Source: Peribacillus frigoritolerans (lineage in GTDB: Bacteria > Bacillota > Bacilli > Bacillales > DSM-1321). Taken from it: 64,000 nt of DNA. The stretch spans positions 3,398,501 through 3,462,500 of the forward strand of contig JAUPFL010000001.1 in the NCBI GenBank assembly GCA_030562215.1. The letters run 5' to 3'. Position 1 is the stretch's first letter, and each line of letters opens with the position of its first letter. Below the pieces are notes generated by a model. That model worked only from the letters and a program-made list of their open reading frames with translations, did not search any database and was not told where the DNA came from. Below, in pieces: positions 1 through 64,000 of this stretch. Position numbers and translations under genes: made by a program.

Positions 1-210
1 CTTCTATATTCACACACTCACCTTACTTGACAAGTATTTTTTTCCATTAACAATATAACATGGGCATTCAAAAAAATATCATTTTTTGAATATTTTAACT
101 ATCGACATATTTATACAAATAAAGGAGTGATTCAGAGTAAGCAGTGGAAAATTTTATCGGGAATTGCAAAAAAAGCGATATTGTACCAACTTACTTTTAA
201 ATCGGCACAA
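1..210. other. A+T-rich leader stretch without a recognised gene
   Basis: I see no credible reading frame here. The stretch lies downstream of the minus-strand transporter and its terminator, and probably separates it from whatever lies left of the window. Confidence 0.5.
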
Positions 211-233
211 AAACCCTTGATAATTCAAGGGTT
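211..233 (-). terminator. Rho-independent terminator of the MFS gene
   Basis: A perfect 9-bp inverted repeat (AACCCTTGA / TCAAGGGTT, loop TAAT) is followed on the minus strand by a T-run. It lies about 40 bases beyond the stop of the minus-strand transporter. Confidence 0.75.
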
Positions 234-274
234 GGATGGTTAATTGAGGTGATGAAACTGATCTTACAAGGAAT

Positions 275-1567
275 TCATGCTTGTATCTTTTGTACAGGTA
301 TAGGTGATAAGCGCAGTTCTGCGGATTCTCTCTTAATGGAGAATAAATAAGCTGCCAAACCTAAGATGGCTGTAAAGATCAGCATGGCGATCGATGAACT
401 GAAGTCCCCGCCAGACAAGTCACGAAGCCATCCCATGATATAGCTCGAAAAGCCGCCCATGATATTCGTGAATCCAATTAGACCAGCGGCTCGTCCTGCC
501 GTTTCAGGTGTTGAGTATTTTACCATGAGCATATTGCTTAGATGGAACACACCGCCTTGACATCCCATTGCCAGTCCCATACATAGTCCGGCCAAAATAG
601 GATTGGGGATGAAGACAGCTACAGTCAAAAAGACAGCCGTCAATGAAAATAAAATCGTGGCCATCATACTTGGACGTCTGGTTTTGTCAGCCAGAAAACC
701 GCATGCCAAGACAAATCCTAGAGCGAATAGCCAGGAAAGAGAAGTAATGCTCGACATTCCTTCCTTTTCGAATCCTTTTGCTTCAATGAGATATGTAGGA
801 AGCCAAATGCTGATTCCGAAAAATAAGAAGGAGCATACGAGCATGCCGAACCAAACGATCCAGAAACGATAATCTTGGGCGAAACTCTTCTTGTTCTGGG
901 AGGGGGCGGTTTCTTTCATTTCATCATCCGTTTGGCGAATGAAAGCCAATTCCTCCTTACTTATACGGGGGTGCTCTTCTGGTGTATTCCTCGTCATAAA
1001 GATGAACATCGGGATATTTATAAATAAGTTGAAAGCTGCAAGCATAAAGAAAGCTGCTTGCCAGTGGAGTAATGATATCACGAGCACCAAAACTACGGCT
1101 CCCATTGCCGGTCCTAAATAGTTTCCGGTAAGCCAAGATGCCTGGGCCCTACCCAATTCGCGTTTATTAAACCAGTTAGAAATGAGCTTTCCGGAAACCG
1201 GAATCATCATCCCTTCACCAAAACCAAGAATTATCCTGCTAATTAAAAATATTTCATATGAATTTGCCAGGCCTGAAGTGATCATCGTGAGTGTCCAAAC
1301 GAATAAACCGGCGATGGCTGTTTTTCGGGCACCTAATTTATCAATGATGAAGCCCCAAAAAAGATTTGAAATTCCATAAGCAATGGTGAATACAAAAGAT
1401 AGAAGACCGATCTTCGCATTTTTGTCATCGCCTGTCATACCGAGTGCATGCAAGAATTCCGGATCTGTTTGAATGATGGAAATGCCAACTTTATCAATTT
1501 GTCCGAAAAACCAAAAGAAAAAAATTGGAACGGCAATATACAACCATCTTTTTTGCCCATTTAACAT
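275..1567 (-). CDS. MFS transporter, anion:cation symporter (ACS) family
   Basis: This 430-residue protein has about twelve hydrophobic segments and the MFS loop between helices 2 and 3 (FIIDKLGARKTA, near residue 75). RIILGFGEGMMIPV near residue 112 is typical of the ACS/phthalate-glucarate permease group, which imports organic anions. A long gap separates it from the divergent IclR gene, and an aromatic-degradation cluster follows. Import of an aromatic acid is therefore the likely role, but the substrate is inferred from context only. The frame is intact and of normal length, and the start is preceded by AAGGAGATGG. Confidence 0.85.
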   Translation of the reverse strand: MLNGQKRWLYIAVPIFFFWFFGQIDKVGISIIQTDPEFLHALGMTGDDKNAKIGLLSFVFTIAYGISNLFWGFIIDKLGARKTAIAGLFVWTLTMITSGLANSYEIFLISRIILGFGEGMMIPVSGKLISNWFNKRELGRAQASWLTGNYLGPAMGAVVLVLVISLLHWQAAFFMLAAFNLFINIPMFIFMTRNTPEEHPRISKEELAFIRQTDDEMKETAPSQNKKSFAQDYRFWIVWFGMLVCSFLFFGISIWLPTYLIEAKGFEKEGMSSITSLSWLFALGFVLACGFLADKTRRPSMMATILFSLTAVFLTVAVFIPNPILAGLCMGLAMGCQGGVFHLSNMLMVKYSTPETAGRAAGLIGFTNIMGGFSSYIMGWLRDLSGGDFSSSIAMLIFTAILGLAAYLFSIKRESAELRLSPIPVQKIQA

Positions 1568-1785
1568 AATACCATCTCCTTATCGCTTTTTAGCATTCCT
1601 TAAAACACTTACATTTGAGAATAAGTGTTTTACGGTCATCCCTGTAGAAAGGTACCAGTTTTGATTTTTCCCGCCTTTCTTTATAATTTTGATAGATAAA
1701 AAAGGAACATTAGTGTTTTGTAAGGAAAACAAAGTTTTACTTTCTTAACGATAAATTAAAATAATTTGATTGTCAATTTAATATT

Positions 1786-1814
1786 TTGACAATTTTATAT
1801 TTTTAGAATATAAG
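1786..1814 (+). promoter_or_regulatory. Candidate sigma-A promoter overlapped by a cre-like box
   Basis: TTGACA at 1786-1791 and TATAAG at 1809-1814 are 17 bases apart. The -10 lies inside the cre-like sequence. An 8-bp inverted repeat ATTGTCAA...TTGACAAT (around 1769-1793) supplies a second TTGACA on the minus strand facing the transporter. No transcript can be assigned with certainty. Confidence 0.4.
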
Positions 1815-1822
1815 CGCTTTCA
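1809..1822. promoter_or_regulatory. cre-like catabolite-control (CcpA) site
   Basis: TATAAGCGCTTTCA matches 12 of 14 bases of the palindrome TGAAAGCGCTTTCA. CcpA repression of catabolic transporters is common in Bacillus. Its place about 240 bases upstream of the MFS start, over a candidate -10, fits carbon-catabolite control of this cluster. Confidence 0.5.
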
Positions 1823-2735
1823 GTCCGAAACCGAACTTTGTTTCATCCTATTGAGTAGATGGAACTCTATCAAGAAAGGACTTAAAATGGAAGTAAATCT
1901 AATTCTTTGTGTCCAAAAAACAAATTATTAACAAAATATTAAAAATTCTGACTTGTTGATATTGAATTTAAAATCAGGAAAATCTATAATTCATTTATAT
2001 TGTTTTGTATATGAAATGCTTAATACGAAAAATTTCGTGATTTGGCAGAGAATCGATGTATTAAAATTATTTATTTGTTTTCACTTGAATGATTGGTTAT
2101 ATTTGGGTTATATAACAACGAGCTTTTCTATCGAAACGTCAATTAAGCTAGGCCTTCCAAATAGTTTTATATATGTAAATATGCTTTAATTGACACATGA
2201 ACACTATTTTATTTATACATGAAGAGTAAAGGATTGTAAGGTAGAAATGGTAGCAGTACTTACCGATTCTTTATCAGAATAGGGATGACGCCAGCTCGGC
2301 TTTTACTAGCCGTTTTCCGGAATTGGTTAAAGCGTTGATTTTATCTAATGTGACTCGTTGGGCAGCTGTTTTTAACATGAAAGAAAGTAAACGGAAACTT
2401 CTGAATTGATTACAATCCATCGAAATGTGATCGGGTGAACTAGCAAAGCGGAGCGCAGTGCGCTACTCGTGCAAAATGTTCCTGTCCAGTTAAGGAAGCG
2501 CAAGTGCCTACGTCAGGATACCGGCCATTTAAGTTATCAGCAGGATACAGGTGTGATAAGGAAGCTTAAGAAAACAGGCAACCATTGAAGTATGCATCAA
2601 AAACATTCACCAAATGAACTAACAGAAAAAATGTACATATACTGCAAGTTCTTCTTTCTATTGATGAAGAAAGCTTTACTGAAGGGATTATAGTCATGAG
2701 AAAATGAGATTTATTCACAACGGGGGAATACTCGA

Positions 2736-3551
2736 ATGGCAAGCGAAGAAAAAGAGAAAGAGAAATATAGTGCTAATTCATTGGTTAGAGGGTTGGAAAT
2801 CATTAAGCTCTTTAATGAAGTACAGCCGAGTTTGTCTCTTTCAGAAATAGCAAAACAACTCGGAGTAAGCAGAACAGTACCATATCGTTTATTATTCACA
2901 TTACAAAATATTGGTTATTTGTCTCAGGATGAACATACCAAACGTTATAGTTTAACTCCTAAAGTTCTTGAACTGGGATTCAGCTATTTGAATAGCTTGA
3001 AATTCCAGGAAATTGTACAACCTTATATGGAGAACTTGCGTGATGAAATCGGAGCCTCCTGCCATCTGTCCATTTTGGATGGACAGGAAGTTGTTTATGT
3101 TGGAAGTGCCCCTGTCAGAGGTGTATCAGCAGTCAATGTGAACATAGGTTTGCGGCTGCCGGCACATGCTTTGGCCAATGGAAAATTACTTTTGGCATAT
3201 CAACCGAAAGAAATGCTAATGCAAATGTTCAAAATCTCAAACCTAACTCCTTATACAGACAAAACACTCACCGCGCCTGGTGAATTTCAAAAACAGCTGG
3301 AATCGATTCGGCAAAATGGTTATTCGATGACAAGCGGGGAATTCCACCCTGGCATCCGTTCCGTTGCCGCCCCGATTTTTGACAGGACTGGGAAAGTATT
3401 GGCTGCCTTGAATGTCGTGGCAACAGAGTCTGCTTACCAGGAGGATTTCATCGATAAAATTGCCTTGCCGAAACTGTTGGAAGTTTCTCGGCAGTTATCC
3501 GTTTATATGGGATTTAGCGGGGTTAAGCCTTATCAACACGAAGATGTCTGA
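2736..3551 (+). CDS. IclR-family transcriptional regulator
   Basis: The protein has 271 residues, the normal size for the family. An N-terminal winged helix-turn-helix (LSLSEIAKQLGVSR, near residues 36-49) is followed by the IclR effector-binding domain, with GxRLPAHALANGK around 135-150 and the C-terminal RSVAAPIFDRTGKVLAALNV. IclR proteins commonly control aromatic catabolic operons, binding a pathway substrate or intermediate. The gene is divergent from the transporter and just upstream of the catabolic operon, so it is the probable local regulator. The ATG has a GGGGGA ribosome site, and a terminator follows the gene. Confidence 0.9.
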   Translation: MASEEKEKEKYSANSLVRGLEIIKLFNEVQPSLSLSEIAKQLGVSRTVPYRLLFTLQNIGYLSQDEHTKRYSLTPKVLELGFSYLNSLKFQEIVQPYMENLRDEIGASCHLSILDGQEVVYVGSAPVRGVSAVNVNIGLRLPAHALANGKLLLAYQPKEMLMQMFKISNLTPYTDKTLTAPGEFQKQLESIRQNGYSMTSGEFHPGIRSVAAPIFDRTGKVLAALNVVATESAYQEDFIDKIALPKLLEVSRQLSVYMGFSGVKPYQHEDV

Positions 3552-3591
3552 ATGATGTAAAATCTTTTAATAAATGAATAGCCTCTTTCGA

Positions 3592-3628
3592 AAGTGTGGA
3601 TTTCCATTAGGGAATCCACACTTTTTTT
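3592..3628 (+). terminator. Terminator of the IclR gene
   Basis: AAGTGTGGATT and AATCCACACTT form a strong stem followed by seven T residues, directly after the IclR gene. Confidence 0.85.
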
Positions 3629-3714
3629 GTTAAGAAAAGCGATTCGTTACAAGTTTATCCCAGAGTCGCGAGCTTTCGGACTATAAAAATAGTTTTAAAT
3701 ATTCTAAAAACTAA

Positions 3715-3768
3715 TTGACAATGAAGCGGTTTCATTTAGACTTAATTCATAGACAAAACAATGTTTTG
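3715..3768 (+). promoter_or_regulatory. Control region of the catabolic operon (TTGACA, palindromes)
   Basis: TTGACA at 3715-3720 is followed by the palindrome TGAAGCGGTTTCA (3722-3734), which is one base short of a cre box. Further on is the near-perfect 15-base palindrome CAAAACAATGTTTTG (3754-3768). The second is a candidate operator for the adjacent IclR protein. I find no good -10 at ideal spacing, so the promoter itself is uncertain. Confidence 0.4.
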
Positions 3769-3820
3769 CTTATGAAACATAACGTGTTTTAGAAACAACA
3801 AATAAGGGAGGAATTTTAAA

Positions 3821-4353
3821 ATGACAAAAGAAGCTTTCTCAGTGAAGGATTTTGAAAAAAATATGTTGCCCGATTGAAAGACCGTTCGCTTGATTGGGAT
3901 GTCTTGAAGTTCCAAGAAGAAATCGATCCCGCCTACAGACGTGCACAGATGAGATATATCGGACGTGGTGCGACTGCCAATAACGATACGAATGTAATTG
4001 CAGGTGTACATTTTACTTTAAGTACTATGGTGCTTCCTCCGGGATGTATCGGTCCTTTGCACCTTCATGACGATGTTGAAGAAGTGTTTTTCATTCTTGA
4101 GGGTGAAGTCACGGCATTAATTCAAGAGGATAGCTACAGTGAAGTGCATGAAATTAAATTAAGTGCGAGAGATTGCATCAGTAGCCCACCAGGAGTTTAT
4201 CGGGGAATTAGGAATGACGGGGATGTGGAGGCGCGCATGCTCGTGATGCTTGGGGCAGTGAAACCTAACTTACCGACTTATCCTGAAGGAAGTGACCTCG
4301 AAGAACTTCGTAAACAACGCGCTAAAGAAAGAGAAGCCATTATTAAAGAGTGA
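3821..4353 (+). CDS. Cupin-domain protein (frame break near the 5' end)
   Basis: This small single-domain cupin carries the metal-site motif PLHLHDDVEEVFFILEGEV, with two His and a Glu. The ATG at 3821 has an AAGGGAGGAA ribosome site and reads MTKEAFSVKDFEK, then hits a stop. Adding one A to the A7 run at 3855-3861 continues the frame as KYVARLKDRSLDWD and gives about 177 residues. Otherwise only a TTG start at 3874 would remain. Such cupins in aromatic clusters may be dioxygenases, isomerases or sensors, and no specific reaction can be assigned. It is probably the first gene of the catabolic operon, although a hairpin separates it from the next gene. Confidence 0.7.
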
Positions 4354-4362
4354 TCATTTAGC

Positions 4363-4408
4363 CGAAAAGGGCACCTGCATTATGAGAATTAATGAGGCGC
4401 CCTTTTCG
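4363..4408 (+). terminator. Hairpin between cupin and extradiol dioxygenase genes
   Basis: CGAAAAGGGC and GCCCTTTTCG form a perfect 10-bp stem with a long A+T-rich loop. No long T-run follows, so it may be a weak terminator or an mRNA-processing/stability element. Confidence 0.5.
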
Positions 4409-4474
4409 ATTAATTGTTAAATATGGCCAATGCAAATTATCTAAGGGCAATCTAAATTATGGGAGGTATAAAAG

Positions 4475-5413
4475 ATGCTTGGGATTACTCATTTACGACA
4501 TATAAGCATGATAACTCCGAATTTCGACGATCAAGCAGAGTTTTATGAAAAGGTTTGGGGACTGGATAGAGTGGATGTTCCTGAAGAGGAGAATACGGTT
4601 TATTTCCGCGGGGCTGGACCGGAACATCATATTTTAAGCCTCCACAAGGGAGAAAAACGTGGTTTGCATCATATAGCTTTTGGCATGGTCGACAAAAACG
4701 CGGTGGATCGTGCAGCAGGGATATTACAATCGAGGGGCGTTCGAATTATTGAACCACCTGGGTATTTGGATGAAGCAGGTGCCGGTTATGGCCTGCGGTT
4801 TATTGATCCGGAAAACCGCGTGATTGAGCTTTCGGCTTGGGTGGAAGTGCAAACGTCTATTTGGAGCAAGAAAAATGTCGATCCGGTGAAATTGAATCAT
4901 GTTGTAATGAACACGAAGAACTTAGATATGATCGTTGAGTTTTATACGGATGTACTTGGTTTTAAAGTTACTGATTGGAGTGAGCACCAAATGTCATTCC
5001 TCCGGTGCAACAGAAAGCATCACTCCATTGCTTTCAATCAAGATGAGCATGCGTCAGTCAATCATATCGCATACGAAGTCGATTCCGTGGATGAATTGAT
5101 GCGAGGAATAAGCAATGTGCGAAAAGCGGGCTTGTCAGAACTTTGGGGACCTGGACGTCATGGGCCAGGAGACAATATTTTCTGTTATTTTCAAGACCCA
5201 GGCGGTTTTGTAATGGAGTATACATGCTATCTGGAAACGATCGAAGATGAATCTGAGTGGAGAGCACGTGTATGGAAACGGGTTCCGCATTTAATGGATC
5301 AGTGGGGGATTGCAGGGCCGCCGAAACCTGAAGCCCGCAAAGCAATGGGAGGAGATCCTGATCCAGGCTGGGTTGATTCTCATATAGACGGTTCTGTCAT
5401 GGCGGAAAAATGA
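4475..5413 (+). CDS. Two-domain VOC / type I extradiol ring-cleavage dioxygenase
   Basis: This 312-residue protein has two vicinal-oxygen-chelate domains (about 1-125 and 138-260), the architecture of catechol 2,3-dioxygenase. The catalytic domain shows the iron-binding triad His142 (LNHVVMN), His197 (VNHIAYE) and Glu248 (VMEY), plus His229 in GRHGPGDN near the active site. These are the features of extradiol enzymes that cleave catechols next to the hydroxyl pair. It probably opens the ring of the diol made by the Rieske oxygenase and dihydrodiol dehydrogenase encoded downstream. Start: ATG after TGGGAGGTATAAAAG. The frame is intact. The exact catechol is not deducible. Confidence 0.85.
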   Translation: MLGITHLRHISMITPNFDDQAEFYEKVWGLDRVDVPEEENTVYFRGAGPEHHILSLHKGEKRGLHHIAFGMVDKNAVDRAAGILQSRGVRIIEPPGYLDEAGAGYGLRFIDPENRVIELSAWVEVQTSIWSKKNVDPVKLNHVVMNTKNLDMIVEFYTDVLGFKVTDWSEHQMSFLRCNRKHHSIAFNQDEHASVNHIAYEVDSVDELMRGISNVRKAGLSELWGPGRHGPGDNIFCYFQDPGGFVMEYTCYLETIEDESEWRARVWKRVPHLMDQWGIAGPPKPEARKAMGGDPDPGWVDSHIDGSVMAEK

Positions 5414-5514
5414 GGAGGATTTCGGTTTCCTCCCATGATTCTAGCGCGTAGTTAGCTTCTTGTAGATTAAAGGACAGCGTTTGAGGAAAATGGCTTTGAA
5501 AAGGAGTGAAGAAA

Positions 5515-6305
5515 GTGGATTTAGGACTGCAAGGAAAAGTGGCTGTCATTATGGGCGGCACGTCGGGCGTGGGATTAAAAACAGCAGAAATGTTTTTAGC
5601 TGAAGGAGCGAAAGTGGCTATTTGCGGCAGAAGCGCTAAGCGTATGGAAAGTGCACAAAGTCAATTGCTCTCATTTGGTGAAAAGGCAGATATTTTTGCA
5701 TCAACATGTGATGTCACTTCAAAATCGGATGTGGATTCTTTCATTAATGGTACCGCTGAGAGGTTTGGGGGAATCGATATATTGGTGAATGCAGCCGGTC
5801 AAAGCGTGATGGGTCACTTTTTTGACATAACGGATGAGCAGTGGGAAGAACAGATTCAGTTAAAGTTCTTTGCCATCATATATGCCGTTCGTGCTTCACA
5901 TCCTCATTTAGTGAAAAGGGGAGGAGGGCGGATTATTAATATTAATGCAACGCTTGCTAAAGAACCTGAACGTCATATGGTAGCGACTGCAGCAGCAAGG
6001 GCTGGCCTCCTTAATTTAAGCAAAACTTTGTCCCAGGAATTGGCCTTTGACAATATATTGGTGAATTCAGTGAGTCTTGGATTGATCCGGACCGATCAAT
6101 GGGAGCGAAGAAGATTGAAAAATGCGCCTGATATGGACCCTGAAGAGTATTACGGAGACCTAGCGAAAAAACGGAATATTCCTCTTGGCCGCGTAGGGAA
6201 GCGGAAGAAGTGGCCAGTGTCATTGTTTTCCTTGCTTCAGACAAAGCAAGTTATGTAGCAGGTTCGACGATTGAGACGGCAGGAGCGATTGGAAAGGCCC
6301 TATAA
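5515..6305 (+). CDS. Divergent short-chain dehydrogenase/reductase (3' frame break)
   Basis: A Rossmann-fold SDR with GGTSGVG cofactor motif (residues 14-20) and NAAG (92-95). I prefer the GTG at 5515 over 5506, because AAGGAGTG sits about 7 bases upstream of it. The frame closes early at 6258. One extra G in GGG at 6196-6198 restores EAEEVASVIVFLASDK and a normal SDR end at 6305 (about 263 residues). The usual Tyr-xxx-Lys pair is replaced: Thr158 and Arg162 (ATAAARAGL), with Asn/Ala at the Ser position. It belongs to a non-canonical SDR subgroup. The substrate is unknown; it lies between a ring-cleavage enzyme and a ThDP enzyme. Confidence 0.75.
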
Positions 6306-6335
6306 ATATATTACTAAAAAAGGTAGGATAACGCG

Positions 6336-8032
6336 ATGAAAATACAAGAAGAAATAGAGTTTACGACCGCCGATTCCATCGTAAAGGAGCTTGTTCGAGC
6401 AGGAGTGGAAGCTGCTTTCGGGATTGTCAGCATTCACAATATGCCAATCTATGATGCAATTCTCAGAGAAGGGAGCATCAAACTCATTTGTTCACGTGGT
6501 GAGAGCGGTGCCGTAAATATGGCTGATGGATATGCACGCGCCACCGGGAAATTGGGTGTAGTGATTACCAGTACTGGCACAGGGGCAGGAAATGCTGCTG
6601 GTTCACTAGTGGAAGCTTGGGCAGCTGGTGTCCCCCTTCTTCACCTTACCGGTGAAGTGGCTTCTTCTTATCTTGGTACAGGCAAAGGATACATACATGA
6701 GTGTAAAGACCAGCTTTCAATGATGAGCGGAGCTTGTAAAAATGCAGTAAGGCTTAGAAACCCTGACCAAACCGCAGCAGTGGTAAGGAAGGCAATCCAA
6801 GAAGCTTTAACTGCACCAACGGGTCCGGTTACATTGGAAATTCCCATTGACTATCAATCGGCGATCATAGAAGATCTTTCACTCGAAGGGCTGCGAACTT
6901 CAACCTCTGAAATAAATTCAATGCCATTTATTCCTGAACAAGCCGTACAAAAATGGTAGGCGCACGCCGTCCTGTAATATGGGCTGGTGGTGGAGTCATC
7001 AGTGCCAATGCTTCGCAAGAGCTGCAAAAATTAGCGGAAATCCTTGGTGCAGCGGTCATAACCAGTCAGTCAGGAAAAGGTTCGATTCCAGAAAACCACG
7101 AACAATGCATAGGGCATTTTGCGGCATATGAAACAACAAAAGAGTTTTTAAGAAATGCAGATTTATTGATTAGCGTAGGTGTAAGGTTTAGGGGGAATGA
7201 AACATCAAACTGGAAAGTGCCGGTGCCACAAGAACATATAGCGATCGATGCGGATTGGCAGGCCATTAACCGGAATTATAAAGCCACGTTAGGTTTGGTG
7301 GGTGATGCAAAAGATATGCTGGGTGCCATCATTCAAAAGATTGAAGAACATTCAGTTCAAGCGGAGCCTTCTTATTTACAAGAAGTTCTTTCGCTTAGAA
7401 ATGAAGTGCGCGCTCAACTCAGGGAAACGCTTGGACCGTATGAGCAATTTGTAGATGGCATGAGGGAGATATTACCTGACGATACCATTCTAGTCCGTGA
7501 TGTAACCGTACAGGCAAACGTTTGGGGCAGCCGTTTATTTGAAATCTATGAACCGAGAACATCGATTCATGCATCAGGTGGTGGAATTGGTCAAGGCCTT
7601 CCAACAGCAATCGGTGCCCAAATGGGGTGTCAAGATAAAACCGTCGTTCTTATGGCTGGAGATGGTGGTTTTATGGTGAACGTCGGGGAAATGGTTACGG
7701 CAGCCGAAGAAAACTTACCAGTTATCATCGTATTGTTCGATGATTCAGGCTATGGGGTTCTTCGCAATATTCAAACAGCCGCATATGGTCGGCAGGTAGC
7801 TGTGGATTTATTGAGTCCTGATTTTGTGAAACTGGCTGAGTCCATGCATTTCGATGCAGTGCGTATTGGTTCTGGAGATGAATTCATATCCGAACTGAAA
7901 AAGGCTAAGGAAAGACGTAAACCTTCCATGATCGTTGTTGATATGGAAGCTGTGGGGCCAATGGCCAAACCATTTGGCGGACCGCCAGGAGCTGCGGAAG
8001 CATTCAAACCAAAAAACTATAAGGAGGATTGA
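6336..8032 (+). CDS. Thiamine-diphosphate enzyme (acetolactate synthase / benzoylformate decarboxylase superfamily), frame break
   Basis: The gene is split by a stop at 6956-6958. One extra A in the A5 run at 6949-6953 joins ...EQAVQK to MVGARRPVIWAGGG and yields about 565 residues, the usual family length. The PYR domain has the catalytic Glu56 (SRGESGAV), a central domain follows, and the C-terminal domain has the ThDP/Mg motif starting GDGGFMVNVGEM. Family members decarboxylate or carboligate 2-keto acids. Here it could act on a 2-keto acid produced by ring cleavage and hand an aldehyde to the adjacent aldehyde dehydrogenase; that pairing is inference. Its stop overlaps the ribosome site of the next gene. 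Confidence 0.75.
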
Positions 8033-8034
8033 GA

Positions 8035-9480
8035 ATGATTTCGACATACCCATTTGTTTCAGGAAAATATCTAGTTAATGGAGAATGGATAGAATTACCG
8101 GAAAAAGTCGATGTGGTAAATCCGGCAAATACATTGGAAGTAGTTGGCCAGGTGGCAAAATGCTCTGAAGAAATCGTGAATGAAGCGATTGAAGCTGCAG
8201 AAAATGCTTTTGAAACGTGGTCTCGCTCTGATATCGGGGAACGGGCTAACCGGATGAAAACTGCGGCTGAAGAACTTTCAAAAGTTATCGAGGAAAATGT
8301 TACAGTGTTTGTACGTGAAAATGGCAAAACACTTGTTGAAGCTAAAAAGGATTTACTGCGCTGTGTTGAAGTCATGAAGGGCTGTGCAGCAGAGTTACTT
8401 GATTGGTGGAAGCCTGAAGTCATCCCAGGAAAACAAAAAGTCCAAATCCGAAGAAGGGCAAGAGGTGTCACGGCAATAATCACACCGTGGAATTCTCCGA
8501 TGATATTAACCTTTAAAAGGGTCATACCTGCTGTTTTGGCAGGCAACGCCGTTGTCGTAAAACCTGCAACGAATTGCCCTTTAACGATCATGACCTGTTT
8601 AAAAGTAGTTGCTGAACATTTTCCTCCAGGAGTCATCAATATAGTCTCAGGATCTGGAAAAGCAATCGGCGACACCCTATGTTCCGATTCACGCGTACGG
8701 ACACTGGCGTTTGTCGGAAGTACGGAAACCGGGAAAGCTATCATGCAGAAATCAGCTGGAAATCTCCAAAAAGTATATATGGAACTTGGCGGCAATGATC
8801 CTGCCATCATTTTGGAAGATGCCAATATGGATGAAGCGGCTATCAAACGTTTGAGGATGGGGATTTTACGAGCAGCGGGTCAGGTCTGTTCCGCTGTAAA
8901 AAGAGTGTACGTCCAAGAATCACGATATGATGAAGTTGTGGAGAAGCTGACCAAAGAGTTTAGCCGGATGGTAATCGGTGATGGCATTCAGCCTGATGTA
9001 ACCATGGGTCCATTGAATAATAAAGCACAATATGACTTTGTGAATGGCTTGATCGAACGTACCGCTAAGTTAGGAGGAAAAATAATCACAACCGGCATCC
9101 AGCTGAATCCGGAAACTTGGGATAAAGGTTATTATATGCTTCCTTCCATTATTACTGGCGTCGATCAGCAAAGTGAATTGGTTCAGGTGGAACAATTCGG
9201 GCCCATCATTCCAATTTTACCTTTCCATGATATTGATGAAGCTGTAAAATTAGCGAATGATAGTGAGTTTGCGCTGCGTGCATCTGTTTGGACCGAGAAT
9301 GAAGATATCGCTGTCGAAATGGCAGATCGCCTTGAAGCTGGTGCGGTTTTCCATAATAATCATACCGTTTTCAGCGACTTGGCCCTGGATTTCCCTGGCT
9401 TAAAAGAAAGCGGTGTTTCGCGGGAAACAAGACATTGCGGGTTGGAATTCTTTGCGGACTCATACGGGTTTGCTGATTGA
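8035..9480 (+). CDS. NAD(P)-dependent aldehyde dehydrogenase
   Basis: An intact 481-residue enzyme of the ALDH superfamily. Key residues are visible: oxyanion Asn153 (PWNS), cofactor Lys176 (VVKPA), general base Glu250 (MELGGND) and nucleophile Cys285 (GQVCSA). The ATG at 8035 follows AAGGAGGATTGAG, which also contains the stop of the ThDP gene, so the two are translationally coupled. It probably oxidises the aldehyde or semialdehyde made by the neighbouring decarboxylase or by ring fission. No motif fixes the substrate; benzaldehyde-, semialdehyde- or hydroxymuconic-type roles are all possible. Confidence 0.88.
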   Translation: MISTYPFVSGKYLVNGEWIELPEKVDVVNPANTLEVVGQVAKCSEEIVNEAIEAAENAFETWSRSDIGERANRMKTAAEELSKVIEENVTVFVRENGKTLVEAKKDLLRCVEVMKGCAAELLDWWKPEVIPGKQKVQIRRRARGVTAIITPWNSPMILTFKRVIPAVLAGNAVVVKPATNCPLTIMTCLKVVAEHFPPGVINIVSGSGKAIGDTLCSDSRVRTLAFVGSTETGKAIMQKSAGNLQKVYMELGGNDPAIILEDANMDEAAIKRLRMGILRAAGQVCSAVKRVYVQESRYDEVVEKLTKEFSRMVIGDGIQPDVTMGPLNNKAQYDFVNGLIERTAKLGGKIITTGIQLNPETWDKGYYMLPSIITGVDQQSELVQVEQFGPIIPILPFHDIDEAVKLANDSEFALRASVWTENEDIAVEMADRLEAGAVFHNNHTVFSDLALDFPGLKESGVSRETRHCGLEFFADSYGFAD

Positions 9481-9496
9481 GGAAGGATGATACTAC

Positions 9497-10282
9497 ATGA
9501 AGTTAGGTTTAATCGGGTGCGGTAATATCGGAAAATTTCTGCTTCAGGCCATTAATAACGACGGGCTTCTTCCAGGTGGAAGAATCGTTGCCATTTATGC
9601 CCGCCGTGAAGAAATTGCGTCACAACTAGCAGAAGAATTCAGGACACAGACATATGGTGATGTCGACGAACTTCTTAAATCCGATGTAGATTTAGTCATA
9701 GAGGCTGCAACGATTGAAGCAGCTGAAGAGTATGCATTGAAAGTGATTAAAAGCGGGAAGGATCTCTTGCTAAGCAGCATAGGCGTGATGGCGAATTCTG
9801 CCTTTGAAGAACAATCGAACCAAATTTGCAAAATGAATAACGTGAATATTCTCCTTCCGTCTGGTGCGATTGGAGGTCTCGATGTACTTAAATCGGCAAA
9901 AGCGGTGAATGGCCTTGAATCTGTTTCCATCACCACAAGAAAACCGCCCAACGCATTGCCAGCAGGTACTTCCACGACAGAAGAAACGGTATTATTTGAG
10001 GGATCCGCTGCAGAAGCGATCAAACAGTTTCCGAGAAACATTAATGTTGCGATTGTGCTGTCTATGGCTGGTCTTGGGTCTGAAAGGACGAAAGTGAAAA
10101 TCATTGCCGATCCAAATGTGTTAAAAAACATTCACCTGATCGAAGCGTCAGGTTCATTCGGGAAACTGAAGCTGGAAGTGGAAAATGATCCGATGCCAAA
10201 TAATCCGAAAACGAGTTATCTAGCGGCATTAAGTGTTTTGGCGACTCTGCAAAATAAGGAAAAGAGCGTTCAAATCGGGTAA
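9497..10282 (+). CDS. L-aspartate dehydrogenase-like protein (NadX/DUF108 family)
   Basis: A 261-residue Rossmann protein with GCGNIG at residues 7-12, LLPSGAIGGLD in the middle, and a C-terminal NIHLIEASGSFG...NPKTS segment. These are hallmarks of the aspartate dehydrogenase family, which interconverts aspartate and iminoaspartate. Two uses are plausible: NAD biosynthesis (NadX with NadB/NadA), or reductive amination/deamination of a catabolic intermediate. No nad genes are nearby. It sits between aldehyde dehydrogenase and Rieske oxygenase genes, about 16 bases after the former, so a catabolic role is more likely. The physiological substrate is unknown. Confidence 0.8.
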   Translation: MKLGLIGCGNIGKFLLQAINNDGLLPGGRIVAIYARREEIASQLAEEFRTQTYGDVDELLKSDVDLVIEAATIEAAEEYALKVIKSGKDLLLSSIGVMANSAFEEQSNQICKMNNVNILLPSGAIGGLDVLKSAKAVNGLESVSITTRKPPNALPAGTSTTEETVLFEGSAAEAIKQFPRNINVAIVLSMAGLGSERTKVKIIADPNVLKNIHLIEASGSFGKLKLEVENDPMPNNPKTSYLAALSVLATLQNKEKSVQIG

Positions 10283-10320
10283 TGCATTATGATGTAAAGC
10301 TTGGAAGGGAGAGAAAAAGT

Positions 10321-11622
10321 ATGCTTAAAACTGAAAAATCCTTAGAAGAAATGTCGAAACAGCAAGTTGTTAACTATTTGAACGAAACGGTTAAACCAGA
10401 GGAAGGCGTCATACCTGCATACCTCCTTGGAGATCCAAAGGTTTATGATATAGAACATGAAAAAGTGTTTCTGAAAACATGGGTTTTTATCGGTCATGAT
10501 TCTGAAGTACCGAACAAAGGAGACTTCATGACCCGTGAACTTGCTGGCTACTCGCTTATCATAACTCGTGATGCTGAAGGGGAAATCAGGGCTTTTTATA
10601 ATATGTGCACGCATCGCGGAATGAAACTATGCCGTGCAGATAAAGGGAACAAGTCATTATTTACGTGTCCCTACCATGGGTTTAATTTTAAAAACACTGG
10701 TGAGCTCGTAGGGGTGCCATTACAAAAGGACATATATGGGGGCAACCTTGACCGCTCGGAAATGGGCCTTCACAAAGTGAAGCTTGAATCCTATAAAGGT
10801 CTATTATTTGGAACTTGGAATGAAGATGCAGAGCCGCTTGAAGAGTTTCTTGGAGACATTAAATGGTATTTGGATATACTTGTAGGTCGTGCAGAAATGG
10901 AAGTAATCGGGGTTCCGCAAAGATTCGTTGTTAATTCCAACTGGAAAGTTGGTTCCGATAATTTTGTTGGTGATTCCTATCACACGATGGTCACACACGG
11001 ATCCATTGCAAAACTGGGCATGGTGCCAAATGCTACCTATTCAAAGCGCGGTTTTCAAATCCATACGGATAACGGGCACGGCCTAAACTTAGGGACACCT
11101 AATCCTGACTTCGCTTTTCCGGAAGAATTGAAAGATGAATTTAAAACTAACCTGTCTGAAGAACAATATGGAGTGTTATCAAACTTAAAGAATATGATTG
11201 GGAATGTATTCCCCAACTTATCATTTTTAATATCCCATACAAAAATCAAAGACCGATTCATCTCCAACACTTCAATAAGGATGTGGCGGCCAATCGGTCA
11301 CAATAAAATGGAAGTGATCGCTTGGATGCTCGTGGAAAAGAACGCCTCCCAAGATTGGAAAGATAGATCAAGAGATTCATTTATCTTGACCTTTAGCCCA
11401 TCCGGCATTTTCGAACAGGATGATACGGAAGTGTTTACGGATATTACTGAAGCAGCCCAAGGCCCAATGCCTTTCCTAAAGAATTTAACCTACAATTATA
11501 CAATGGGGCTCCATCGTGAACCAGTTGATTTTATAGGGCCTGGTGTTGCTTATGATGATAAATTCACTGAAGCGAGCCAACGGAATTTTTACAAGTACTG
11601 GCTTGAATTAATGACGAAATGA
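10321..11622 (+). CDS. Rieske non-heme iron aromatic ring-hydroxylating oxygenase, alpha subunit
   Basis: Catalytic large subunit of about 433 residues. The Rieske [2Fe-2S] ligands are Cys96-x-His98 and Cys116-x2-His119 (CTHRG, CPYHG). The catalytic domain has the bridging Asp218 and iron ligands His221 and His226 (DSYHTMVTH), plus a C-terminal acidic ligand in FEQDDTEVF. Family members insert O2 into an aromatic ring to give a cis-dihydrodiol. I chose ATG 10321 because GGGAGAG lies about 8 bases upstream; ATG 10282 lacks a site. The beta subunit follows 21 bases later. No ferredoxin or reductase gene is present in this cluster. Confidence 0.9.
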   Translation: MLKTEKSLEEMSKQQVVNYLNETVKPEEGVIPAYLLGDPKVYDIEHEKVFLKTWVFIGHDSEVPNKGDFMTRELAGYSLIITRDAEGEIRAFYNMCTHRGMKLCRADKGNKSLFTCPYHGFNFKNTGELVGVPLQKDIYGGNLDRSEMGLHKVKLESYKGLLFGTWNEDAEPLEEFLGDIKWYLDILVGRAEMEVIGVPQRFVVNSNWKVGSDNFVGDSYHTMVTHGSIAKLGMVPNATYSKRGFQIHTDNGHGLNLGTPNPDFAFPEELKDEFKTNLSEEQYGVLSNLKNMIGNVFPNLSFLISHTKIKDRFISNTSIRMWRPIGHNKMEVIAWMLVEKNASQDWKDRSRDSFILTFSPSGIFEQDDTEVFTDITEAAQGPMPFLKNLTYNYTMGLHREPVDFIGPGVAYDDKFTEASQRNFYKYWLELMTK

Positions 11623-11643
11623 TAAGCGGGAGGGGGAACCGAA

Positions 11644-12153
11644 ATGAATGTGGAGAAAATGTTGCTCAAATGTGAATTTGAACAGTGGCTGTATGATGAA
11701 GCTCAATTACTGGATGATATTGAATTTGATGATTGGTTCGATTTAATGCACTCTAGCTTGCGGTATCAAATGCCTGTACGTGTTAATAAAGAAGGGGTGG
11801 AACGACCGGATTATTCAACGGACATGTTTACTTTTAATGATGATATTGAGCTGCTGAAACTGCGCGTGGATCGTTTGAAAACGGATTATGCTTGGGCCGA
11901 AATACCGCCATCAAGAACACGGCGTTTTGTCTCTAATGTACGCGTTAAAGACTATGTTGAAGGTGAAAAGGCAGTCGTCAAGAGCTATCTGCTCATCTAT
12001 CGGAGCCGCAGCACGGATATTCAGCATGATTTGATTTCGGGGGAAAGAAATGATGAATTCATTTTCGAAGAAGGTAAATGGAAACTTTCCAAACGGATAT
12101 TCATTGTTGATCAATCAACGATAAATACCAGAAATCTTGCTATCTTCGTATAA
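11644..12153 (+). CDS. Aromatic ring-hydroxylating dioxygenase, beta subunit
   Basis: A 169-residue protein of the NTF2/SnoaL-like fold used by the small subunits of Rieske dioxygenases. It shows DEAQLLDDIEFDDWFDLM near the N-terminus and a C-terminal LISGERNDEFIFEEGKWKL segment typical of HcaF/BphA2-type proteins. It has no catalytic metal site and stabilises the alpha3-beta3 assembly. It immediately follows the alpha gene with a GGGAGGGGG ribosome site. Pairing of alpha and beta supports a true multicomponent dioxygenase and argues against a lone demethylase-type oxygenase. Confidence 0.88.
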   Translation: MNVEKMLLKCEFEQWLYDEAQLLDDIEFDDWFDLMHSSLRYQMPVRVNKEGVERPDYSTDMFTFNDDIELLKLRVDRLKTDYAWAEIPPSRTRRFVSNVRVKDYVEGEKAVVKSYLLIYRSRSTDIQHDLISGERNDEFIFEEGKWKLSKRIFIVDQSTINTRNLAIFV

Positions 12154-12195
12154 TATTGACTTTGATTAAAATAGATAACAAGGAGGCTGCTTACA

Positions 12196-12984
12196 ATGAC
12201 AATGGCATTAAAGGATAAAGTAGTGTTGATTACCGGTGGCAATTCAGGTATCGGGGAGGCTGTCACTAGACGTTTCATACAAGAAGGGGCAAAAGTCAGC
12301 ATCATCGGCCGCTCGATAGAAACGCTAAAGAAAATGAAAGTGGAATTTGGTGAAGAGATTCTCATTAACCAAGGCGATGTAAGCAAATATGAAGACAATG
12401 AGAGGGCAGTACAGGCCACTGTCGAGCAATTTGGAAAGCTGGATGTTTTCGTTGCCAATGCAGGAGTCTTTGATGGATTTGCTAAATTTGCCGACGTAAC
12501 TCCCGATGCACTTTCCGATGCATATGATTTTCTGATCGATATTAACGTTAAAGGATCTTTCTTCGGTGCTAAAGCCGCTCTTGAAGAACTGCAAAAATCG
12601 AATGGCAATATTATTTTCACCGTATCCGGTGCTAGTTTTTATCCGGATGGCGGCGGGGTGTGGTACACAGCAAGCAAGCATGCCCAAATAGGGCTGATGC
12701 GCCAGCTTGCCTTTGAACTCGCCCCTAACATCAGGGTGAATGCTGTAGCGCCTGGTGGCACTCTGACAGCATTATCGGTCATTCCTCCCCTACGTCCATT
12801 CGTTAAAATCGTGGATAATGAAACGAAGGCAAATAGCATAAAGAAAAGAAACCCTCTGCAGCTTGCACAGCTGCCAGAAGATCATGTAGCTGCATATGTC
12901 CTGTTAGCATCGGACGCAGCGCGTGCAATTACCGGCGAAGTCATCTCCAGTGATGGAGGATTGTCAGTTCGCGGACTGGGTTGA
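12196..12984 (+). CDS. SDR, probable cis-dihydrodiol dehydrogenase
   Basis: A 262-residue classical SDR with GGNSGIGE (residues 14-21), NAG (88-90), Asn117, Ser144 or Ser147, Tyr157 and Lys161 (YTASK). The sequence resembles the BphB/HcaB group, which re-aromatises cis-dihydrodiols to catechols with NAD+. Position right after the oxygenase subunits supports that job. It is the canonical counterpart of the degenerate SDR encoded at 5515. The start has AAGGAGG about 9 bases upstream, and the frame is intact. Confidence 0.85.
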   Translation: MTMALKDKVVLITGGNSGIGEAVTRRFIQEGAKVSIIGRSIETLKKMKVEFGEEILINQGDVSKYEDNERAVQATVEQFGKLDVFVANAGVFDGFAKFADVTPDALSDAYDFLIDINVKGSFFGAKAALEELQKSNGNIIFTVSGASFYPDGGGVWYTASKHAQIGLMRQLAFELAPNIRVNAVAPGGTLTALSVIPPLRPFVKIVDNETKANSIKKRNPLQLAQLPEDHVAAYVLLASDAARAITGEVISSDGGLSVRGLG

Positions 12985-13024
12985 GTCCATAACAAAATAA
13001 ACTAAGGGAAGTAGGTTTATAAGT

Positions 13025-13984
13025 ATGGCTGAATCACTATTGGGCAATAGGAATATTAATCAACTCGCATTTGTTGTAAAAGATATTGAATCTGCTAATC
13101 TTGCTTTCACAACGCTGCTGGGCATTAAGAAAGCAGAACCATTTTTAACTGGTGACAGTTCTGTTTCGAAAGTCACTTTTAGAGGCGTACCAACGGAATC
13201 ACAATCCAAACTGGCTTTCCTGAATACTCCGACCGTCCAATTTGAACTAATAGAACCCGATAAAAATCCTGGAACGATGCGTGAGTTCCTGGATGAAGTA
13301 GGTGAAGGGATCCACCATATAGCTTTTGATGTAGACTCTATCCAAAAGAGGCTGCCAATCATGGAGAAAAGTGGATACCCAGCCTTGCAAACGGGTGAAT
13401 TCACTTCAAGTGACGGCCGATATGTATATGTGGATACACTAGATGATCACAAAACGTTAGTTGAACTGCTTGAAAGTGCGGAGCCAAGAGCAACGGCATG
13501 GGAAAGGCCGGAAGATGCCAGCGTTCAGCCGCTATTAGGGACTAACATAGTGGAACAACTTGCGTTTGTTGTAAAAGACCTCGACGCGGCTTCAGATGCA
13601 TATTGTAAGTTATTGGGTGTTGAAAAACCTCCCATCATCCATTCTGGTTCAACCGATATTACAAACGTGATTTATAAAGGGAAACCCACTGAAGGCAAAT
13701 CAAAATATATATTCATCGATACTCCGTTAATTCAAATTGAATTGATCGAGCCGGGCGAATCGCCCAGTACGTGGAAAGATCATCTTGAAACATATGGTGA
13801 GGGTGTTCACCATATCTCTTTTGTCGTTAAAGACATGGAGGCTAAAATGAAGCTGCTGGAAGAAATGGGCTATCCGGTCATACAGACAGGTAACTTTTTT
13901 AACGGAAAAGGCCGGTATGCCTATATGGATACAACAGCGACCTTTAAAGTGATCATTGAACTGCTAGAACGTTTTGATGAGTAA
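13025..13984 (+). CDS. Tandem-duplicated VOC (glyoxalase-fold) protein
   Basis: The 319 residues are an internal duplication: residues 8-150 and 174-317 are clear repeats (NQLAFVVKDIESA / EQLAFVVKDLDAA; GEGIHHIAFDV / GEGVHHISFVV; KTLVELLE / KVIIELLE). Each half resembles methylmalonyl-CoA epimerase-like VOC domains. The expected first metal ligand is Gln rather than His, giving a Gln-His-Glu set in both halves. It may be an epimerase, isomerase, dioxygenase or binding protein; I cannot choose. It is the last gene of the aromatic cluster and follows the dihydrodiol dehydrogenase by 40 bases. Confidence 0.75.
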   Translation: MAESLLGNRNINQLAFVVKDIESANLAFTTLLGIKKAEPFLTGDSSVSKVTFRGVPTESQSKLAFLNTPTVQFELIEPDKNPGTMREFLDEVGEGIHHIAFDVDSIQKRLPIMEKSGYPALQTGEFTSSDGRYVYVDTLDDHKTLVELLESAEPRATAWERPEDASVQPLLGTNIVEQLAFVVKDLDAASDAYCKLLGVEKPPIIHSGSTDITNVIYKGKPTEGKSKYIFIDTPLIQIELIEPGESPSTWKDHLETYGEGVHHISFVVKDMEAKMKLLEEMGYPVIQTGNFFNGKGRYAYMDTTATFKVIIELLERFDE

Positions 13985-14176
13985 ACAAGTAACAATTGAT
14001 CATCAAAAGGTTTTCGGATGCAATTGACTGATCACTTGGGAGTTACATAATTAGGAATGATGAACTCCAGCGGTCATTATTTCGAAAACCTAGCCATTTT
14101 CCCACCTGATCAGCTGATTAACTTTCGAGAAGTGAAACCATAAAAGGCATACAAGGCAATGGTCGGGAAGGGGACT
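13985..14176. other. Intergenic gap after the aromatic cluster
   Basis: No gene seen. A loose imperfect repeat containing AATTGATC and GATCACTT lies just after the stop, but it is too weak to call a terminator. Confidence 0.4.
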
Positions 14177-14825
14177 TCAACCATGGCCTTGTACGGTTCG
14201 AATAAAAGTGGAAAATTTAAAATCAATATGGATTGTATTGACCTTTATTCCTTTTTCTACACCTTTGTCACGAATGGCATAGATTACCTGAAAGTGCTTG
14301 TTGTTTCGTTCCTCATACCAAAATTTATCAACCATTGTAACATCTTCATTACGGGCCGATAAAAAGGAAATTCGAAAAGAAAGCCATGATGAATCTGTAG
14401 TCTTTGGAGAAAGGTATTTTTCGAGTAGGAATATAATAAGCGGTGAAATTCAAGGTTTGCACGACTTGCCGCTACTCGGCTATTCTTATTAATTGCTTGT
14501 TGCAGTTTATCCGTTGCCCATTCCAGTTTTTTTAACTCATCTTCGTAATTCCTTCACAGTCTTTTTGTATAGAATGGTTTTCGAGCATTTTCCTGATTTC
14601 CAATTCTTGCTGCAAAAGATCAATTTCCACATTGGATATGACCATCCCTATGCCAGGCTTCACCTGAAGCAAATTTTCCTGTTCCAATTTCCTCAAAGCT
14701 TCACGAACCGGTGTACGGCTACAATTGAATTGTTGGGCGATATCATCTTCCGTTAACCGGTCTCCGAGCAAAAATATCCCTTCAATGATTTTGTGTTTCC
14801 AGGGTGCTCCTTTTCTAAAATGCAA
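14177..14825 (-). pseudogene. GntR-family (FCD-type) regulator, decayed
   Basis: The N-terminal part reads GDRLTEDDIAQQFNCSRTP and VREALRKLEQENLLQV, the GntR winged helix. It breaks after LEIRKMLE. Other frames then carry recognisable effector-domain pieces: ANLEFHRLLYSYSKNTFLQR and SARNEDVTMVDKFWYEERNN, the latter continuing to the stop near 14177. Several frame shifts are needed and the extreme N-terminus is unclear, so this is a pseudogene or a badly read gene. The locus next to D-cysteine desulfhydrase suggests it once controlled that gene. Confidence 0.7.
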
Positions 14826-14945
14826 TTATATACAAGTGTATTTTAAAAAAACGATTGAAGTCATTTCAATGCTTCGGACTTTTGATTATTTATAAAATTC
14901 AATGGGGTGAGACCGTTCTCTGTTACGGTACAACAAATGATGTAT

Positions 14946-15239
14946 ATGAAACAATTATAACCAAAGACGCTCACAAAGCTATCGGACCTTATGGAAATTC
15001 TAGGTAGCCCTCATATATATGCTGTAACTGGGAAACTGCCTAGCACTTTTGGGAAATAAGGTGTCATAGAGTAAGAGGTTGCAAACTTAGAGCAGGTTAT
15101 ATAATCATCGGTTTGGAAACGGGTACTTTCCCTGATAAATGATGTATATGGAAATTCTTTTACAGATAACCATGCAAGAAGTGAGATTCATATTGCTCGA
15201 TTACATAAAGATGCTATGATTGAAATCGAAGCTTATTAA
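14946..15239 (+). pseudogene. RidA (YjgF/YER057c) family remnant
   Basis: Adding an A after ATGAA gives MKTIITKDAHKAIGPY, the typical RidA start. The 3' end reads ARSEIHIARLHKDAMIEIEA, the typical RidA end (ARSxVEVARLPKDxxVEIEA). The span is only about 98 codons against a usual 125, and the middle contains stops and frame changes, so part of the core has been lost. RidA deaminates reactive enamines/imines such as those released by PLP enzymes. It sits just upstream of the PLP enzyme gene. Confidence 0.7.
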
Positions 15240-15276
15240 ACAAAAGAGAACATCAGATTGATTTTCTTTTGTTTAA
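15236..15276. promoter_or_regulatory. Perfect 12-bp hairpin upstream of the desulfhydrase gene
   Basis: TTAAACAAAAGA pairs with TCTTTTGTTTAA across a 17-base loop. It overlaps the stop of the RidA remnant and ends about 30 bases before the next start. It may be a terminator, an attenuator or an operator. Confidence 0.5.
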
Positions 15277-15306
15277 TATACATAGAGGATACAGGAGGAG
15301 TAATAA

Positions 15307-16298
15307 ATGAATTTAGCACAATTTCCTAGAAAGCGATATACACCGACATATACACCAGTTGAGAGATTAGATCATTTTTCTGAAGTTCTTGGTGGCCCAT
15401 CCATTTACGTTAAACGAGACGATATGCTTGGTCTGACGGCCGGGGGAAATAAAACAAGAAAACTGGAATTCCTTGTTGCTGATGCATTGGAAAAAGGCGC
15501 GGATACATTGATTACATGTGGAGGCGTTCAATCCAATCATTGCCGCTTGACACTAGCTGCTGCGGTTAAAGAAAAAATGAAATGCATCCTTGTGTTGGAA
15601 GAGGGTCTTTCAAATTCTGAACCGGATTTTAACGGTAACTATTTTCTCTATCATTTATTGGGTGCTGAACAAATCAAAGTAGTGCCTAATGGTTCTGACT
15701 TAATGCAAGAAATGCAGAAAGTGGCTAAAGAGGTGACAGAGAAAGGACATCAACCTTACATCATCCCGGTTGGGGGATCCAATGTCATTGGTGCGACGGG
15801 ATACGTTGCATGCGCTCAGGAGATCTTGGCACAGTCCTTTGAGCAAGGGATTGATTTGAAAGCAGTTATTTGTGTAAGCGGCAGTGGAGGAATGCATGCT
15901 GGTTTGGTGGCAGGATTTCATGGAAATCACAGTGGAGTATCGGTAATTGGAATAAACGTAAGCAGAGGGAAAGCTGAACAAGAAGAGAAAGTTTTTCAGC
16001 TTGTTAAGGAAACTTTAACACATATCGGCATTCCAAATTCAATTCCTCGTGAGGCTGTTACGTGTTTTGATGAGTATGTCGGACCGGGTTATGCTTTGCC
16101 TACACCTGAAATGGTGGAAGCAGTCAAGATAATGGCAAGAACAGAAGGAATTTTGCTGGATCCGGTATATACGGGTAAAGCGGCAGCGGGACTCATCGAT
16201 TTAATAAAAAAGGCACATTCAAGCCGGAGGATAACATTCTATTTGTTCACTCTGGCGGTGCTTCATCGTTATACGCCAATACTTCTCTATTTAATTGA
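15307..16298 (+). CDS. dcyD: D-cysteine desulfhydrase / ACC-deaminase family PLP enzyme (3' frame break)
   Basis: A fold-type II PLP enzyme. Lys49 in GGNKTRKLEF is the expected Schiff-base lysine, SNHCRLTLAAAV follows the family pattern, and SGSGGMHAGL would bind phosphate. Reading ends abnormally, but one extra A in the A6 run at 16206-16211 restores GTFKPEDNILFVHSGG and ASSLYANTSLF at a normal C-terminus (about 331 residues). The family splits D-cysteine to pyruvate, sulfide and ammonia; some members act on ACC or other D-amino acids. The start follows AGGAGGAGTAATAA. Neighbours are pseudogenes, so the locus looks partly abandoned although this gene is well preserved. Confidence 0.8.
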
Positions 16299-16329
16299 AA
16301 TACTTATCATGCATGTGGCCTAATCCCAC

Positions 16330-17242
16330 TTTTTAAATATAGCAGGCGTGGTTATTAAGCAAAAACATATGTATCGAATAATTAATCCAATAGCTTTCAT
16401 GCTGGTTGCCAATGTCCCTAATTCCTGCTCTCTAATTGTACCGTAGGCCGGGCCGCTGGTATAAGCTTACAATGCTTCGGCAAGTGTGATGCACTCATAT
16501 GGATGCCAAACCGTTTTTCCGCTGCTGTCGATTCTCGTTACTGCACGATAGATTTGTTGAAGCGGATTAAGTATATCAATTGGAAAGTCCGTTCCAAATG
16601 CAAATTTTGTTCCGGCTTCTTGCAATGTAATAATCGAGAAAACATGCTTTTCTCGTTCAGTACCAATCCGTTCGGTGTAAACACCTCTTTCGGACATCGC
16701 AAAGTGATCTGGTTGCATTGAAGCAGTAACGCCCAACTTTTTGAAACGATGAACATCATCCGGGTGGATCACTTCAATGTGTTCGACGGAATGTCGTGAA
16801 TCTCGTTTACCATTTGTCTTTTGAGCTTCCTCATAGGCATCTAGAGCAAGGCGAACCGCTCCGTCGCCAATGGCATGAAAACGAATGCTAAAGCCTTCTT
16901 TATCTGCATCAACGACCCATTTTTTGATCGTTTCAGCAGGGAAAGACGTCTCACCGCGTGTATTAGGTTGATCCGCATAATGTTCGAGTAAATAAGCGGT
17001 ACGGGCTGTAATGACGCCATCGATAAATTGTTTTAGTCCTGACACACGAAGTTAATCCGATTGATACGTATCTCGTAATTGTTTGGCATGTTCAAGATTG
17101 CCATTAAAGCTGGCCATAAATGAATACGGGCTGTTAATTCTCCATTGTCTTCGAATTCTTTGAAAACATCTAGAGATTCGATTGTTTTTAAACCATGTAA
17201 GTCATTGACAGCAGTTACCCCTAAGCTTGCTGCGTGTGCCAA
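16330..17242 (-). pseudogene. Amidohydrolase family 3 (YtcJ-like) gene, truncated and broken
   Basis: Two pieces in different frames cover the middle of a metal-dependent amidohydrolase: MAHAASLGVTAVNDLHGL, then FRFHAIGDGAV-type sequence (residues FSIRFHAIGDGAVRLALDAY), SVEHIEVIHPDD and TKFAFGTDFPIDIL. The 5' third of the gene is missing. A frame break lies near 17040. An in-frame TAA at 16467-16469 interrupts LAEAL / AYTSGPAYGTIREQELG, after which similarity continues briefly and fades. The combination of truncation, shift and nonsense codon marks a true pseudogene. Confidence 0.75.
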
Positions 17243-17345
17243 GAACAGAGAAGATTGGAAAAATTAATAAGGAATTTGTAATGAGGGAACATATGTTTTA
17301 TAATGTACTTTAAGTAATTATCTATCGAAATAGGGGAGGCATTAT

Positions 17346-17849
17346 ATGTATATTTCAATTTCAGATTTTATTAAAGAATGGAATAAAGAAGCCATACTGA
17401 CTCAAAATGTCTTGGATAGTTTGACTGATGAATCCTTAGAACAACAAGTTTATCCAGGAGGTCGCACCTTAGGAAGAATTGTGTGGCATTTCACCACGAA
17501 TATTCCAGATTATCTAGCTCATTTCGGGTTAAAGATAGACCGGATAGAAAGTTCGGAAAACGTCCCATCTTCTGCCCGGGAAATTGCCATCACTTTTAAA
17601 AATGTAAGTTCTCACGCAGCCAAAATTATTGAACAACAATGGACAGACGAATCCCTGGAACAAATACAAGAAGCGTTTGGAAGACAGGAAACAAATGCTT
17701 CCATCCTTATGGGACTAATCAAGCATATTGTTCATCATCGCGGACAAGTTACGGTTCTGATGCGTCAAGCAGGAATAAAACCTTTTGGGGTTTATGGACC
17801 GCCAAAAGAAGATTGGATTCATTTAGGTGTGGAAACTCCACCGCTTTAA
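17346..17849 (+). CDS. DinB-family protein
   Basis: A 167-residue four-helix-bundle protein of the DinB/YfiT superfamily. The usual metal-binding His residues appear as VWHF near residue 48 and HIVHHRGQ near residues 122-129. Members include thiol-dependent S-transferases (bacillithiol-linked in Bacillus) and many of unknown function. The frame is intact, the start follows AGGGGAGG, and a terminator follows. It stands alone between a pseudogene and a sigma-factor gene, so context says little. Confidence 0.8.
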   Translation: MYISISDFIKEWNKEAILTQNVLDSLTDESLEQQVYPGGRTLGRIVWHFTTNIPDYLAHFGLKIDRIESSENVPSSAREIAITFKNVSSHAAKIIEQQWTDESLEQIQEAFGRQETNASILMGLIKHIVHHRGQVTVLMRQAGIKPFGVYGPPKEDWIHLGVETPPL

Positions 17850-17950
17850 TAACTTATGAATGCTTAAGGTATGATCTTCAACATACGGGGCCATTGGCGA
17901 ATAATTAAATTCCAGTTCTCCATTTTATAACTGAGTTAATAATATGTTTT

Positions 17951-17976
17951 AGCATCCATTGAAGGATGCTTTTTTA
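17951..17976 (+). terminator. Terminator of the DinB gene
   Basis: AGCATCC and GGATGCT form a 7-bp stem followed by TTTTTTAT. Confidence 0.8.
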
Positions 17977-18352
17977 TTTTGCCAAAAAGGGTTTAAATGT
18001 CACCATCCTTCATATTCCAATTAAAGCGAATGAAGTAAAACTTGAGATAGATCAACAATCCCGGCATAAAATTACCATTTGTCCCGTCTGTTCCTATTGA
18101 TTGGCTATGTTAAACCATTAGTGCAGAATAGTTCTTTACTATTATTATTTATAAGTAAATGACGAGATCTCTACCAAATCAATTAAAACTGACTGAAAGT
18201 GTCTAATTATAACTATAGTATTTTGTTGAAAAATGTCGTTATTTGCGAATATCATTATCGTCATTTCTGAGATATTATTATATTGAATTAACACATTGAA
18301 GTGATAATGCAACCTTATGTCGGTGCTCAATTAAGTGAGTGGGGGAAAATAA
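17977..18352. other. Intergenic stretch before the sigma-factor gene
   Basis: An A+T-rich region without a recognised gene. It should hold the promoter of the sigma-factor gene, but no pair of boxes is good enough to name. Confidence 0.4.
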
Positions 18353-19002
18353 ATGAGTGTAATCATCGAGAAGAAACGAATGGAAAACTATACTCATATG
18401 GAAGATGTAATGTTGGTTGGGAAAATCCATAATGGTGATGAGGAGGCACTGGACTTTTTAATCAAAAAATACAGATGTGTCGTTCAATCAAATGCTATGA
18501 AGTATTTTTTAACGGGTGGAGATAAGGAAGACGTCTTTCAGGAAGGGATGATTGGACTATATAAGGCCATTCGGGACTACAAAAATTGCAAAAAGTCGTC
18601 TTTCAGAACATTTGCGGAACTTTGCATTACAAGACAAATCATAACGGCTGTTAAGGCGGCCATTCGCCAAAAGCATTCTCCCTTAAATAATTATGTTTCA
18701 TTGTATATGCCTATCCATCAAGGGGAGTCAGAACAGGGGCTAATTGATCTAATTCCTGAACAGAGGCAAACTGACCCAGTCACGATTTTAATAAAATCAG
18801 AAGAAATTTGCGATATTGAGCTAATTTTAACCGAAGTCCTTAGTGAGTTGGAAAGCAAAGTTGTGGACTTGTACCTGGAAGGAAAAACTTATTTTGAAAT
18901 ATCAACGGAACTGAATGTTCAAAAAAGACGATCGATAATGCACTTCAGCGGGTAAAAAGGAAACTGGAGCGGCACTTCGAGTCCAGGAGGGTGGAAGAAT
19001 AA
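18353..19002 (+). CDS. Sigma-70 family factor, SigH-like (3' frame break)
   Basis: The protein has region 2 (EEALDFLIKKYRCVVQSNAM, DKEDVFQEGMIGLYKAIRDY) and a C-terminal region 4. The SigH group includes the transition-phase and sporulation sigma factor of Bacillus. The frame appears to end at 18955, but one extra A in the A6 run at 18921-18926 restores KKTIDNALQRVKRKLERHF, the recognition helix of region 4, ending at 19002 (about 216 residues, as in SigH). The sequence is divergent and the usual sigH neighbours (rpmG, secE, nusG) are absent, so it is probably a paralogue. Whether it is functional is unknown. Confidence 0.75.
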
Positions 19003-19191
19003 TAATAATAATTCTTTAAACTTGCGGTTATTATTATTTGAAAAATAACATCGAAACGATTAATAGAAGAGATGAAAGTACTTGTTAAAGCATTTTCCTG
19101 GTAATGGAGCTATTAGTGCAGAGCTATCCTAAAGGAAAATAAAATCCTTCTAGATAAATGCGCCTATGATAAATTCTCTGAGCATAAACAC

Positions 19192-19222
19192 AAAAAGCCC
19201 AACTGGAATACATGGGCTTTTT
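19192..19222 (-). terminator. Bidirectional terminator
   Basis: AAAAAGCCCA and TGGGCTTTTT form a 10-bp stem with U-runs on both strands, between the convergent sigma-factor and HesB-like genes. Confidence 0.8.
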
Positions 19223-19237
19223 ACTATGTTCATTTTT

Positions 19238-19552
19238 TTAATTCACTCTATTCAATTGGAGATTATATCTTAATGTTTCATCTTCTGAATATAATTTGTA
19301 CCCAAGTCCATCACTGTAATTAAGAAAGACTTTTTCTGGAAGATGCTTTTTAGACTCACTTGAAATTAATACGGGGACCCCATCGATTATGAATCTCTCA
19401 TCATCTTCGTTCTTATTATCAATTTTCAATTCATGTTCCACATAAATCGAACAGCTCCCAACATAAATGGCTTCGATACGAACACCTTCATTCTCTTTAT
19501 AATTCACTTTTAATAGTTGTTCAAGCGCTGCTTCTTTAATTTCAATATTCAT
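19238..19552 (-). CDS. HesB/IscA-like (YqkB-type) iron-sulfur biosynthesis family protein
   Basis: A 104-residue protein of the FeS_biosyn domain family. It lacks the three conserved cysteines of true A-type carriers and has only one Cys (VGSCSIYVEHE), as in the Bacillus YqkB/YneR subgroup. An Fe-S carrier role is therefore doubtful and the function is unknown. It is monocistronic and intact, with a convergent terminator at its 3' end. Confidence 0.7.
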   Translation of the reverse strand: MNIEIKEAALEQLLKVNYKENEGVRIEAIYVGSCSIYVEHELKIDNKNEDDERFIIDGVPVLISSESKKHLPEKVFLNYSDGLGYKLYSEDETLRYNLQLNRVN

Positions 19553-19914
19553 AAAACCGCTCCCATATTATTTTTTATCTATACAATCCTCTATTTATTC
19601 GTATACCCCATTGTTTATAAGTTAATGTGTTAGACCTTTCCTAGGAAAAAATAAAGTTTCCAATGATTAAGGTTCTGTGTTATGAATCACAGTTTGGCGC
19701 AGAGGAAAAGGCCACCATTTTGCTTTTCGACCCTTATGATTAACTCCTTATGTTCAAAGTTGCAAATTGTATTTTACATTGACAACAGTATCTAATAATA
19801 TCCGACTAACTCTAATCTGTGTCCTGGTTTTCCAATGGTGATTAATATCCAAGGGGATATACATGGAAGAGATGGAATGTAAAATTATCACATTTTTAAA
19901 GCAAATTAACAATG
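19553..19914. other. Intergenic stretch upstream of the metallophore promoter
   Basis: No gene recognised. The right end leads into the metallophore promoter. Confidence 0.45.
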
Positions 19915-19942
19915 TTGACACTTTCCAACATTATGCTATAAT
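19915..19942 (+). promoter_or_regulatory. Promoter of the cnt metallophore operon
   Basis: TTGACA at 19915-19920 and TATAAT at 19937-19942 are both perfect, 16 bases apart, with an extended TGC before the -10. Transcription should start near 19949. Confidence 0.75.
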
Positions 19943-19960
19943 TCATTCTGTAATTGCAAA

Positions 19961-19975
19961 TCGTAATCATTACTA
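19961..19975. promoter_or_regulatory. Zur box (7-1-7) of the cnt operon
   Basis: TCGTAATCATTACTA matches the Bacillus Zur palindrome TCGTAATnATTACGA at 13 of 14 defined positions and is flanked by AAA and TTT. It lies just after the expected start of transcription, so zinc-loaded Zur would block initiation or early elongation. Confidence 0.75.
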
Positions 19976-20039
19976 TTTGCGTCCGATAATGACTTTTGAA
20001 GAAAGGAAACAAAAAATATAAGAGTAGAGGGTAGTTGAG

Positions 20040-20873
20040 ATGATCCAGGAAATTGATTTTATAAAATTTAATCCAACACAAAATATGACAGTCCTTGTTA
20101 AAACTAAATATCCAGTTGAAAGGTATAAGCATGTTGCTTCCAAAATAATGTCATATGACAATGTACACGCTGAACAAGTAGGATTCATAGAAAAACCGAA
20201 AAATAATAAAGCTGTTGCACATTTACATATGGCCGGAGGTGAGTTTTGTGGAAATGCTTGTATGGCATTGGCAGCTTTTATTGCGTCTGAAAAAGGACTA
20301 AAGCAAAATGAGATGACAGAAATTTTATTAGAAGTTTCAGGTACAGATCAATTAATAGTGGGTCAAGTGAAAAGAAATATAGATGAATATTACTGCCAAG
20401 TAACTATGCCTACCCCAAAAAAGATAGAACAGAGAAAAATTGAATTTGAAGGCAGTAATTTGAATTTAATCATAGTGAGATATCAGGAGTTCATTCATAT
20501 TGTGATTGAAGTGGAGGAATTTGATAAGTCAATAAGGGAAAAAGCAGAATTATTAGCAAAGTTGCTGGGAGTAACTTTAGGTGCTAACTTGATCGGCATT
20601 TTATTATATAAAGCGAAGTCCGATGAATTGGCTCCCCTCATTTATGTCCCACATTTAGATACTTTGATTTGGGAAAGGGGGTGTGGATCAGGTACAGCTT
20701 CCTTAGGAGCGTATCTTGCATGGAAGAATAAAGGAGAGGTCGTTGCTAAAATCAGGCAGCCAGGTGGGACTATTAATGTAAAAGCTAGCTGTTATGACGA
20801 AGAGTTGGAGTGTCTTAAAATTGAAGGGTCTGTTGGAATAGTGGCACAAGGTAAAGCTTTTATAGATGTTTAA
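20040..20873 (+). CDS. cntK: Histidine racemase for opine metallophore synthesis (CntK-like)
   Basis: A 277-residue protein of the diaminopimelate-epimerase fold. The two catalytic cysteines are Cys70 (GGEFCGNACMALAA) and Cys215 (ERGCGSGTASLGAYLA), as in DapF and staphylopine CntK. It converts L-histidine to D-histidine for the transferase encoded next. The next two genes match CntL and CntM in order, which separates it from a housekeeping DapF. The intact ATG frame follows GAGGGTAGTTGAG, 65 bases after the Zur box. Confidence 0.9.
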   Translation: MIQEIDFIKFNPTQNMTVLVKTKYPVERYKHVASKIMSYDNVHAEQVGFIEKPKNNKAVAHLHMAGGEFCGNACMALAAFIASEKGLKQNEMTEILLEVSGTDQLIVGQVKRNIDEYYCQVTMPTPKKIEQRKIEFEGSNLNLIIVRYQEFIHIVIEVEEFDKSIREKAELLAKLLGVTLGANLIGILLYKAKSDELAPLIYVPHLDTLIWERGCGSGTASLGAYLAWKNKGEVVAKIRQPGGTINVKASCYDEELECLKIEGSVGIVAQGKAFIDV

Positions 20874-20896
20874 CTATTATATATTATTGGAGTGGA

Positions 20897-21733
20897 ATGA
20901 ATGTGTTAAAAACAAATACTTTGCAAGAAGATTTGAATCAATTTTCAGTAAGATTTAACGATTTTGCAGCAAAATATGACCATACCATGAATCACTGTCC
21001 GGAGTTTGAGGTTCTGATAGATGATTATTCAAAATTCATAATAAGTGAGAGGAATAAAGAAGCTTGGGAACAACTAGTACAACATGAATCCAGGGACTTC
21101 TATCAACTAGTCGAGGATTTAAGAACGAAATCAGCACTTTGTGTGGCCATTATGGAGAAATATCGTGCTTTGAAGCTGCTAAATGGAACTACTGAGAGTA
21201 CCAATTATTTTAAGAATATAGAATCATGTATTGAAAATGAATTTGGCCAATTTCGAATTACTTCAGAATCAAAGGTATTATTGGTGGGGTCAGGCTCATT
21301 TCCGATGACACCTTTATTAATTGCTAAGCGAACGGGAGCAGAGGTTATTGGCATAGATATTGATGATGAGGCTATTGAACTTGGACGAAAAGTTGTGGAT
21401 GAATTGGGTGGGGACTTAAATATAAAATTAGAGAAAAAAGAAGTGGAAAATATTGAGTATGCAAAAGAATTAACCCATATCATTTTTAGTTCAACTGTAG
21501 AAGCTAAATATGACATACTTGGTCAAATACATCCATTGACAAATGAAAATGTTGTAGTGGCTATGAGATACGGTAATCAGCTGAAATCTTTATTTAATTA
21601 TCCTATGAGAGAGGTGGATGCAGAAAAGTGGAGGATGGTTGACAATATATTACGTCCAGATCATGTGTTTGATATCGCATTGTATAAAAAGCATAGCTTA
21701 CTTGTTAAAGAGGAAGGGAGATTTCATGAGTGA
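20897..21733 (+). CDS. cntL: D-histidine 2-aminobutanoyltransferase, nicotianamine-synthase-like (CntL-like)
   Basis: A 278-residue protein with a SAM-binding Rossmann core (VLLVGSGSFPMTPLL, then GAEVIGIDIDDEAIELG) after a helical N-terminal domain, as in bacterial nicotianamine-synthase relatives. CntL transfers one aminobutanoate unit from S-adenosylmethionine to D-histidine. It starts 23 bases after cntK and overlaps cntM by 8 bases, which suggests translational coupling. The frame is intact. Confidence 0.88.
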   Translation: MNVLKTNTLQEDLNQFSVRFNDFAAKYDHTMNHCPEFEVLIDDYSKFIISERNKEAWEQLVQHESRDFYQLVEDLRTKSALCVAIMEKYRALKLLNGTTESTNYFKNIESCIENEFGQFRITSESKVLLVGSGSFPMTPLLIAKRTGAEVIGIDIDDEAIELGRKVVDELGGDLNIKLEKKEVENIEYAKELTHIIFSSTVEAKYDILGQIHPLTNENVVVAMRYGNQLKSLFNYPMREVDAEKWRMVDNILRPDHVFDIALYKKHSLLVKEEGRFHE

Positions 21734-23036
21734 TTTTAAGCGAGTTTTAATTTTAGGTACCGGTCCTACATCCATCCAACTTGCAGTCTTTTTAAAAAAG
21801 CATTTAAATTGCTACGTGGGGATTGCCGGCAGAGACTCTGTTCGTTCAGAAACATTATTTAAGACCCTTAGGCAAAGTGACCATCTAATACGTGTAAGTG
21901 TTCAAAATGAAAAGCATAGAACCATGGAAGGTGAATGTTTCGTCAACGAAGTTTTTAGAGGTTATGAAACCATAAAGGGTGAATGGGATACGATCATATT
22001 CTCTGTAACAGCGGATGCCTATATTGAGGTACTGAAACAGTTGAGTGAGCAAATTTTAAAACAAGTAAAATGTATTGTTTTAATTTCTCCAACTTTTGGA
22101 TCAAACAGCTTGATAAGTTATTATTTGAACAAGTTTAATCTTGAGGCGGAAATTATTAGTTTTTCTACATATTTAGGTGATACACGATGGATGCTGGATG
22201 GACCGTCCAATCATGTTTTAACAACAGCAGTCAAGAAAAAAATTTTTATAGGATCTACCCACTTTCCATCTGAAAATGTAGACAAACTATGTAAGGTATA
22301 TGAGCAGCTAGGAATTGAATTGAAAATTATGGGGACACCGTTTGAGGCAGAAACCAGGAATATTTCTTTATATGTACATCCACCGTTGTTCATGAATGAC
22401 TTTTCATTAGGTGCAATGTTTGGAGATATAGAAACGAAGAAATATGTTTATAAAATGTATCCTGAAGGACCCATTACACAATATTTAGTGCGGGATATGT
22501 TGTCTCAGTGGAAAGAAATTATGACTATTTTGGAAAAAGTAAATGTAAAGAAGATAAATTTACTTCAATTTATGACAGATGATAATTATCCTGTAAGGTT
22601 AGAAAGTTTATCGCGTCAAGATATAGAAAGCTTCTATCATTTAGATCCAATCCATCAAGAATATTTACTGTATATACGTTATACCTCATTGCTGATCGAC
22701 CCTTATTCAGAACCAGATGAGGAAGGAAGATATTTTGATTTTTCTGCGGTTCCAATCAGAAGAGTGTTTGTCAACAGAGAAGGTTATTTGGATATTCCAA
22801 GAATGCCAAAGGAAGATTATTATCGCACCAAAATTATACAGGGAATTGCAAAGTATTTAGATTTGAAATGTCCAATAATAGATAAGTTTATTGAAAAGTA
22901 TGAGAGTAAACTCGAAGAAGTAGCTCAATCCCGGAAAGGCGAAATGTTGTCTCATGCATTTACCGTTCAAAGTTTTGATGAAGATGTGAATATGATATGC
23001 GATGAGATAGGGAAAATAATAGCAACAAAGATGTAG
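21726..23036 (+). CDS. cntM: Opine metallophore dehydrogenase (CntM-like staphylopine synthase)
   Basis: About 436 residues. The N-terminal dinucleotide site is LGTGPTSIQLA (residues 10-20). Segments such as ISFSTYLGDTR, LYVHPPLFMNDFSLG and EDYYRT match staphylopine dehydrogenase as I remember it. The enzyme condenses the CntL product with a 2-keto acid and reduces it with NADPH. Asp152 in LGDTR corresponds to the position reported to favour pyruvate (Asp) over 2-ketoglutarate (Gly), so a staphylopine-like product is predicted. I chose the ATG at 21726, which overlaps cntL, over a longer upstream frame. Confidence 0.9.
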   Translation: MSDFKRVLILGTGPTSIQLAVFLKKHLNCYVGIAGRDSVRSETLFKTLRQSDHLIRVSVQNEKHRTMEGECFVNEVFRGYETIKGEWDTIIFSVTADAYIEVLKQLSEQILKQVKCIVLISPTFGSNSLISYYLNKFNLEAEIISFSTYLGDTRWMLDGPSNHVLTTAVKKKIFIGSTHFPSENVDKLCKVYEQLGIELKIMGTPFEAETRNISLYVHPPLFMNDFSLGAMFGDIETKKYVYKMYPEGPITQYLVRDMLSQWKEIMTILEKVNVKKINLLQFMTDDNYPVRLESLSRQDIESFYHLDPIHQEYLLYIRYTSLLIDPYSEPDEEGRYFDFSAVPIRRVFVNREGYLDIPRMPKEDYYRTKIIQGIAKYLDLKCPIIDKFIEKYESKLEEVAQSRKGEMLSHAFTVQSFDEDVNMICDEIGKIIATKM

Positions 23037-23080
23037 GGATAGTAAATGTCAAAATCCAATAAATAAATACACTATTTAAA

Positions 23081-23095
23081 TAGGAATAATTACGA
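23081..23095. promoter_or_regulatory. Second Zur-like box upstream of cntA
   Basis: TAGGAATAATTACGA has one perfect half (ATTACGA) and 5 of 7 matches in the other. It lies 65 bases before the binding-protein gene. A separate promoter here is not clear. Confidence 0.5.
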
Positions 23096-23159
23096 TTTGT
23101 GGAGGTGGTAATAAACAAACTGTAAACATATTTAGAAGGACTTAAAGGAGAGAACTACT

Positions 23160-24783
23160 ATGTTTAATAAAATATTCCAACTTGCAGCATTAGTTTTTTT
23201 TGTTTTATCCATACTGGCTGCTTGCTCTGAAAAATCAGGAATCACAGATAATAATAAAAAGGAAGTGGCTGACAACAAGCGAAAAGCAGAAATAGTTTAT
23301 GCATCAGCCAAAGACATTAATGATATGAATCCTCATCTTTACAAAGGTTCCATGCCAGCTCAAGGTATGGTATATGAATCATTAGTTGAAAACACGGCAG
23401 ATGGAATAAAGCCTTTACTTGCTGAGTCTTGGGAAGTTTCAGAAGATGGAAAAATATACACGTTTCATCTAAGAGAAAATGTGAAGTTCCATGATGGGGA
23501 ACCTTTTAACGCTGAAGCAGTAAAGAAAAACATAGAGGCTGTACAAAACAATTCAGAAAAGCATTCTTGGATTAAACTTTCCTCAAAAATAGAAAGTGTA
23601 AATGCTGTAGATGAGTATACAGTCAATTTGGTACTGTCAGAATCCTATTATCCAACACTGGTGGAATTATCTATGACAAGGCCTTATGTATTCATTTCGC
23701 CTAAAGATTTTAAGGATGGCGAAACAAAAGATGGTGTAGAAGGTTTTAACGGTACAGGACCATATACTCTGACTGAACATAAAACAGATGAGTTCGCAAT
23801 ATTTGAAGCAAATGAAAATTACTGGGGCGGCTCACCAAAAATAAAAAAATTACGTCTAAAGTTCTCCCAACAGGAGAAACGACCTTTTTAGCCTTAAAAA
23901 AGGAGAAGTAAACTTTGTTTTTACCGATGATCGCGGTGCAGATAGTCTTGATGTTGAAGCAATGAATGAATTAGTTGATTCAGGTGATTACCAACTTGTA
24001 AGAAGTGAACCGATGAATACGAAAATGATCGTTGCGAATAGCAGTAAAACTGATGAACCTGTTAGTGAAAAAGCTGTTCGTGAAGCCATTTGGCACTCCA
24101 TTGATAGGGAAACGATCACTAAGGATATTTTAAATGGCACTGAAACAACAGCTCATACCCTATTTTCCCCTAACGTCAATTATGCCAATGTCGATTTGAT
24201 TAAAAGGGGATACGATTTAGAGAAAGCGAAAGAGATTTTAGATGAAGCAGGGTGGGCATTAGAGGAAGGTGCTCAAGTTAGAACGAAAGCCGGTAACAAA
24301 TTAGTCATGAAACTTTATTATGACAGCAATTCTTCCAGTCAAAAAACCCAGGCTGAATTTATCCAGGCGTCATCAAAAGAAATCGGTATTGAGTTAGAGA
24401 TTATCGGTGAAGAGTCAACTTCAATTGCTAATAGAAGGTCAACGGGTGACTATGATTTATTATTCAATCAAACTTGGGGACTAGCTTATGATCCACAAAG
24501 TACAATTGCTGCTTTTACTTCCGAGGCTTCTTATCTACATACGACAAGTGGAATCCCCAAAGCAAATGAACTATATAAAAAAATTGACCAGGTTATGGTG
24601 TCTACTGACGAGGACACACGAAAATCGTTATATACGGATATTTTAAAAATTATACATGAAGAAGCAGTCTTTATTCCCATTTCCAATGGCAGTGTCACTG
24701 TTGTTGCTCCAAAAAATTTAAATGGCATATCCTTTAAACAAACACAATTTGAGTTGCCATTTGAGCAAATGTATTTTCAATAG
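23160..24783 (+). CDS. cntA: Metallophore ABC transporter substrate-binding lipoprotein (CntA-like), two frame breaks
   Basis: A family 5 extracellular solute-binding protein (peptide/nickel/opine type). The lipoprotein signal ends in LAAC, with the lipid-anchored Cys at residue 22. YASAKDINDMNPHLY and the C-terminal half follow the staphylopine-binding group. The frame is broken twice. One extra A at AAA 23858-23860 gives VLPTGETTFLALKKG, and one extra A at 23896-23901 gives EVNFVFTDDRGAD and joins the long second half, for about 541 residues. It would capture the metal-loaded opine outside the membrane. A stem-loop follows. Confidence 0.85.
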
Positions 24784-24784
24784 A

Positions 24785-24821
24785 AGCATAAATAAAAAGG
24801 GGCTTCCCTTTTATTTATGCT
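24785..24821 (+). terminator. Intra-operon stem-loop after cntA
   Basis: AGCATAAATAAAA...GGG pairs almost perfectly with CCCTTTTATTTATGCT. It has no following T-run. Such hairpins after binding-protein genes often stabilise the upstream mRNA so that the binding protein exceeds the permease. Confidence 0.6.
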
Positions 24822-24860
24822 AAAGTGCAAGTTTCATGTATTAATTGAAAGGAGACTTTT

Positions 24861-25793
24861 ATGGGAAGATACATCCTTAATAGAGTTTTCATAGCCACCC
24901 CATTACTTTTGATCATTTCATTTTTGACGTTTGTCTTAATCAATCTTTCTCCTTTAGATCCAGCCGAAGTGGTGTTACAAGCACAAGGTGTTCCAAAAAT
25001 AACAGATGAACTAATTGTTCAAACGAAAGAAGAGTTAGGAATGGATCAACCATTTATCATACGGTACTTTGATTGGCTTATTGCTTCCTTACAGCTGGAT
25101 TTTGGAGATTCATACGTGACAGGAAAACCTGTTTGGTCTTTGATAGCTCCAGCTTTTCTCAATTCGTTCAAGTTAACTTTCGTTTCATCTGTTGTCATTA
25201 TTATTATGTCCATACTAATAGGTGTTATTTGCGCCTTGAAGGAAGGAAAGCTAGCGGATAAATCGGTTAGGGGAATCTCGTTTTTCCTAACGGCAATGCC
25301 ATCCTACTGGTTGGCATCCATTCTGATTTGGTATGTTTCTGTTAAGTTGAATTTATTACCAACCAGTGGAATGGATTCGTACAAGAGTTATATTTTGCCG
25401 GTTATTATCATCACGGTAAGTTATGCTGGAATTTATTTTCGGAATGTTAGATCTTCGATGATAAGCAATTTAAATGAAGACTATGTTCTATATTGTAGGG
25501 CTTGCGGTATACCAGAAAAGAAAATTACCGTGCACATTCTAAGGAATTCATTGCAAGTTTCCATTTCGATATTTGGCATGTCCATCCCGATCATATTAGG
25601 AAGTACAGTGGTCATTGAAAACGTTTTTGCATGGCCGGGTTTAGGAAGTCTGAGTGTTAAAGCAATCCTAAGCAGGGATTTCCCTATTATCCAAGCTTAC
25701 GTTCTTATATTAGCAGCCGCCTTTGTATTGTTTAATACAGTTTCCGATATTATAAATGCAGCAATGAATCCTAGGATAAGGAATGATCTCTAG
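24861..25793 (+). CDS. cntB: Metallophore ABC transporter permease 1 (CntB-like)
   Basis: A 310-residue intact permease of the DppB/NikB type with about six membrane segments. The cytoplasmic loop YCRACGIPEKKITVHILRNS is the EAA-like motif that contacts the ATPase. It starts after GAAAGGAGAC and ends directly against the cntC start codon (TAGATG). With CntC it forms the membrane channel for the metal-opine complex. Confidence 0.88.
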   Translation: MGRYILNRVFIATPLLLIISFLTFVLINLSPLDPAEVVLQAQGVPKITDELIVQTKEELGMDQPFIIRYFDWLIASLQLDFGDSYVTGKPVWSLIAPAFLNSFKLTFVSSVVIIIMSILIGVICALKEGKLADKSVRGISFFLTAMPSYWLASILIWYVSVKLNLLPTSGMDSYKSYILPVIIITVSYAGIYFRNVRSSMISNLNEDYVLYCRACGIPEKKITVHILRNSLQVSISIFGMSIPIILGSTVVIENVFAWPGLGSLSVKAILSRDFPIIQAYVLILAAAFVLFNTVSDIINAAMNPRIRNDL

Positions 25794-26710
25794 ATGAGAA
25801 TGTTAAATAATCTAATTAAAGATAAGTTAGCTATTGTATCTTTAATTGTCATTATTGCAATCATAATAGGTGGACTTTTTGCTCCACTAGTTGCGCCACA
25901 TGACCCGAATGAAATAAAAATGAGCCTTCGATATGCATCGCCATCGTGGGAGCATTTATTAGGCAATGATCATCTAGGGAGATGTATTTTATCCAGGATC
26001 ATATATGGTATTCGTCCCAGCGTTTTATGGGTTTTATTTGCATTGTGCATCTCTGTTTTGATTGGAGCGGTATTAGGGTTTCTAGCTGGATATTTTAAAG
26101 GAAAAGTAGATGCCTTTATTATGAGGATTTGTGACATTATGCTTTCTTTCCCAGGATACGTTATGACATTGGCCATTGTAAGTGTGTTAGGTGTAGGTCT
26201 GGAAAATATTTTGATTGCAAGTATTTTGGTGAAATGGGCATGGTTTGCTCGAGTAATCCGGACGTCTGTCATGAAGTATTCTGAATTAGAATATGTCAAG
26301 TTTTCCAAAGCATCCGGTATTAGTGACATGAAAATCATATATAAACACCTGGTTCCTGTTACATTTTCTGATATTGCGGTTATTTCAAGTAGCTCTATTG
26401 GTTCAATGATTTTGCAAATTTCAGGTTTTTCATTTCTCGGATTAGGGATCCAAGCCCCGAATGCTGAGTGGGGGATGATGCTAAATGAAGCAAGGGAAGT
26501 CATGTTTACAAGGCCAGAGTTAATGTTAGCACCCGGTTTAGCCATTGTTATTGTCGTATCGGCATTTAATTTTTCTCTGATGCCCTCCAAGTAGCTTTGG
26601 ATCCAAAGTTAATGACTTTTAATAATAATATCGTGAAAAAACCAAGGACCTCTAAAATCAAATTTCAAAAAAAGAGGTGGCAAATAAATTATGAATATAT
26701 TAGAAGTTAA
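25794..26710 (+). CDS. cntC: Metallophore ABC transporter permease 2 (CntC-like), 3' frame break
   Basis: A DppC/NikC-type permease. It has an N-terminal membrane helix, then LLGNDHLGRCILSRIIYGIR, and the EAA-like loop KFSKASGISDMKIIYKHLVP. The frame closes early. One extra T in the T5 run at 26570-26574 restores FFSDALQVALDPKL, the normal ending of this family, and runs to 26710 (about 305 residues). The restored end overlaps the cntD start by 20 bases, as expected for a compact operon. Confidence 0.82.
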
Positions 26711-27496
26711 AAATTTGAACATACGTGATGTTAAAACTGATAATGATATCGTCCACAATGGTACATTCACCTTAAAGGAAGGAAGCTGTCTTGCAATTGT
26801 CGGGGAAAGTGGAAGTGGTAAGTCCATAACTTGCAGATCCATTATGAGATTGAATAAATCGTGGCTTCAACAATCAGGAGACATTCTATTTAAAGGAGAA
26901 AATTTAAATCTTCTTTCTGAAAAAGAAATGAGGAAAATGAGGGGTAAAAAACTTTGTATGATTCTACAAAATGGGATGAGCGCATTTGATCCTTCCTGTG
27001 TGATTGGTGTTCATTTAAAGGAAACGCTTGTTGAACATTTCGGTTGGAGTAATAAAGAAATCGAAGAAAAAATGAAAAATGCTATGGAAAGTGTCATGCT
27101 GAAAAATCCGATAGAGATTATGAACAAGCATCCACACCAGCTATCAGGTGGAATGTTGCAGCGGATTATGATTGCATTGGCATTGGTATTGGAACCCGAC
27201 ATTATTATCGCTGATGAACCAACAACAGCGCTAGATACAATCTCTCAATTTGAAGTTGTTGAACAATTGATTAAGTTAAGAGAAAAAATGGGCTCCTCGA
27301 TGATCTTTGTATCTCACGATTTAGGTGTTGTAAAGAAAATTGCAGATAATATTTTGGTCATGAAGGATGGAAAAATCATTGAAAGAGGAAATATACAAGC
27401 CATTTTTTCAGATGCACAACATGAATATACCAAATATTTAGTTTCCGCTAAAGAAGAGCTGAGTAATCAGTTTAAAAAAATATGGGGAGGAGTTAA
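26691..27496 (+). CDS. cntD: Metallophore ABC transporter ATPase 1 (CntD-like)
   Basis: A DppD-type ATPase: Walker A GESGSGKS near residue 42, signature LSGGMLQR, Walker [15 protein letters not shown] and switch His in SHDLG. As read, the frame runs on into the next ATPase, giving an apparent CntD-CntF fusion. One extra A in the A7 run at 27474-27480 ends this gene as KKNMGRS at 27496, about 268 residues, the expected size. I prefer separate genes, because GGGGAGG and a TTG start for the next gene then appear in the right place. Confidence 0.8.
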
Positions 27497-27497
27497 C

Positions 27498-28245
27498 TTG
27501 CTGAAAGTTGATTCTATCGACAAATTCTATAAAAAAGGTGGAATGTTTTCTAAAGAAAGACAACAAGTATTGAAGAATGTTAGTTTTGAATGCAGGAATG
27601 GTGAATGTCTCGGAATCATCGGAGAAAGTGGAAGTGGAAAATCCACATTAGGTCGCTTGATACTAGGAATTGAAAAACCTGATCAAGGGACTGTTTTATT
27701 TGAGGGTAAGAATGTGATGGATCGTAGAGTCAGGTTAGGTGCCATCAGTGCCGTTTTTCAGGACTATAAATCTTCCATTAATCCTTTTTTACGGTTGAAG
27801 AAGCCATTTCGGAGCCGTTAAAAGGTAAAAAAAAAGACCCAAAAAAGAAATTCACTATAAAATTGATATTTTATTAAATCAAGTTGGTTTAAATCCTTCC
27901 TATAGAAAAAAGCACCCTCATGAGTTATCAGGAGGAGAGGTTCAGAGGGTGTGCATTGCAAGGGCAATATCCACAGAGCCTAAATGTATTCTATTAGATG
28001 AAGCAATCAGTTCTCTAGATATTCCTGTCCAAATACAAGTGCTGAATTTATTAAAAGAAATAAAAGAAGTCTACACTATAAGCTACATTTTTATAACTCA
28101 TGACCTCCAGGCTGCGGCCTATATTTGCGACAGAGTTATTATTTTTAGGAATGGCAGAATTGAAGAAATGGTCAATATTGAAAAATTAAAAGACGTTCAA
28201 TCGGAATATGCAAGAAAATTATTACAGAAGTTAATAACAGTTTAA
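27498..28245 (+). CDS. cntF: Metallophore ABC transporter ATPase 2 (CntF-like), two frame breaks
   Basis: A DppF-type ATPase starting at TTG after GGGGAGG. Walker A is GESGSGKST, the Q-loop is AVFQDYKSSINPF, the signature is ELSGGEVQR and Walker B is CILLDEAISSLD. One extra T in 27785-27790 gives TVEEAISEPLKGKK, and one extra A in 27841-27846 gives KKEIHYKIDILLNQVGL. The reconstruction is about 249 residues, as in the staphylococcal protein. It energises uptake of the metal-opine complex together with CntD. Confidence 0.8.
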
Positions 28246-28288
28246 TACTATGTAAGATTAATTGCATTGTTAGAAAGGAGAAAATACG

Positions 28289-29465
28289 GTGAGTGGAGCG
28301 ATGGCATGGCCTTTTTACGTTTGTATCTGTTGGTTCTATTTTATTTTAGTGCGAATGCTATACTGAACGTTATTATTCCTTTACAAGGGGAAGCATTGGG
28401 AGCTAACAATACCACGATTGGCTTGATTATGGGGGCATATTTATTTACGACTATGTTCTTTCGACCATGGGCAGGTCATATTATTCAGAAGCATGGACCC
28501 ATTAAAGTGTTACGATTTATTCTTATTCTCAATGGTTTTGCTTTAATACTATATACAATTACCGGATTAGGAGGATATCTAGTTGCCCGTATGTTGCAGG
28601 GCGTATCGACAGCCTTTTTTCAATGGCATTACAGATAGGCATCATTGATGCATTACCAGAGGAGGATCGCTCTCAGGGCATTTCACTATATTCTTTATTT
28701 TCTTATGTACCAGGTATTATTGGCCCATTGCTAGCATTAGGCATTTGGCAAAGGGATATGGACTATTTTACAGTGGCAATGATAGCAATTGCCATCTTTA
28801 CAGGATTATTTGGCTATAGTGCAAAGATTGACAAAGCAGAGAGTCAGCCTGTTACAAATAATGCTGAACAGGGAGTAAGCATTTTTAAATCCTTCAGTGA
28901 GTTAGTAAAAAATCCGTTCTTATTTAAATGCAGCGTTTTAATGTTGGCTGCATCTATTATATTTGGGGCAAGTACAACTTTTATACCACTGTACGCTGTG
29001 CAATTAAAGGATGGAAATGCTGGAATTTATCTCATGATTCAGGCAGGTACCGTTGTTTTGGCCCGTTTTGCTTGGAGGAAAAAGATTCCCTCAGACGGAA
29101 AATGGCATTCTTTTTTTATTATGGGAACCATGCTTCTTTTAGCAATAGCCGCTCAATGTGTAAGTTTTTCTATGAACGGCGGAGCTATCTATTTTTATGT
29201 TGGCGCTATTTTAATGGGAATTGCGCAAGCACTCATTTATCCAACATTAACAACATATTTAAGTTTTGTCTTACCTAAGATGAATCGAAATGTGTTACTT
29301 GGTTTATTTATTGCGATGGCAGATTTAGGAGTCTCTTTAGGTAGCGTGATTATGGGCCCACTAGCTGATTTTTACTCATATTCAGCGATGTATAGGGTTT
29401 GTGCCATTTTAGGTGTGGCGATGCTCTTTTTTGCCTATGATCGTCGAAAAGTATTTGTTGGATAA
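28289..29465 (+). CDS. cntE: MFS exporter of the opine metallophore (CntE-like), two frame breaks
   Basis: A twelve-helix MFS protein. The GTG at 28289 follows GAAAGGAG and reads VSGAMAWPF, matching the start of staphylococcal CntE. One extra T in 28312-28316 continues as LRLYLLVLFYFSANAILNV. A second in 28615-28620 gives ARMLQGVSTAFFSMALQIG. The rest, with IIDALPEEDRSQGISLYSL and TYLSFVLPKMNRNVLLGLF, is intact, for about 392 residues. CntE releases the new metallophore from the cell. It is the last gene of the locus, the same order as in S. aureus. Confidence 0.85.
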
Positions 29466-29578
29466 AGGTAATAGAAGGGGCGAGAGAACGGGAAATCTAT
29501 AAAAAGATTGAGGATAAACAGGTAAAACCAATTAGGTAAGAAAGAATCTAGGATTTACTCAGACTTCTTTTTAAGTAT

Positions 29579-29622
29579 AATAAAGCCGATGTTTCCTTAA
29601 CGCAGGAAATGCCGGCTTTATT
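29579..29622. terminator. Terminator-like inverted repeat after cntE
   Basis: AATAAAGCCG and CGGCTTTATT flank an inner GTTTCC/GGAAAT pairing, giving a long stem between the end of the cnt operon and the convergent LysR gene. Confidence 0.6.
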
Positions 29623-29784
29623 CTCGTAATTTGTTTAGCGCTAGTTTTCCGCGTTTTACAGAAGCAACCTGTTAAACAGCTTACTTCCGGATCATCCGCT
29701 TATGATTATTTAATAATATCACCAATAAGTTCCTAACATCATGTGCCTGTAACTTCATTCTTGGAATTGCATTCTTTGCAATGA

Positions 29785-30692
29785 TCATCCTATCGGCTTT
29801 GCTTTCATGGGCCATTTTTTGTTTAATTCAGTTATAAAAGTCTTGACATTCTTTTTACCTTTCATAATTGGGGAATAGACGTATGAAAGTGTCCTGTTAA
29901 AGGATTCATCTTTTACCTGAATAATAGAAAGGATTTTATTTTGTACATCCCTTTCAATTACACTTCGTGAAAGCAGGGCCAGCCCTGCGCCGTTTTTTAT
30001 AAGTGTTTCTTTAATTCCTTGATTACTGCTTATCGTGAGTATCGATTTAGTTTTCAATCCATTTGAACGTATGACATGGTTAAGGTATTCACGTGTACCA
30101 GATCCTACTTCCCTCGTTACCCATGCTTGGTCATGTAAATCAGTAATCTCCACTTCGTCTTTATTAGCGAGTTCATGAGTGTTAGAAGACACAATGAATA
30201 GCTCATCTTGCATGAATGGGTGAACAGAAAGCTCTTTTTCGTTAGTTTGACCTTCGATTAAACCAATATCCACCTTGTATAGCCGAACGGCTTGAACGAT
30301 TTCTTCCGTGTTCCCAATTACGACTTGAAGTTCAAGTTCAGGATAGTCCTCTTGAAGGTCGATGAGTAAAGAAGGAAGGATATACTCTCCTATTGTAAAA
30401 CTTGCACCTATCTTTAATTCGCCCTTGATGGACCTATCGTGTTCCTGTATGTCTTGTCTGGTCTGTTCATAGATTGTGATCATTTGCTTGGCCCGGTCGT
30501 AAAGAATTTCTCCCGTTAAAGTGACTTTTAAAAATTTGGGAGAACGGAGAAATAATTTGGTTTGGAACTCTTCTTCTAATTTTTAATATGTAAACTAACA
30601 CTTGGTTGCGACATAAGAAGAATTTCTGCTGTTTTTGTAAAATTCTTGACTTCCACAAGGGTCACAAATGTTTTTAAAGCATCATAGTACAT
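29785..30692 (-). CDS. cysL: LysR-family regulator, CysL-like (frame break)
   Basis: The start reads MYYDALKTFVTLVEVKNFTK with the LysR helix-turn-helix (SQPSVSLHIKKLEEEF). The break in the T5 run at 30580-30584 needs one extra base. The long second part is the periplasmic-binding-like effector domain, with KGELKIGASFTIGEYILP. The whole is about 302 residues. It is divergent from cysJI across 320 bases. In B. subtilis CysL (YwfK) activates cysJI, so this is a confident assignment by context. Confidence 0.82.
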
Positions 30693-31014
30693 AGAAATTT
30701 CCCCTTATTATTAATATTCTTAATAGTTATAATAAATTATATATATTTTACTAATGATATACCTTCCAGTAAAGTTTTAATGAGAAACTTATTTTAGGAA
30801 GAGTATAGGCTGGGGAAGGCTATTGTCCTTTTTATTTGTTGTGTGCTATGAACCTATATAACTGTATTTTAAATTTTTTTGCAGTTAAAACCGACTTGGT
30901 CTATAGGAGTAAACGAGTTAATTAATTTATGGTTCGAAATAAAATATTTAAACCCACTCGTTATACATAATAATCAACTAAGATAAGTTAATATCCCTTT
31001 GTGAGGTGGAAATC
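30693..31014. promoter_or_regulatory. Divergent cysL / cysJ control region
   Basis: An A+T-rich gap between divergent LysR and sulfite-reductase genes, where LysR-type operators normally lie. I cannot point to one palindrome with confidence. Confidence 0.45.
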
Positions 31015-32827
31015 GTGCAACTTCAGGTAAGTAACAGTCCCTTTAATCAAGAGCAAGCAGAGCTCCTTAACAGCCTACTGCCAAGCTTGACAGAAACACA
31101 AAAATTTGGTTGAGCGGTTATCTGACTGCATCTTTGTCAGTATCCAACACAAGTTCAGCCGACGTCCCGGTATTGGAAGCTCAAAGCGGCGGGAAGACAA
31201 TATCAAAAGAGGTGACCATCCTGTATGGTTCACAGACGGGAAATGCTCAAGGGCTGGCAGAAAAAGCGGCGAGTAAGCTTGAGGGTAATGGCTTTCAGGT
31301 TACCATTTCATCCATGAGTGACTTTAAAGTCAACAATTTGAAAAAATCGAAAATCTTCTGATTGCCGTTAGCACGCATGGAGAAGGTGATCCGCCGGATA
31401 ATACATTGTCTTTCCATGAGTACCTTCATGGCAGGAGGGCACCAAGCCTTGAGGGACTCCGCTTTTCGGTATTGGCGCTAGGGGACAGCTCATATGAGTT
31501 TTTCTGTGAAACGGGAAAACAATTCGATAAACGCTTGGAGGAACTTGGGGGGACACGGTTATTTCCGCGAATGGACTGTGACCTTGATTATGATGAGCCT
31601 GCTTCCGAATGGCTGGAAGGAGTCATTTCCAGTTTAAGTGAAGGGCAAGTCAATTCTGCTGCTGCAGTTCCCGCAGCAAAAGCTTCTGTAGGTGACCAAA
31701 CTTATTCGAGAACAAATCCGTTTAAAGCGGAAGTGTTGGAGAATATAAATTTGAATGGCCGTGGCTCCAATAAAGAGACACATCATCTTGAGTTATCTCT
31801 TGAAGGCTCAGGTCTTACATTCGAACCAGGTGACAGCCTTGGTATTTATCCGAAAAACGATTCGGATTTAGTGGATATGCTTCTTATGGAACTAGATTGG
31901 GACCCTGAAGAAACCATAAAGGTCAATAAGCAGGGAGAACTTCGTCAGCTTAGGGAATCGCTCATCTCCGACTTTGAAATAACGGTATTGACAAAATCGC
32001 TCATTGAACAAGCGGCACTGCTTTCAGGTAACGAGGATTTAAAGGAGCTTGTAAAGCCTGGTAATGAAGAAAGATTAAAAGAATATCGAGAAGGCCGTGA
32101 TTTGCTTGATTTTGTCCGCGATTTTGGTTCATGGGGTGAATCGGCGCAAGAGTTCGTATCAATTCTCCGGAAAATGCCAGCCCGTCTATATTCGATTGCG
32201 AGTAGCTTATCCGCATATCCGGATGAAGTGCATTTGACAATCGGAGCTGTCCGGTATGAAAGTCACGGTCGAGAAAGAAAAGGTGTCTGCTCGATTTTAT
32301 GTGCGGACAGATTACAGCCAGGGGACTTGCTGCCCATTTACATTCAGCATAACCAGAACTTTAAGCAGCCAAAGAACCCAGACACGCCAATTATCATGGT
32401 TGGACCAGGAACGGGCATTGCTCCGTTTAGATCCTTTATCCAGGATCGCGAAGAATCGGAAGCGAAAGGGAAAACGTGGCTCTTTTTCGGCGATCAGCAT
32501 TTCGTGACGGATTTCCTATATCAAACTGAATGGCAAAAGTGGTTGGAAACAGGTGTACTTACGAAAATGGATGTTGCCTTTTCACGCGATACTGATGAAA
32601 AAGTGTATGTTCAAAACCGGATGCGCGAGCAAAGTAAGGAATTATACGAATGGATTCAAGAAGGGGCAGCTATATACATTTGCGGTGACGAGAAAAACAT
32701 GGCACATGATGTCCATAATACGCTTATTGAGATCATTGAGAAAGAAGGCAATATGAGCCATGCTAATGCGCAAGCTTATCTTGAAGAAATGCAACAGAAT
32801 AAACGCTATCAACGTGATGTGTACTGA
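31015..32827 (+). CDS. cysJ: Sulfite reductase (NADPH) flavoprotein alpha component, two frame breaks
   Basis: GTG start after TGAGGTGG, reading VQLQVSNSPFNQEQAELLNS as in Bacillus CysJ. One extra A at 31100-31104 gives QKIWLSGYLTA, and one at 31341-31346 gives KKIENLLIAVSTHGEGDPPD. Domains are an FMN flavodoxin (YGSQTGNAQGLAEK; STHGEGDPPDN), an FAD-binding domain (RLYSIASS) and an NADP site (GPGTGIAPFRSF, then YICGDEKNMAHDV), about 605 residues. It passes electrons from NADPH to CysI for assimilatory sulfite reduction. Two breaks in such a conserved gene argue for read errors. Confidence 0.9.
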
Positions 32828-32854
32828 AATTTGAAGAAAAGGAGAGTTAACAAC

Positions 32855-34572
32855 ATGGTGAACCCACTATTGAAAGCACCAGCAGGCCCGCCTAGTGATG
32901 TTGAGCAAATTAAAGAAAGAAGCGATTATTTGCGAGGTACACTCGGAAAAGTGATGCAGGATCGGATTAGCGCCGGTATTCCGGATGATGACAATCGACT
33001 GATGAAACACCACGGCAGCTATTTGCAGGATGATCGGGATCTACGTAATGAGCGTCAAAAACAAAAACTGGAGCCTGCCTATCAGTTTATGTTACGTGTC
33101 CGCATGGCCGGCGGGGTTGCACAGCCTTCTCAATGGCTTGTTATGGATGACCTTGCTCAGAAATACGGTAACGGAACCTTGAAATTGACAACAAGGCAGA
33201 CGTTTCAAATGCATGGTATTTTAAAATGGAATATGAAAAAACCATTCAGGAAATCCATGCTTCCATGTTGGACACAATCGCTGCATGCGGAGATGTAAAC
33301 CGGAACGTAATGTGCAATTCGATTCCATTTCAATCTGAAATCCATTCCGAAGTATATGAATGGTCGAAAAAATTGAGTGATTATCTATTGCCGCGCACAA
33401 GGGCGTACCATGAAATCTGGCTGGATGAAGAAAAAGTTGTCGGTACTCCGGAATTGGAGGAAGTCGAACCAATGTACGGAAAGCTTTATTTGCCAAGGAA
33501 GTTTAAAATAGGCATTGCCGTCCCTCCCTCCAATGACATTGATGTCTACTCCCAGGATCTTGGCTTCATTGCAATTGTTGAAAATGGAAAACTTGTTGGT
33601 TTTAATGTGGCGATCGGCGGCGGTATGGGAATGACCCACGGTGACAAGGCGACATATCCTCAACTAGCCAAGGTAATCGGCTTTTGCCAGCCAGACAAAA
33701 TACTGGATGTGGCTGAGAAAATCATTATGATCCAGCGCGATTACGGAAACCGATCCGTACGGAAAAATGCCCGGTTCAAGTATACGGTTGACAGGCTTGG
33801 GCTCGAACCGGTAAAAGCTGAACTGGAAAATCGTCTAGGGTGGAAGCTGGAGGAAGCGAGAACTTATCATTTTGATAATAATGGCGACCGCTATGGATGG
33901 GTAAAAGGCATGCGGGATAAATGGCATTTTACACTATTTGTCGAGGGTGGCCGAATTGCCGATATCAATGATTACAAGCTGATGACCGGTTTGCGCGAAA
34001 TCGCAAAGATCCATACTGGTGATTTCCGTTTAACTGCCAATCAAAACCTGATCATTGCAGATGTGACAAGCCAGAAAAAGAAAAAGATCATCGAATTGCT
34101 TGAAACATACGGTTTGACGGATGGTGCACATCATTCGGCGCTCAGACGCAGCTCGATTGCATGCGTGGCGCTTCCAACATGCGGGTTGGCAATGGCCGAA
34201 GCTGAGCGTTATTTACCGGTTTTGATTGATAAAATCGAGGCCATCGTTGATGAAAACGGCCTGAGGAACGAAGAAATCACGATACGCATGACTGGTTGCC
34301 CGAATGGCTGTGCCCGGCATGCACTTGGTGAAATTGGTTTTATCGGTAAGGGACCTGGTAAATATAATATGTATCTTGGTGCTGCTTTCGACGGAAGCCG
34401 ATTAAGTAAAATGTACCGTGAAAACATCGGTGAAGAAGAGATATTAAACGAGTTGCGTGTACTTCTTTCACGTTATGCAAAAGAACGTCAGCAAGGAGAG
34501 CATTTCGGGGACTTTGTCATCAATGCTGGCATTGTTAAAGAAGTGACGGATGGTATGAATTTTCATGATTGA
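32855..34572 (+). CDS. cysI: Sulfite reductase hemoprotein beta component (frame break)
   Basis: About 572 residues. The ATG follows AAAGGAGAG, 28 bases after cysJ. The siroheme/[4Fe-4S] cysteines appear as [15 protein letters not shown] and [10 protein letters not shown]. One extra A in the A6 run at 33236-33241 joins ILKWNMKK to [20 protein letters not shown]. It reduces sulfite to sulfide with electrons from CysJ, feeding cysteine synthesis. Confidence 0.92.
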
Positions 34573-34580
34573 TTAAATCG

Positions 34581-34613
34581 AAGAGAGACAGGAATATTTT
34601 CCTGTCTCTTTTT
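34581..34613 (+). terminator. Terminator of cysJI
   Basis: AGAGACAGGAA and TTCCTGTCTCT form an 11-bp stem followed by TTTTT. Confidence 0.88.
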
Positions 34614-35014
34614 GACGACAATAAAAGTTCGGAATGATTTAACCTTGAATCTAAAGGAAAACTTGATTTTCCTGCATGTTTTTTACTTAATTAGATGTCT
34701 GAAACCCTCTCTAGATTGAAGGAATTTGCGTCACTCCTGCCGAAAAACTGGCTAGCCGATACCCCACAGCCGCTTGTGGAGAGGAGGCTTGGCAGACAGC
34801 CGGCGGAAAGGGAGCGGATTTCTGAAATCAGCTGGAACTTTTTTAACAGAAAAATTCGAAGGTGAAATGGTTCTTCACTATTTTGTCTACAGTCTGAGAT
34901 CGGGAATAACTTCCTGCATCTTTTCTATTAAAATGGTTTTCGGAGTGCAAAGATAACTATACCTGGAACACCGATATTTTGATGATATAGATTCACTACT
35001 TTCGTCTAACTTTT
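34614..35014. repeat. Intergenic region with a possible dispersed Bacillus repeat
   Basis: From about 34740 to 34860 the base composition rises. It carries CTAGCCGATACCCCACAGCC, then GGAGGCTTGGCAGACAGC and CGGCGGAAAGGGAGCGGATT. This pattern resembles short intergenic repeats I recall from Bacillus genomes (GGAGGCTCGGC...GCGGAAAGCGAGC). Elsewhere the gap is empty. Confidence 0.35.
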
Positions 35015-35563
35015 TTATTTTAACTTACCCTTATTTTTATAAGCTACTTCTGCTTCAATCTCAATGAGATAATCCGGGGAAACCAGACTTTGCACCCCTA
35101 CTGTAGAACGAGCTGTTTTCACTGGATTTTCTTTTGTATTAAAGAACAAAGCATAGGCATCAAACCAACCTTGATAGTCTGGTTTATCCCCTTTGTTTGG
35201 ATCAGGCGCGACATATACACGCAGATAGGTTACATCAGCGAGTGAAAGTCCTTTTGTTTTCAAATCTGCTTTTAATTTCGCTAAGATACCGATTGCCTGT
35301 TTTTCTGTATTGCCATATCTTTCATAAGTTGATTTTCCATCCTTGTTTAAAAGAGGGGCTACTGTTCCGCTAAACAATAACCGGTCATAACTTTGAGGCA
35401 CAGCAACTGAATTGGAAATCGCAGAAGTTGGGGAGCCAAAGAAAGTCACTTTATCCGATTCCATTTCATCTTTTTCGCTGCCAGCAGAAGTAAAAGTGAA
35501 ACCTGCGATTAAACTTATACCTAATATTGAAGTAGTAATGATTGATTTCATAAATTTTTTCAT
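35015..35563 (-). CDS. RidA-family protein with an export signal
   Basis: A 182-residue protein. Residues 1-28 form a Sec signal peptide (MKKFMK, then IITTSILGISLIAGFTF, ending in SAG). The rest is a RidA/YjgF-like domain: LLFSGTVAP, ADVTYLRVYVAPD, TARSTVGVQSL with the conserved Arg, and LIEIEAEVAY. Canonical RidA is cytosolic and hydrolyses enamines/imines, so an exported member is unusual. It stands alone between cysI and the ger genes. The frame is intact and the ATG follows CAGGAGCTGA. The actual reaction is unknown. Confidence 0.78.
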   Translation of the reverse strand: MKKFMKSIITTSILGISLIAGFTFTSAGSEKDEMESDKVTFFGSPTSAISNSVAVPQSYDRLLFSGTVAPLLNKDGKSTYERYGNTEKQAIGILAKLKADLKTKGLSLADVTYLRVYVAPDPNKGDKPDYQGWFDAYALFFNTKENPVKTARSTVGVQSLVSPDYLIEIEAEVAYKNKGKLK

Positions 35564-35803
35564 AAAGTCAGCTCCTGTATCTATGTATCAACGATAGGTA
35601 GATGAATCGGATTCATTTATCCTGCTTTGCAAGGGACTTTACTTTCTATTAATAATTCTGCATGACGGCTAACCACAATTCTTTCTGTTTCGAAAGCACC
35701 CGCCAGCCATCCAGTTAAATAACTGAGCTGTTCATCAGCAATTTAATGGGAAAGTAGTTTTTGCGATCAGGCAAAGAATAATAAATGGCCTATCGACAAT
35801 TTA
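35564..35803. other. Short gap between RidA-like and GerC genes
   Basis: No gene or clear terminator seen. Confidence 0.4.
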
Positions 35804-36886
35804 TTATTCTGAAACCCCGGTTTGAATGATGTTAACTTGGGTTTCTACATTAATGTCCATTTCCGGATAAATCTTTTTCCAATGTTCATAGGTCATTTTT
35901 TTATTTTTGGCGTGATATTTTTCCTTCAGGCCAATCGGATCAAGGGATTTTTTTGAAAATCTTTCATAAGTCGGTTTACTTTCTTGGTTAAATCAGCTTC
36001 CATTTCCTTTTCAATTTTTTTATCATCTTTCTATTGGTTAGGTTTTCACTGCGCATGGATTCCTTGATTTGTCCTTTAATTTTGATCTTAATCGTGATCG
36101 AGGGATTTCTCTCTGAGCCGGATACCTCATAACTTGAACCGCTTCGGATACTTTCCACTACGATATCGCTTTCGTTCTTGTCTTTAAATTTGAATTTGTA
36201 TATTCCCCTCCTATGATGTTGAACTAATGTTTTGAAAATGAACATATCATCCGTGGGGACTTTACTGACCATCTTATTTTCATGAAAAAGGGCGACTCCA
36301 GAAACCGCAACTTCATTATTAATTAATTTAAATAAAGGAAGATAAGAATCGCCGCCAGCTTCTAGAGAGTTTCCTAAAAAAGATGGAGATTAGTTTCCGG
36401 TCCGTTCCCTGTTTCTATTTGTTGATTGATCAAATCTGATAAAAAGATTCCAATATTCACATTCTTATTTGGTGGTTTCGAATTTATGACATTCTTGACC
36501 TTTCCTTCAACGATGGCCAATATGACCCTGTTTCCAAGTTGTGGTTCACGATAGAGATAATCAGTCAGTTCTGTCATTCCGATTTCACGAACCATTTTCT
36601 CGCTGAATAAAATGATGCGTGTCTGTCCAAGCAATACCGGCTTATCCGCTTTTTTGGAAACGACAGCCTGGACATCACTCGTTGTCGTCGATGTTCCGCT
36701 TAAGATTTGATATTTACCCATCTTGTCCTGCTGGAAGATAGGGATGACGAACATTCCTTCGACATTATCATTCTTCAGTATATCGTAGCCAATGGCTTGG
36801 GACATATTGACTTCGTCAACCACTCTTGGCTGGGCGCAGCTGCAAAGCAGCGGAAAAATCAAGATAACAAGAAATAATTTTCTCAT
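35804..36886 (-). CDS. Spore germinant receptor lipoprotein, GerAC/GerC family (three frame breaks)
   Basis: The start reads MRKLFLVILIFPLLCSC, a lipoprotein signal with Cys17 as anchor, followed by GerAC-family sequence (VVDEVNMSQAIGYD). Single extra bases in runs at 36376-36381, 36015-36021 and 35948-35954 link LHLFLGNSLEAGGDSYLPLF, KMIKKIEKEMEADLTKKVN and KSLDPIGLKEKYHAKNKKM. The protein then reaches TGVSE and its stop at 35804, about 362 residues. GerAC is the membrane-anchored C subunit of germinant receptors in the spore inner membrane. It overlaps the B-subunit gene by 4 bases. Confidence 0.8.
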
Positions 36887-37972
36887 AAACGTTTCCTCAT
36901 TTTCTTTATATAGATGATGACCAAAAGAAGAGGCAAGTATAAAACAAGGAAGAACACTCCGTATGGATTGATTATTTTATCCAATATATATAGGGAATCG
37001 ATATCAAAAACGAATATATTTGTTATCAGGATAATAATCGACATCCCCCATAATGGATACTTTTGCTGAACATTGAACAAGCGCTTGAAACCTCGGCTTG
37101 CTGACCACAAGGCGATGGTCATGTTGGGTATGATAACGATGGCCCACCAAGAAACATCTATATATTCAAATCGCTGGATAAAGGGCAATTCGACAATGCT
37201 GGTCAGTGATAGTGTCGGCCATATAGTCAGTTCCAACTGTTTATGTGAATAAAAAACAAGTGAAACCAAATAAACGAATACGGTCATTAATGTTGTCGTT
37301 AAGGCCCCACCATGGGCATATTTTTGTGAAGCTTTAGCATCTTTGATGAACGGATAATACATTACGATCATTTCAGAACCAAGCAGCGTTAATGAAGTAC
37401 TTTTGTTCCTTTCAATATATCTAATAGAGTGTGGTGGAAAACAGGAAGCAAATTGGTGAAATCAGAGTATTTCATGGCATAGAATAGGACAAATAAAAGC
37501 CAGTATGTCAAAAGGACGCTTAAAAGGCAATACCCGTAATAGTACGGAATCCTCCCGTATGAATATAATAAATCAAAACCAGGAAGACCACTGAAAAAGC
37601 CCAAGTTGGTACCTCTTCAAACATCCATACATGTATGACATTTATATAGCTGATCATGACTGTCATCCCGAGGAAAAAAAGTAAAGAATGAATAATAGAC
37701 TGAAGAAATTCCCTATCCATTTACCGAATGCTTGATTATTTGCAGAAATGATATCCCCAGGAACGATACTGAAAATTTTATATATGATCCAAATCATTAT
37801 ATGGACGATCAGGCCGGCCAGTAGTATCGAGATCCAGCCATCTGTTCCCGTTGTCTTCGCTAAAACTCTTTGAAAACTTAAAACGCCTACTCCTGTTTGC
37901 ATGGAATGCACTAAAAAAAAACACATAGAACGGTGACACTTTATACTTTTCATTAACTCCAGCTTGGTTCAT
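36883..37972 (-). CDS. Spore germinant receptor permease-like subunit, GerAB family (about four frame breaks)
   Basis: A ten-helix APC-fold protein of the spore germination family. It starts MNQAGVNEKYKVSPFYVFF and overlaps the A-subunit stop (ATGA). Pieces in different frames join as QTGVGVLSFQRVLAKTTGTD, YFFFLGMTVMISY, FRTITGIAFLSVLLTYWLL and STSLTLLGSEMIVMYYPF. The breaks lie at the A9 run 37913-37921 (one base too many) and at 37674-37680, 37522-37525 and 37401-37404 (one too few). GerAB is the subunit thought to recognise the germinant, often an amino acid. The ligand cannot be read from sequence. Confidence 0.75.
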
Positions 37973-39522
37973 ATGGGACCCTCATTGGTATCATTCATTA
38001 AAATCATTTTTTTGATTCTTGCTTTTTTGGGCTGTGGCTGTCTGGATATATCATCTGGACGTAAATTTATAGGCCGTGACTTGAAAAGATTAAAAGGAAG
38101 CCGAAAAAGCTGTCTTTCCAATCTTGCATGCGAAATGGGTATATCGGTTCAAGGTACGGGTGTCCCATTGACGTTAATTTGATAAGGTGGGTCATCAAAA
38201 ATACGGCTGCTATGGTAATGCCAAGCAGCCCCCAAATTTGGGCCCCGATTAAAAAGGGGAACCGCAAAAGCCGAATGGCATTCCCCATTTTATAAATGGG
38301 AGTAACAAATGATGCCAATGCCGAGAGGGCAACGATGATCAATAAGATATTACTGGTCAAACCAGCTACAACGGCGGCTTGACCAATAACGATACCGCCG
38401 ACGATACCTAATGTCTGACCTACCTTTGTTGGCAGCCTGGCAGCCGCTTCCCGTAATAGCTCAATGGAAATCTCCAAGAATAATGCTTCGATCAATGGCT
38501 GAAAAGGGATTAAGTTCCTTGAAGTGACGATCGTTTCAAAAGATCTTTAGGAATCAGTTCATAGTGATAAGTCAGAACGGCTACATAAATGGGAGTGGCA
38601 AATATCGAAAAAGCGACCGCGAATATCCTTAATAAACGGAAAGCAGATGCCGGAATCCATGGCATATTATAATCTTCCATGGTGATAAAGTACTCCAACA
38701 AAATGGTTGGAGTAATGAGTACAGAAGACGACCTATCGATTAACAAGGCTACTTTACCTTCAGCCAGTGCACTTGCGATGCGATCAGGCCTTTCCGTATT
38801 TAAAAAAGGGGAAATAAGGTATTTGAATTATCATATAGCATTTGCGCGAGATAGGACCCGTCCAATATTTCATCAAACTCTACGTCATTGATCCTTTGGA
38901 TAACATTATTAACATTTTCCTGATCAACGATCCCTTCTATCGATAAAACTGCCACTTTCGTTTTAGACAAGGATCCCACAGTCATTTCATTTACTTGCAA
39001 TTCAGGGATAGGCAGCCTTTTTCTGACTAAATTAAGATTGATATCAAGATCCTCGACAAATGCTTCTTGAGCACTTATGATTCCAAATTCAAGTTCAGGT
39101 TTCTCAACTTGTCTTCCTTGTTGGGCCGCAACATTGATTAATAGGCATTCATCAAGATTTCCATCTAAACGAAGTGCAATTTCGCCTCTCAATATCCTTT
39201 CTTCGATTACAGCCTTGGTACTGGTGATCAGTGTATTTTCAATAGGTACTTTTTCTTTAATTTGCTCCAAATTTATCGTTTCCAGAGTCGGTATGACAGA
39301 AAGAACACTTTCATGAAGTACTTTTGCATCGATCAAAGAGCGATAAAAAGAGACCCAATAGCCTACGCCATTATATGTTCCTTGATGGTTTATGAAATCA
39401 TTGGATGAAGAAAGAGTATTGAATAGGTCCCTGACTTCTGAAACTTTATTTAATTCATCATTTTTTTCGTTTGGTTGATTGGGCTTTTTTTTGAACGTTC
39501 TGCGGTTAAACAATGTTGTCAC
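37969..39522 (-). CDS. Spore germinant receptor A subunit, GerAA family (three frame breaks)
   Basis: A soluble N-terminal domain (IDAKVLHESVLSVIPTLE; RGEIALRLDG) is followed by a membrane domain with FLEISIELLREAAARLPTKV and GQTLGIVGGIVIGQAAV, hallmarks of GerAA/SpoVAF. Breaks at 38802-38807, 38534-38536 and 38104-38108 are each cured by one extra base, giving about 518 residues ending in GPI at 37969. The start is GTG 39522 or, with better spacing to AGAGGTG, the TTG 9 bases on. It heads a minus-strand A-B-C operon divergent from a second one. Confidence 0.78.
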
Positions 39523-39724
39523 CTCTGCACTAAAGCTTATTATCCTAGCATTTGCAATTTAATTACAAATTAACCATTTTGGATGATAATGTTGCTCGTT
39601 TCATAGATGAATTTCATAAAAAATCCTTGGTTTAAAAGTCTGTCCCATATCCTGTTCGCATAAAAAAATTGAAACAAGAGGAAACTGAAAAAATAAAAAC
39701 CCATTTAACCAAAAGGAGTTCACC

Positions 39725-41175
39725 ATGAAAAGTAAACCCTTGCATATTAAATTGGATCAAAAGCAGGAAAAATTGAAATCTGAATTGGATATGCAGGATG
39801 ATGTAGTATTTAAACAGATATTCATTCCCGGTTATGAAGTTTCGGGATTATTCGTATTTGTCAATGGAACGATGGATTACCCTGCATTCAATGAGATTGT
39901 TCTGGATTTATCGGCTGCCCAGGTCGAAACCAAGCATCCGGTTTCTATCGAACAGCTAGTCATTTCAAAAATCTGTTCAGTCAGGGAACAGGATGTTGAA
40001 ACATATGAAACAGCCAAAGAGCATATTTTTGACGGTAAAACGCTTTTATTTATTGATGGAATGGTAAAAGGTTATGTCTTGAATCTGGAAAAGGAAAAAA
40101 ACCGAACGTTTGGTGAACCTTCTACAGAGAGGGTTGTCCGGGGACCGAAAATGGGCTTTATCGAAAGTCTTCAGGAAAATATCGGCTTGATTAGGCAATA
40201 TTCAAACCATCCGAAACTTATCGTCAAACAACAGAAGTTCGGGACGATGGAAAAACGGGAAGTTGCGTTGATTTATTATGAAGGAAAAGCAAGCGATTCA
40301 TTGTTAAAAGAAGTGAATAAGCGGATAAATGAAGTGAAAGCTACTGATCTCCAAGACTCGGGGATGCTTGAGGAATTAATTGAAGATACAGCGTTAACCC
40401 CTTTTCCGCAAATCCAGAATACGGAGCGGCCGGATAAAGTATTGGCTGCATTGCAGGAGGGGAGGGTGGTCATCATGGTTGACGGTTCTCCATTTGCATT
40501 GATGGCACCTACGACGATTACGATGCTGCTGCAGTCACCGGATGATTATTATGAAAGATGGGTTGCAGGAACTTTTTGCGTATACTTCGCTACTTTTCTT
40601 TATTTGTTACCGTTTTTCTTTCAGGGATTTATATATCCTTGGTCTCCTTCAATCCTGGATTGCTTCCGACAGAACTGGCTATGTCAATAGCAGGTACAAG
40701 GGAAAACGTCCCCTTTCCTCCTTTTGTAGAGGCAATCATCATGGAATTGACAATTGAACTGCTTCGCGAAGCAGGCATTCGGCTCCCGGCACCTATTGGG
40801 CAAACGGTTGGATTGGTTGGCGGAGTCATTATTGGACAAGCAGCCGTTCAAGCGAATTTAGTGAGTTCCCTGATGGTCATCATCGTTTCGATCACGACGA
40901 TTACTTCGTTTACGGTACCACAATATAGCTTTGGACTGGCGTTCAGGGCATTAAGGTTCGGGGCGATGATTTTTGCAGCCGTTTTAGGTTTATACGGAAC
41001 CACACTATTCTTTATCATCGTTATCAGCCATTTATCAAAATTGACCAGCTTTCAAGAACCTTATTTTCAACCTATGGATTTTTCGGTAAAAAAACTTGGA
41101 AGGATGCGTTCCTGCGGTTACCGAAGCGGAAAAAAGGGGGATTCTCTTGGGCCAATCCGACGGCAAAATTCTTAG
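39725..41175 (+). CDS. Second GerAA-family germinant receptor subunit (two frame breaks)
   Basis: The N-terminal domain shows FVNGTMDYPAFNEIVLDLSA and ILEGR-like LFIDGMVKGYVLN. The membrane domain shows IMELTIELLREAGIRLPAPI and GQTVGLVGGVIIGQAAV. One extra T at 40573-40577 joins WVAGTF to LRILRYFSLFVTVF, and one extra A at 41088-41094 gives KKTWKDAFLRLPKRKK at the C-terminus. The final residues are uncertain because both frames run a little into the next gene. It differs in sequence from the divergent copy, so it is a distinct receptor and not a recent duplicate. Confidence 0.78.
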
Positions 41176-42239
41176 TGGGGAATTGGCAGCGATTATTTCA
41201 TGCAGCATGTTAGGAATTGGGATGCTGACGCTTCCAAGGACGATAACGGAAAAAATCAATTCGTCCGATGGATGGATTGTCTTGATTTTTACTGGGATCG
41301 CAATTGCCCTTTTGATATGCCTATTGGTTGTACTGTTAAAAAAACATAAGGTCGCTGACTATTACACATACATGGAGGAGGCCTATGGAAAGTGGTTCTC
41401 CAAACTTATTGGGTTGGTCGTGGTGGTGTACTTTATAGGCGTGGCCAGCTTTGAAGTTCTTGCGATGAGTGAAATGGTCCGCTTTTATTTGTTGGAGGAA
41501 ACCCCGGTTGAGATCGTGATACTTTCCTTGATCTTAGCGAGCGTGCATCTTTTGACAGGTAAAATTAAAGCCATAGCAAAGGCATGTGTCTTTTTTCTTC
41601 CTTTGACAATCGTCATCGTCTTGCTCATTTATTTGTTCAGTCTTAGGGTGGTCGAGTTAAAAACCTCCAGCCTGTTCTTGCTAAAGGATTTCTCCCTGTC
41701 ATGAAAGGAATGGGCTCCGGAACTTTGTCTTTTTTGGAATTGAACTTTTCATCTTTTTTGTTTGGCGTCGTTAAAAATCAAAACAAAGTAAAAAGTGGCG
41801 CTTTAATCGGTTTTTTCATACCGCTGATATTATATATAATTACATATGTTCTGGTAGTGGCTACACTGACTGTTCCGGAAGTCATTGCAGTTACTTGGCC
41901 AACCATTTCATTTATTCAGTCCTATGAAGTAACAGGCATATTTTTAGAGCGTATGGAACTATTTCTCTTAATAACTTGGATTCTTCAGTTTTTTTTAACA
42001 CATGCGATTTACTATTACTTCGCAGCAGAAGGGATGACGAAAATATTTAGTAATTCATATACAACGAACCTTATTGTTTTGGTTCCAATCGTTTTTTTCT
42101 GGCCAAAATCCCTAAAGACATACTTGAAATTTTTAAAATGAGCGATTTGCTTGGATATCTATTTCCGGTTATATTGATTGGCTTGCCAATAATTACATTC
42201 CTAATCGTTCAAGTGAAAAGGAGCAGAAGAAGCGGATGA
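41148..42239 (+). CDS. Second GerAB-family germinant receptor subunit (at least two frame breaks)
   Basis: TTG start at 41148 after AAAGGGGG, reading MGQSDGKILSGELAAIISCS. Membrane segments follow the GerAB pattern. One extra A at 41659-41663 gives ELKNLQPVLAKGFLPVMKG, and one extra T at 42092-42098 restores LAKIPKDILEIFKMSDLLGY and a hydrophobic last helix, ending at 42239. The segment after GTLSFL may hold two further compensating errors (expected GIELFIFF). Its end overlaps the C-subunit start (ATGA). Confidence 0.72.
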
Positions 42240-43341
42240 AAAGATTATGGTTGATCTTGCTTATTGCTTTGCTTACAGGCTGTTGGGACAGTGAAAATAT
42301 TGAAGAGTTATCCCTTGTTGTGGGAGTGGGGATCGATAAAAGCAAAAAGAAAGACGAAATCATGTTAACACAGCAAATTTTGGTCCCTCCAGGAAATGGT
42401 GTTCAAGAGAATCAGGCCCAACTCAAATATAAAAATGTTACCGTCAGTGCTAAAACTCTGCATGAAGCAATTAGGGATTCTTTGCTCATAACCAATACGG
42501 TATTAACCAATCATCAGCGCATCATGCTCATTAATGAAGATTTATTAAGGAAAATCCCGATGGAAGCGATCATTAATCAGTCAATACGCGATAATAATAC
42601 AAGGAGAAGCTGTCATGTTTATTTAACGAAAAGACCTACGAAAGAAATTTTGGGACTATCCGTCGATGGGGAGATTCCTTCGAATGTAATCTATGAATTG
42701 AAAGATAATGAGAACAGAACGAATAAAATACTTCCGCCTTTAACACTGGGCAAAGCATCATCAAATTTGCAGTCAGATGGAAGCTTTGCCATTCAGACCG
42801 TTGATATTAGGGGGGGAAATTAATTTTGAAGGGGGCAGGGGTGATCAACAATTCAAAGTTGGTCGCGGTCATGAATGATGAGGATATTGCTGCATTAAAT
42901 TGGTTGAACGGAGAGGTAAAGGGCGGAGTAATCGAAGCGGTCCAACACGGTGAGCCTTTAAGTGTTGAAATAATTAATAGGATAAGAAGGAAAATCACGA
43001 CGGAATTGAACGGTGATCATTTGACGATCAATATTGAGGTCGGGTACACAGGAAGACTTTCGGAAGATTGGTATGGTAAGGAGAATTCTTTTGAAAAAGC
43101 CTATTTAAAGGAGATTGAGCATATTGCCGAGGCTAAAGTGAAAAAGGATGTCAAGAAAATCGTATACAAATTACAGCATGAATATAAAACAGGGGTAGCG
43201 GGATTGTATCGTTATGTGGAAAATCAGCATCCAAAGTTTTGGGAGAAAAATAAGCAGAAATGGGACGAAATTTTAAGTAATGCTGACATTAATTATGATG
43301 TGAATATTAGGGTCATAGACATCGGTTCAAAAGGGGGATAA
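42236..43341 (+). CDS. Second GerAC-family germinant receptor lipoprotein (frame break)
   Basis: Signal peptide MKRLWLILLIALLTGC with the lipobox Cys at residue 16, then WDSENIEELSLVVGVGID, diagnostic of the GerAC family. One extra G in the G7 run at 42810-42816 joins QTVDIRGG to KLILKGAGVINNSK. The C-terminal Spore_GerAC domain (AKVKKDVKKIVYKLQHEYKT) is intact, for about 369 residues. A terminator follows. Confidence 0.83.
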
Positions 43342-43357
43342 AGTGATTGGTTATAAG

Positions 43358-43386
43358 AAAACCTTCCAAATCGGAAGGCTTTTTTG
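43358..43386 (+). terminator. Terminator of the plus-strand ger operon
   Basis: AACCTTCC and GGAAGGCTT form a stem followed by TTTTTT. Confidence 0.8.
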
Positions 43387-43425
43387 TCAATGCTGTTAAG
43401 TTAAATAGCCAAAGAAAGGGTCCAT

Positions 43426-44908
43426 TCATGGATCACCGTATGTTCTAGGCAGATTCGTCACTTCATGTGCAACCCTGATGCCGGATTGAATGGCTCCTTC
43501 AATCCATGCTGGGACGGTTGATGTATGCTCACCAGCGAAGTGGACCCTTCCTTCAGGTGTTGGGATGTATGGAAACAAGTCCGTTTCCTGACCAGGTTTA
43601 AACATGGAGAAAGCACCGTATGAATACTGATTCAGTGTCCAGCTATAAGAAGCCCCTGATAAAAAATGATCATACACTTGTTTTCCATGAATCACTGCCA
43701 AATTTTTCAATGCGTGTTGTATACGGTCTTTTTCGGAAGTATATCCCATAATGTGGCATCATCTTCCCATGTATAACTTGCTAAGATGAGACCGGATTCA
43801 CTCTGGTTGCTCGTTTGGCTGGGGTAATAAGAAAATCTAATGGGTAAATCGGTCGTCAGTTTACCGCCGAAGATTCCTTCCTTTTCCCAAAACCTATGAG
43901 TGAATTGAAGCCCGATTTTAGTGGACGCAGCATAATGGAGTTCCCTTATTGCCCTCCACTTATTATAGGAAAAGGAGTTCCTGGGTTCTATATCTATGAA
44001 TTGCAACAATTGAAGAGGGATTGTCACGATGGCAATGTCACCGGTAACCGTTAAGGGGTTTTGGCTTTGAGTATGTTTGGAGTGGATGGTGACTTGATTA
44101 TCATGTTGAACGATCTTTGTCACTTCATATCTGAAGTTTAAATTATCCTTCAATTCCGGTAGAAAAGCATAAGGAAGCCGGTCGTTTCCACCTTCGATTG
44201 CAAAAAATTCACGTCTGGATTAAAGAGCGGCATAAGTTCCCGAAGTATGGCCGGAAAAAGAAAGTTCAGGGAATCCTTCTAAACCCATCAGGACCTTGAT
44301 GCTTTCAATCGCCCCTGTAGATAGACTGACCCCGACTGGATTGTACTGTAAAAAGAAGCTCATGGAGTATTTATCAAACTCTTTAATGACTATTTCCCAA
44401 TTTCTACGTGGGTTTTGAATGATGAAGTCAGTCACAGGCTTAATTGCCATGTTGAGTAATTCTTCTGCTGTTTTACCTCTTTCATGGGGAGCTACAGGGT
44501 ATCTCAATATATCCGGGTTCCGTTGATATATGGCAGCGGTCGTCTTGATTCCATTGGCATAAATGGGATCATTAGGAGTAGCATTTACAAAAGTGTTGAC
44601 ACGTAAACCATACTTCTTGATGTATTCAGCAACCAAGTAATGATAATTCGGAATGCGCATGGCACCGGCTTCAAGGTAGGAACCTTCAGAAAATGGCTCC
44701 CGTATAGTCAAAACACGCCCTCCGACCCGCCCGGTTGCTTCAAATATCGTTACATCGTGCCCCGCTTGTTTTAACAGGGATGCTGCAACCAACCCAGACA
44801 TGCCGGCACCAATGATAATGATTTTTTGGGGACCTGGGAAGGCCCCAGGCCATTTCTTATAACAGCAAGCATTTGATCGGGTGAAAGCGGATCTTTGAAA
44901 AAGGACAA
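43426..44908 (-). CDS. Flavin monoamine oxidase / L-amino-acid oxidase family (YobN-like), several frame breaks
   Basis: FAD-dependent amine oxidase. Reconstructed from TTG 44908 it begins LSFFKDPLSPDQMLAVIRNG, and with one extra T at 44822-44827 reaches the FAD site KIIIIGAGMSGLVAASLLKQ. Conserved GGRVLT and GAMRIP follow, with the C-terminal FAD motif GRVHFAGEHTSTVPAWIEGA. Breaks also occur around 44190-44225 (two) and near 43735 (one extra G gives DILPEKDRIQHALKN). About 494 residues. Substrate: probably an aromatic L-amino acid or amine. The cluster of breaks leaves open that it is a real pseudogene. Confidence 0.72.
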
Positions 44909-45726
44909 AGGGTTTTTCTCCTCTCTTGTTACACTTTCTATATGGGATTTAAGCTATTTTATTCCGATTGGGTCACCATTTATGAAGGATCTTCAATAAT
45001 TTGTCATGATTGATTATTGCTATCGTATTCCTCTAGGTTTATCCTTTATGTGGAATGCTCAAATATTAGATAATTTAATAGTGCAGAAGATGAATATGCT
45101 GATTTATTGTTAAAAGATGATGCCATTTTTTCGGAAGCTAACTATCTAAGACTACGATTTATGATGGAGCCGAATTTAGAAAGTTAGAGAAGCAGTGTTC
45201 AGCTTTTTTGAACAATGGGATGAGATAACGAAGAATGCTATTCGCAAACTTATTTCGGAAAAAACGCACCAATCTATATAAATCAAGAAAAGTCGATCAA
45301 GCAATAAAAAAGTGGCATTAAATAACTGAGGCAATTATCGTTCTTTGTCCTTTGAAACCAAACGCTTTATTAGCATAACAATTGGAGTTAGTATAGTTTC
45401 AAATATTTTAGCGAGTGCGCATAAAACAGTGTTAATGAAGTTACAAAAAGGTTTTAGGCTCCTGATCTATGAATTAATGGGATATCACAATTCTCATCAT
45501 CCGTAAAAGTGCTAATTCCTGAATAAATAATAAGAAAACGCTATTCCATGATAGAGTTTTTTTATTATAGTATTCCTTATTTCTATACATAAAATCAATC
45601 GTTAGAAACATAGAGTGAAGTTTATTAGTTTTTATTTAAACATATTTGTTTTATGATTGTTTTAGAAGATGATACTGTATAAATCCTTATACTTTCTCAT
45701 AAAATATATAATAAAAGGGGTTTATT
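44909..45726. other. Intergenic region, possible gene relics
   Basis: No intact gene. Around 45090-45290 short coding-like strings appear in two frames (EYADLLLKDDAIFSEANYLR; FFEQWDEITKNAIRKLISEK), suggesting a decayed small regulator-like gene that I cannot name. The last 150 bases are very A+T-rich and should hold the promoter of the next gene. Confidence 0.35.
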
Positions 45727-47422
45727 ATGATTAAAATGGAAGAAATTACCTCAGACAACTCCTTCACTATAGTGAAACCCTATACATCTTTAATGGATAT
45801 GAAGAATAACTTTTTAAAGTATGATTTTGTAATCATTTCAGCGAAGGAATACTACATTGTTTCGAAGAATGAATGCAATTTCTTGGCATTAATGGATGAT
45901 TCACTGTCTGTAATCGAGTGGATTGAAAAGGTAAAGTGGACGCCCTCTACCATTTCTACAATAGATGAACTTTCTATGTTACAAACTGATTGGAGCAGAC
46001 CGGTCCTAATTAAAGATCCAGAAAAAGAAGGAATTAGTGGAATCATAACTGCAAACCAATGGGTTCAACTGCTGGAATTGAAAAATGAGGAGCTATCCGC
46101 ATACTTTTCTACATTGGCGGAAACCATTAATGACGCAGTCACAGCTGTGGATCAAGAGGGGAAAGTTATCTGCTGGAATACCGTTGCTGAGGGAACATAC
46201 AGCATTAAACGTGAAAATATCCTTGGTCAAAAGATTGGCGAGCATTTTCAATCAGAGTCTATTATATTACATCGTATATTAAATGAGGGACGTCCCGTTC
46301 GTGGGGCTTACCATCGCCCTAATAATGATAATCACGTATTAGTAAATGCCTCCCCAGTTATCAAGGATAATACAGTTATTGGAGGCATTGCAACGGAACA
46401 TGATATTACTCAAATTGTTCGTTTGAACGAGGAACTTGATTCTTCGTTACCATTACTTATCCATCAGGACAACCCTTTTTCCTCTATTATTGGAGTAAAT
46501 GTAGAAATTCAAAAGGCCGTGAAGGTAGCGCAAAAAGTTGCCTACGCGGACATTCCGGTTCTGTTAACCGGAGAACCAGGTTCAGGAAAAGAGGTGTTAG
46601 CACAAGCTATTCATTACGGCGGTTCAAAGCGTACCGGCCCTTTTGTATCTATTAATTGTTCAGCCATTCCTTCCACTCTTTTAGAGATTGAATTATTTGG
46701 ATATCAAAAGGAGTTTTTACAGCAGATAAGAAGACTGGGAAAAATGGAAAAATTGAACAATCACATAACGGAACTTTATTTATTGAAGAAATTGATAAAA
46801 TGCCATTGGACATTCAAGAAAAATTTCTACACTACTTAGAACATGGATCATTTTATCGTGTAGGTACAACGGAATTATTGACGACGCATACACGTGTAAT
46901 TGCCTCTACATCTCAGGCATTAGAAGCAATGGTAAAGAAAGGGAAATTCAACGAAAATCTTTATTATCGCTTAACTGTAATTAACATTGATATTCCTCCT
47001 TTGCGTGAAAGACCAGAAGATATTGTCAAATTAGTTGAACAGTTTGTGCAAGAGTTCAGTTCTAAGTATAAGAAACCAGTTCCGAAAATTGGATCGGAAG
47101 TTATAACTATTTTAGTTAACTATGAATGGCCAGGAAATGTCCGCGAGCTTCGGAATGTTGTGGAACGTGTTATCCTTCTGAATGATGAAAATATTATTAA
47201 AAGCAATCATCTTCAAAAAACATAACCAGTAGCTATTATGTTCATAATGGCCATATCTCAGGCCCACAAGAAACATCATTTCAGGAAGAGGAAAAAGAAG
47301 AGTTATCCATGATTCAAGAAGCCTTAAGCAAGACATATGGAAACAAAAGTGCGGCTGCCAAATTACTCGGTATGTCCAGAGGAACACTCTATAATAAGAT
47401 TAAAGAATACGGATTAAACTGA
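45727..47422 (+). CDS. PAS-AAA+ transcriptional regulator (NtrC/RocR type) with atypical GAFTGA loop, frame breaks
   Basis: An N-terminal sensor-like region is followed by a PAS domain (TINDAVTAVDQEGKVICWN, near residue 140). The AAA+ domain has Walker A GEPGSGKE and Walker B-like GTLFIEEIDKM, and the C-terminal Fis-type helix-turn-helix is NKSAAAKLLGMSRGTLYNKI. One extra G at 46710-46711 and one extra A at 47215-47220 give about 565 residues. The sigma-54 contact loop reads GVFTAD instead of GAFTGA, and Walker B has Glu-Glu instead of Asp-Glu. Nearby permease and proline-catabolism genes are the likely targets. Confidence 0.78.
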
Positions 47423-47542
47423 TTTATTTTGCATATTATTATGTCCCAGTTACGCTCTCTATCGAAACTCATGTTATCACCGATAATAAATTAAGACGAG
47501 GGCTAGTTTCTGAAAAGACTGCTTTGATAATATCCCCTTAAG

Positions 47543-48098
47543 GTAGACAGTGTAAAAAGACCACAAACAATCGTGGATATTACACTACTACCTGGAGGGG
47601 ATTTCATTATGGATAAAAAAGGAAAAAGTTCGAGAAATATTCAAAGGAAAAGAAAATGAAAGCTGTACAGATGTATTTATATGGGGAAAGCAGCAATGAA
47701 ACGAAGGGTTCCCAAATCAATTGAAAGGTATCGGAGTGTGATAATTATAAAGTACTGGCTGAAAAAGCGTATAAGAGACATTAGATGGTTTTATCCCAAA
47801 AAAGGGATGTATACAGAACCATTTTCCATTCGGATCAAGGCTTCTAATAAACATCCCATGCATACAATCTACGACTTCAATATCTTGGCATTAAGTGAAA
47901 CCAACATGATAATGTTTTAGTGGAATCGTTATTCCCCATTATAAATCAGAGATGTTGGATCAAAATTTTTAAAAAACTGATCAAGGCGTGGAAGAATATC
48001 TATTAATACAGCTACAAACGATTCCAAAAACGACTCAGCCACCAAGCTCCGATTGAATATCGAATCTCGATGACCGTAGTCTTCTTATGACTGTCTAC
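47543..48098 (+). mobile_element. IS3-family (IS150-like) insertion sequence relic
   Basis: Matching ends GTAGACAG (47543-47550) and CTGTCTAC (48091-48098) bound 556 bases. Inside are OrfA-like KAVQMYLYGESSNETKGS and OrfB pieces: HSDQGF, then TSHAYNLRLQYLGIK and HDNVLVESL, and the end YKRFQKRLSHQAPIEYRIS. Stops interrupt every piece and about 60% of a normal 1.4-kb element is gone. It lies between the regulator and the permease gene. Confidence 0.7.
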
Positions 48099-48207
48099 TT
48101 GACAGGTAAATCAAATGACTAATCTGAGTTGGGATCTTTTAATGCGCCAGCCCGTGCCTAAGTTCTAATAGAGTTCATTATTTATGTCATATTTCCTATT
48201 TTTATAA

Positions 48208-49600
48208 TTAAGAGGCATTTTTTTCTTTGCTCGTTGATATTAAATCCGATGCTTTCTTTTTCTTTAAGACAAAGAAAGAACTGACAATCAGTATAGTGAG
48301 AAGTAGTGTTAAAAGAATTGTAAACGTAAGGAATCAATAAATGTCATCGAGATAAATATACTAGTGATCGTAATAATCGTGGCATATGTTAAATAAGGAA
48401 ATAACCACATTCTGATCTTAAGTGCTCCAGGATTTTCTTTTTCGTATTTTCTTCGCATACGTAACTGAGAGAAGGCAATCACTAGATAAACAAGAAGTGC
48501 TACACCTCCGGAAGCATTAACTAAAAACAGAAATACTTTATCTGGAGAGAAGTAATTGAAGCCAATACTAATATAAGCAATAACGGTACATCCTAAAATC
48601 GCATTCATTGGTATCCCCTTCTTATTTACCTTTAAAAACATCTCGGGGGCATCTCCATTTTTTGCCATCGAAAATAACATGCGTGAGCTCGTATAAATAC
48701 CAGAATTCAAACAAGAAAGTACTGCCGTCAAAAGGAGGAAGTTCATGATTTGAGCTGCAGCTGGTATATTTAAAAGTTCAAGGACAGAAACAAAAGGACT
48801 TTTCATCAAACTGGAAGAGTCCCATGGAAGAATTGTTACGATTATTAAAATTGAACCTAGGTAAAAAGTTAAGATACGATAGATAACGGTATTTGTCGCA
48901 ACCCTCATGGCTTTTTCAGGATGTGAGGTTTCCCCTGCTGCAGTCGCCACAATTTCACTCCCCATAAAAGAGAACATAACAAGGGCAACACCTATAAAGA
49001 CAGAACTTATTCCAGATGGCAGGAATCCACCTCTATGTAGAAGGTTAGAAGTACCAGGTGATTCTATACCTGGTATGAAACCGAATATAATGGCCCCTCC
49101 AAGAATTAAAAAGAGTACAATACTGACAACTTTGATCATAGACAGCCAATACTCAAACTCACCAAATGATTTAACAGAATAGATGTTGGTTAGGGTTAAT
49201 AAAAAAGTAAGTATAAGGCTGACTGACCAAGAAGGCAAAGAAGGAAACCAATATTGAATAATTGTCGCACCTGCTATTGCTTCAACTGCAATGGCAATTA
49301 CCCAGAAAAACCAGTATAACCAGCCAATCGTGTACCCGGCCCATGGGCCGATCGCCTCTCGGGCATAAGTGGAAAAAGAGCCACTTGATGGATTTGCTGT
49401 TGACATTTCCCCAAGCATCCGCATCACTAAAATTACCAGTAATCCGCTAGCGCATATGAGAAAATAGAACCTGGCCCAGCCGTATTAATTAACGGGCCAC
49501 TTCCAACAAATAACCCAGCACCGATGATTCCTCCGAGAGAAATCATGGTAATATGCCGAATTTTCAACTCTTTTTTTAATTCAGGTTGTTGATGATTCAT
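48208..49600 (-). CDS. APC-superfamily amino acid permease (two frame breaks)
   Basis: A twelve-helix permease of the AAT/GABA-permease type: ITMISLGGIIGAGLFVGSGP in helix 1, then PGSIFSYALAGLLVILVMRM after adding one base at 49444-49445, and MLGEMSTANPSSGSFSTYA. A second break near 48332 hides the last helix (LTFTILLTLLLTILIVSSFF) and a Lys-rich tail, with the stop at 48208. About 464 residues. Proline, GABA or another neutral amino acid is plausible. Proline is favoured by the divergent putCB-like genes, but this is inference. Confidence 0.8.
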
Positions 49601-50405
49601 ATCCTACATCCTCTCTATAACGTAAAAACCAAAAAATAAGGGGATTCAAATCTTTCAAAAAAATAACAGAAAGTGATAATCCCTAAAAAAAGAAACAAAT
49701 CTTTAACAAATCTTCCTCTTTTATTTCTTCTACTTATTAGAATTAAAAATTCAATTTGCATAAAGACTCCAAATAAAAGATGAAAAAATATTAAGAATTA
49801 TATAATAATACATTTTGTGCATATTTGTCTATTTATTTCCCGACATGGAACATGAACTAAACAGTTGTGTATACTTTAAAGTTATTTATAAAACATAATC
49901 ATTGGTTAATCAAAAAGCGAGCTCGTTCTGTTGTCATGATTGAAGGCATTCCTTCTGCCATTTACATACTATGTGGTTTAGAAGCTATGCAATTGATTAA
50001 AAAAAACGGGTTAATAGGGGTGAGCCCTTCCCAAGATAATATGAATTCATCCATATACTGTTTAGAAGCTAGTTAATAATCTATTTAAAAAAATGAATAT
50101 TTGATTGAACAAAAGTGTTCAATTTAAAATTATTTAGACAATTTTGTTAAAAGTGGTATACAAAAGTGTGTAAATGGAATTATAATATGTTCATACCAAG
50201 TTTTTGAATATTGTTTGTATTATAAATTTTCCGTTAATAAAGGAGGCAATATTGGATTAGCAAACTTTTTTTCACAAACATCCATTAAAAGTAAAAGAAG
50301 AAATTAGAGGCAGCTACTATCATTTGAAAATTATTCATTACTTTTAATAAAATGATGCGCTATTACACCGATTATACAAATCTATTTTTTAAGGGAGAGA
50401 ATAAC
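49601..50405. promoter_or_regulatory. Divergent permease / P5C dehydrogenase control region
   Basis: This 0.8-kb A+T-rich region lies between divergent genes. On the minus strand TTGGAGTCTTTATGCA (49757-49773) resembles a sigma-54 -24/-12 promoter with GG and GC 9 instead of 10 bases apart. A 69-codon frame at 49867-50076 (VVMIEGIPSAIYILCGLEAM) looks like a fragment of an unidentified gene. No clear -24/-12 element was found ahead of the dehydrogenase. Confidence 0.4.
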
Positions 50406-51974
50406 ATGATTACAACAAACAATACGGACATTAAAACATATAAACACGAACCATTTACAGATTTTACACTTGAAGAAAATAAAAGTGAATTTAAAAAAGC
50501 TTTAGAGGTTGTACAATCAGAGCTAGGAAAAAATTATCCACTTGTCATCGGAGAAGAATTCATTACAACAAATGAACAAATTGAATCGATAAATCCTGCA
50601 AATAAGGAAGAAGTAATCGGTCGAGTTTCTAAAGCGAATAAAGAATTAGCTGAGAAAGCAATGCAAGCAGCATTGTCTACATTCAACACATGGAAAAAAG
50701 AAAAACCAGAAGAACGTGCTAACATTTTATTTCGTGCTGCGGATATCATTCGTCGTCGCAAACATGAATTTTCAAGCTATCTTGTGAAAGAAGCTGGGAA
50801 GCCATGGAAAGAGGCTGATGCAGATACGGCTGAAGCCATTGATTTCCTTGAATTCTATGCCCGTCAAATGATGCAATTAAAAGACGGGGCACCTGTAAAA
50901 AGTCGAGAGGGAGAAGCAAACAAGTTCAACTATATTCCACTTGGTGTAGGTGTCATCATTTCTCCATTCAACTTTCCATTAGCTATTATGGCCGGAACGG
51001 CAGCTGCAGCGATCGTTGCCGGAAATACGATTCTCCTGAAACCATCAAATAACACACCAGTGATTGCAGCGAAATTCGTTGAAGTTATGAAAGAAGCTGG
51101 TCTTCCTCATGGTGTACTTAACTATATTCCAGGAGGCGGCGCGGAAATAGGCGATTATCTTGTTGATCATCCGAAAACTCGCTTTGTTTCCTTCACGGGT
51201 TCCCGTGAAGTAGGCTGCCGCATTTATGAACGCGCGGCAAAAGTGCATCCGGGTCAAATTTGGTTAAAGCGTGTGATTGCCGAAATGGGCGGAAAAGATA
51301 CTGTAGTCGTAGATAAAGATGCGGATTTGGATGTAGCGGCCTCTTCGATTGTTTACTCTGCTTTTGGATTCTCCGGACAAAAGTGTTCGGCTGGCTCACG
51401 TGCAGTGGTACATCAGGATGTTTATGACGAAGTCCTTGAAAAAGCAGTGGCATTAACTCAGACTTTAACGATTGGCTGCCCTGAAGATGTAAATACCTAT
51501 ATGGGACCCGTTATCAGCCAGGCTTCTTACGATAAAATCATGAAATATATTGAAATAGGAAAGGAAGAAGGCAAGTTGATGACTGGTGGAGAAGGGGACG
51601 ACTCCAAAGGGTACTTTATTGAACCGACCATCTTTGCGGATATCGATGAAAAAGCACGTTTGATGCAGGAAGAAATTTTTGGACCTGTTGTAGCTTTTTG
51701 TAAAGCGCGTGATTTCGATCATATGATGGAAATAGCGAACAACACAGACTACGGCTTAACAGGTGCGTTACTTTCTAACACTCCTGATCATATTGAACGG
51801 GCAAAAGAAGAATTCCACGTTGGTAATCTATACTTTAATCGCGGTTGTACAGGAGCAATCGTTGGGTATCATCCGTTTGGTGGGTTCAACATGTCTGGAA
51901 CGGATTCGAAGGCGGGTGGCCCTGATTATTTGATTCTACACATGCAAGCGAAAACAACTAGCGAAACACTTTAA
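50406..51974 (+). CDS. putC: 1-pyrroline-5-carboxylate dehydrogenase (PutC/RocA type)
   Basis: An intact enzyme of about 522 residues, the size of Bacillus RocA/PutC. It has ALDH motifs [12 protein letters not shown] (Asn), [12 protein letters not shown]-like IAEMGGKD with the catalytic Glu, and the nucleophile in [11 protein letters not shown]. It oxidises glutamate-semialdehyde/P5C to glutamate using NAD+. I chose the ATG at 50406 after AAGGGAGAG. Proline dehydrogenase is encoded 68 bases downstream, completing proline-to-glutamate conversion. Confidence 0.93.
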
Positions 51975-51980
51975 TAATAG

Positions 51981-52010
51981 CTGGGGCAATTTAAAAAGGT
52001 TGCCCCATTT
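51981..52010 (+). terminator. Stem-loop between P5C dehydrogenase and proline dehydrogenase genes
   Basis: TGGGGCAA and TTGCCCCA form a stem followed by a short TTT. It may partly reduce read-through into the second gene. Confidence 0.65.
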
Positions 52011-52042
52011 AATATAACGAGGACATGTAGGGGGATATATTC

Positions 52043-52957
52043 ATGCTGGCAGATGTTTCAAAAAATATTTTTCTTCACGCTTCCAACAACAAAGCGTTAA
52101 ATAAAGCGGCGAAAAAATGGGGCCTTCGATTTGGGGCATCCCAAGTTGTTGCAGGAGATACTATCAAAAGTGCGATTAAGAAAGTTCAAGAATTAAATGA
52201 AAAAGGCTTGGTTTGTACACTGGATCATTTAGGGGAGTTTGTTTCAAGTAGAATAGAGGCAATAGAGGCAACGGAATATAACGTAAGAACGTTGGAAGCT
52301 ATGGGTAGTGCAGGAGTAAATAGTAATTTATCTGTAAAAATGACCCAACTTGGTTTGGACATTGATCGGAATTTTTGTGTTCAAAATATGTGTCTAATTC
52401 TTGAGACAGCCAAGAAATACAACAATTTTGTCAGAATCGATATGGAAGATCATGCACATTGCCAAATCACGTTAGATATCCTGCGAGAATTACGCGAAAC
52501 ATATGATAATGTAGGAACAGTGATTCAATCCTATTTATATCGAGCGGAACAGGACGTAAAAGAATTAAAAGGAATTCCCCTTCGTTTAGTTAAAGGAGCT
52601 TATCAAGAATCTCCTTCTGTTGCTTATCAAGAGAAAGAAGAAGTAGATAAAAATTATATGAGAATCATTGAAGAGCATTTGCTGAGTGGCAGCTATACGG
52701 CGATTGCTTCCCATGATCATCATATCATTGCCAGTGTTAAAGAGTTTGTTCAAAAACACAATATTCAACGTAACCAATTTGAGTTTCAGATGTTATATGG
52801 ATTTAGAACAGACATGCAGCTAAGTTTAGCTAAAGAAGGATATACAATGCGTGTGTATATTCCTTTTGGTAACGACTGGTTTGGTTATTTTATGCGTCGC
52901 TTGGCAGAAAGACCACAAAATATTGCTTTTGCCCTTAAAGGATTCTTTTCTAAATAA
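52043..52957 (+). CDS. putB: Proline dehydrogenase (FAD-dependent, PutB type)
   Basis: A 304-residue monofunctional PRODH with the expected motifs: NLSVKMTQLG, FVRIDMEDHAHC, GTVIQSYLYRAEQD, LRLVKGAYQE, EFQMLYGFR and the C-terminal YFMRRLAERPQN for substrate carboxylate binding. It oxidises proline to P5C and passes electrons to the respiratory chain. The frame is intact, with ATG after GTAGGGGGA. It forms an operon with the upstream dehydrogenase. Confidence 0.93.
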   Translation: MLADVSKNIFLHASNNKALNKAAKKWGLRFGASQVVAGDTIKSAIKKVQELNEKGLVCTLDHLGEFVSSRIEAIEATEYNVRTLEAMGSAGVNSNLSVKMTQLGLDIDRNFCVQNMCLILETAKKYNNFVRIDMEDHAHCQITLDILRELRETYDNVGTVIQSYLYRAEQDVKELKGIPLRLVKGAYQESPSVAYQEKEEVDKNYMRIIEEHLLSGSYTAIASHDHHIIASVKEFVQKHNIQRNQFEFQMLYGFRTDMQLSLAKEGYTMRVYIPFGNDWFGYFMRRLAERPQNIAFALKGFFSK

Positions 52958-53499
52958 TTGATGAGTTTATTAAAACTGGGTGAAGATATCATAGAAAGTT
53001 ATTTTATTATAGAGTTCGTAACTGGGAAACTAAACAGATAGGCACAACGACTCTTTCTAATATAGAAAAAATATAATCATGAATTCTCTCTCTTCCTCCG
53101 ATTTAACATGCAAAGGGAAGATTTACGTTGTTGATAAATAAGTTGAATTCATTGATAACGGTGCAGTTTCAACTGGAACAGGAAATCAAAGTAAGCGCAC
53201 AGTGAAGAAACAATACGACCCCGTCCTCCCTTGACCGGTGAATTCACCAGTATGAAAAGTCTGGTTTCTTCAAAGGGAATGACAACAGTTCATTTGAACA
53301 GGAGGAGCTTTTAATGCTATGTAAAGAGCAGATGGTGAATGATATTTTAAAGCAAGCTTCGTATTCTCGGAACACTAGGCTGCATACGCCGAGAGTGTTT
53401 TAAGGTTAAAAAGCGCAAAATTGTATCATAATATAACCATATACTAAAAGTTTACATAGGTGATGGATATCAGGTCCCATGTTTTAGGAGGACGGGTTT
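52958..53499. other. Gap after proline dehydrogenase
   Basis: No recognisable gene. The DNA has scattered ribosome-site-like sequences and short frames. An odd interleaved pairing (CTCGGAACACT with CCGAGAGTGTT) lies at 53366-53399. Confidence 0.35.
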
Positions 53500-54005
53500 A
53501 TAGAAGCGAAATATTGCAGAGAATCAAGGGTCATAAGAACGAGTCGTATATTTCCAAATGATGTGAACAATCATAATACATTATTTGGCGGCAGATTAAT
53601 GAGTGATGTCGATCAAGTAGCATCGATTTCCGCAGCACGTCATAGTCGAAGTGAATGTGTAACTGCTTCAACAGATTCAGTTGACTTTTTACATCCCATT
53701 CGTACAACAGATTCAGTGTGTTTTATATCTTATGTGGCATGGACCGGCACATCTTCAATGGAGGTTTTTGTGAAAATTATTGCTGAAGATTTAAAAAGCA
53801 GTGTTCGTAGAATTGCAGCGACTGCTCTATTAACATTTGTTGCATTAGATGAGCATAAACGTCCAACACGTGTTCCAAAAGTTATTCCGGAGACAGAAGA
53901 AGAAAAAAATTACATGAAACGGCCTTAGATCGAGCAAGTATGCGGCAACAAAGAAAACAAAAAAGCAAAGATGTGGCTACGTTTTTAAATGTAGATTATC
54001 CTTAA
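53500..54005 (+). CDS. ykhA: Acyl-CoA thioesterase, hotdog fold (YkhA-like); start codon ATA, frame break
   Basis: The sequence SRVIRTSRIFPNDVNNHNTL, FGGRLMSDVDQVASISAARH, VDFLHPIRTTDSVCF and WTGTSSMEVFVKI match YkhA-type acyl-CoA hydrolases. Similarity extends upstream of the GTG at 53563 to EAKYCRESRV. There the position of the initiator is ATA (53500-53502), 8 bases after AGGAGG. One extra A at 53917-53919 restores KTALDRASMRQQRKQKSKD and the end at 54005 (about 168 residues). It cleaves fatty acyl-CoA to free acid. The gene lies in decaying DNA and may be losing function. Confidence 0.72.
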
Positions 54006-54587
54006 CTTTCATAACTTACGAGGTAAAAGGCAATCCTTATCAAAATCGTTCAAGTTTGAAAAACCGGACAATAAGCAAAGTGAAGTATTAGATTTACTAA
54101 GTTCAACCCAGTCTTTTCTCCGGCTATCGTTCTCTACATAATGATTAGTTTGGCCTACAAAGGGACGAGTTCGTTTTCATCCAGAAGTAACTGCTTTATC
54201 CAAGAAAAGGCGGTTTGCGATCCCCGTATCATGCCCTCTTCTGAATTAGGCTAAGTCGAGGGTATGTGGGAGTGATCAGTCAAATTGACATTCCGCACCA
54301 GGGTCTTTACACCCGCAATTTATTGTTGATGGATGAATACAGTGCTAGTGGAATTCCAACAATTGAACAATTGAAGCAACAACCATATTAGGAAAACGGA
54401 ACGTATTGCTGGTACTAGACTTACTTGCCATTTCTGGTGGATTAACGGCTTCATATTGAATGGATGCAAGGTATCTTAAATAGCATAAAATTATCAAATA
54501 GATATGCGTCTAGCTGCTTACATGGCTGGGTGTAAATATGATATATGGAATCTCTAATTTATTTCTTTAGAAAGAGAGGTTTTTAAG
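54006..54587. pseudogene. Decayed coding DNA, not identified
   Basis: Several coding-like strings occur in different frames with stops between them: GRVRFHPEVTALSKKRRFAI near 54165-54225, and QIDIPHQGLYTRNLLLMDEY with SASGIPTIEQLKQQPY near 54275-54390. I do not recognise the family. The mix of stops and frame changes suggests the relic of one or two genes. Confidence 0.35.
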
Positions 54588-54842
54588 GTGAAAAAAGTTA
54601 TAGAAACTGTCTATAGTCCTTGTTGTGGAAAAGTTGAAAACATATTTGTTAGTCAAGGCTCTTATGTATATGAATGGGAAAAACTAATGGTAGTTCAAAC
54701 AACGGACAATAAAAAAGTGGAAATTGAGACTAGTGTAAGTGGTCATGTTGTTTCAATTGAAGTAACAAAAAATCAAAATGTAAGTAATGAAACAGTGTTA
54801 ATTCAGTTACAGGATGATTTATTAATCACAGGAAGTGATTGA
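54588..54842 (+). CDS. Stand-alone biotinyl/lipoyl-like domain lacking the attachment lysine
   Basis: An 84-residue protein built as a single beta-barrel of the biotin/lipoyl carrier type: SPCCGKVENIFVSQGSYVYE, then KKVEIETSVSGHVVSIEV and NVSNETVLIQL. At the turn where carriers have Met-Lys-Met, this one has Val-Glu-Ile, so biotin or lipoate cannot be attached. It also carries a Cys pair (YSPCCGK). The GTG start follows AGAGAGG. No carboxylase or dehydrogenase partner is adjacent, and its role is unknown. Confidence 0.6.
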   Translation: MKKVIETVYSPCCGKVENIFVSQGSYVYEWEKLMVVQTTDNKKVEIETSVSGHVVSIEVTKNQNVSNETVLIQLQDDLLITGSD

Positions 54843-55837
54843 AGTTCCAAAGGGTTTTAGGATTACTAGTATCCTGAATATGAATTTTTCTAAATCAGAG
54901 TCTTGTGAAAGCATCTATTGGATATTCGGAATATTTAGTGTATTTAATGGGGTAAAGCTTGACTAAATGAATTAAAGCAAGAATTTCTAATTGGTTAAAA
55001 CGGATAGAAAGCTTATTTAATATATTTGCTCGGTTTATTCATCTTATCCCATCCTTAAAAGTGCCAGTTAATGTACATATATTTAAAAAGCTCTACGATA
55101 TGGTAGAGTTTTTAATTATAGAAATCCTTCGTTCTGGTGCAATAACCTATCGCAAGAAATATGGAGCGATTTTTGCAAAAAAGATACTTTTGTATTTATG
55201 CATTGTTCTTTTTTATGTCGAAGGAGTTCTATGCATTAAAAATAAATATATAGGCTAGTACCCGTGCTTTAAGGAAAATTGGGCAAAAGTCAATACCGCC
55301 CGCAAATACACACATAGACTACTATATTGTAGGGTATGTGTGTATTTTTATTGAATGAAATATAAAAATGAATAAACAGTTCTTTAGAGAATTGTGAAGG
55401 ATTCGCGGCAATCCTCTGTTCAATTCCCAGTGTTGTCAATGGTGATTGTTTGGTGACCCGTTTATGGCACATAACCATAAAGAGGCAGGATTATTGTAAA
55501 AAGTAATCATAATTCAAAGATGGATATTTCTGACTTAGAAGAAAGATTGATAAATTGTTCGGAAATTTATAAATACTTTAATATTATTTGCACAGCTATA
55601 CTAAAATTGCCGTTCGTACATGCAATCTAAGCAAGGTTAAGAAGCGATCAACCGAATAAATATATCCCAATAATAACCTCGATAGAATATTTAAATAAAA
55701 CAATTAACCAAAAACATCATCAAGTAAAATACTGTCTTTCTGCAAAACCATGAAAACTTAGTTTGTGGAATATTATTAAATATTTTCCTTTACAGAGGAG
55801 ATACTACCAAGAGACAAAGGTTAGAAAGGAAGACAGT
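54843..55837. other. Long non-coding or degraded stretch before cytochrome bd genes
   Basis: No convincing gene. A strong terminator-like hairpin lies at 55304-55349. The final 100 bases lead into the ythA ribosome site. Confidence 0.4.
55304..55349 (+). terminator. Strong intergenic terminator
   Basis: AAATACACACATA and TATGTGTGTATTT form a perfect 13-bp stem with an 18-base loop and further T residues. Confidence 0.75.
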
Positions 55838-57199
55838 ATGGATCATATACAAATGGCCCGTGCGATGTTCGGGACGAATATGGCTGTACATATCATATTT
55901 GCAACGATCGGCGTCGGGTTGCCGATGATGATGTTGGCAGCGGAATTGATGTATCAAAGGACAAAGGATTTACAGTATGTCGTCATGGCTAAACGCTGGA
56001 CCAAAACATTAGGGGTTTTGCTTGGGGTCGGGATTCCGACTGGTACGATCGCGGGTGTGCAGCTGTCACTATTATGGCCTGGGTTCATGGAAGTGATTGG
56101 ACGTGTCATGGCGCTTCCATTCCAAATCGAGATTTATGCATTCATGGTTGAAGCGCTGTTCATGTCAATCTACGTGTATGCTGCTGAAAAAATCAAGCCA
56201 TGGGCCCGTATCGTGAGTTTATTCTTTGTTGCATTCGGTGCAATGGCTTCGGCGGTTTTGATTTCGAATGTCCATGCTTTTGAAGGGACACCGGCTGGGT
56301 TCCGGTTTGAAAATGGGGAAATCGTCGATGTCGATCCTTGGGCGGCATTTTTCAACCCAAGTTTCCTGGTGACGGCAGGTCATACGGCCCTGACTGCTTA
56401 TACTACCGGTGCTTTTGTCGTAGCGGCCGTTGCAGCCTATAAGATGCTGAAAAATAAATATGGCACTGCTGAATTTAATTTTCACCAAAAAGCACTGAGG
56501 CTCAGTATTGTCTTGGGCTTGGTTTTTTCGTTTTTGACGGCATTGAACGGTCATGCGACTACACAGCATTTATATAGGGAACAGCCGGAAAAACTGGCGG
56601 CTGCAGAAGGGTTGTTTGAAACACAGGATCATGCCGGGCTTACCTTGTTCGGTTATACCGATAGGGAAGCCCAGGAAGTGAAGTATGGGATTGAATTCCC
56701 ATGGTTATTAAGCTTTCTATCTGGTAATAGCTTCGATACGGTCGTGACCGGTTTGAACGATTTTCCGGAAGAGTATTGGCCGCCCCTTTATGTCCATATC
56801 TTATTCAACGCCATGGTCATCATTGGTTCAGGCTTAATCGCGTTGGCACTGTTTGCATTGGTATGGAATAAATGGCTGAAAAAGGAGACATATCCGAAAT
56901 GGGTTCTTTGGCTTTTTGTTGCGTCAGGCCCGCTTTCGGTGATTTCGATAGAATGCGGTTGGATTTTTGCCTGTACAGGCAGACAGCCATGGACGATATA
57001 TAGGATGCTGACCACGGAGGATTCAGTTACTTCGTACGAAAACCTTGGGTTTTTATTCACGATGTTCATTATTGTATATATCATTTTATGCGTTTCTGTC
57101 GTGTTTACACTTTTGTATTATTTCAAACGTCATTCCGTAATGGATGATATATATAAGGCCGAACAGAAAGATGTAAGGCTTTTCGATTCGAATTCATAA
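55838..57199 (+). CDS. ythA: Cytochrome bd ubiquinol/menaquinol oxidase subunit I (YthA/CydA type)
   Basis: About 453 residues and intact. MARAMFGTNMAVHIIFATIG carries the heme-ligand His near the N-terminus. FQIEIYAFMVEALFMSIYVY, SNVHAFEGTPAGF and GWIFACTGRQPWTIY are typical of the YthA/cyanide-insensitive branch with a short Q-loop. It forms the heme-bearing half of a quinol oxidase that reduces O2 to water without proton pumping. I chose ATG 55838 after AGAAAGGAAG over a longer upstream frame. Subunit II follows. Confidence 0.9.
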   Translation: MDHIQMARAMFGTNMAVHIIFATIGVGLPMMMLAAELMYQRTKDLQYVVMAKRWTKTLGVLLGVGIPTGTIAGVQLSLLWPGFMEVIGRVMALPFQIEIYAFMVEALFMSIYVYAAEKIKPWARIVSLFFVAFGAMASAVLISNVHAFEGTPAGFRFENGEIVDVDPWAAFFNPSFLVTAGHTALTAYTTGAFVVAAVAAYKMLKNKYGTAEFNFHQKALRLSIVLGLVFSFLTALNGHATTQHLYREQPEKLAAAEGLFETQDHAGLTLFGYTDREAQEVKYGIEFPWLLSFLSGNSFDTVVTGLNDFPEEYWPPLYVHILFNAMVIIGSGLIALALFALVWNKWLKKETYPKWVLWLFVASGPLSVISIECGWIFACTGRQPWTIYRMLTTEDSVTSYENLGFLFTMFIIVYIILCVSVVFTLLYYFKRHSVMDDIYKAEQKDVRLFDSNS

Positions 57200-57215
57200 A
57201 AGGGGGGGAAGGCGA

Positions 57216-58261
57216 ATGAGTGATGCTCTTCTTGCAATAACACTGGTCTGGGGCTTTATTTTTCTTTATGCCATCATGGCCTCTATGGATTTCGGTGCTG
57301 GCTTCTGGGCAATGACTTACATTAAAAAGGAAGAGACGAATGCTACCAAGATAGCAAATAGCTATTTATCACCAACTTGGGAAGTGACTAATACTTTTGT
57401 GGTTGGTCTTGTCATCGCGATTTACAGTTTATTTCCAGGTGCGGTTTTCCCGATTGGGGTAGCCTTGATCGTTCCCGCGAGCCTGATATTGGTCCTGCTA
57501 TGTATTAGGAGTGCTTTCTTGGTTTTCTCTCATAGCGTGGACAAATATGAAAAAGCGTTAACGTATATCTCAGGGGTGACGGGATTGATCATACCGGGGC
57601 TATTAATCAGCGTATTGCCAATCACCCATCTTGGATTTGTCGAAGGCATGAGAGGAAATGAAGAATTGAATTTATCTAAACTTTTCACGAGTCCGAATGA
57701 GTATGCATTTGTGGGGTTCGGAATTATGAGCACACTTTTTTATCATCTTTGCTCCTGTCCGATTACTCAAAACAAGCCGATGAAATGAAAGCATACAAAA
57801 TATATCGCAGGGATGCGATGATAACGGGACCGCTTATGTTGGTCATGGCTCTGTTGGTTATGCTCACGTTAAGAAACGAAGCGAATTGGATTTACCAAGG
57901 AATGATGAAAAACTCTGCATTGTTATTCGTCTCGCTCATTTTTTTCATCATTAGCGGGATAGCACTGTACTTACCCTATTTTTCTAAGCAGGATGTTAAA
58001 GGGATGCCCCGCCTCGCTGTAATAGCGATTATCATACAGTATTTAATAGGAAGTTATGTTTATGGTATCGCACATTTACCTTATATCATATATCCAAATG
58101 TCACGATCCTTTCAGGATTTACCGATCCAACCTCATTCCGGGCAGTGTTTGCCACATATATCGTGGGCTTTGCGATACTAGTGCCGGGGTTCTATTATTT
58201 CTGGTCCATCTTCATGAAAGATCAGCGTCGAAAGTTCAAACGGCGACAAATGTCAAATTAA
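57216..58261 (+). CDS. ythB: Cytochrome bd oxidase subunit II (YthB/CydB type), frame break
   Basis: Membrane protein beginning MSDALLAITLVWGFIFLYAI and MASMDFGAGFWAM, followed by LSPTWEVTNTF, typical of CydB. One extra T in the T6 run at 57736-57741 gives STLFLSSLLLSDYSKQADEM and joins the second half, for about 348 residues. It starts 16 bases after ythA. A break in an oxidase subunit whose partner is pristine again points to a reading error. Confidence 0.88.
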
Positions 58262-58289
58262 TTCATCTTTGAAAAGAGAGGTTATCACA

Positions 58290-59045
58290 ATGAAAAAGTT
58301 AGATCTGCTAAAATATGCGGTTTTAGTCATCTCACTATTTTTGAGCTATCAAGCGGTTGAAGCGCATGATAAAAATTTTCAGGTAGCTGGCACATATATA
58401 TCAACAAAAAGAGATGTAACAGGTGACCAGAAAATAGACATCATCCAGGTTCAAGGTCTGCCTTATGAGGAAGGTAGCAAGTTTCTGAAGAAAATCGAGT
58501 TAAGTGTGGAAAGCAATCGCCATACAATCAACGTCCCGCTTGAAGCTGGGTATAATCCAGATCTAAAGGTTGCCGACTTGAATAATGATGGGGTCCAGGA
58601 CGTATTGGTCACGGTTTTGATGGAAGGTAGGGAACGGTTGATATCCAGTTACGCCTATACATTCAAGGATGGAAAAGTGAAGGAACTGGAAGTACCGCCA
58701 TCCGTTCCCGTAATGGCACAATTTCTTGACGGATACAAAGCGGAAATCATTATTGAAGGTCAAAAACCTGTGGTGATGGATGTCAGTTCCAGAAAACAAG
58801 CTTATGATGAATTGGGCATTTATCGAAATGGAAAACTAAATGAACCGACAGAGCTTTTGGTTGATCCATACTCTTCACTGGATTTCAAGAACGTTTTTGG
58901 AAAAGGAAAAGCGCTTATTGGAATCCAAAATGTAAAAGGGTCCGATGAGCGTGATCCGATACTGGCGATTAAATCAGTATGGAAGTATGACAAAGGATGG
59001 CAGCTTGTAAAAGCCCAAGTTAAACCGGTCAAGGGTAGTAAATGA
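58290..59045 (+). CDS. Exported protein with an FG-GAP/VCBS-like segment, function unknown
   Basis: About 251 residues with an N-terminal signal peptide (MKKLDLLKYAVLVISLFLSY, cleavage probably near AVEAH). DVTGDQKIDIIQVQG and VADLNNDGVQDVLV are calcium-binding-like Asp-rich loops of the FG-GAP/VCBS type. I do not recognise a specific family. It follows ythB by 28 bases with GAGAGG before ATG 58290, so it may be co-transcribed with the oxidase. A terminator follows. Confidence 0.6.
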   Translation: MKKLDLLKYAVLVISLFLSYQAVEAHDKNFQVAGTYISTKRDVTGDQKIDIIQVQGLPYEEGSKFLKKIELSVESNRHTINVPLEAGYNPDLKVADLNNDGVQDVLVTVLMEGRERLISSYAYTFKDGKVKELEVPPSVPVMAQFLDGYKAEIIIEGQKPVVMDVSSRKQAYDELGIYRNGKLNEPTELLVDPYSSLDFKNVFGKGKALIGIQNVKGSDERDPILAIKSVWKYDKGWQLVKAQVKPVKGSK

Positions 59046-59081
59046 CATGGTATCGACTCCTTCTTAAATAAACCTAGGTTG

Positions 59082-59110
59082 ACAGCTCTTGGTTTTGAGG
59101 GCTGTTTTTT
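59082..59110 (+). terminator. Terminator after the ythAB-linked exported protein gene
   Basis: ACAGCTCT and AGGGCTGT (with G-U pairing) form a stem followed by TTTTTT. Confidence 0.75.
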
Positions 59111-59167
59111 GTTGATAATTAAAAATTGACAATTTTTAAAAATTTGGTAAAATCTAAATGAATCCAG

Positions 59168-59196
59168 TTAACCACAACACTCTTTATGTTGTTAAA
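59168..59196. promoter_or_regulatory. Inverted repeat upstream of the TetR gene
   Basis: TTAACCACAACA and TGTTGTTAA flank CTCTTTA. It lies about 60 bases before the regulator, so it could be an autoregulatory operator. Confidence 0.35.
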
Positions 59197-59228
59197 TGTA
59201 AGCGGATACAAAAAAGGGGTGCAGTCTT

Positions 59229-59858
59229 ACGGAGTTAAAAGAAAAAATAATTGAAACATCGTTGACGCTCTTCGATCAGCATGGTTTTCATGGTGTCTCA
59301 GTCAACGAAATCGTTAAGGCTTGCGGAACTAGCAAGGGTGGTTTTTATCACCATTTCTCTTCCAAAGATGAACTTTTATTTGTCATCCATGATTACTTTA
59401 TTTCATATGTTTTAACAAAAGCACAGGAAGCCATCTCAGAAAGTACCCATCCAACAGAAAAAATGCAAAAGATCATCCAATCATTTGTTAAAGTTTTTGA
59501 CCTCTATAAACCACACATCTCAGTTTTCTATCAAGAAAGCATTTACTTAAAACCACCTTATGTTGAAGCAATCAAAAATAAGCGTCAAATGTATAAAGAA
59601 ATCATATTTTCCGTTATCAAAGAAGGTATTGACAAGGGAGTATTCCGCAGCGAATTGCCAGTGGAAATTACCGGAATGTCTATTCTGGGCATGGTGAACT
59701 GGTCCTACAAATGGTACAAAAGGGACGGTGGAAAAACGATTGATGAAATCGGTGATATCTACGTGGATTTAATCCTGAATGCCCTATTGATAGATAAACA
59801 AAAAGAAGCGGAAATCACCCAGCCATTTTTACTGAAGAACCAAGTTGTTGTGGATTAA
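59229..59858 (+). CDS. TetR/AcrR-family regulator of acyl-CoA catabolism
   Basis: About 209 residues. The TetR helix-turn-helix is VSVNEIVKACGTSKGGFYHH, followed by a helical ligand domain (EKMQKIIQSFVKVFDLY). Similarity extends upstream of the TTG at 59262 as TELKEKIIETSL, and the initiator position is ACG (59229-59231), about 9 bases after AAAGGGG. Either a non-AUG start is used, TTG is used with a clipped helix 1, or a base is misread. It precedes acyl-CoA dehydrogenase, with a palindromic operator between them, so acyl-CoA-responsive repression is likely. Confidence 0.78.
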   Translation, partial: TELKEKIIETSLTLFDQHGFHGVSVNEIVKACGTSKGGFYHHFSSKDELLFVIHDYFISYVLTKAQEAISESTHPTEKMQKIIQSFVKVFDLYKPHISVFYQESIYLKPPYVEAIKNKRQMYKEIIFSVIKEGIDKGVFRSELPVEITGMSILGMVNWSYKWYKRDGGKTIDEIGDIYVDLILNALLIDKQKEAEITQPFLLKNQVVVD

Positions 59859-59879
59859 ACAATAATCTTGATTTGTACA

Positions 59880-59895
59880 GACCAACTAGTCGGTC
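59880..59895. promoter_or_regulatory. TetR-type operator ahead of the acyl-CoA operon
   Basis: GACCAACTAGTCGGTC is a 16-base palindrome with one mismatched pair. It resembles the ACCGACTnGTCGGT class bound by TetR/FadR-like fatty-acid regulators. It lies 24 bases before the acyl-CoA dehydrogenase start. Confidence 0.65.
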
Positions 59896-59918
59896 TCAAT
59901 TGAAAGGGGAATGAACAT

Positions 59919-61060
59919 ATGGATTTTTCACTTACAAAAGAACAGCAGATGATTAAGGAAATGGTTAGGGAATTTGCAGAAAAGGAAATTAAGCCCATTG
60001 CGATAGAGTTGGATGCAAAGTCCATGTTTGCCGAGGATGTATTCAAAAAAATGGGGAAACTCGGTTTGCTTGGAATTCCGTTTCCAGAAGAATATGGCGG
60101 TTCGGGCGGAGATACGATTTCGTATGCCATTGCCGTTGAAGAGGTTGGCAAGGCGTGCGGGGAACCGGATTAAGTTATGCAGCAGCCGTTTCGCTCGGGG
60201 CAAGTCCAATTTACTATTTTGGAACCGAAGAACAGAAGCAAAAATATCTGGTTCCAATCACGACCGGTGAAACCCTGGCAGCTTTCGGGTTGACAGAACC
60301 TAATGCGGGTTCCGATGCTGGCGGTACGAGAACGACTGCCGTGTTGGAAGGTGATGAATATGTGATTAATGGCGAGAAAACATGGATAACAAATGCCAGC
60401 TATTCAAGAACGGTTACCGTCACTGCTGTATCGGGCAAAGATCCCAAGGGCAAGAATATCATCTCGGCATTCATCGTGCCAACCAATACCCAAGGGCTAA
60501 CGATCAATAGCAATTATGAAAAAATGGGAGTTCGGGCTTCCAATACTTGTGAAATCATTCTGGATAATGTCCGGGTACCAAAGGAAAATTTATTGGGAGA
60601 TCCAGACAAAGGGTTCAAACAATTCTTATTCACGCTTGATGGAGGAAGGATTTCCATTGCGGCTTTGGCAGTCGGTATCGCTCAGGCTGCCTTTGATAGA
60701 GCTTTAGCTTTTTCAAAAGAGCGCATTCAATTCGGTAAAACCATATCTAATTTCCAGGCCATTCAATTCAAGCTTGCAGACATGGCGATGGAAATCGAAT
60801 TGGCGAGGAATATGGTATATAAGGCTGCATGGTTAAAAGACAATAAAAAACCTTTTGCAAAGGAAGCGGCATACGCCAAGCTTTTTGCAAGTGAGACCGC
60901 GTTCCGCGCCAGCAATCAAGCGATCCAAATACATGGCGGCTCTGGTTACATGCGCGAATATGAAGTGGAACGCTATTTAAGAGATGCTAAGTTATTGGAG
61001 ATTGGTGAAGGCACATCCGAAATTCAAAGACTCGTTATCGCCAGGCAATTAGGGTGTTAA
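59919..61060 (+). CDS. yngJ: Acyl-CoA dehydrogenase, YngJ / isovaleryl-CoA dehydrogenase type (frame break)
   Basis: An acyl-CoA dehydrogenase of about 380 residues. [20 protein letters not shown] and the FAD-contact [11 protein letters not shown] are clear, with [20 protein letters not shown] and the C-terminal [17 protein letters not shown]. One extra G in GGGG at 60159-60162 joins VGKACG to [16 protein letters not shown]. It removes two hydrogens from acyl-CoA, passing electrons to ETF. The order dehydrogenase, synthetase, biotin carboxylase matches B. subtilis yngJIH, so a branched (leucine-derived) substrate is favoured. Confidence 0.87.
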
Positions 61061-61074
61061 TCTTTACGGAACGT

Positions 61075-61104
61075 AAAATGAACTATGATGCTTGGGTTCA
61101 TTTT
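61075..61104 (+). other. Intra-operon hairpin after acyl-CoA dehydrogenase gene
   Basis: AAAATGAAC and GTTCATTTT form a 9-bp stem without a T-run. It may mark mRNA processing between operon genes. Confidence 0.5.
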
Positions 61105-61175
61105 GGTGAAAAGCAGATGTTATCTATACAGCAAAAAGCGTTCATTCTTACTTTTATTTGATTAGGAGGAGTTTG

Positions 61176-62821
61176 ATGTCTGATTTGCTAGATGTTACTA
61201 TCGGGAAACTGCTTGAAAGGACAGCTGAACAATATGGTGATAATGAAGCGGTTGTGTACCATGAACTAGGCCTGCGCCATTCTTATCGCGAATTTGAAAA
61301 GATTTGTCGAAAGGCTGCCAGGGGGTTCATGTCACTGGATATTAAAAAAGGGGAACATATCGCCATTTGGGCATCCAATAAACCGGAATGGCTTATATCC
61401 CAATTTTCCACCGCGAAAATGGGCGGGGTGCTGGTGACGGTCAATACTAATTACCGCACAAGTGAATTGGAATACCTGCTAAAGCAATCCGATTCGACAA
61501 CGATCATCCTGATGGAACAATATAAGGATCATTCATATATAGATACGCTGTACGAAATCGTACCTGAATTGAAAAATGCAGAACCAGGAAAATTACAATC
61601 TGAGAAACTGCCAAAATTGAAAAATATCATCGTTTTAGGTGAAAAACGTTATCCCGGAACGTTTTCGTGGGATGAAGTCATTAGCGGGAGCGAATCCGTT
61701 TCGGAGGAGTCGCTGGACATGAGGATGGAGGAATTGGCTCCAGGCGATGTGATTAATATGCAATATACATCAGGGACGACAGGATTTCCAAAAGGAGTGA
61801 TGCTGACGCATTCCAACTTGGTCAATAACGGATTGAATGTCGCGGAATGCATGAAGCTGACCGAAGCTGACCGGCTATGCATCCCGGTTCCGTTTTTCAT
61901 TGTTTCGGCTGTTCACTTGGTACGATGGCATCTTTTTCAGTAGGGGCAACAATGGTGCCGATCGTGGAATTTAATCCACGCCTTGTCCTTCAGACAGTTG
62001 AAGCCGAAAAATGTACGGGGCTTCATGGTGTACCGACGATGTTCATTGCTGAACTTAATCTCGATGACTTTGACCAGTATGATTTAAGTTCGTTACGGAC
62101 TGGTATCATGGCAGGCTCCACATGTCCGATCGAAGTCATGAAAAGCGTGGTGAATAAGATGGGCATCTCGGAAATCACGATTACTTATGGTCAAACGGAA
62201 TCTTCTCCAGGAATTACGATGACAAGAACGGACGATCCGATCGAACTTCGTGTTTCTTCAGTGGGAAGGGCTTTGCCGAAAGTGGAAGTGAAAATTGTCG
62301 ATCCGGCTACAGGGGAAGAAGTCCCGCGTGGTATACAGGGTGAACTCTGTTCCAGGGGATACCATGTAATGAAGGGATATTATAATAACCCGGAAGCCAC
62401 TGAGCAGGCGATTGACCGGGAAGGCTGGCTTCATACGGGAGATTTGGCGGTGATGGATGAAAGGGGTTATTGCAAGATTACAGGCCGGCTGAAAGATATG
62501 ATCATTCGCGGAGGGGAAAATATTTATCCCCGTGAGATTGAAGAATTCCTCTATCAACATCCTTCAATTGTCGATGTCCAGGTACTCGGCGTTCCAGATC
62601 AGAAGTATGGGGAAGAGGTAGCGGCATGGATCATTTTGAAAGCAGGAGAAACCCTTACGGAGAAAGAATTGATAGAGTATTGCAAAGGGAAAATATCTTT
62701 TCATAAAATTCCGCGTTACATTCAATTTACCGATGCTTATCCAATGACTGCATCCGGAAAAATCCAAAAGTATAAGCTTCGGCAACAAACTCTTGACCTA
62801 CTATCGGAACGCACTAAATAA
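61176..62821 (+). CDS. yngI: Acyl-CoA synthetase, AMP-forming (YngI type), frame break
   Basis: About 548 residues of the ANL superfamily. The P-loop-like motif is YTSGTTGFPKGVMLTH, and ITYGQTESSPG, GWLHTGDLAVMDERGY, GRLKDMIIRGGENIYP and the catalytic Lys in TASGKIQKYKLR are all present. One extra T in the T5 run at 61893-61897 gives PFFHCFGCSLGTMASFS. It activates a fatty or short branched acid to its CoA ester via an acyl-adenylate. I chose the ATG at 61176 after AGGAGG. It is co-directional with its neighbours. Confidence 0.87.
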
Positions 62822-62833
62822 GGAGGATATCGA

Positions 62834-64000
62834 ATGATTCGAAAAATTCTTATCGCAAACAGGGGAGAAATAGCATCACGCATTATTCGTACATGCAGGA
62901 AGCTGGGAATACTTACTGTCGCTGTCCATTCGGAAGCAGATTCGGATTCGCCATTTGTGGGATTGGCGGATGAGGCATATTTATTGGGTGGATCGAGAGT
63001 ACAGGAAAGCTATTTAAACGTCAATAAGATATTGGAAATAGCTAAGGAAACCGGAGCGGAGGCCATTCATCCAGGATATGGCTTTCTTAGTGAAAATGCA
63101 GATTTCGCACGTTCGTGTGAAGAAGCCGGCTTGATATTCATTGGTCCCAAACCAGAGATCATCCAGCAAATGGGCAATAAAGTCGAGGCGAGGAAAAAGA
63201 TGGAGCAAGCCGGACTTCCATTGGTGCCTGGATTTTCACGTCCGTTAATTGATAGTGCAGAAGCGGCAGCCGTTGCCGAAAAGATTGGCTATCCAGTCAT
63301 GTTAAAAGCAGCAGCAGGCGGCGGGGGAATCGGAATGCAGGCCGTTGCTAATGAAGATGAACTGATCAAAGCCTTCGAAGGGAATCAAAAACGTGCCCAA
63401 TTGTTTTTTGGCAATGGAGATATGTTCATAGAAAAATTGATCGAGAAGCCTCGTCATATCGAAATTCAGGTATTGGCGGATTCCTTTGGGAATGCTGTGT
63501 ACTTATGGGAAAGGGAATGCTCCGTTCAAAGACGCCACCAGAAGGTCGTGGAAGAGGCTCCCTCTTCTTTCCTTGACGAAGAAACGAGAAACAAGATGGG
63601 GATGGCTGCAGTGAAAGCGGTAAAATCCATCGGTTATAGCAATGCGGGCACCCTCGAATTTTTAGTTGATGCGGATAAAAACTTTTATTTCCTGGAAATG
63701 AATACACGCCTTCAGGTAGAGCATCCTGTCACCGAAGAAATTACGGGACTGGACTTAGTCGAACAACAAATTAAAATAGCATCTGGCAACAAATTGGATT
63801 TCACCCAAAGTGAAATTAAACAGGATGGACATTCCATTGAGGTGCGCATTTATGCTGAAGATCCGAAAACCTTTTATCCAGCACCGGGGAGGATCACCAC
63901 CATGGAACTTCCGGAAGGTGAAGGGATCCGTCATGAATTGGCGGTTCATGGAACTTCGGTCGTATCCCACTTTTATGATCCGATGATCGCCAAATTGGTT
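62834..64000 (+). CDS. yngH: Biotin carboxylase subunit (YngH type), cut by the window end
   Basis: The open frame from ATG 62834 (AGGAGGATATCGA before it) runs 389 codons to the window edge without a stop. It reads MIRKILIANRGEIASRIIRT, EAIHPGYGFLSENADFAR, the ATP-grasp glycine loop KAAAGGGGIGM, WERECSVQRRHQKVVEEAPS and FLEMNTRLQVEHPVTE. These are diagnostic of biotin carboxylases of acetyl-, propionyl- or methylcrotonyl-CoA carboxylases. After yngJ- and yngI-like genes, the B. subtilis order predicts a small biotin carrier, HMG-CoA lyase, enoyl-CoA hydratase and a carboxyltransferase next. The specific acyl-CoA is inferred. Confidence 0.9.
   Translation, partial: MIRKILIANRGEIASRIIRTCRKLGILTVAVHSEADSDSPFVGLADEAYLLGGSRVQESYLNVNKILEIAKETGAEAIHPGYGFLSENADFARSCEEAGLIFIGPKPEIIQQMGNKVEARKKMEQAGLPLVPGFSRPLIDSAEAAAVAEKIGYPVMLKAAAGGGGIGMQAVANEDELIKAFEGNQKRAQLFFGNGDMFIEKLIEKPRHIEIQVLADSFGNAVYLWERECSVQRRHQKVVEEAPSSFLDEETRNKMGMAAVKAVKSIGYSNAGTLEFLVDADKNFYFLEMNTRLQVEHPVTEEITGLDLVEQQIKIASGNKLDFTQSEIKQDGHSIEVRIYAEDPKTFYPAPGRITTMELPEGEGIRHELAVHGTSVVSHFYDPMIAKLV

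Follow-up and report, generated by a model that had tools for sequence, protein, structure and literature searches.

Gene content and organization

In a 64,000-nucleotide stretch of contig JAUPFL010000001.1 of Peribacillus frigoritolerans (hereafter the window), we found nine genes, cntK-L-M-A-B-C-D-F-E, which the list of open reading frames and family searches place on one strand (+) between 20040 and 29465, in the order of the Staphylococcus aureus staphylopine genes. The 16S sequence, which matches a plasmid copy of P. frigoritolerans at 99.9%, places the genome in Peribacillus. At the sequence level the family matches of all nine are far above chance, and the racemase-to-MFS-exporter order claimed in the original prediction is borne out both by matches to solved structures and by profile searches of the nine proteins, a check it had itself suggested, in which every gene matched related family models.

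The biosynthetic genes stand at the head of the array. The first, cntK (20040..20873), codes for a predicted histidine racemase matching NF033599, whose closest solved chain, 6l4l, was deposited as a diaminopimelate epimerase; Cys70 and Cys215, which were claimed from the outset and which we take to be the catalytic pair, are both present. Its neighbor cntL (20897..21733) codes for a nicotianamine-synthase-like aminobutanoyltransferase, with NF033601 as its top NCBIfam match and the D-histidine 2-aminobutanoyltransferase chains 8zx0 and 7c9m as its closest solved relatives. It lies directly upstream of cntM (21726..23036) and overlaps its start, as is looked for in loci of this kind; the longest ORF for cntM begins at 21618 and the MSDFKR start at 21726. 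CntM, an opine dehydrogenase of apparent staphylopine type, matches PF10100 with 689 bits (E about 2e-207, cut-off 25) as well as NF033600. All three enzymes fall under their NCBIfam equivalog cut-offs (CntK 227.8 against 300 bits, CntL 313.7 against 350, CntM 547 against 675), and hence we do not claim equivalog-level membership in the staphylopine subtype; in neither the family nor the order draw did any genome pass the CntK cut-off.

The transport genes follow. The gene for the predicted opine-metal-binding lipoprotein, cntA (23160..24783), lies in two frames in the assembly (ORFs 23160-23891 and 23962-24783); searched apart, the two pieces match NF047575 with 396 and 494 bits, against a cut-off of 800 for the whole protein. 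The lipobox LSILAAC was recognized by eye, and the C-terminal piece has PDB 5yh5 as its closest solved chain. The permease genes cntB (24861..25793) and cntC (25794..26594) exceed the cut-offs of their models (Opp1B NF045469, 499 bits against 380, and NF047573, 470 against 440, respectively), with the C-terminus of CntC running out of frame past about 26573. Of the two ATPases, CntD (26691..27491) matches NF047578 with 502 bits (cut-off 380) and is 82% identical to that of a same-genus relative. CntF (27498..28245), again in two frames, was recognized by the identity of its pieces (60% and 82%) to the CntF of a relative, the C-terminal piece having NikE as its top NCBIfam match. The MFS exporter gene cntE (28267..29465) is likewise split, into an N-terminal piece matching PF07690 and a second piece (28623-29465) matching NF047574 with 463 bits (cut-off 235). 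Both pieces of CntA, along with CntC, CntD and CntE, match NCBIfam models with “opine” in their names, and the importer (CntABCDF) and exporter lie within six ORFs, as in an opine-metallophore locus, four of these genes carrying breaks.

Upstream of cntK, at 19915..19942 on the + strand, there is a promoter-like TTGACA-16-TATAAT element with a TG ahead of the -10 box; it is the sole 12/12 consensus match among 47 promoter-like sites in 18900-30600, where shuffled sequences gave a mean of 46.1 sites. Position 19915, from which the original prediction had the locus begin, is the first base of this sigma-70-type site. At gathering scores, Rfam gave no match anywhere in the window.

Predicted zinc control

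Two candidate Zur-type operators were found at equivalent positions, 82 bp before cntK (19958..19978, one mismatch) and 82 bp before cntA (23078..23098, two mismatches), when compared with AAATCGTAATNATTACGATTT, which we take to be the Zur consensus of B. subtilis. These are the only sites on the + strand of the window with up to four mismatches to the 21-base pattern. Genome-wide, 13 sites with a 7-1-7 architecture appear at up to three mismatches, the one before the operon among them, and the reversed control yields none; others of the set adjoin genes for ZnuA, two CobW-family GTPases and one ArsP_1 permease. A 15-base form of the pattern gives three sites at up to three mismatches in the window alone against 4.2 expected, which is chance level; we place the weight on the 21-base sites, the genome-wide reversed control and position. 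A site with one or two mismatches recurs 84-86 bp before cntK in all four same-genus loci; the corresponding Paenibacillus sites have four to five mismatches. The cntA operator is seen, at up to five mismatches, in two of the four same-genus loci and in none of the four Paenibacillus relatives. In one genome (G041), the cluster is followed by genes for ZnuA, an ABC-3 permease and a FUR-family protein; the present genome has three FUR-family genes.

With 13 sites against none in the reversed control, and with ZnuA and CobW genes as neighbors of such sites, the evidence is best read as zinc control, the cnt genes being probably regulated through the predicted Zur operators. Fur control was rejected: neither the region ahead of cntK nor that separating cntM from cntA has a Fur-type box at up to three mismatches, the closest one being at 22577 inside cntM, and the window as a whole has 10 such sites where 11.4 were expected, which is at chance. 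The same observations, together with the Zur-type character of both operators and their place in a genome-wide set that includes ZnuA and CobW-family genes, make it quite unlikely that the system serves mainly nickel/cobalt or broad-range metal uptake, even though several importer subunits match NCBIfam models with nickel or nickel/cobalt names and staphylopine binds several metals (PMC7594338). The nickel reading was set aside, its support being those family names.

Predicted product and working of the system

The keto-acid selector of CntM is Asp152 (motif YLGD), the equivalent of Asp150 in S. aureus CntM, and not the Ala that marks the bacillopaline subtype. Across 37 CntM loci, counting that of the window, this position is Asp in 19 and Ala in 18, a split that tracks two CntM clades; in a draw of 397 Bacillales genomes the racemase accompanies CntM in 13/13 Asp-type genomes and in 0/22 of the others. 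Asp here is the state reported for enzymes that use pyruvate (PMC7438024), and it is from this residue and the presence of the racemase that staphylopine is predicted, which we regard as the probable exact product. An alternative is that the product is another opine, such as bacillopaline (D-His and alpha-ketoglutarate) or a variant with a different keto acid or amino acid: the biosynthetic enzymes are under their equivalog cut-offs, position 150 is said to tune the choice of keto acid without wholly determining it, and a racemase-containing Paenibacillus cluster makes bacillopaline (PMC7438024). However, we consider this unlikely, given the Asp selector and the solved relatives of CntM, of which staphylopine dehydrogenase (6h31) is the closest, with 437 bits as opposed to 246 for pseudopaline and 218 for yersinopine dehydrogenase. 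The claim that this spore-former makes its own opine zincophore through a self-contained system remains the best reading and is strengthened by the Zur-type operators; the locus very probably encodes an opine zincophore system of the staphylopine type.

As we picture its working, a fall in zinc would release Zur from the operators before cntK and cntA. CntK would then convert L-His to D-His, to which CntL would add the aminobutanoate unit of S-adenosylmethionine, and CntM would condense the CntL product with pyruvate, using NADPH, to yield staphylopine. This would be exported by CntE, and its metal complex caught by the lipoprotein CntA for import by CntBCDF.

Frame breaks

The original prediction had staked itself on the breaks in cntA, cntC, cntF and cntE not being real. 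Comparison with relatives, whose cnt clusters have nine genes of near full length, confirms that all four are present in the assembly, yet the objection is largely defused by a window-wide census: 12 of 29 other compared genes, including cysJ, cysI and ger genes, are broken alike, as against 4/9 cnt genes (Fisher p = 1.0). It could be argued that the breaks are real and the genes are decaying into pseudogenes, in a strain that has lost both the synthesis and the import of an opine, the more so as few genomes of the genus have the cluster and its site is otherwise empty, so that its loss would be easy. In light of the census we rejected this as very unlikely. A second importer elsewhere in the genome is also broken, and the genome is 87.5% complete, whereas the 42 others in the family set reach 99-100%. 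Moreover, every piece compared, those of cntA and cntE included, has a dN of 0.04-0.20 against a dS of 0.56-1.76, that is, purifying selection, though mostly reflecting older history.

Probable acquisition, distribution and significance

The genes lie in a block of about 9.9 kb (19631..29536) that is absent from the same site in all six relatives fetched; its edges are approximate, varying by relative from 19630 to 19663 on the left and from 29537 to 29780 on the right. Among 36 genomes of the genus, five have the racemase/Asp type of cnt cluster and two a different type; a scan of genome contigs yielded four Paenibacillus loci only. A CntM tree uniting the same-genus Asp-type sequences in one clade is not firmly rejected (p-AU 0.126 with five sequences, 0.052 with four). 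The case for transfer therefore draws chiefly on the patchy distribution and on the site being empty in relatives; on these grounds the set was apparently acquired horizontally as one block of DNA. None of the listed repeats joins the block edges, and inspection by eye of the ORFs of at least 80 aa listed for 17000-33000 revealed no integrase or transposase.

The strain has a separate Opp5-type importer, which is closer to that of the racemase-less type. It is conceivable, although we hold it to be rather doubtful, that Peribacillus possesses an exchangeable zincophore cassette in two chemotypes, a racemase/Asp one making predicted staphylopine and a racemase-less/Ala/EamA one making predicted pseudopaline, which never occur together in the 36 genomes, and that the Opp5-type importer kept by this strain, predicted to be Zur-controlled, could take up a rival's opine. 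To our knowledge, pseudopaline is known from Gram-negatives only.

The locus had also been thought to be little studied in this group. Our literature search found no paper naming Peribacillus together with staphylopine or with “opine metallophore”, and to that extent the claim stands. However, a 2020 survey places Bacillaceae in its largest CntM cluster, among predicted opine-zincophore makers, although Peribacillus is not named in its passages on cluster 1 (PMC7438024), and a bacillopaline-type cluster has been reported in a Priestia strain (PMC12256460). As Bacillaceae are already in the published survey, the Peribacillus cluster represents a kind of system that is already known. Its value lies in predicting which molecule is made, namely staphylopine, with zinc chelation as the inducer, and in what it can tell about the movement of the cluster. 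A metallophore pathway studied chiefly in a human pathogen would thereby be extended to a spore-former that is common in soil and on plants. With its patchy distribution of the cluster, a site that is empty in relatives and two chemotypes, the genus offers a test bed for competition for zinc among soil bacteria.

Relationship to known systems

A close parallel is the S. aureus staphylopine system, ordered cntKLMABCDFE (PMC7594338), with which the locus shares nine genes in order, the racemase, the Asp selector and regulatory sites before cntK and cntA, as reported there (PMC7594338). It differs in that both Fur and Zur boxes are reported for S. aureus (PMC7594338), whereas only Zur-type boxes were found here, and in its enzymes falling under the NCBIfam equivalog cut-offs. 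The bacillopaline system of Paenibacillus mucilaginosus likewise has a racemase, an MFS exporter and a cluster-1 Opp-type importer but, by its published description, a CntM with Ala that uses alpha-ketoglutarate, in contrast to the Asp of the present enzyme (PMC7438024). By description, too, the locus resembles CntM cluster 1 of Morey and Kehl-Fie (Bacillaceae, Paenibacillaceae and Actinobacteria) in its Bacillales provenance, racemase gene before cntL, MFS exporter, Opp importer and selector, which in that cluster is predominantly Asp (PMC7438024). The racemase-less clusters of the same genus (genomes G009 and G033) share CntL, CntM, an Opp-type importer and Zur-type boxes with it, but have no CntK, an Ala selector, a CntM only 38% identical and an EamA exporter, the last as tested with Pfam in G009; going by the published description, they probably correspond to cluster 5 of Morey and Kehl-Fie. 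Finally, plasmid pA of Priestia sp. J2 (NZ_CP086209) carries the same nine genes in equal order, each near full length, but the plasmid, 148 kb in size, also bears genes for the ribosomal proteins L31 and S14, and the CntM of that cluster is 58% identical to the one described here.

Identity and predicted product of the cnt cluster

The window's genome (5.38 Mb in 3 contigs) belongs to a Peribacillus, its 16S gene being, over full length, 99.9% identical to a Peribacillus frigoritolerans plasmid copy and 99.7% to a P. simplex plasmid copy. Its cntK, L, M, A, B, C, D, F and E genes occupy 20040 to 29465, all on the plus strand, and the profile searches proposed with the original prediction, now run on the nine proteins, back every gene with family matches; the complete opine locus in cntKLMABCDFE order that had been read from the sequence is therefore real and was well interpreted. 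The nearest solved chain to CntM is staphylopine dehydrogenase (437 bits; pseudopaline enzyme 246, yersinopine enzyme 218), to CntL D-histidine 2-aminobutanoyltransferase, to CntK 6l4l, deposited as a diaminopimelate epimerase, and to the C-terminal piece of CntA 5yh5. Because CntB (Opp1B), CntC, CntD and the larger CntE piece exceed their own NCBIfam cut-offs, while the three biosynthetic enzymes, CntK, CntL and CntM, fall below their equivalog cut-offs, the cluster is firmly an opine system but its staphylopine subtype is a prediction. For all genes but cntF, comparison of gene pieces with those of four relatives in the genus gave dN of 0.04–0.20 and dS of 0.56–1.76.

A rule published in PMC7438024 links the racemase to D-His, and Asp or Ala at CntM position 150 (S. 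aureus numbering) to pyruvate or alpha-ketoglutarate, respectively; in the same paper, this selector is described as tuning the keto-acid choice without fully fixing it. The window has both the racemase and Asp at the selector (Asp152), and the 37 CntM loci compared, the window's included, divide into 19 with Asp and 18 with Ala. In a 397-genome draw from the order, 35 genomes have PF10100 above cut-off: the 13 scoring over 600 bits all have Asp, and the same 13 have a CntK match over 200 bits; none of the other 22 CntM genomes is among the CntK matches, and the 17 of these lower-scoring genomes that were fetched (five were not) all have Ala. This comparison takes two 397-genome draws as identical, as their shared handles suggest, and every CntK match in the order draw lies below that model's cut-off. 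The racemase rule and the selector rule go together in this order, and since they do so and the window combines racemase with Asp, we predict that its product is staphylopine. Two genomes have a CntK match without CntM (134.6 and 19.8 bits); the former match (G390:C5:112997-113740), below cut-off in a genome absent from the CntM matches, is perhaps an orphan racemase.

Promoter and Zur-type boxes

A sigma-70-type promoter, matching the consensus at 12 of 12 positions, ends at 19942 on the plus strand, and sixteen bases past its end lies the Zur-type box AAATCGTAATCATTACTATTT (19958-19978), with one mismatch to the Zur-box consensus. A second box with two mismatches lies between cntM and cntA (23078-23098), and each begins 82 bp ahead of its own gene (cntK and cntA). 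Across the whole genome, at up to three mismatches, the pattern occurs at 13 places, both cnt boxes among them, and the reversed pattern, as a control, at none. Some of the other places have neighboring genes whose proteins were listed; the four of these that were scanned are ZnuA, an ArsP_1 permease and two GTPases of the CobW family. FUR-family genes number three in this genome. In the same-genus clusters the cntK box recurs in 4/4 with 1–2 mismatches and the cntA box in 2/4; all four Paenibacillus loci have a site with 4–5 mismatches 74–78 bp ahead of cntK (at five mismatches stray sites appear too), and none has the cntA box. No Fur-type box with up to three mismatches was found ahead of cntK or cntA. 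One same-genus relative (L013) has a zinc island, in which the cnt cluster is followed at 13278-16642 by genes for ZnuA, an ATPase and an ABC-3 permease of ABC type and a member of the FUR family, with further Zur-type boxes.

Frame breaks

Frame breaks in cntA, cntC, cntF and cntE had been named in the original prediction as possible grounds for refuting the system: they are present, one departure per gene, but the objection loses most of its force, as other genes compared in the window are split about as often. In a census against two 20 kb stretches of the same-genus genome G031, flanking the same site on both sides, there were 30 ORFs with a length of 110 aa or more, and all but one satisfied limits of 80% identity and 60% coverage. 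Of the 29 retained, 12 are split across frames in the window (within 5506-8017, 15307-16295, 31006-34572, 35807-44846 and 57216-58258), cysJ, cysI and ger genes among them, compared with 4/9 in cnt (Fisher p = 1.0). The completeness estimate of the window's genome is 87.5%, whereas the remaining 42 members of the family set reach 99–100%. With the proteins of L013, itself one of the four same-genus relatives of the racemase type, as reference, a single frame spans 95% or more of every one of the nine in these four relatives. The same holds for a Priestia plasmid and for four loci from Paenibacillus, except for cntC of three Paenibacillus loci (L002, 94%; L004, 84%; L005, 94%). Since census genes are equally broken, completeness is low and relatives are near full length, the cnt breaks seem to stem from this assembly. 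Indel-like breaks are numerous across it.

Site and likely origin of the block

The family set includes 36 genomes of the same genus among its 43, of which 7 have PF10100 and 5 CntK. We searched 36 genomes for the block's upstream and downstream flanks and fetched the site from six (G013, G026, G027, G028, G030 and G031): none has the cnt block there, the flanks meeting with 1–62 bases between matched pieces, and G026 and G028 have a cnt cluster at another place. The block thus delimited runs from about 19631 to 29536 (left edge 19630-19663, right edge 29537-29780, varying by relative), takes in about 0.37 kb ahead of cntK for which three relatives have a matching stretch upstream of their own cntK, and has 35.5% GC, against 39.2% for the window. 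In a tree of CntM, the window's sequence branches with those from two genomes outside its family (support 94/85, not starred), apart from the same-genus clade; one-clade tests gave p of 0.126 and 0.052, so that a single clade is not firmly rejected. A complete nine-gene cluster in the same order is also borne by Priestia sp. J2 plasmid pA (L059, 9108-19590). It is likely that the block arrived by transfer, mainly in view of the site empty in 6/6 relatives and the patchy presence. The plasmid cluster is adjoined by genes for type B L31 and S14 ribosomal proteins, which are often zinc-responsive paralogues. Directly upstream of the block in the window, a SigH-like sigma factor gene (18353-18955; NF006148, 247 bits) has a second match elsewhere in the genome with 65% identical DNA.

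A second cluster type and an additional importer

Two same-genus genomes, G009 and G033, instead carry CntL-CntM-EamA-OppABCDF clusters with Zur-type boxes, an Ala selector and no racemase match (L016, 6665-15060; L017, 7092-15443, counted on the reverse strand), the EamA-like exporter being Pfam-tested in G009 only. The two types co-occur in none of the 36 genus genomes, and the window's genome has a single CntM. On its contig 2 lies a second, likewise frame-broken Opp5-type importer preceded by a Zur-type box (L075, 2557-7376; SBP piece 421 bits to NF045468), with no CntM within reach; like subunits matched, its parts are 38–55% identical to the second-type importer and 26–43% to the first-type one. 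Uptake of a foreign opine by this importer is at most a lead: the substrates of Opp5 importers may be other complexes of nickel or histidine.

Comparison with known systems

The open-licence literature yielded nothing joining Peribacillus with staphylopine or an opine metallophore, and passages from two of the three papers in it that bring together Peribacillus, metallophores and zinc report no opine cluster in Peribacillus. Bacillaceae fall into cluster 1, and bacilli into cluster 5, of a 2020 survey (PMC7438024). For Priestia sp. GS2, PMC12256460 reports a cluster of the bacillopaline type; for P. frigoritolerans GR2 it names koranimine. The S. aureus cnt order, as given in PMC7594338, is the same as in the window; that paper reports two S. 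aureus promoters, before cntK and cntA, with both Fur and Zur boxes, whereas we found only Zur-type boxes ahead of these two genes in the window. Zinc abundance is described as the dominant factor in S. aureus cnt expression in PMC5666155. The cnt cluster of the window is a further example of an already known kind of system.
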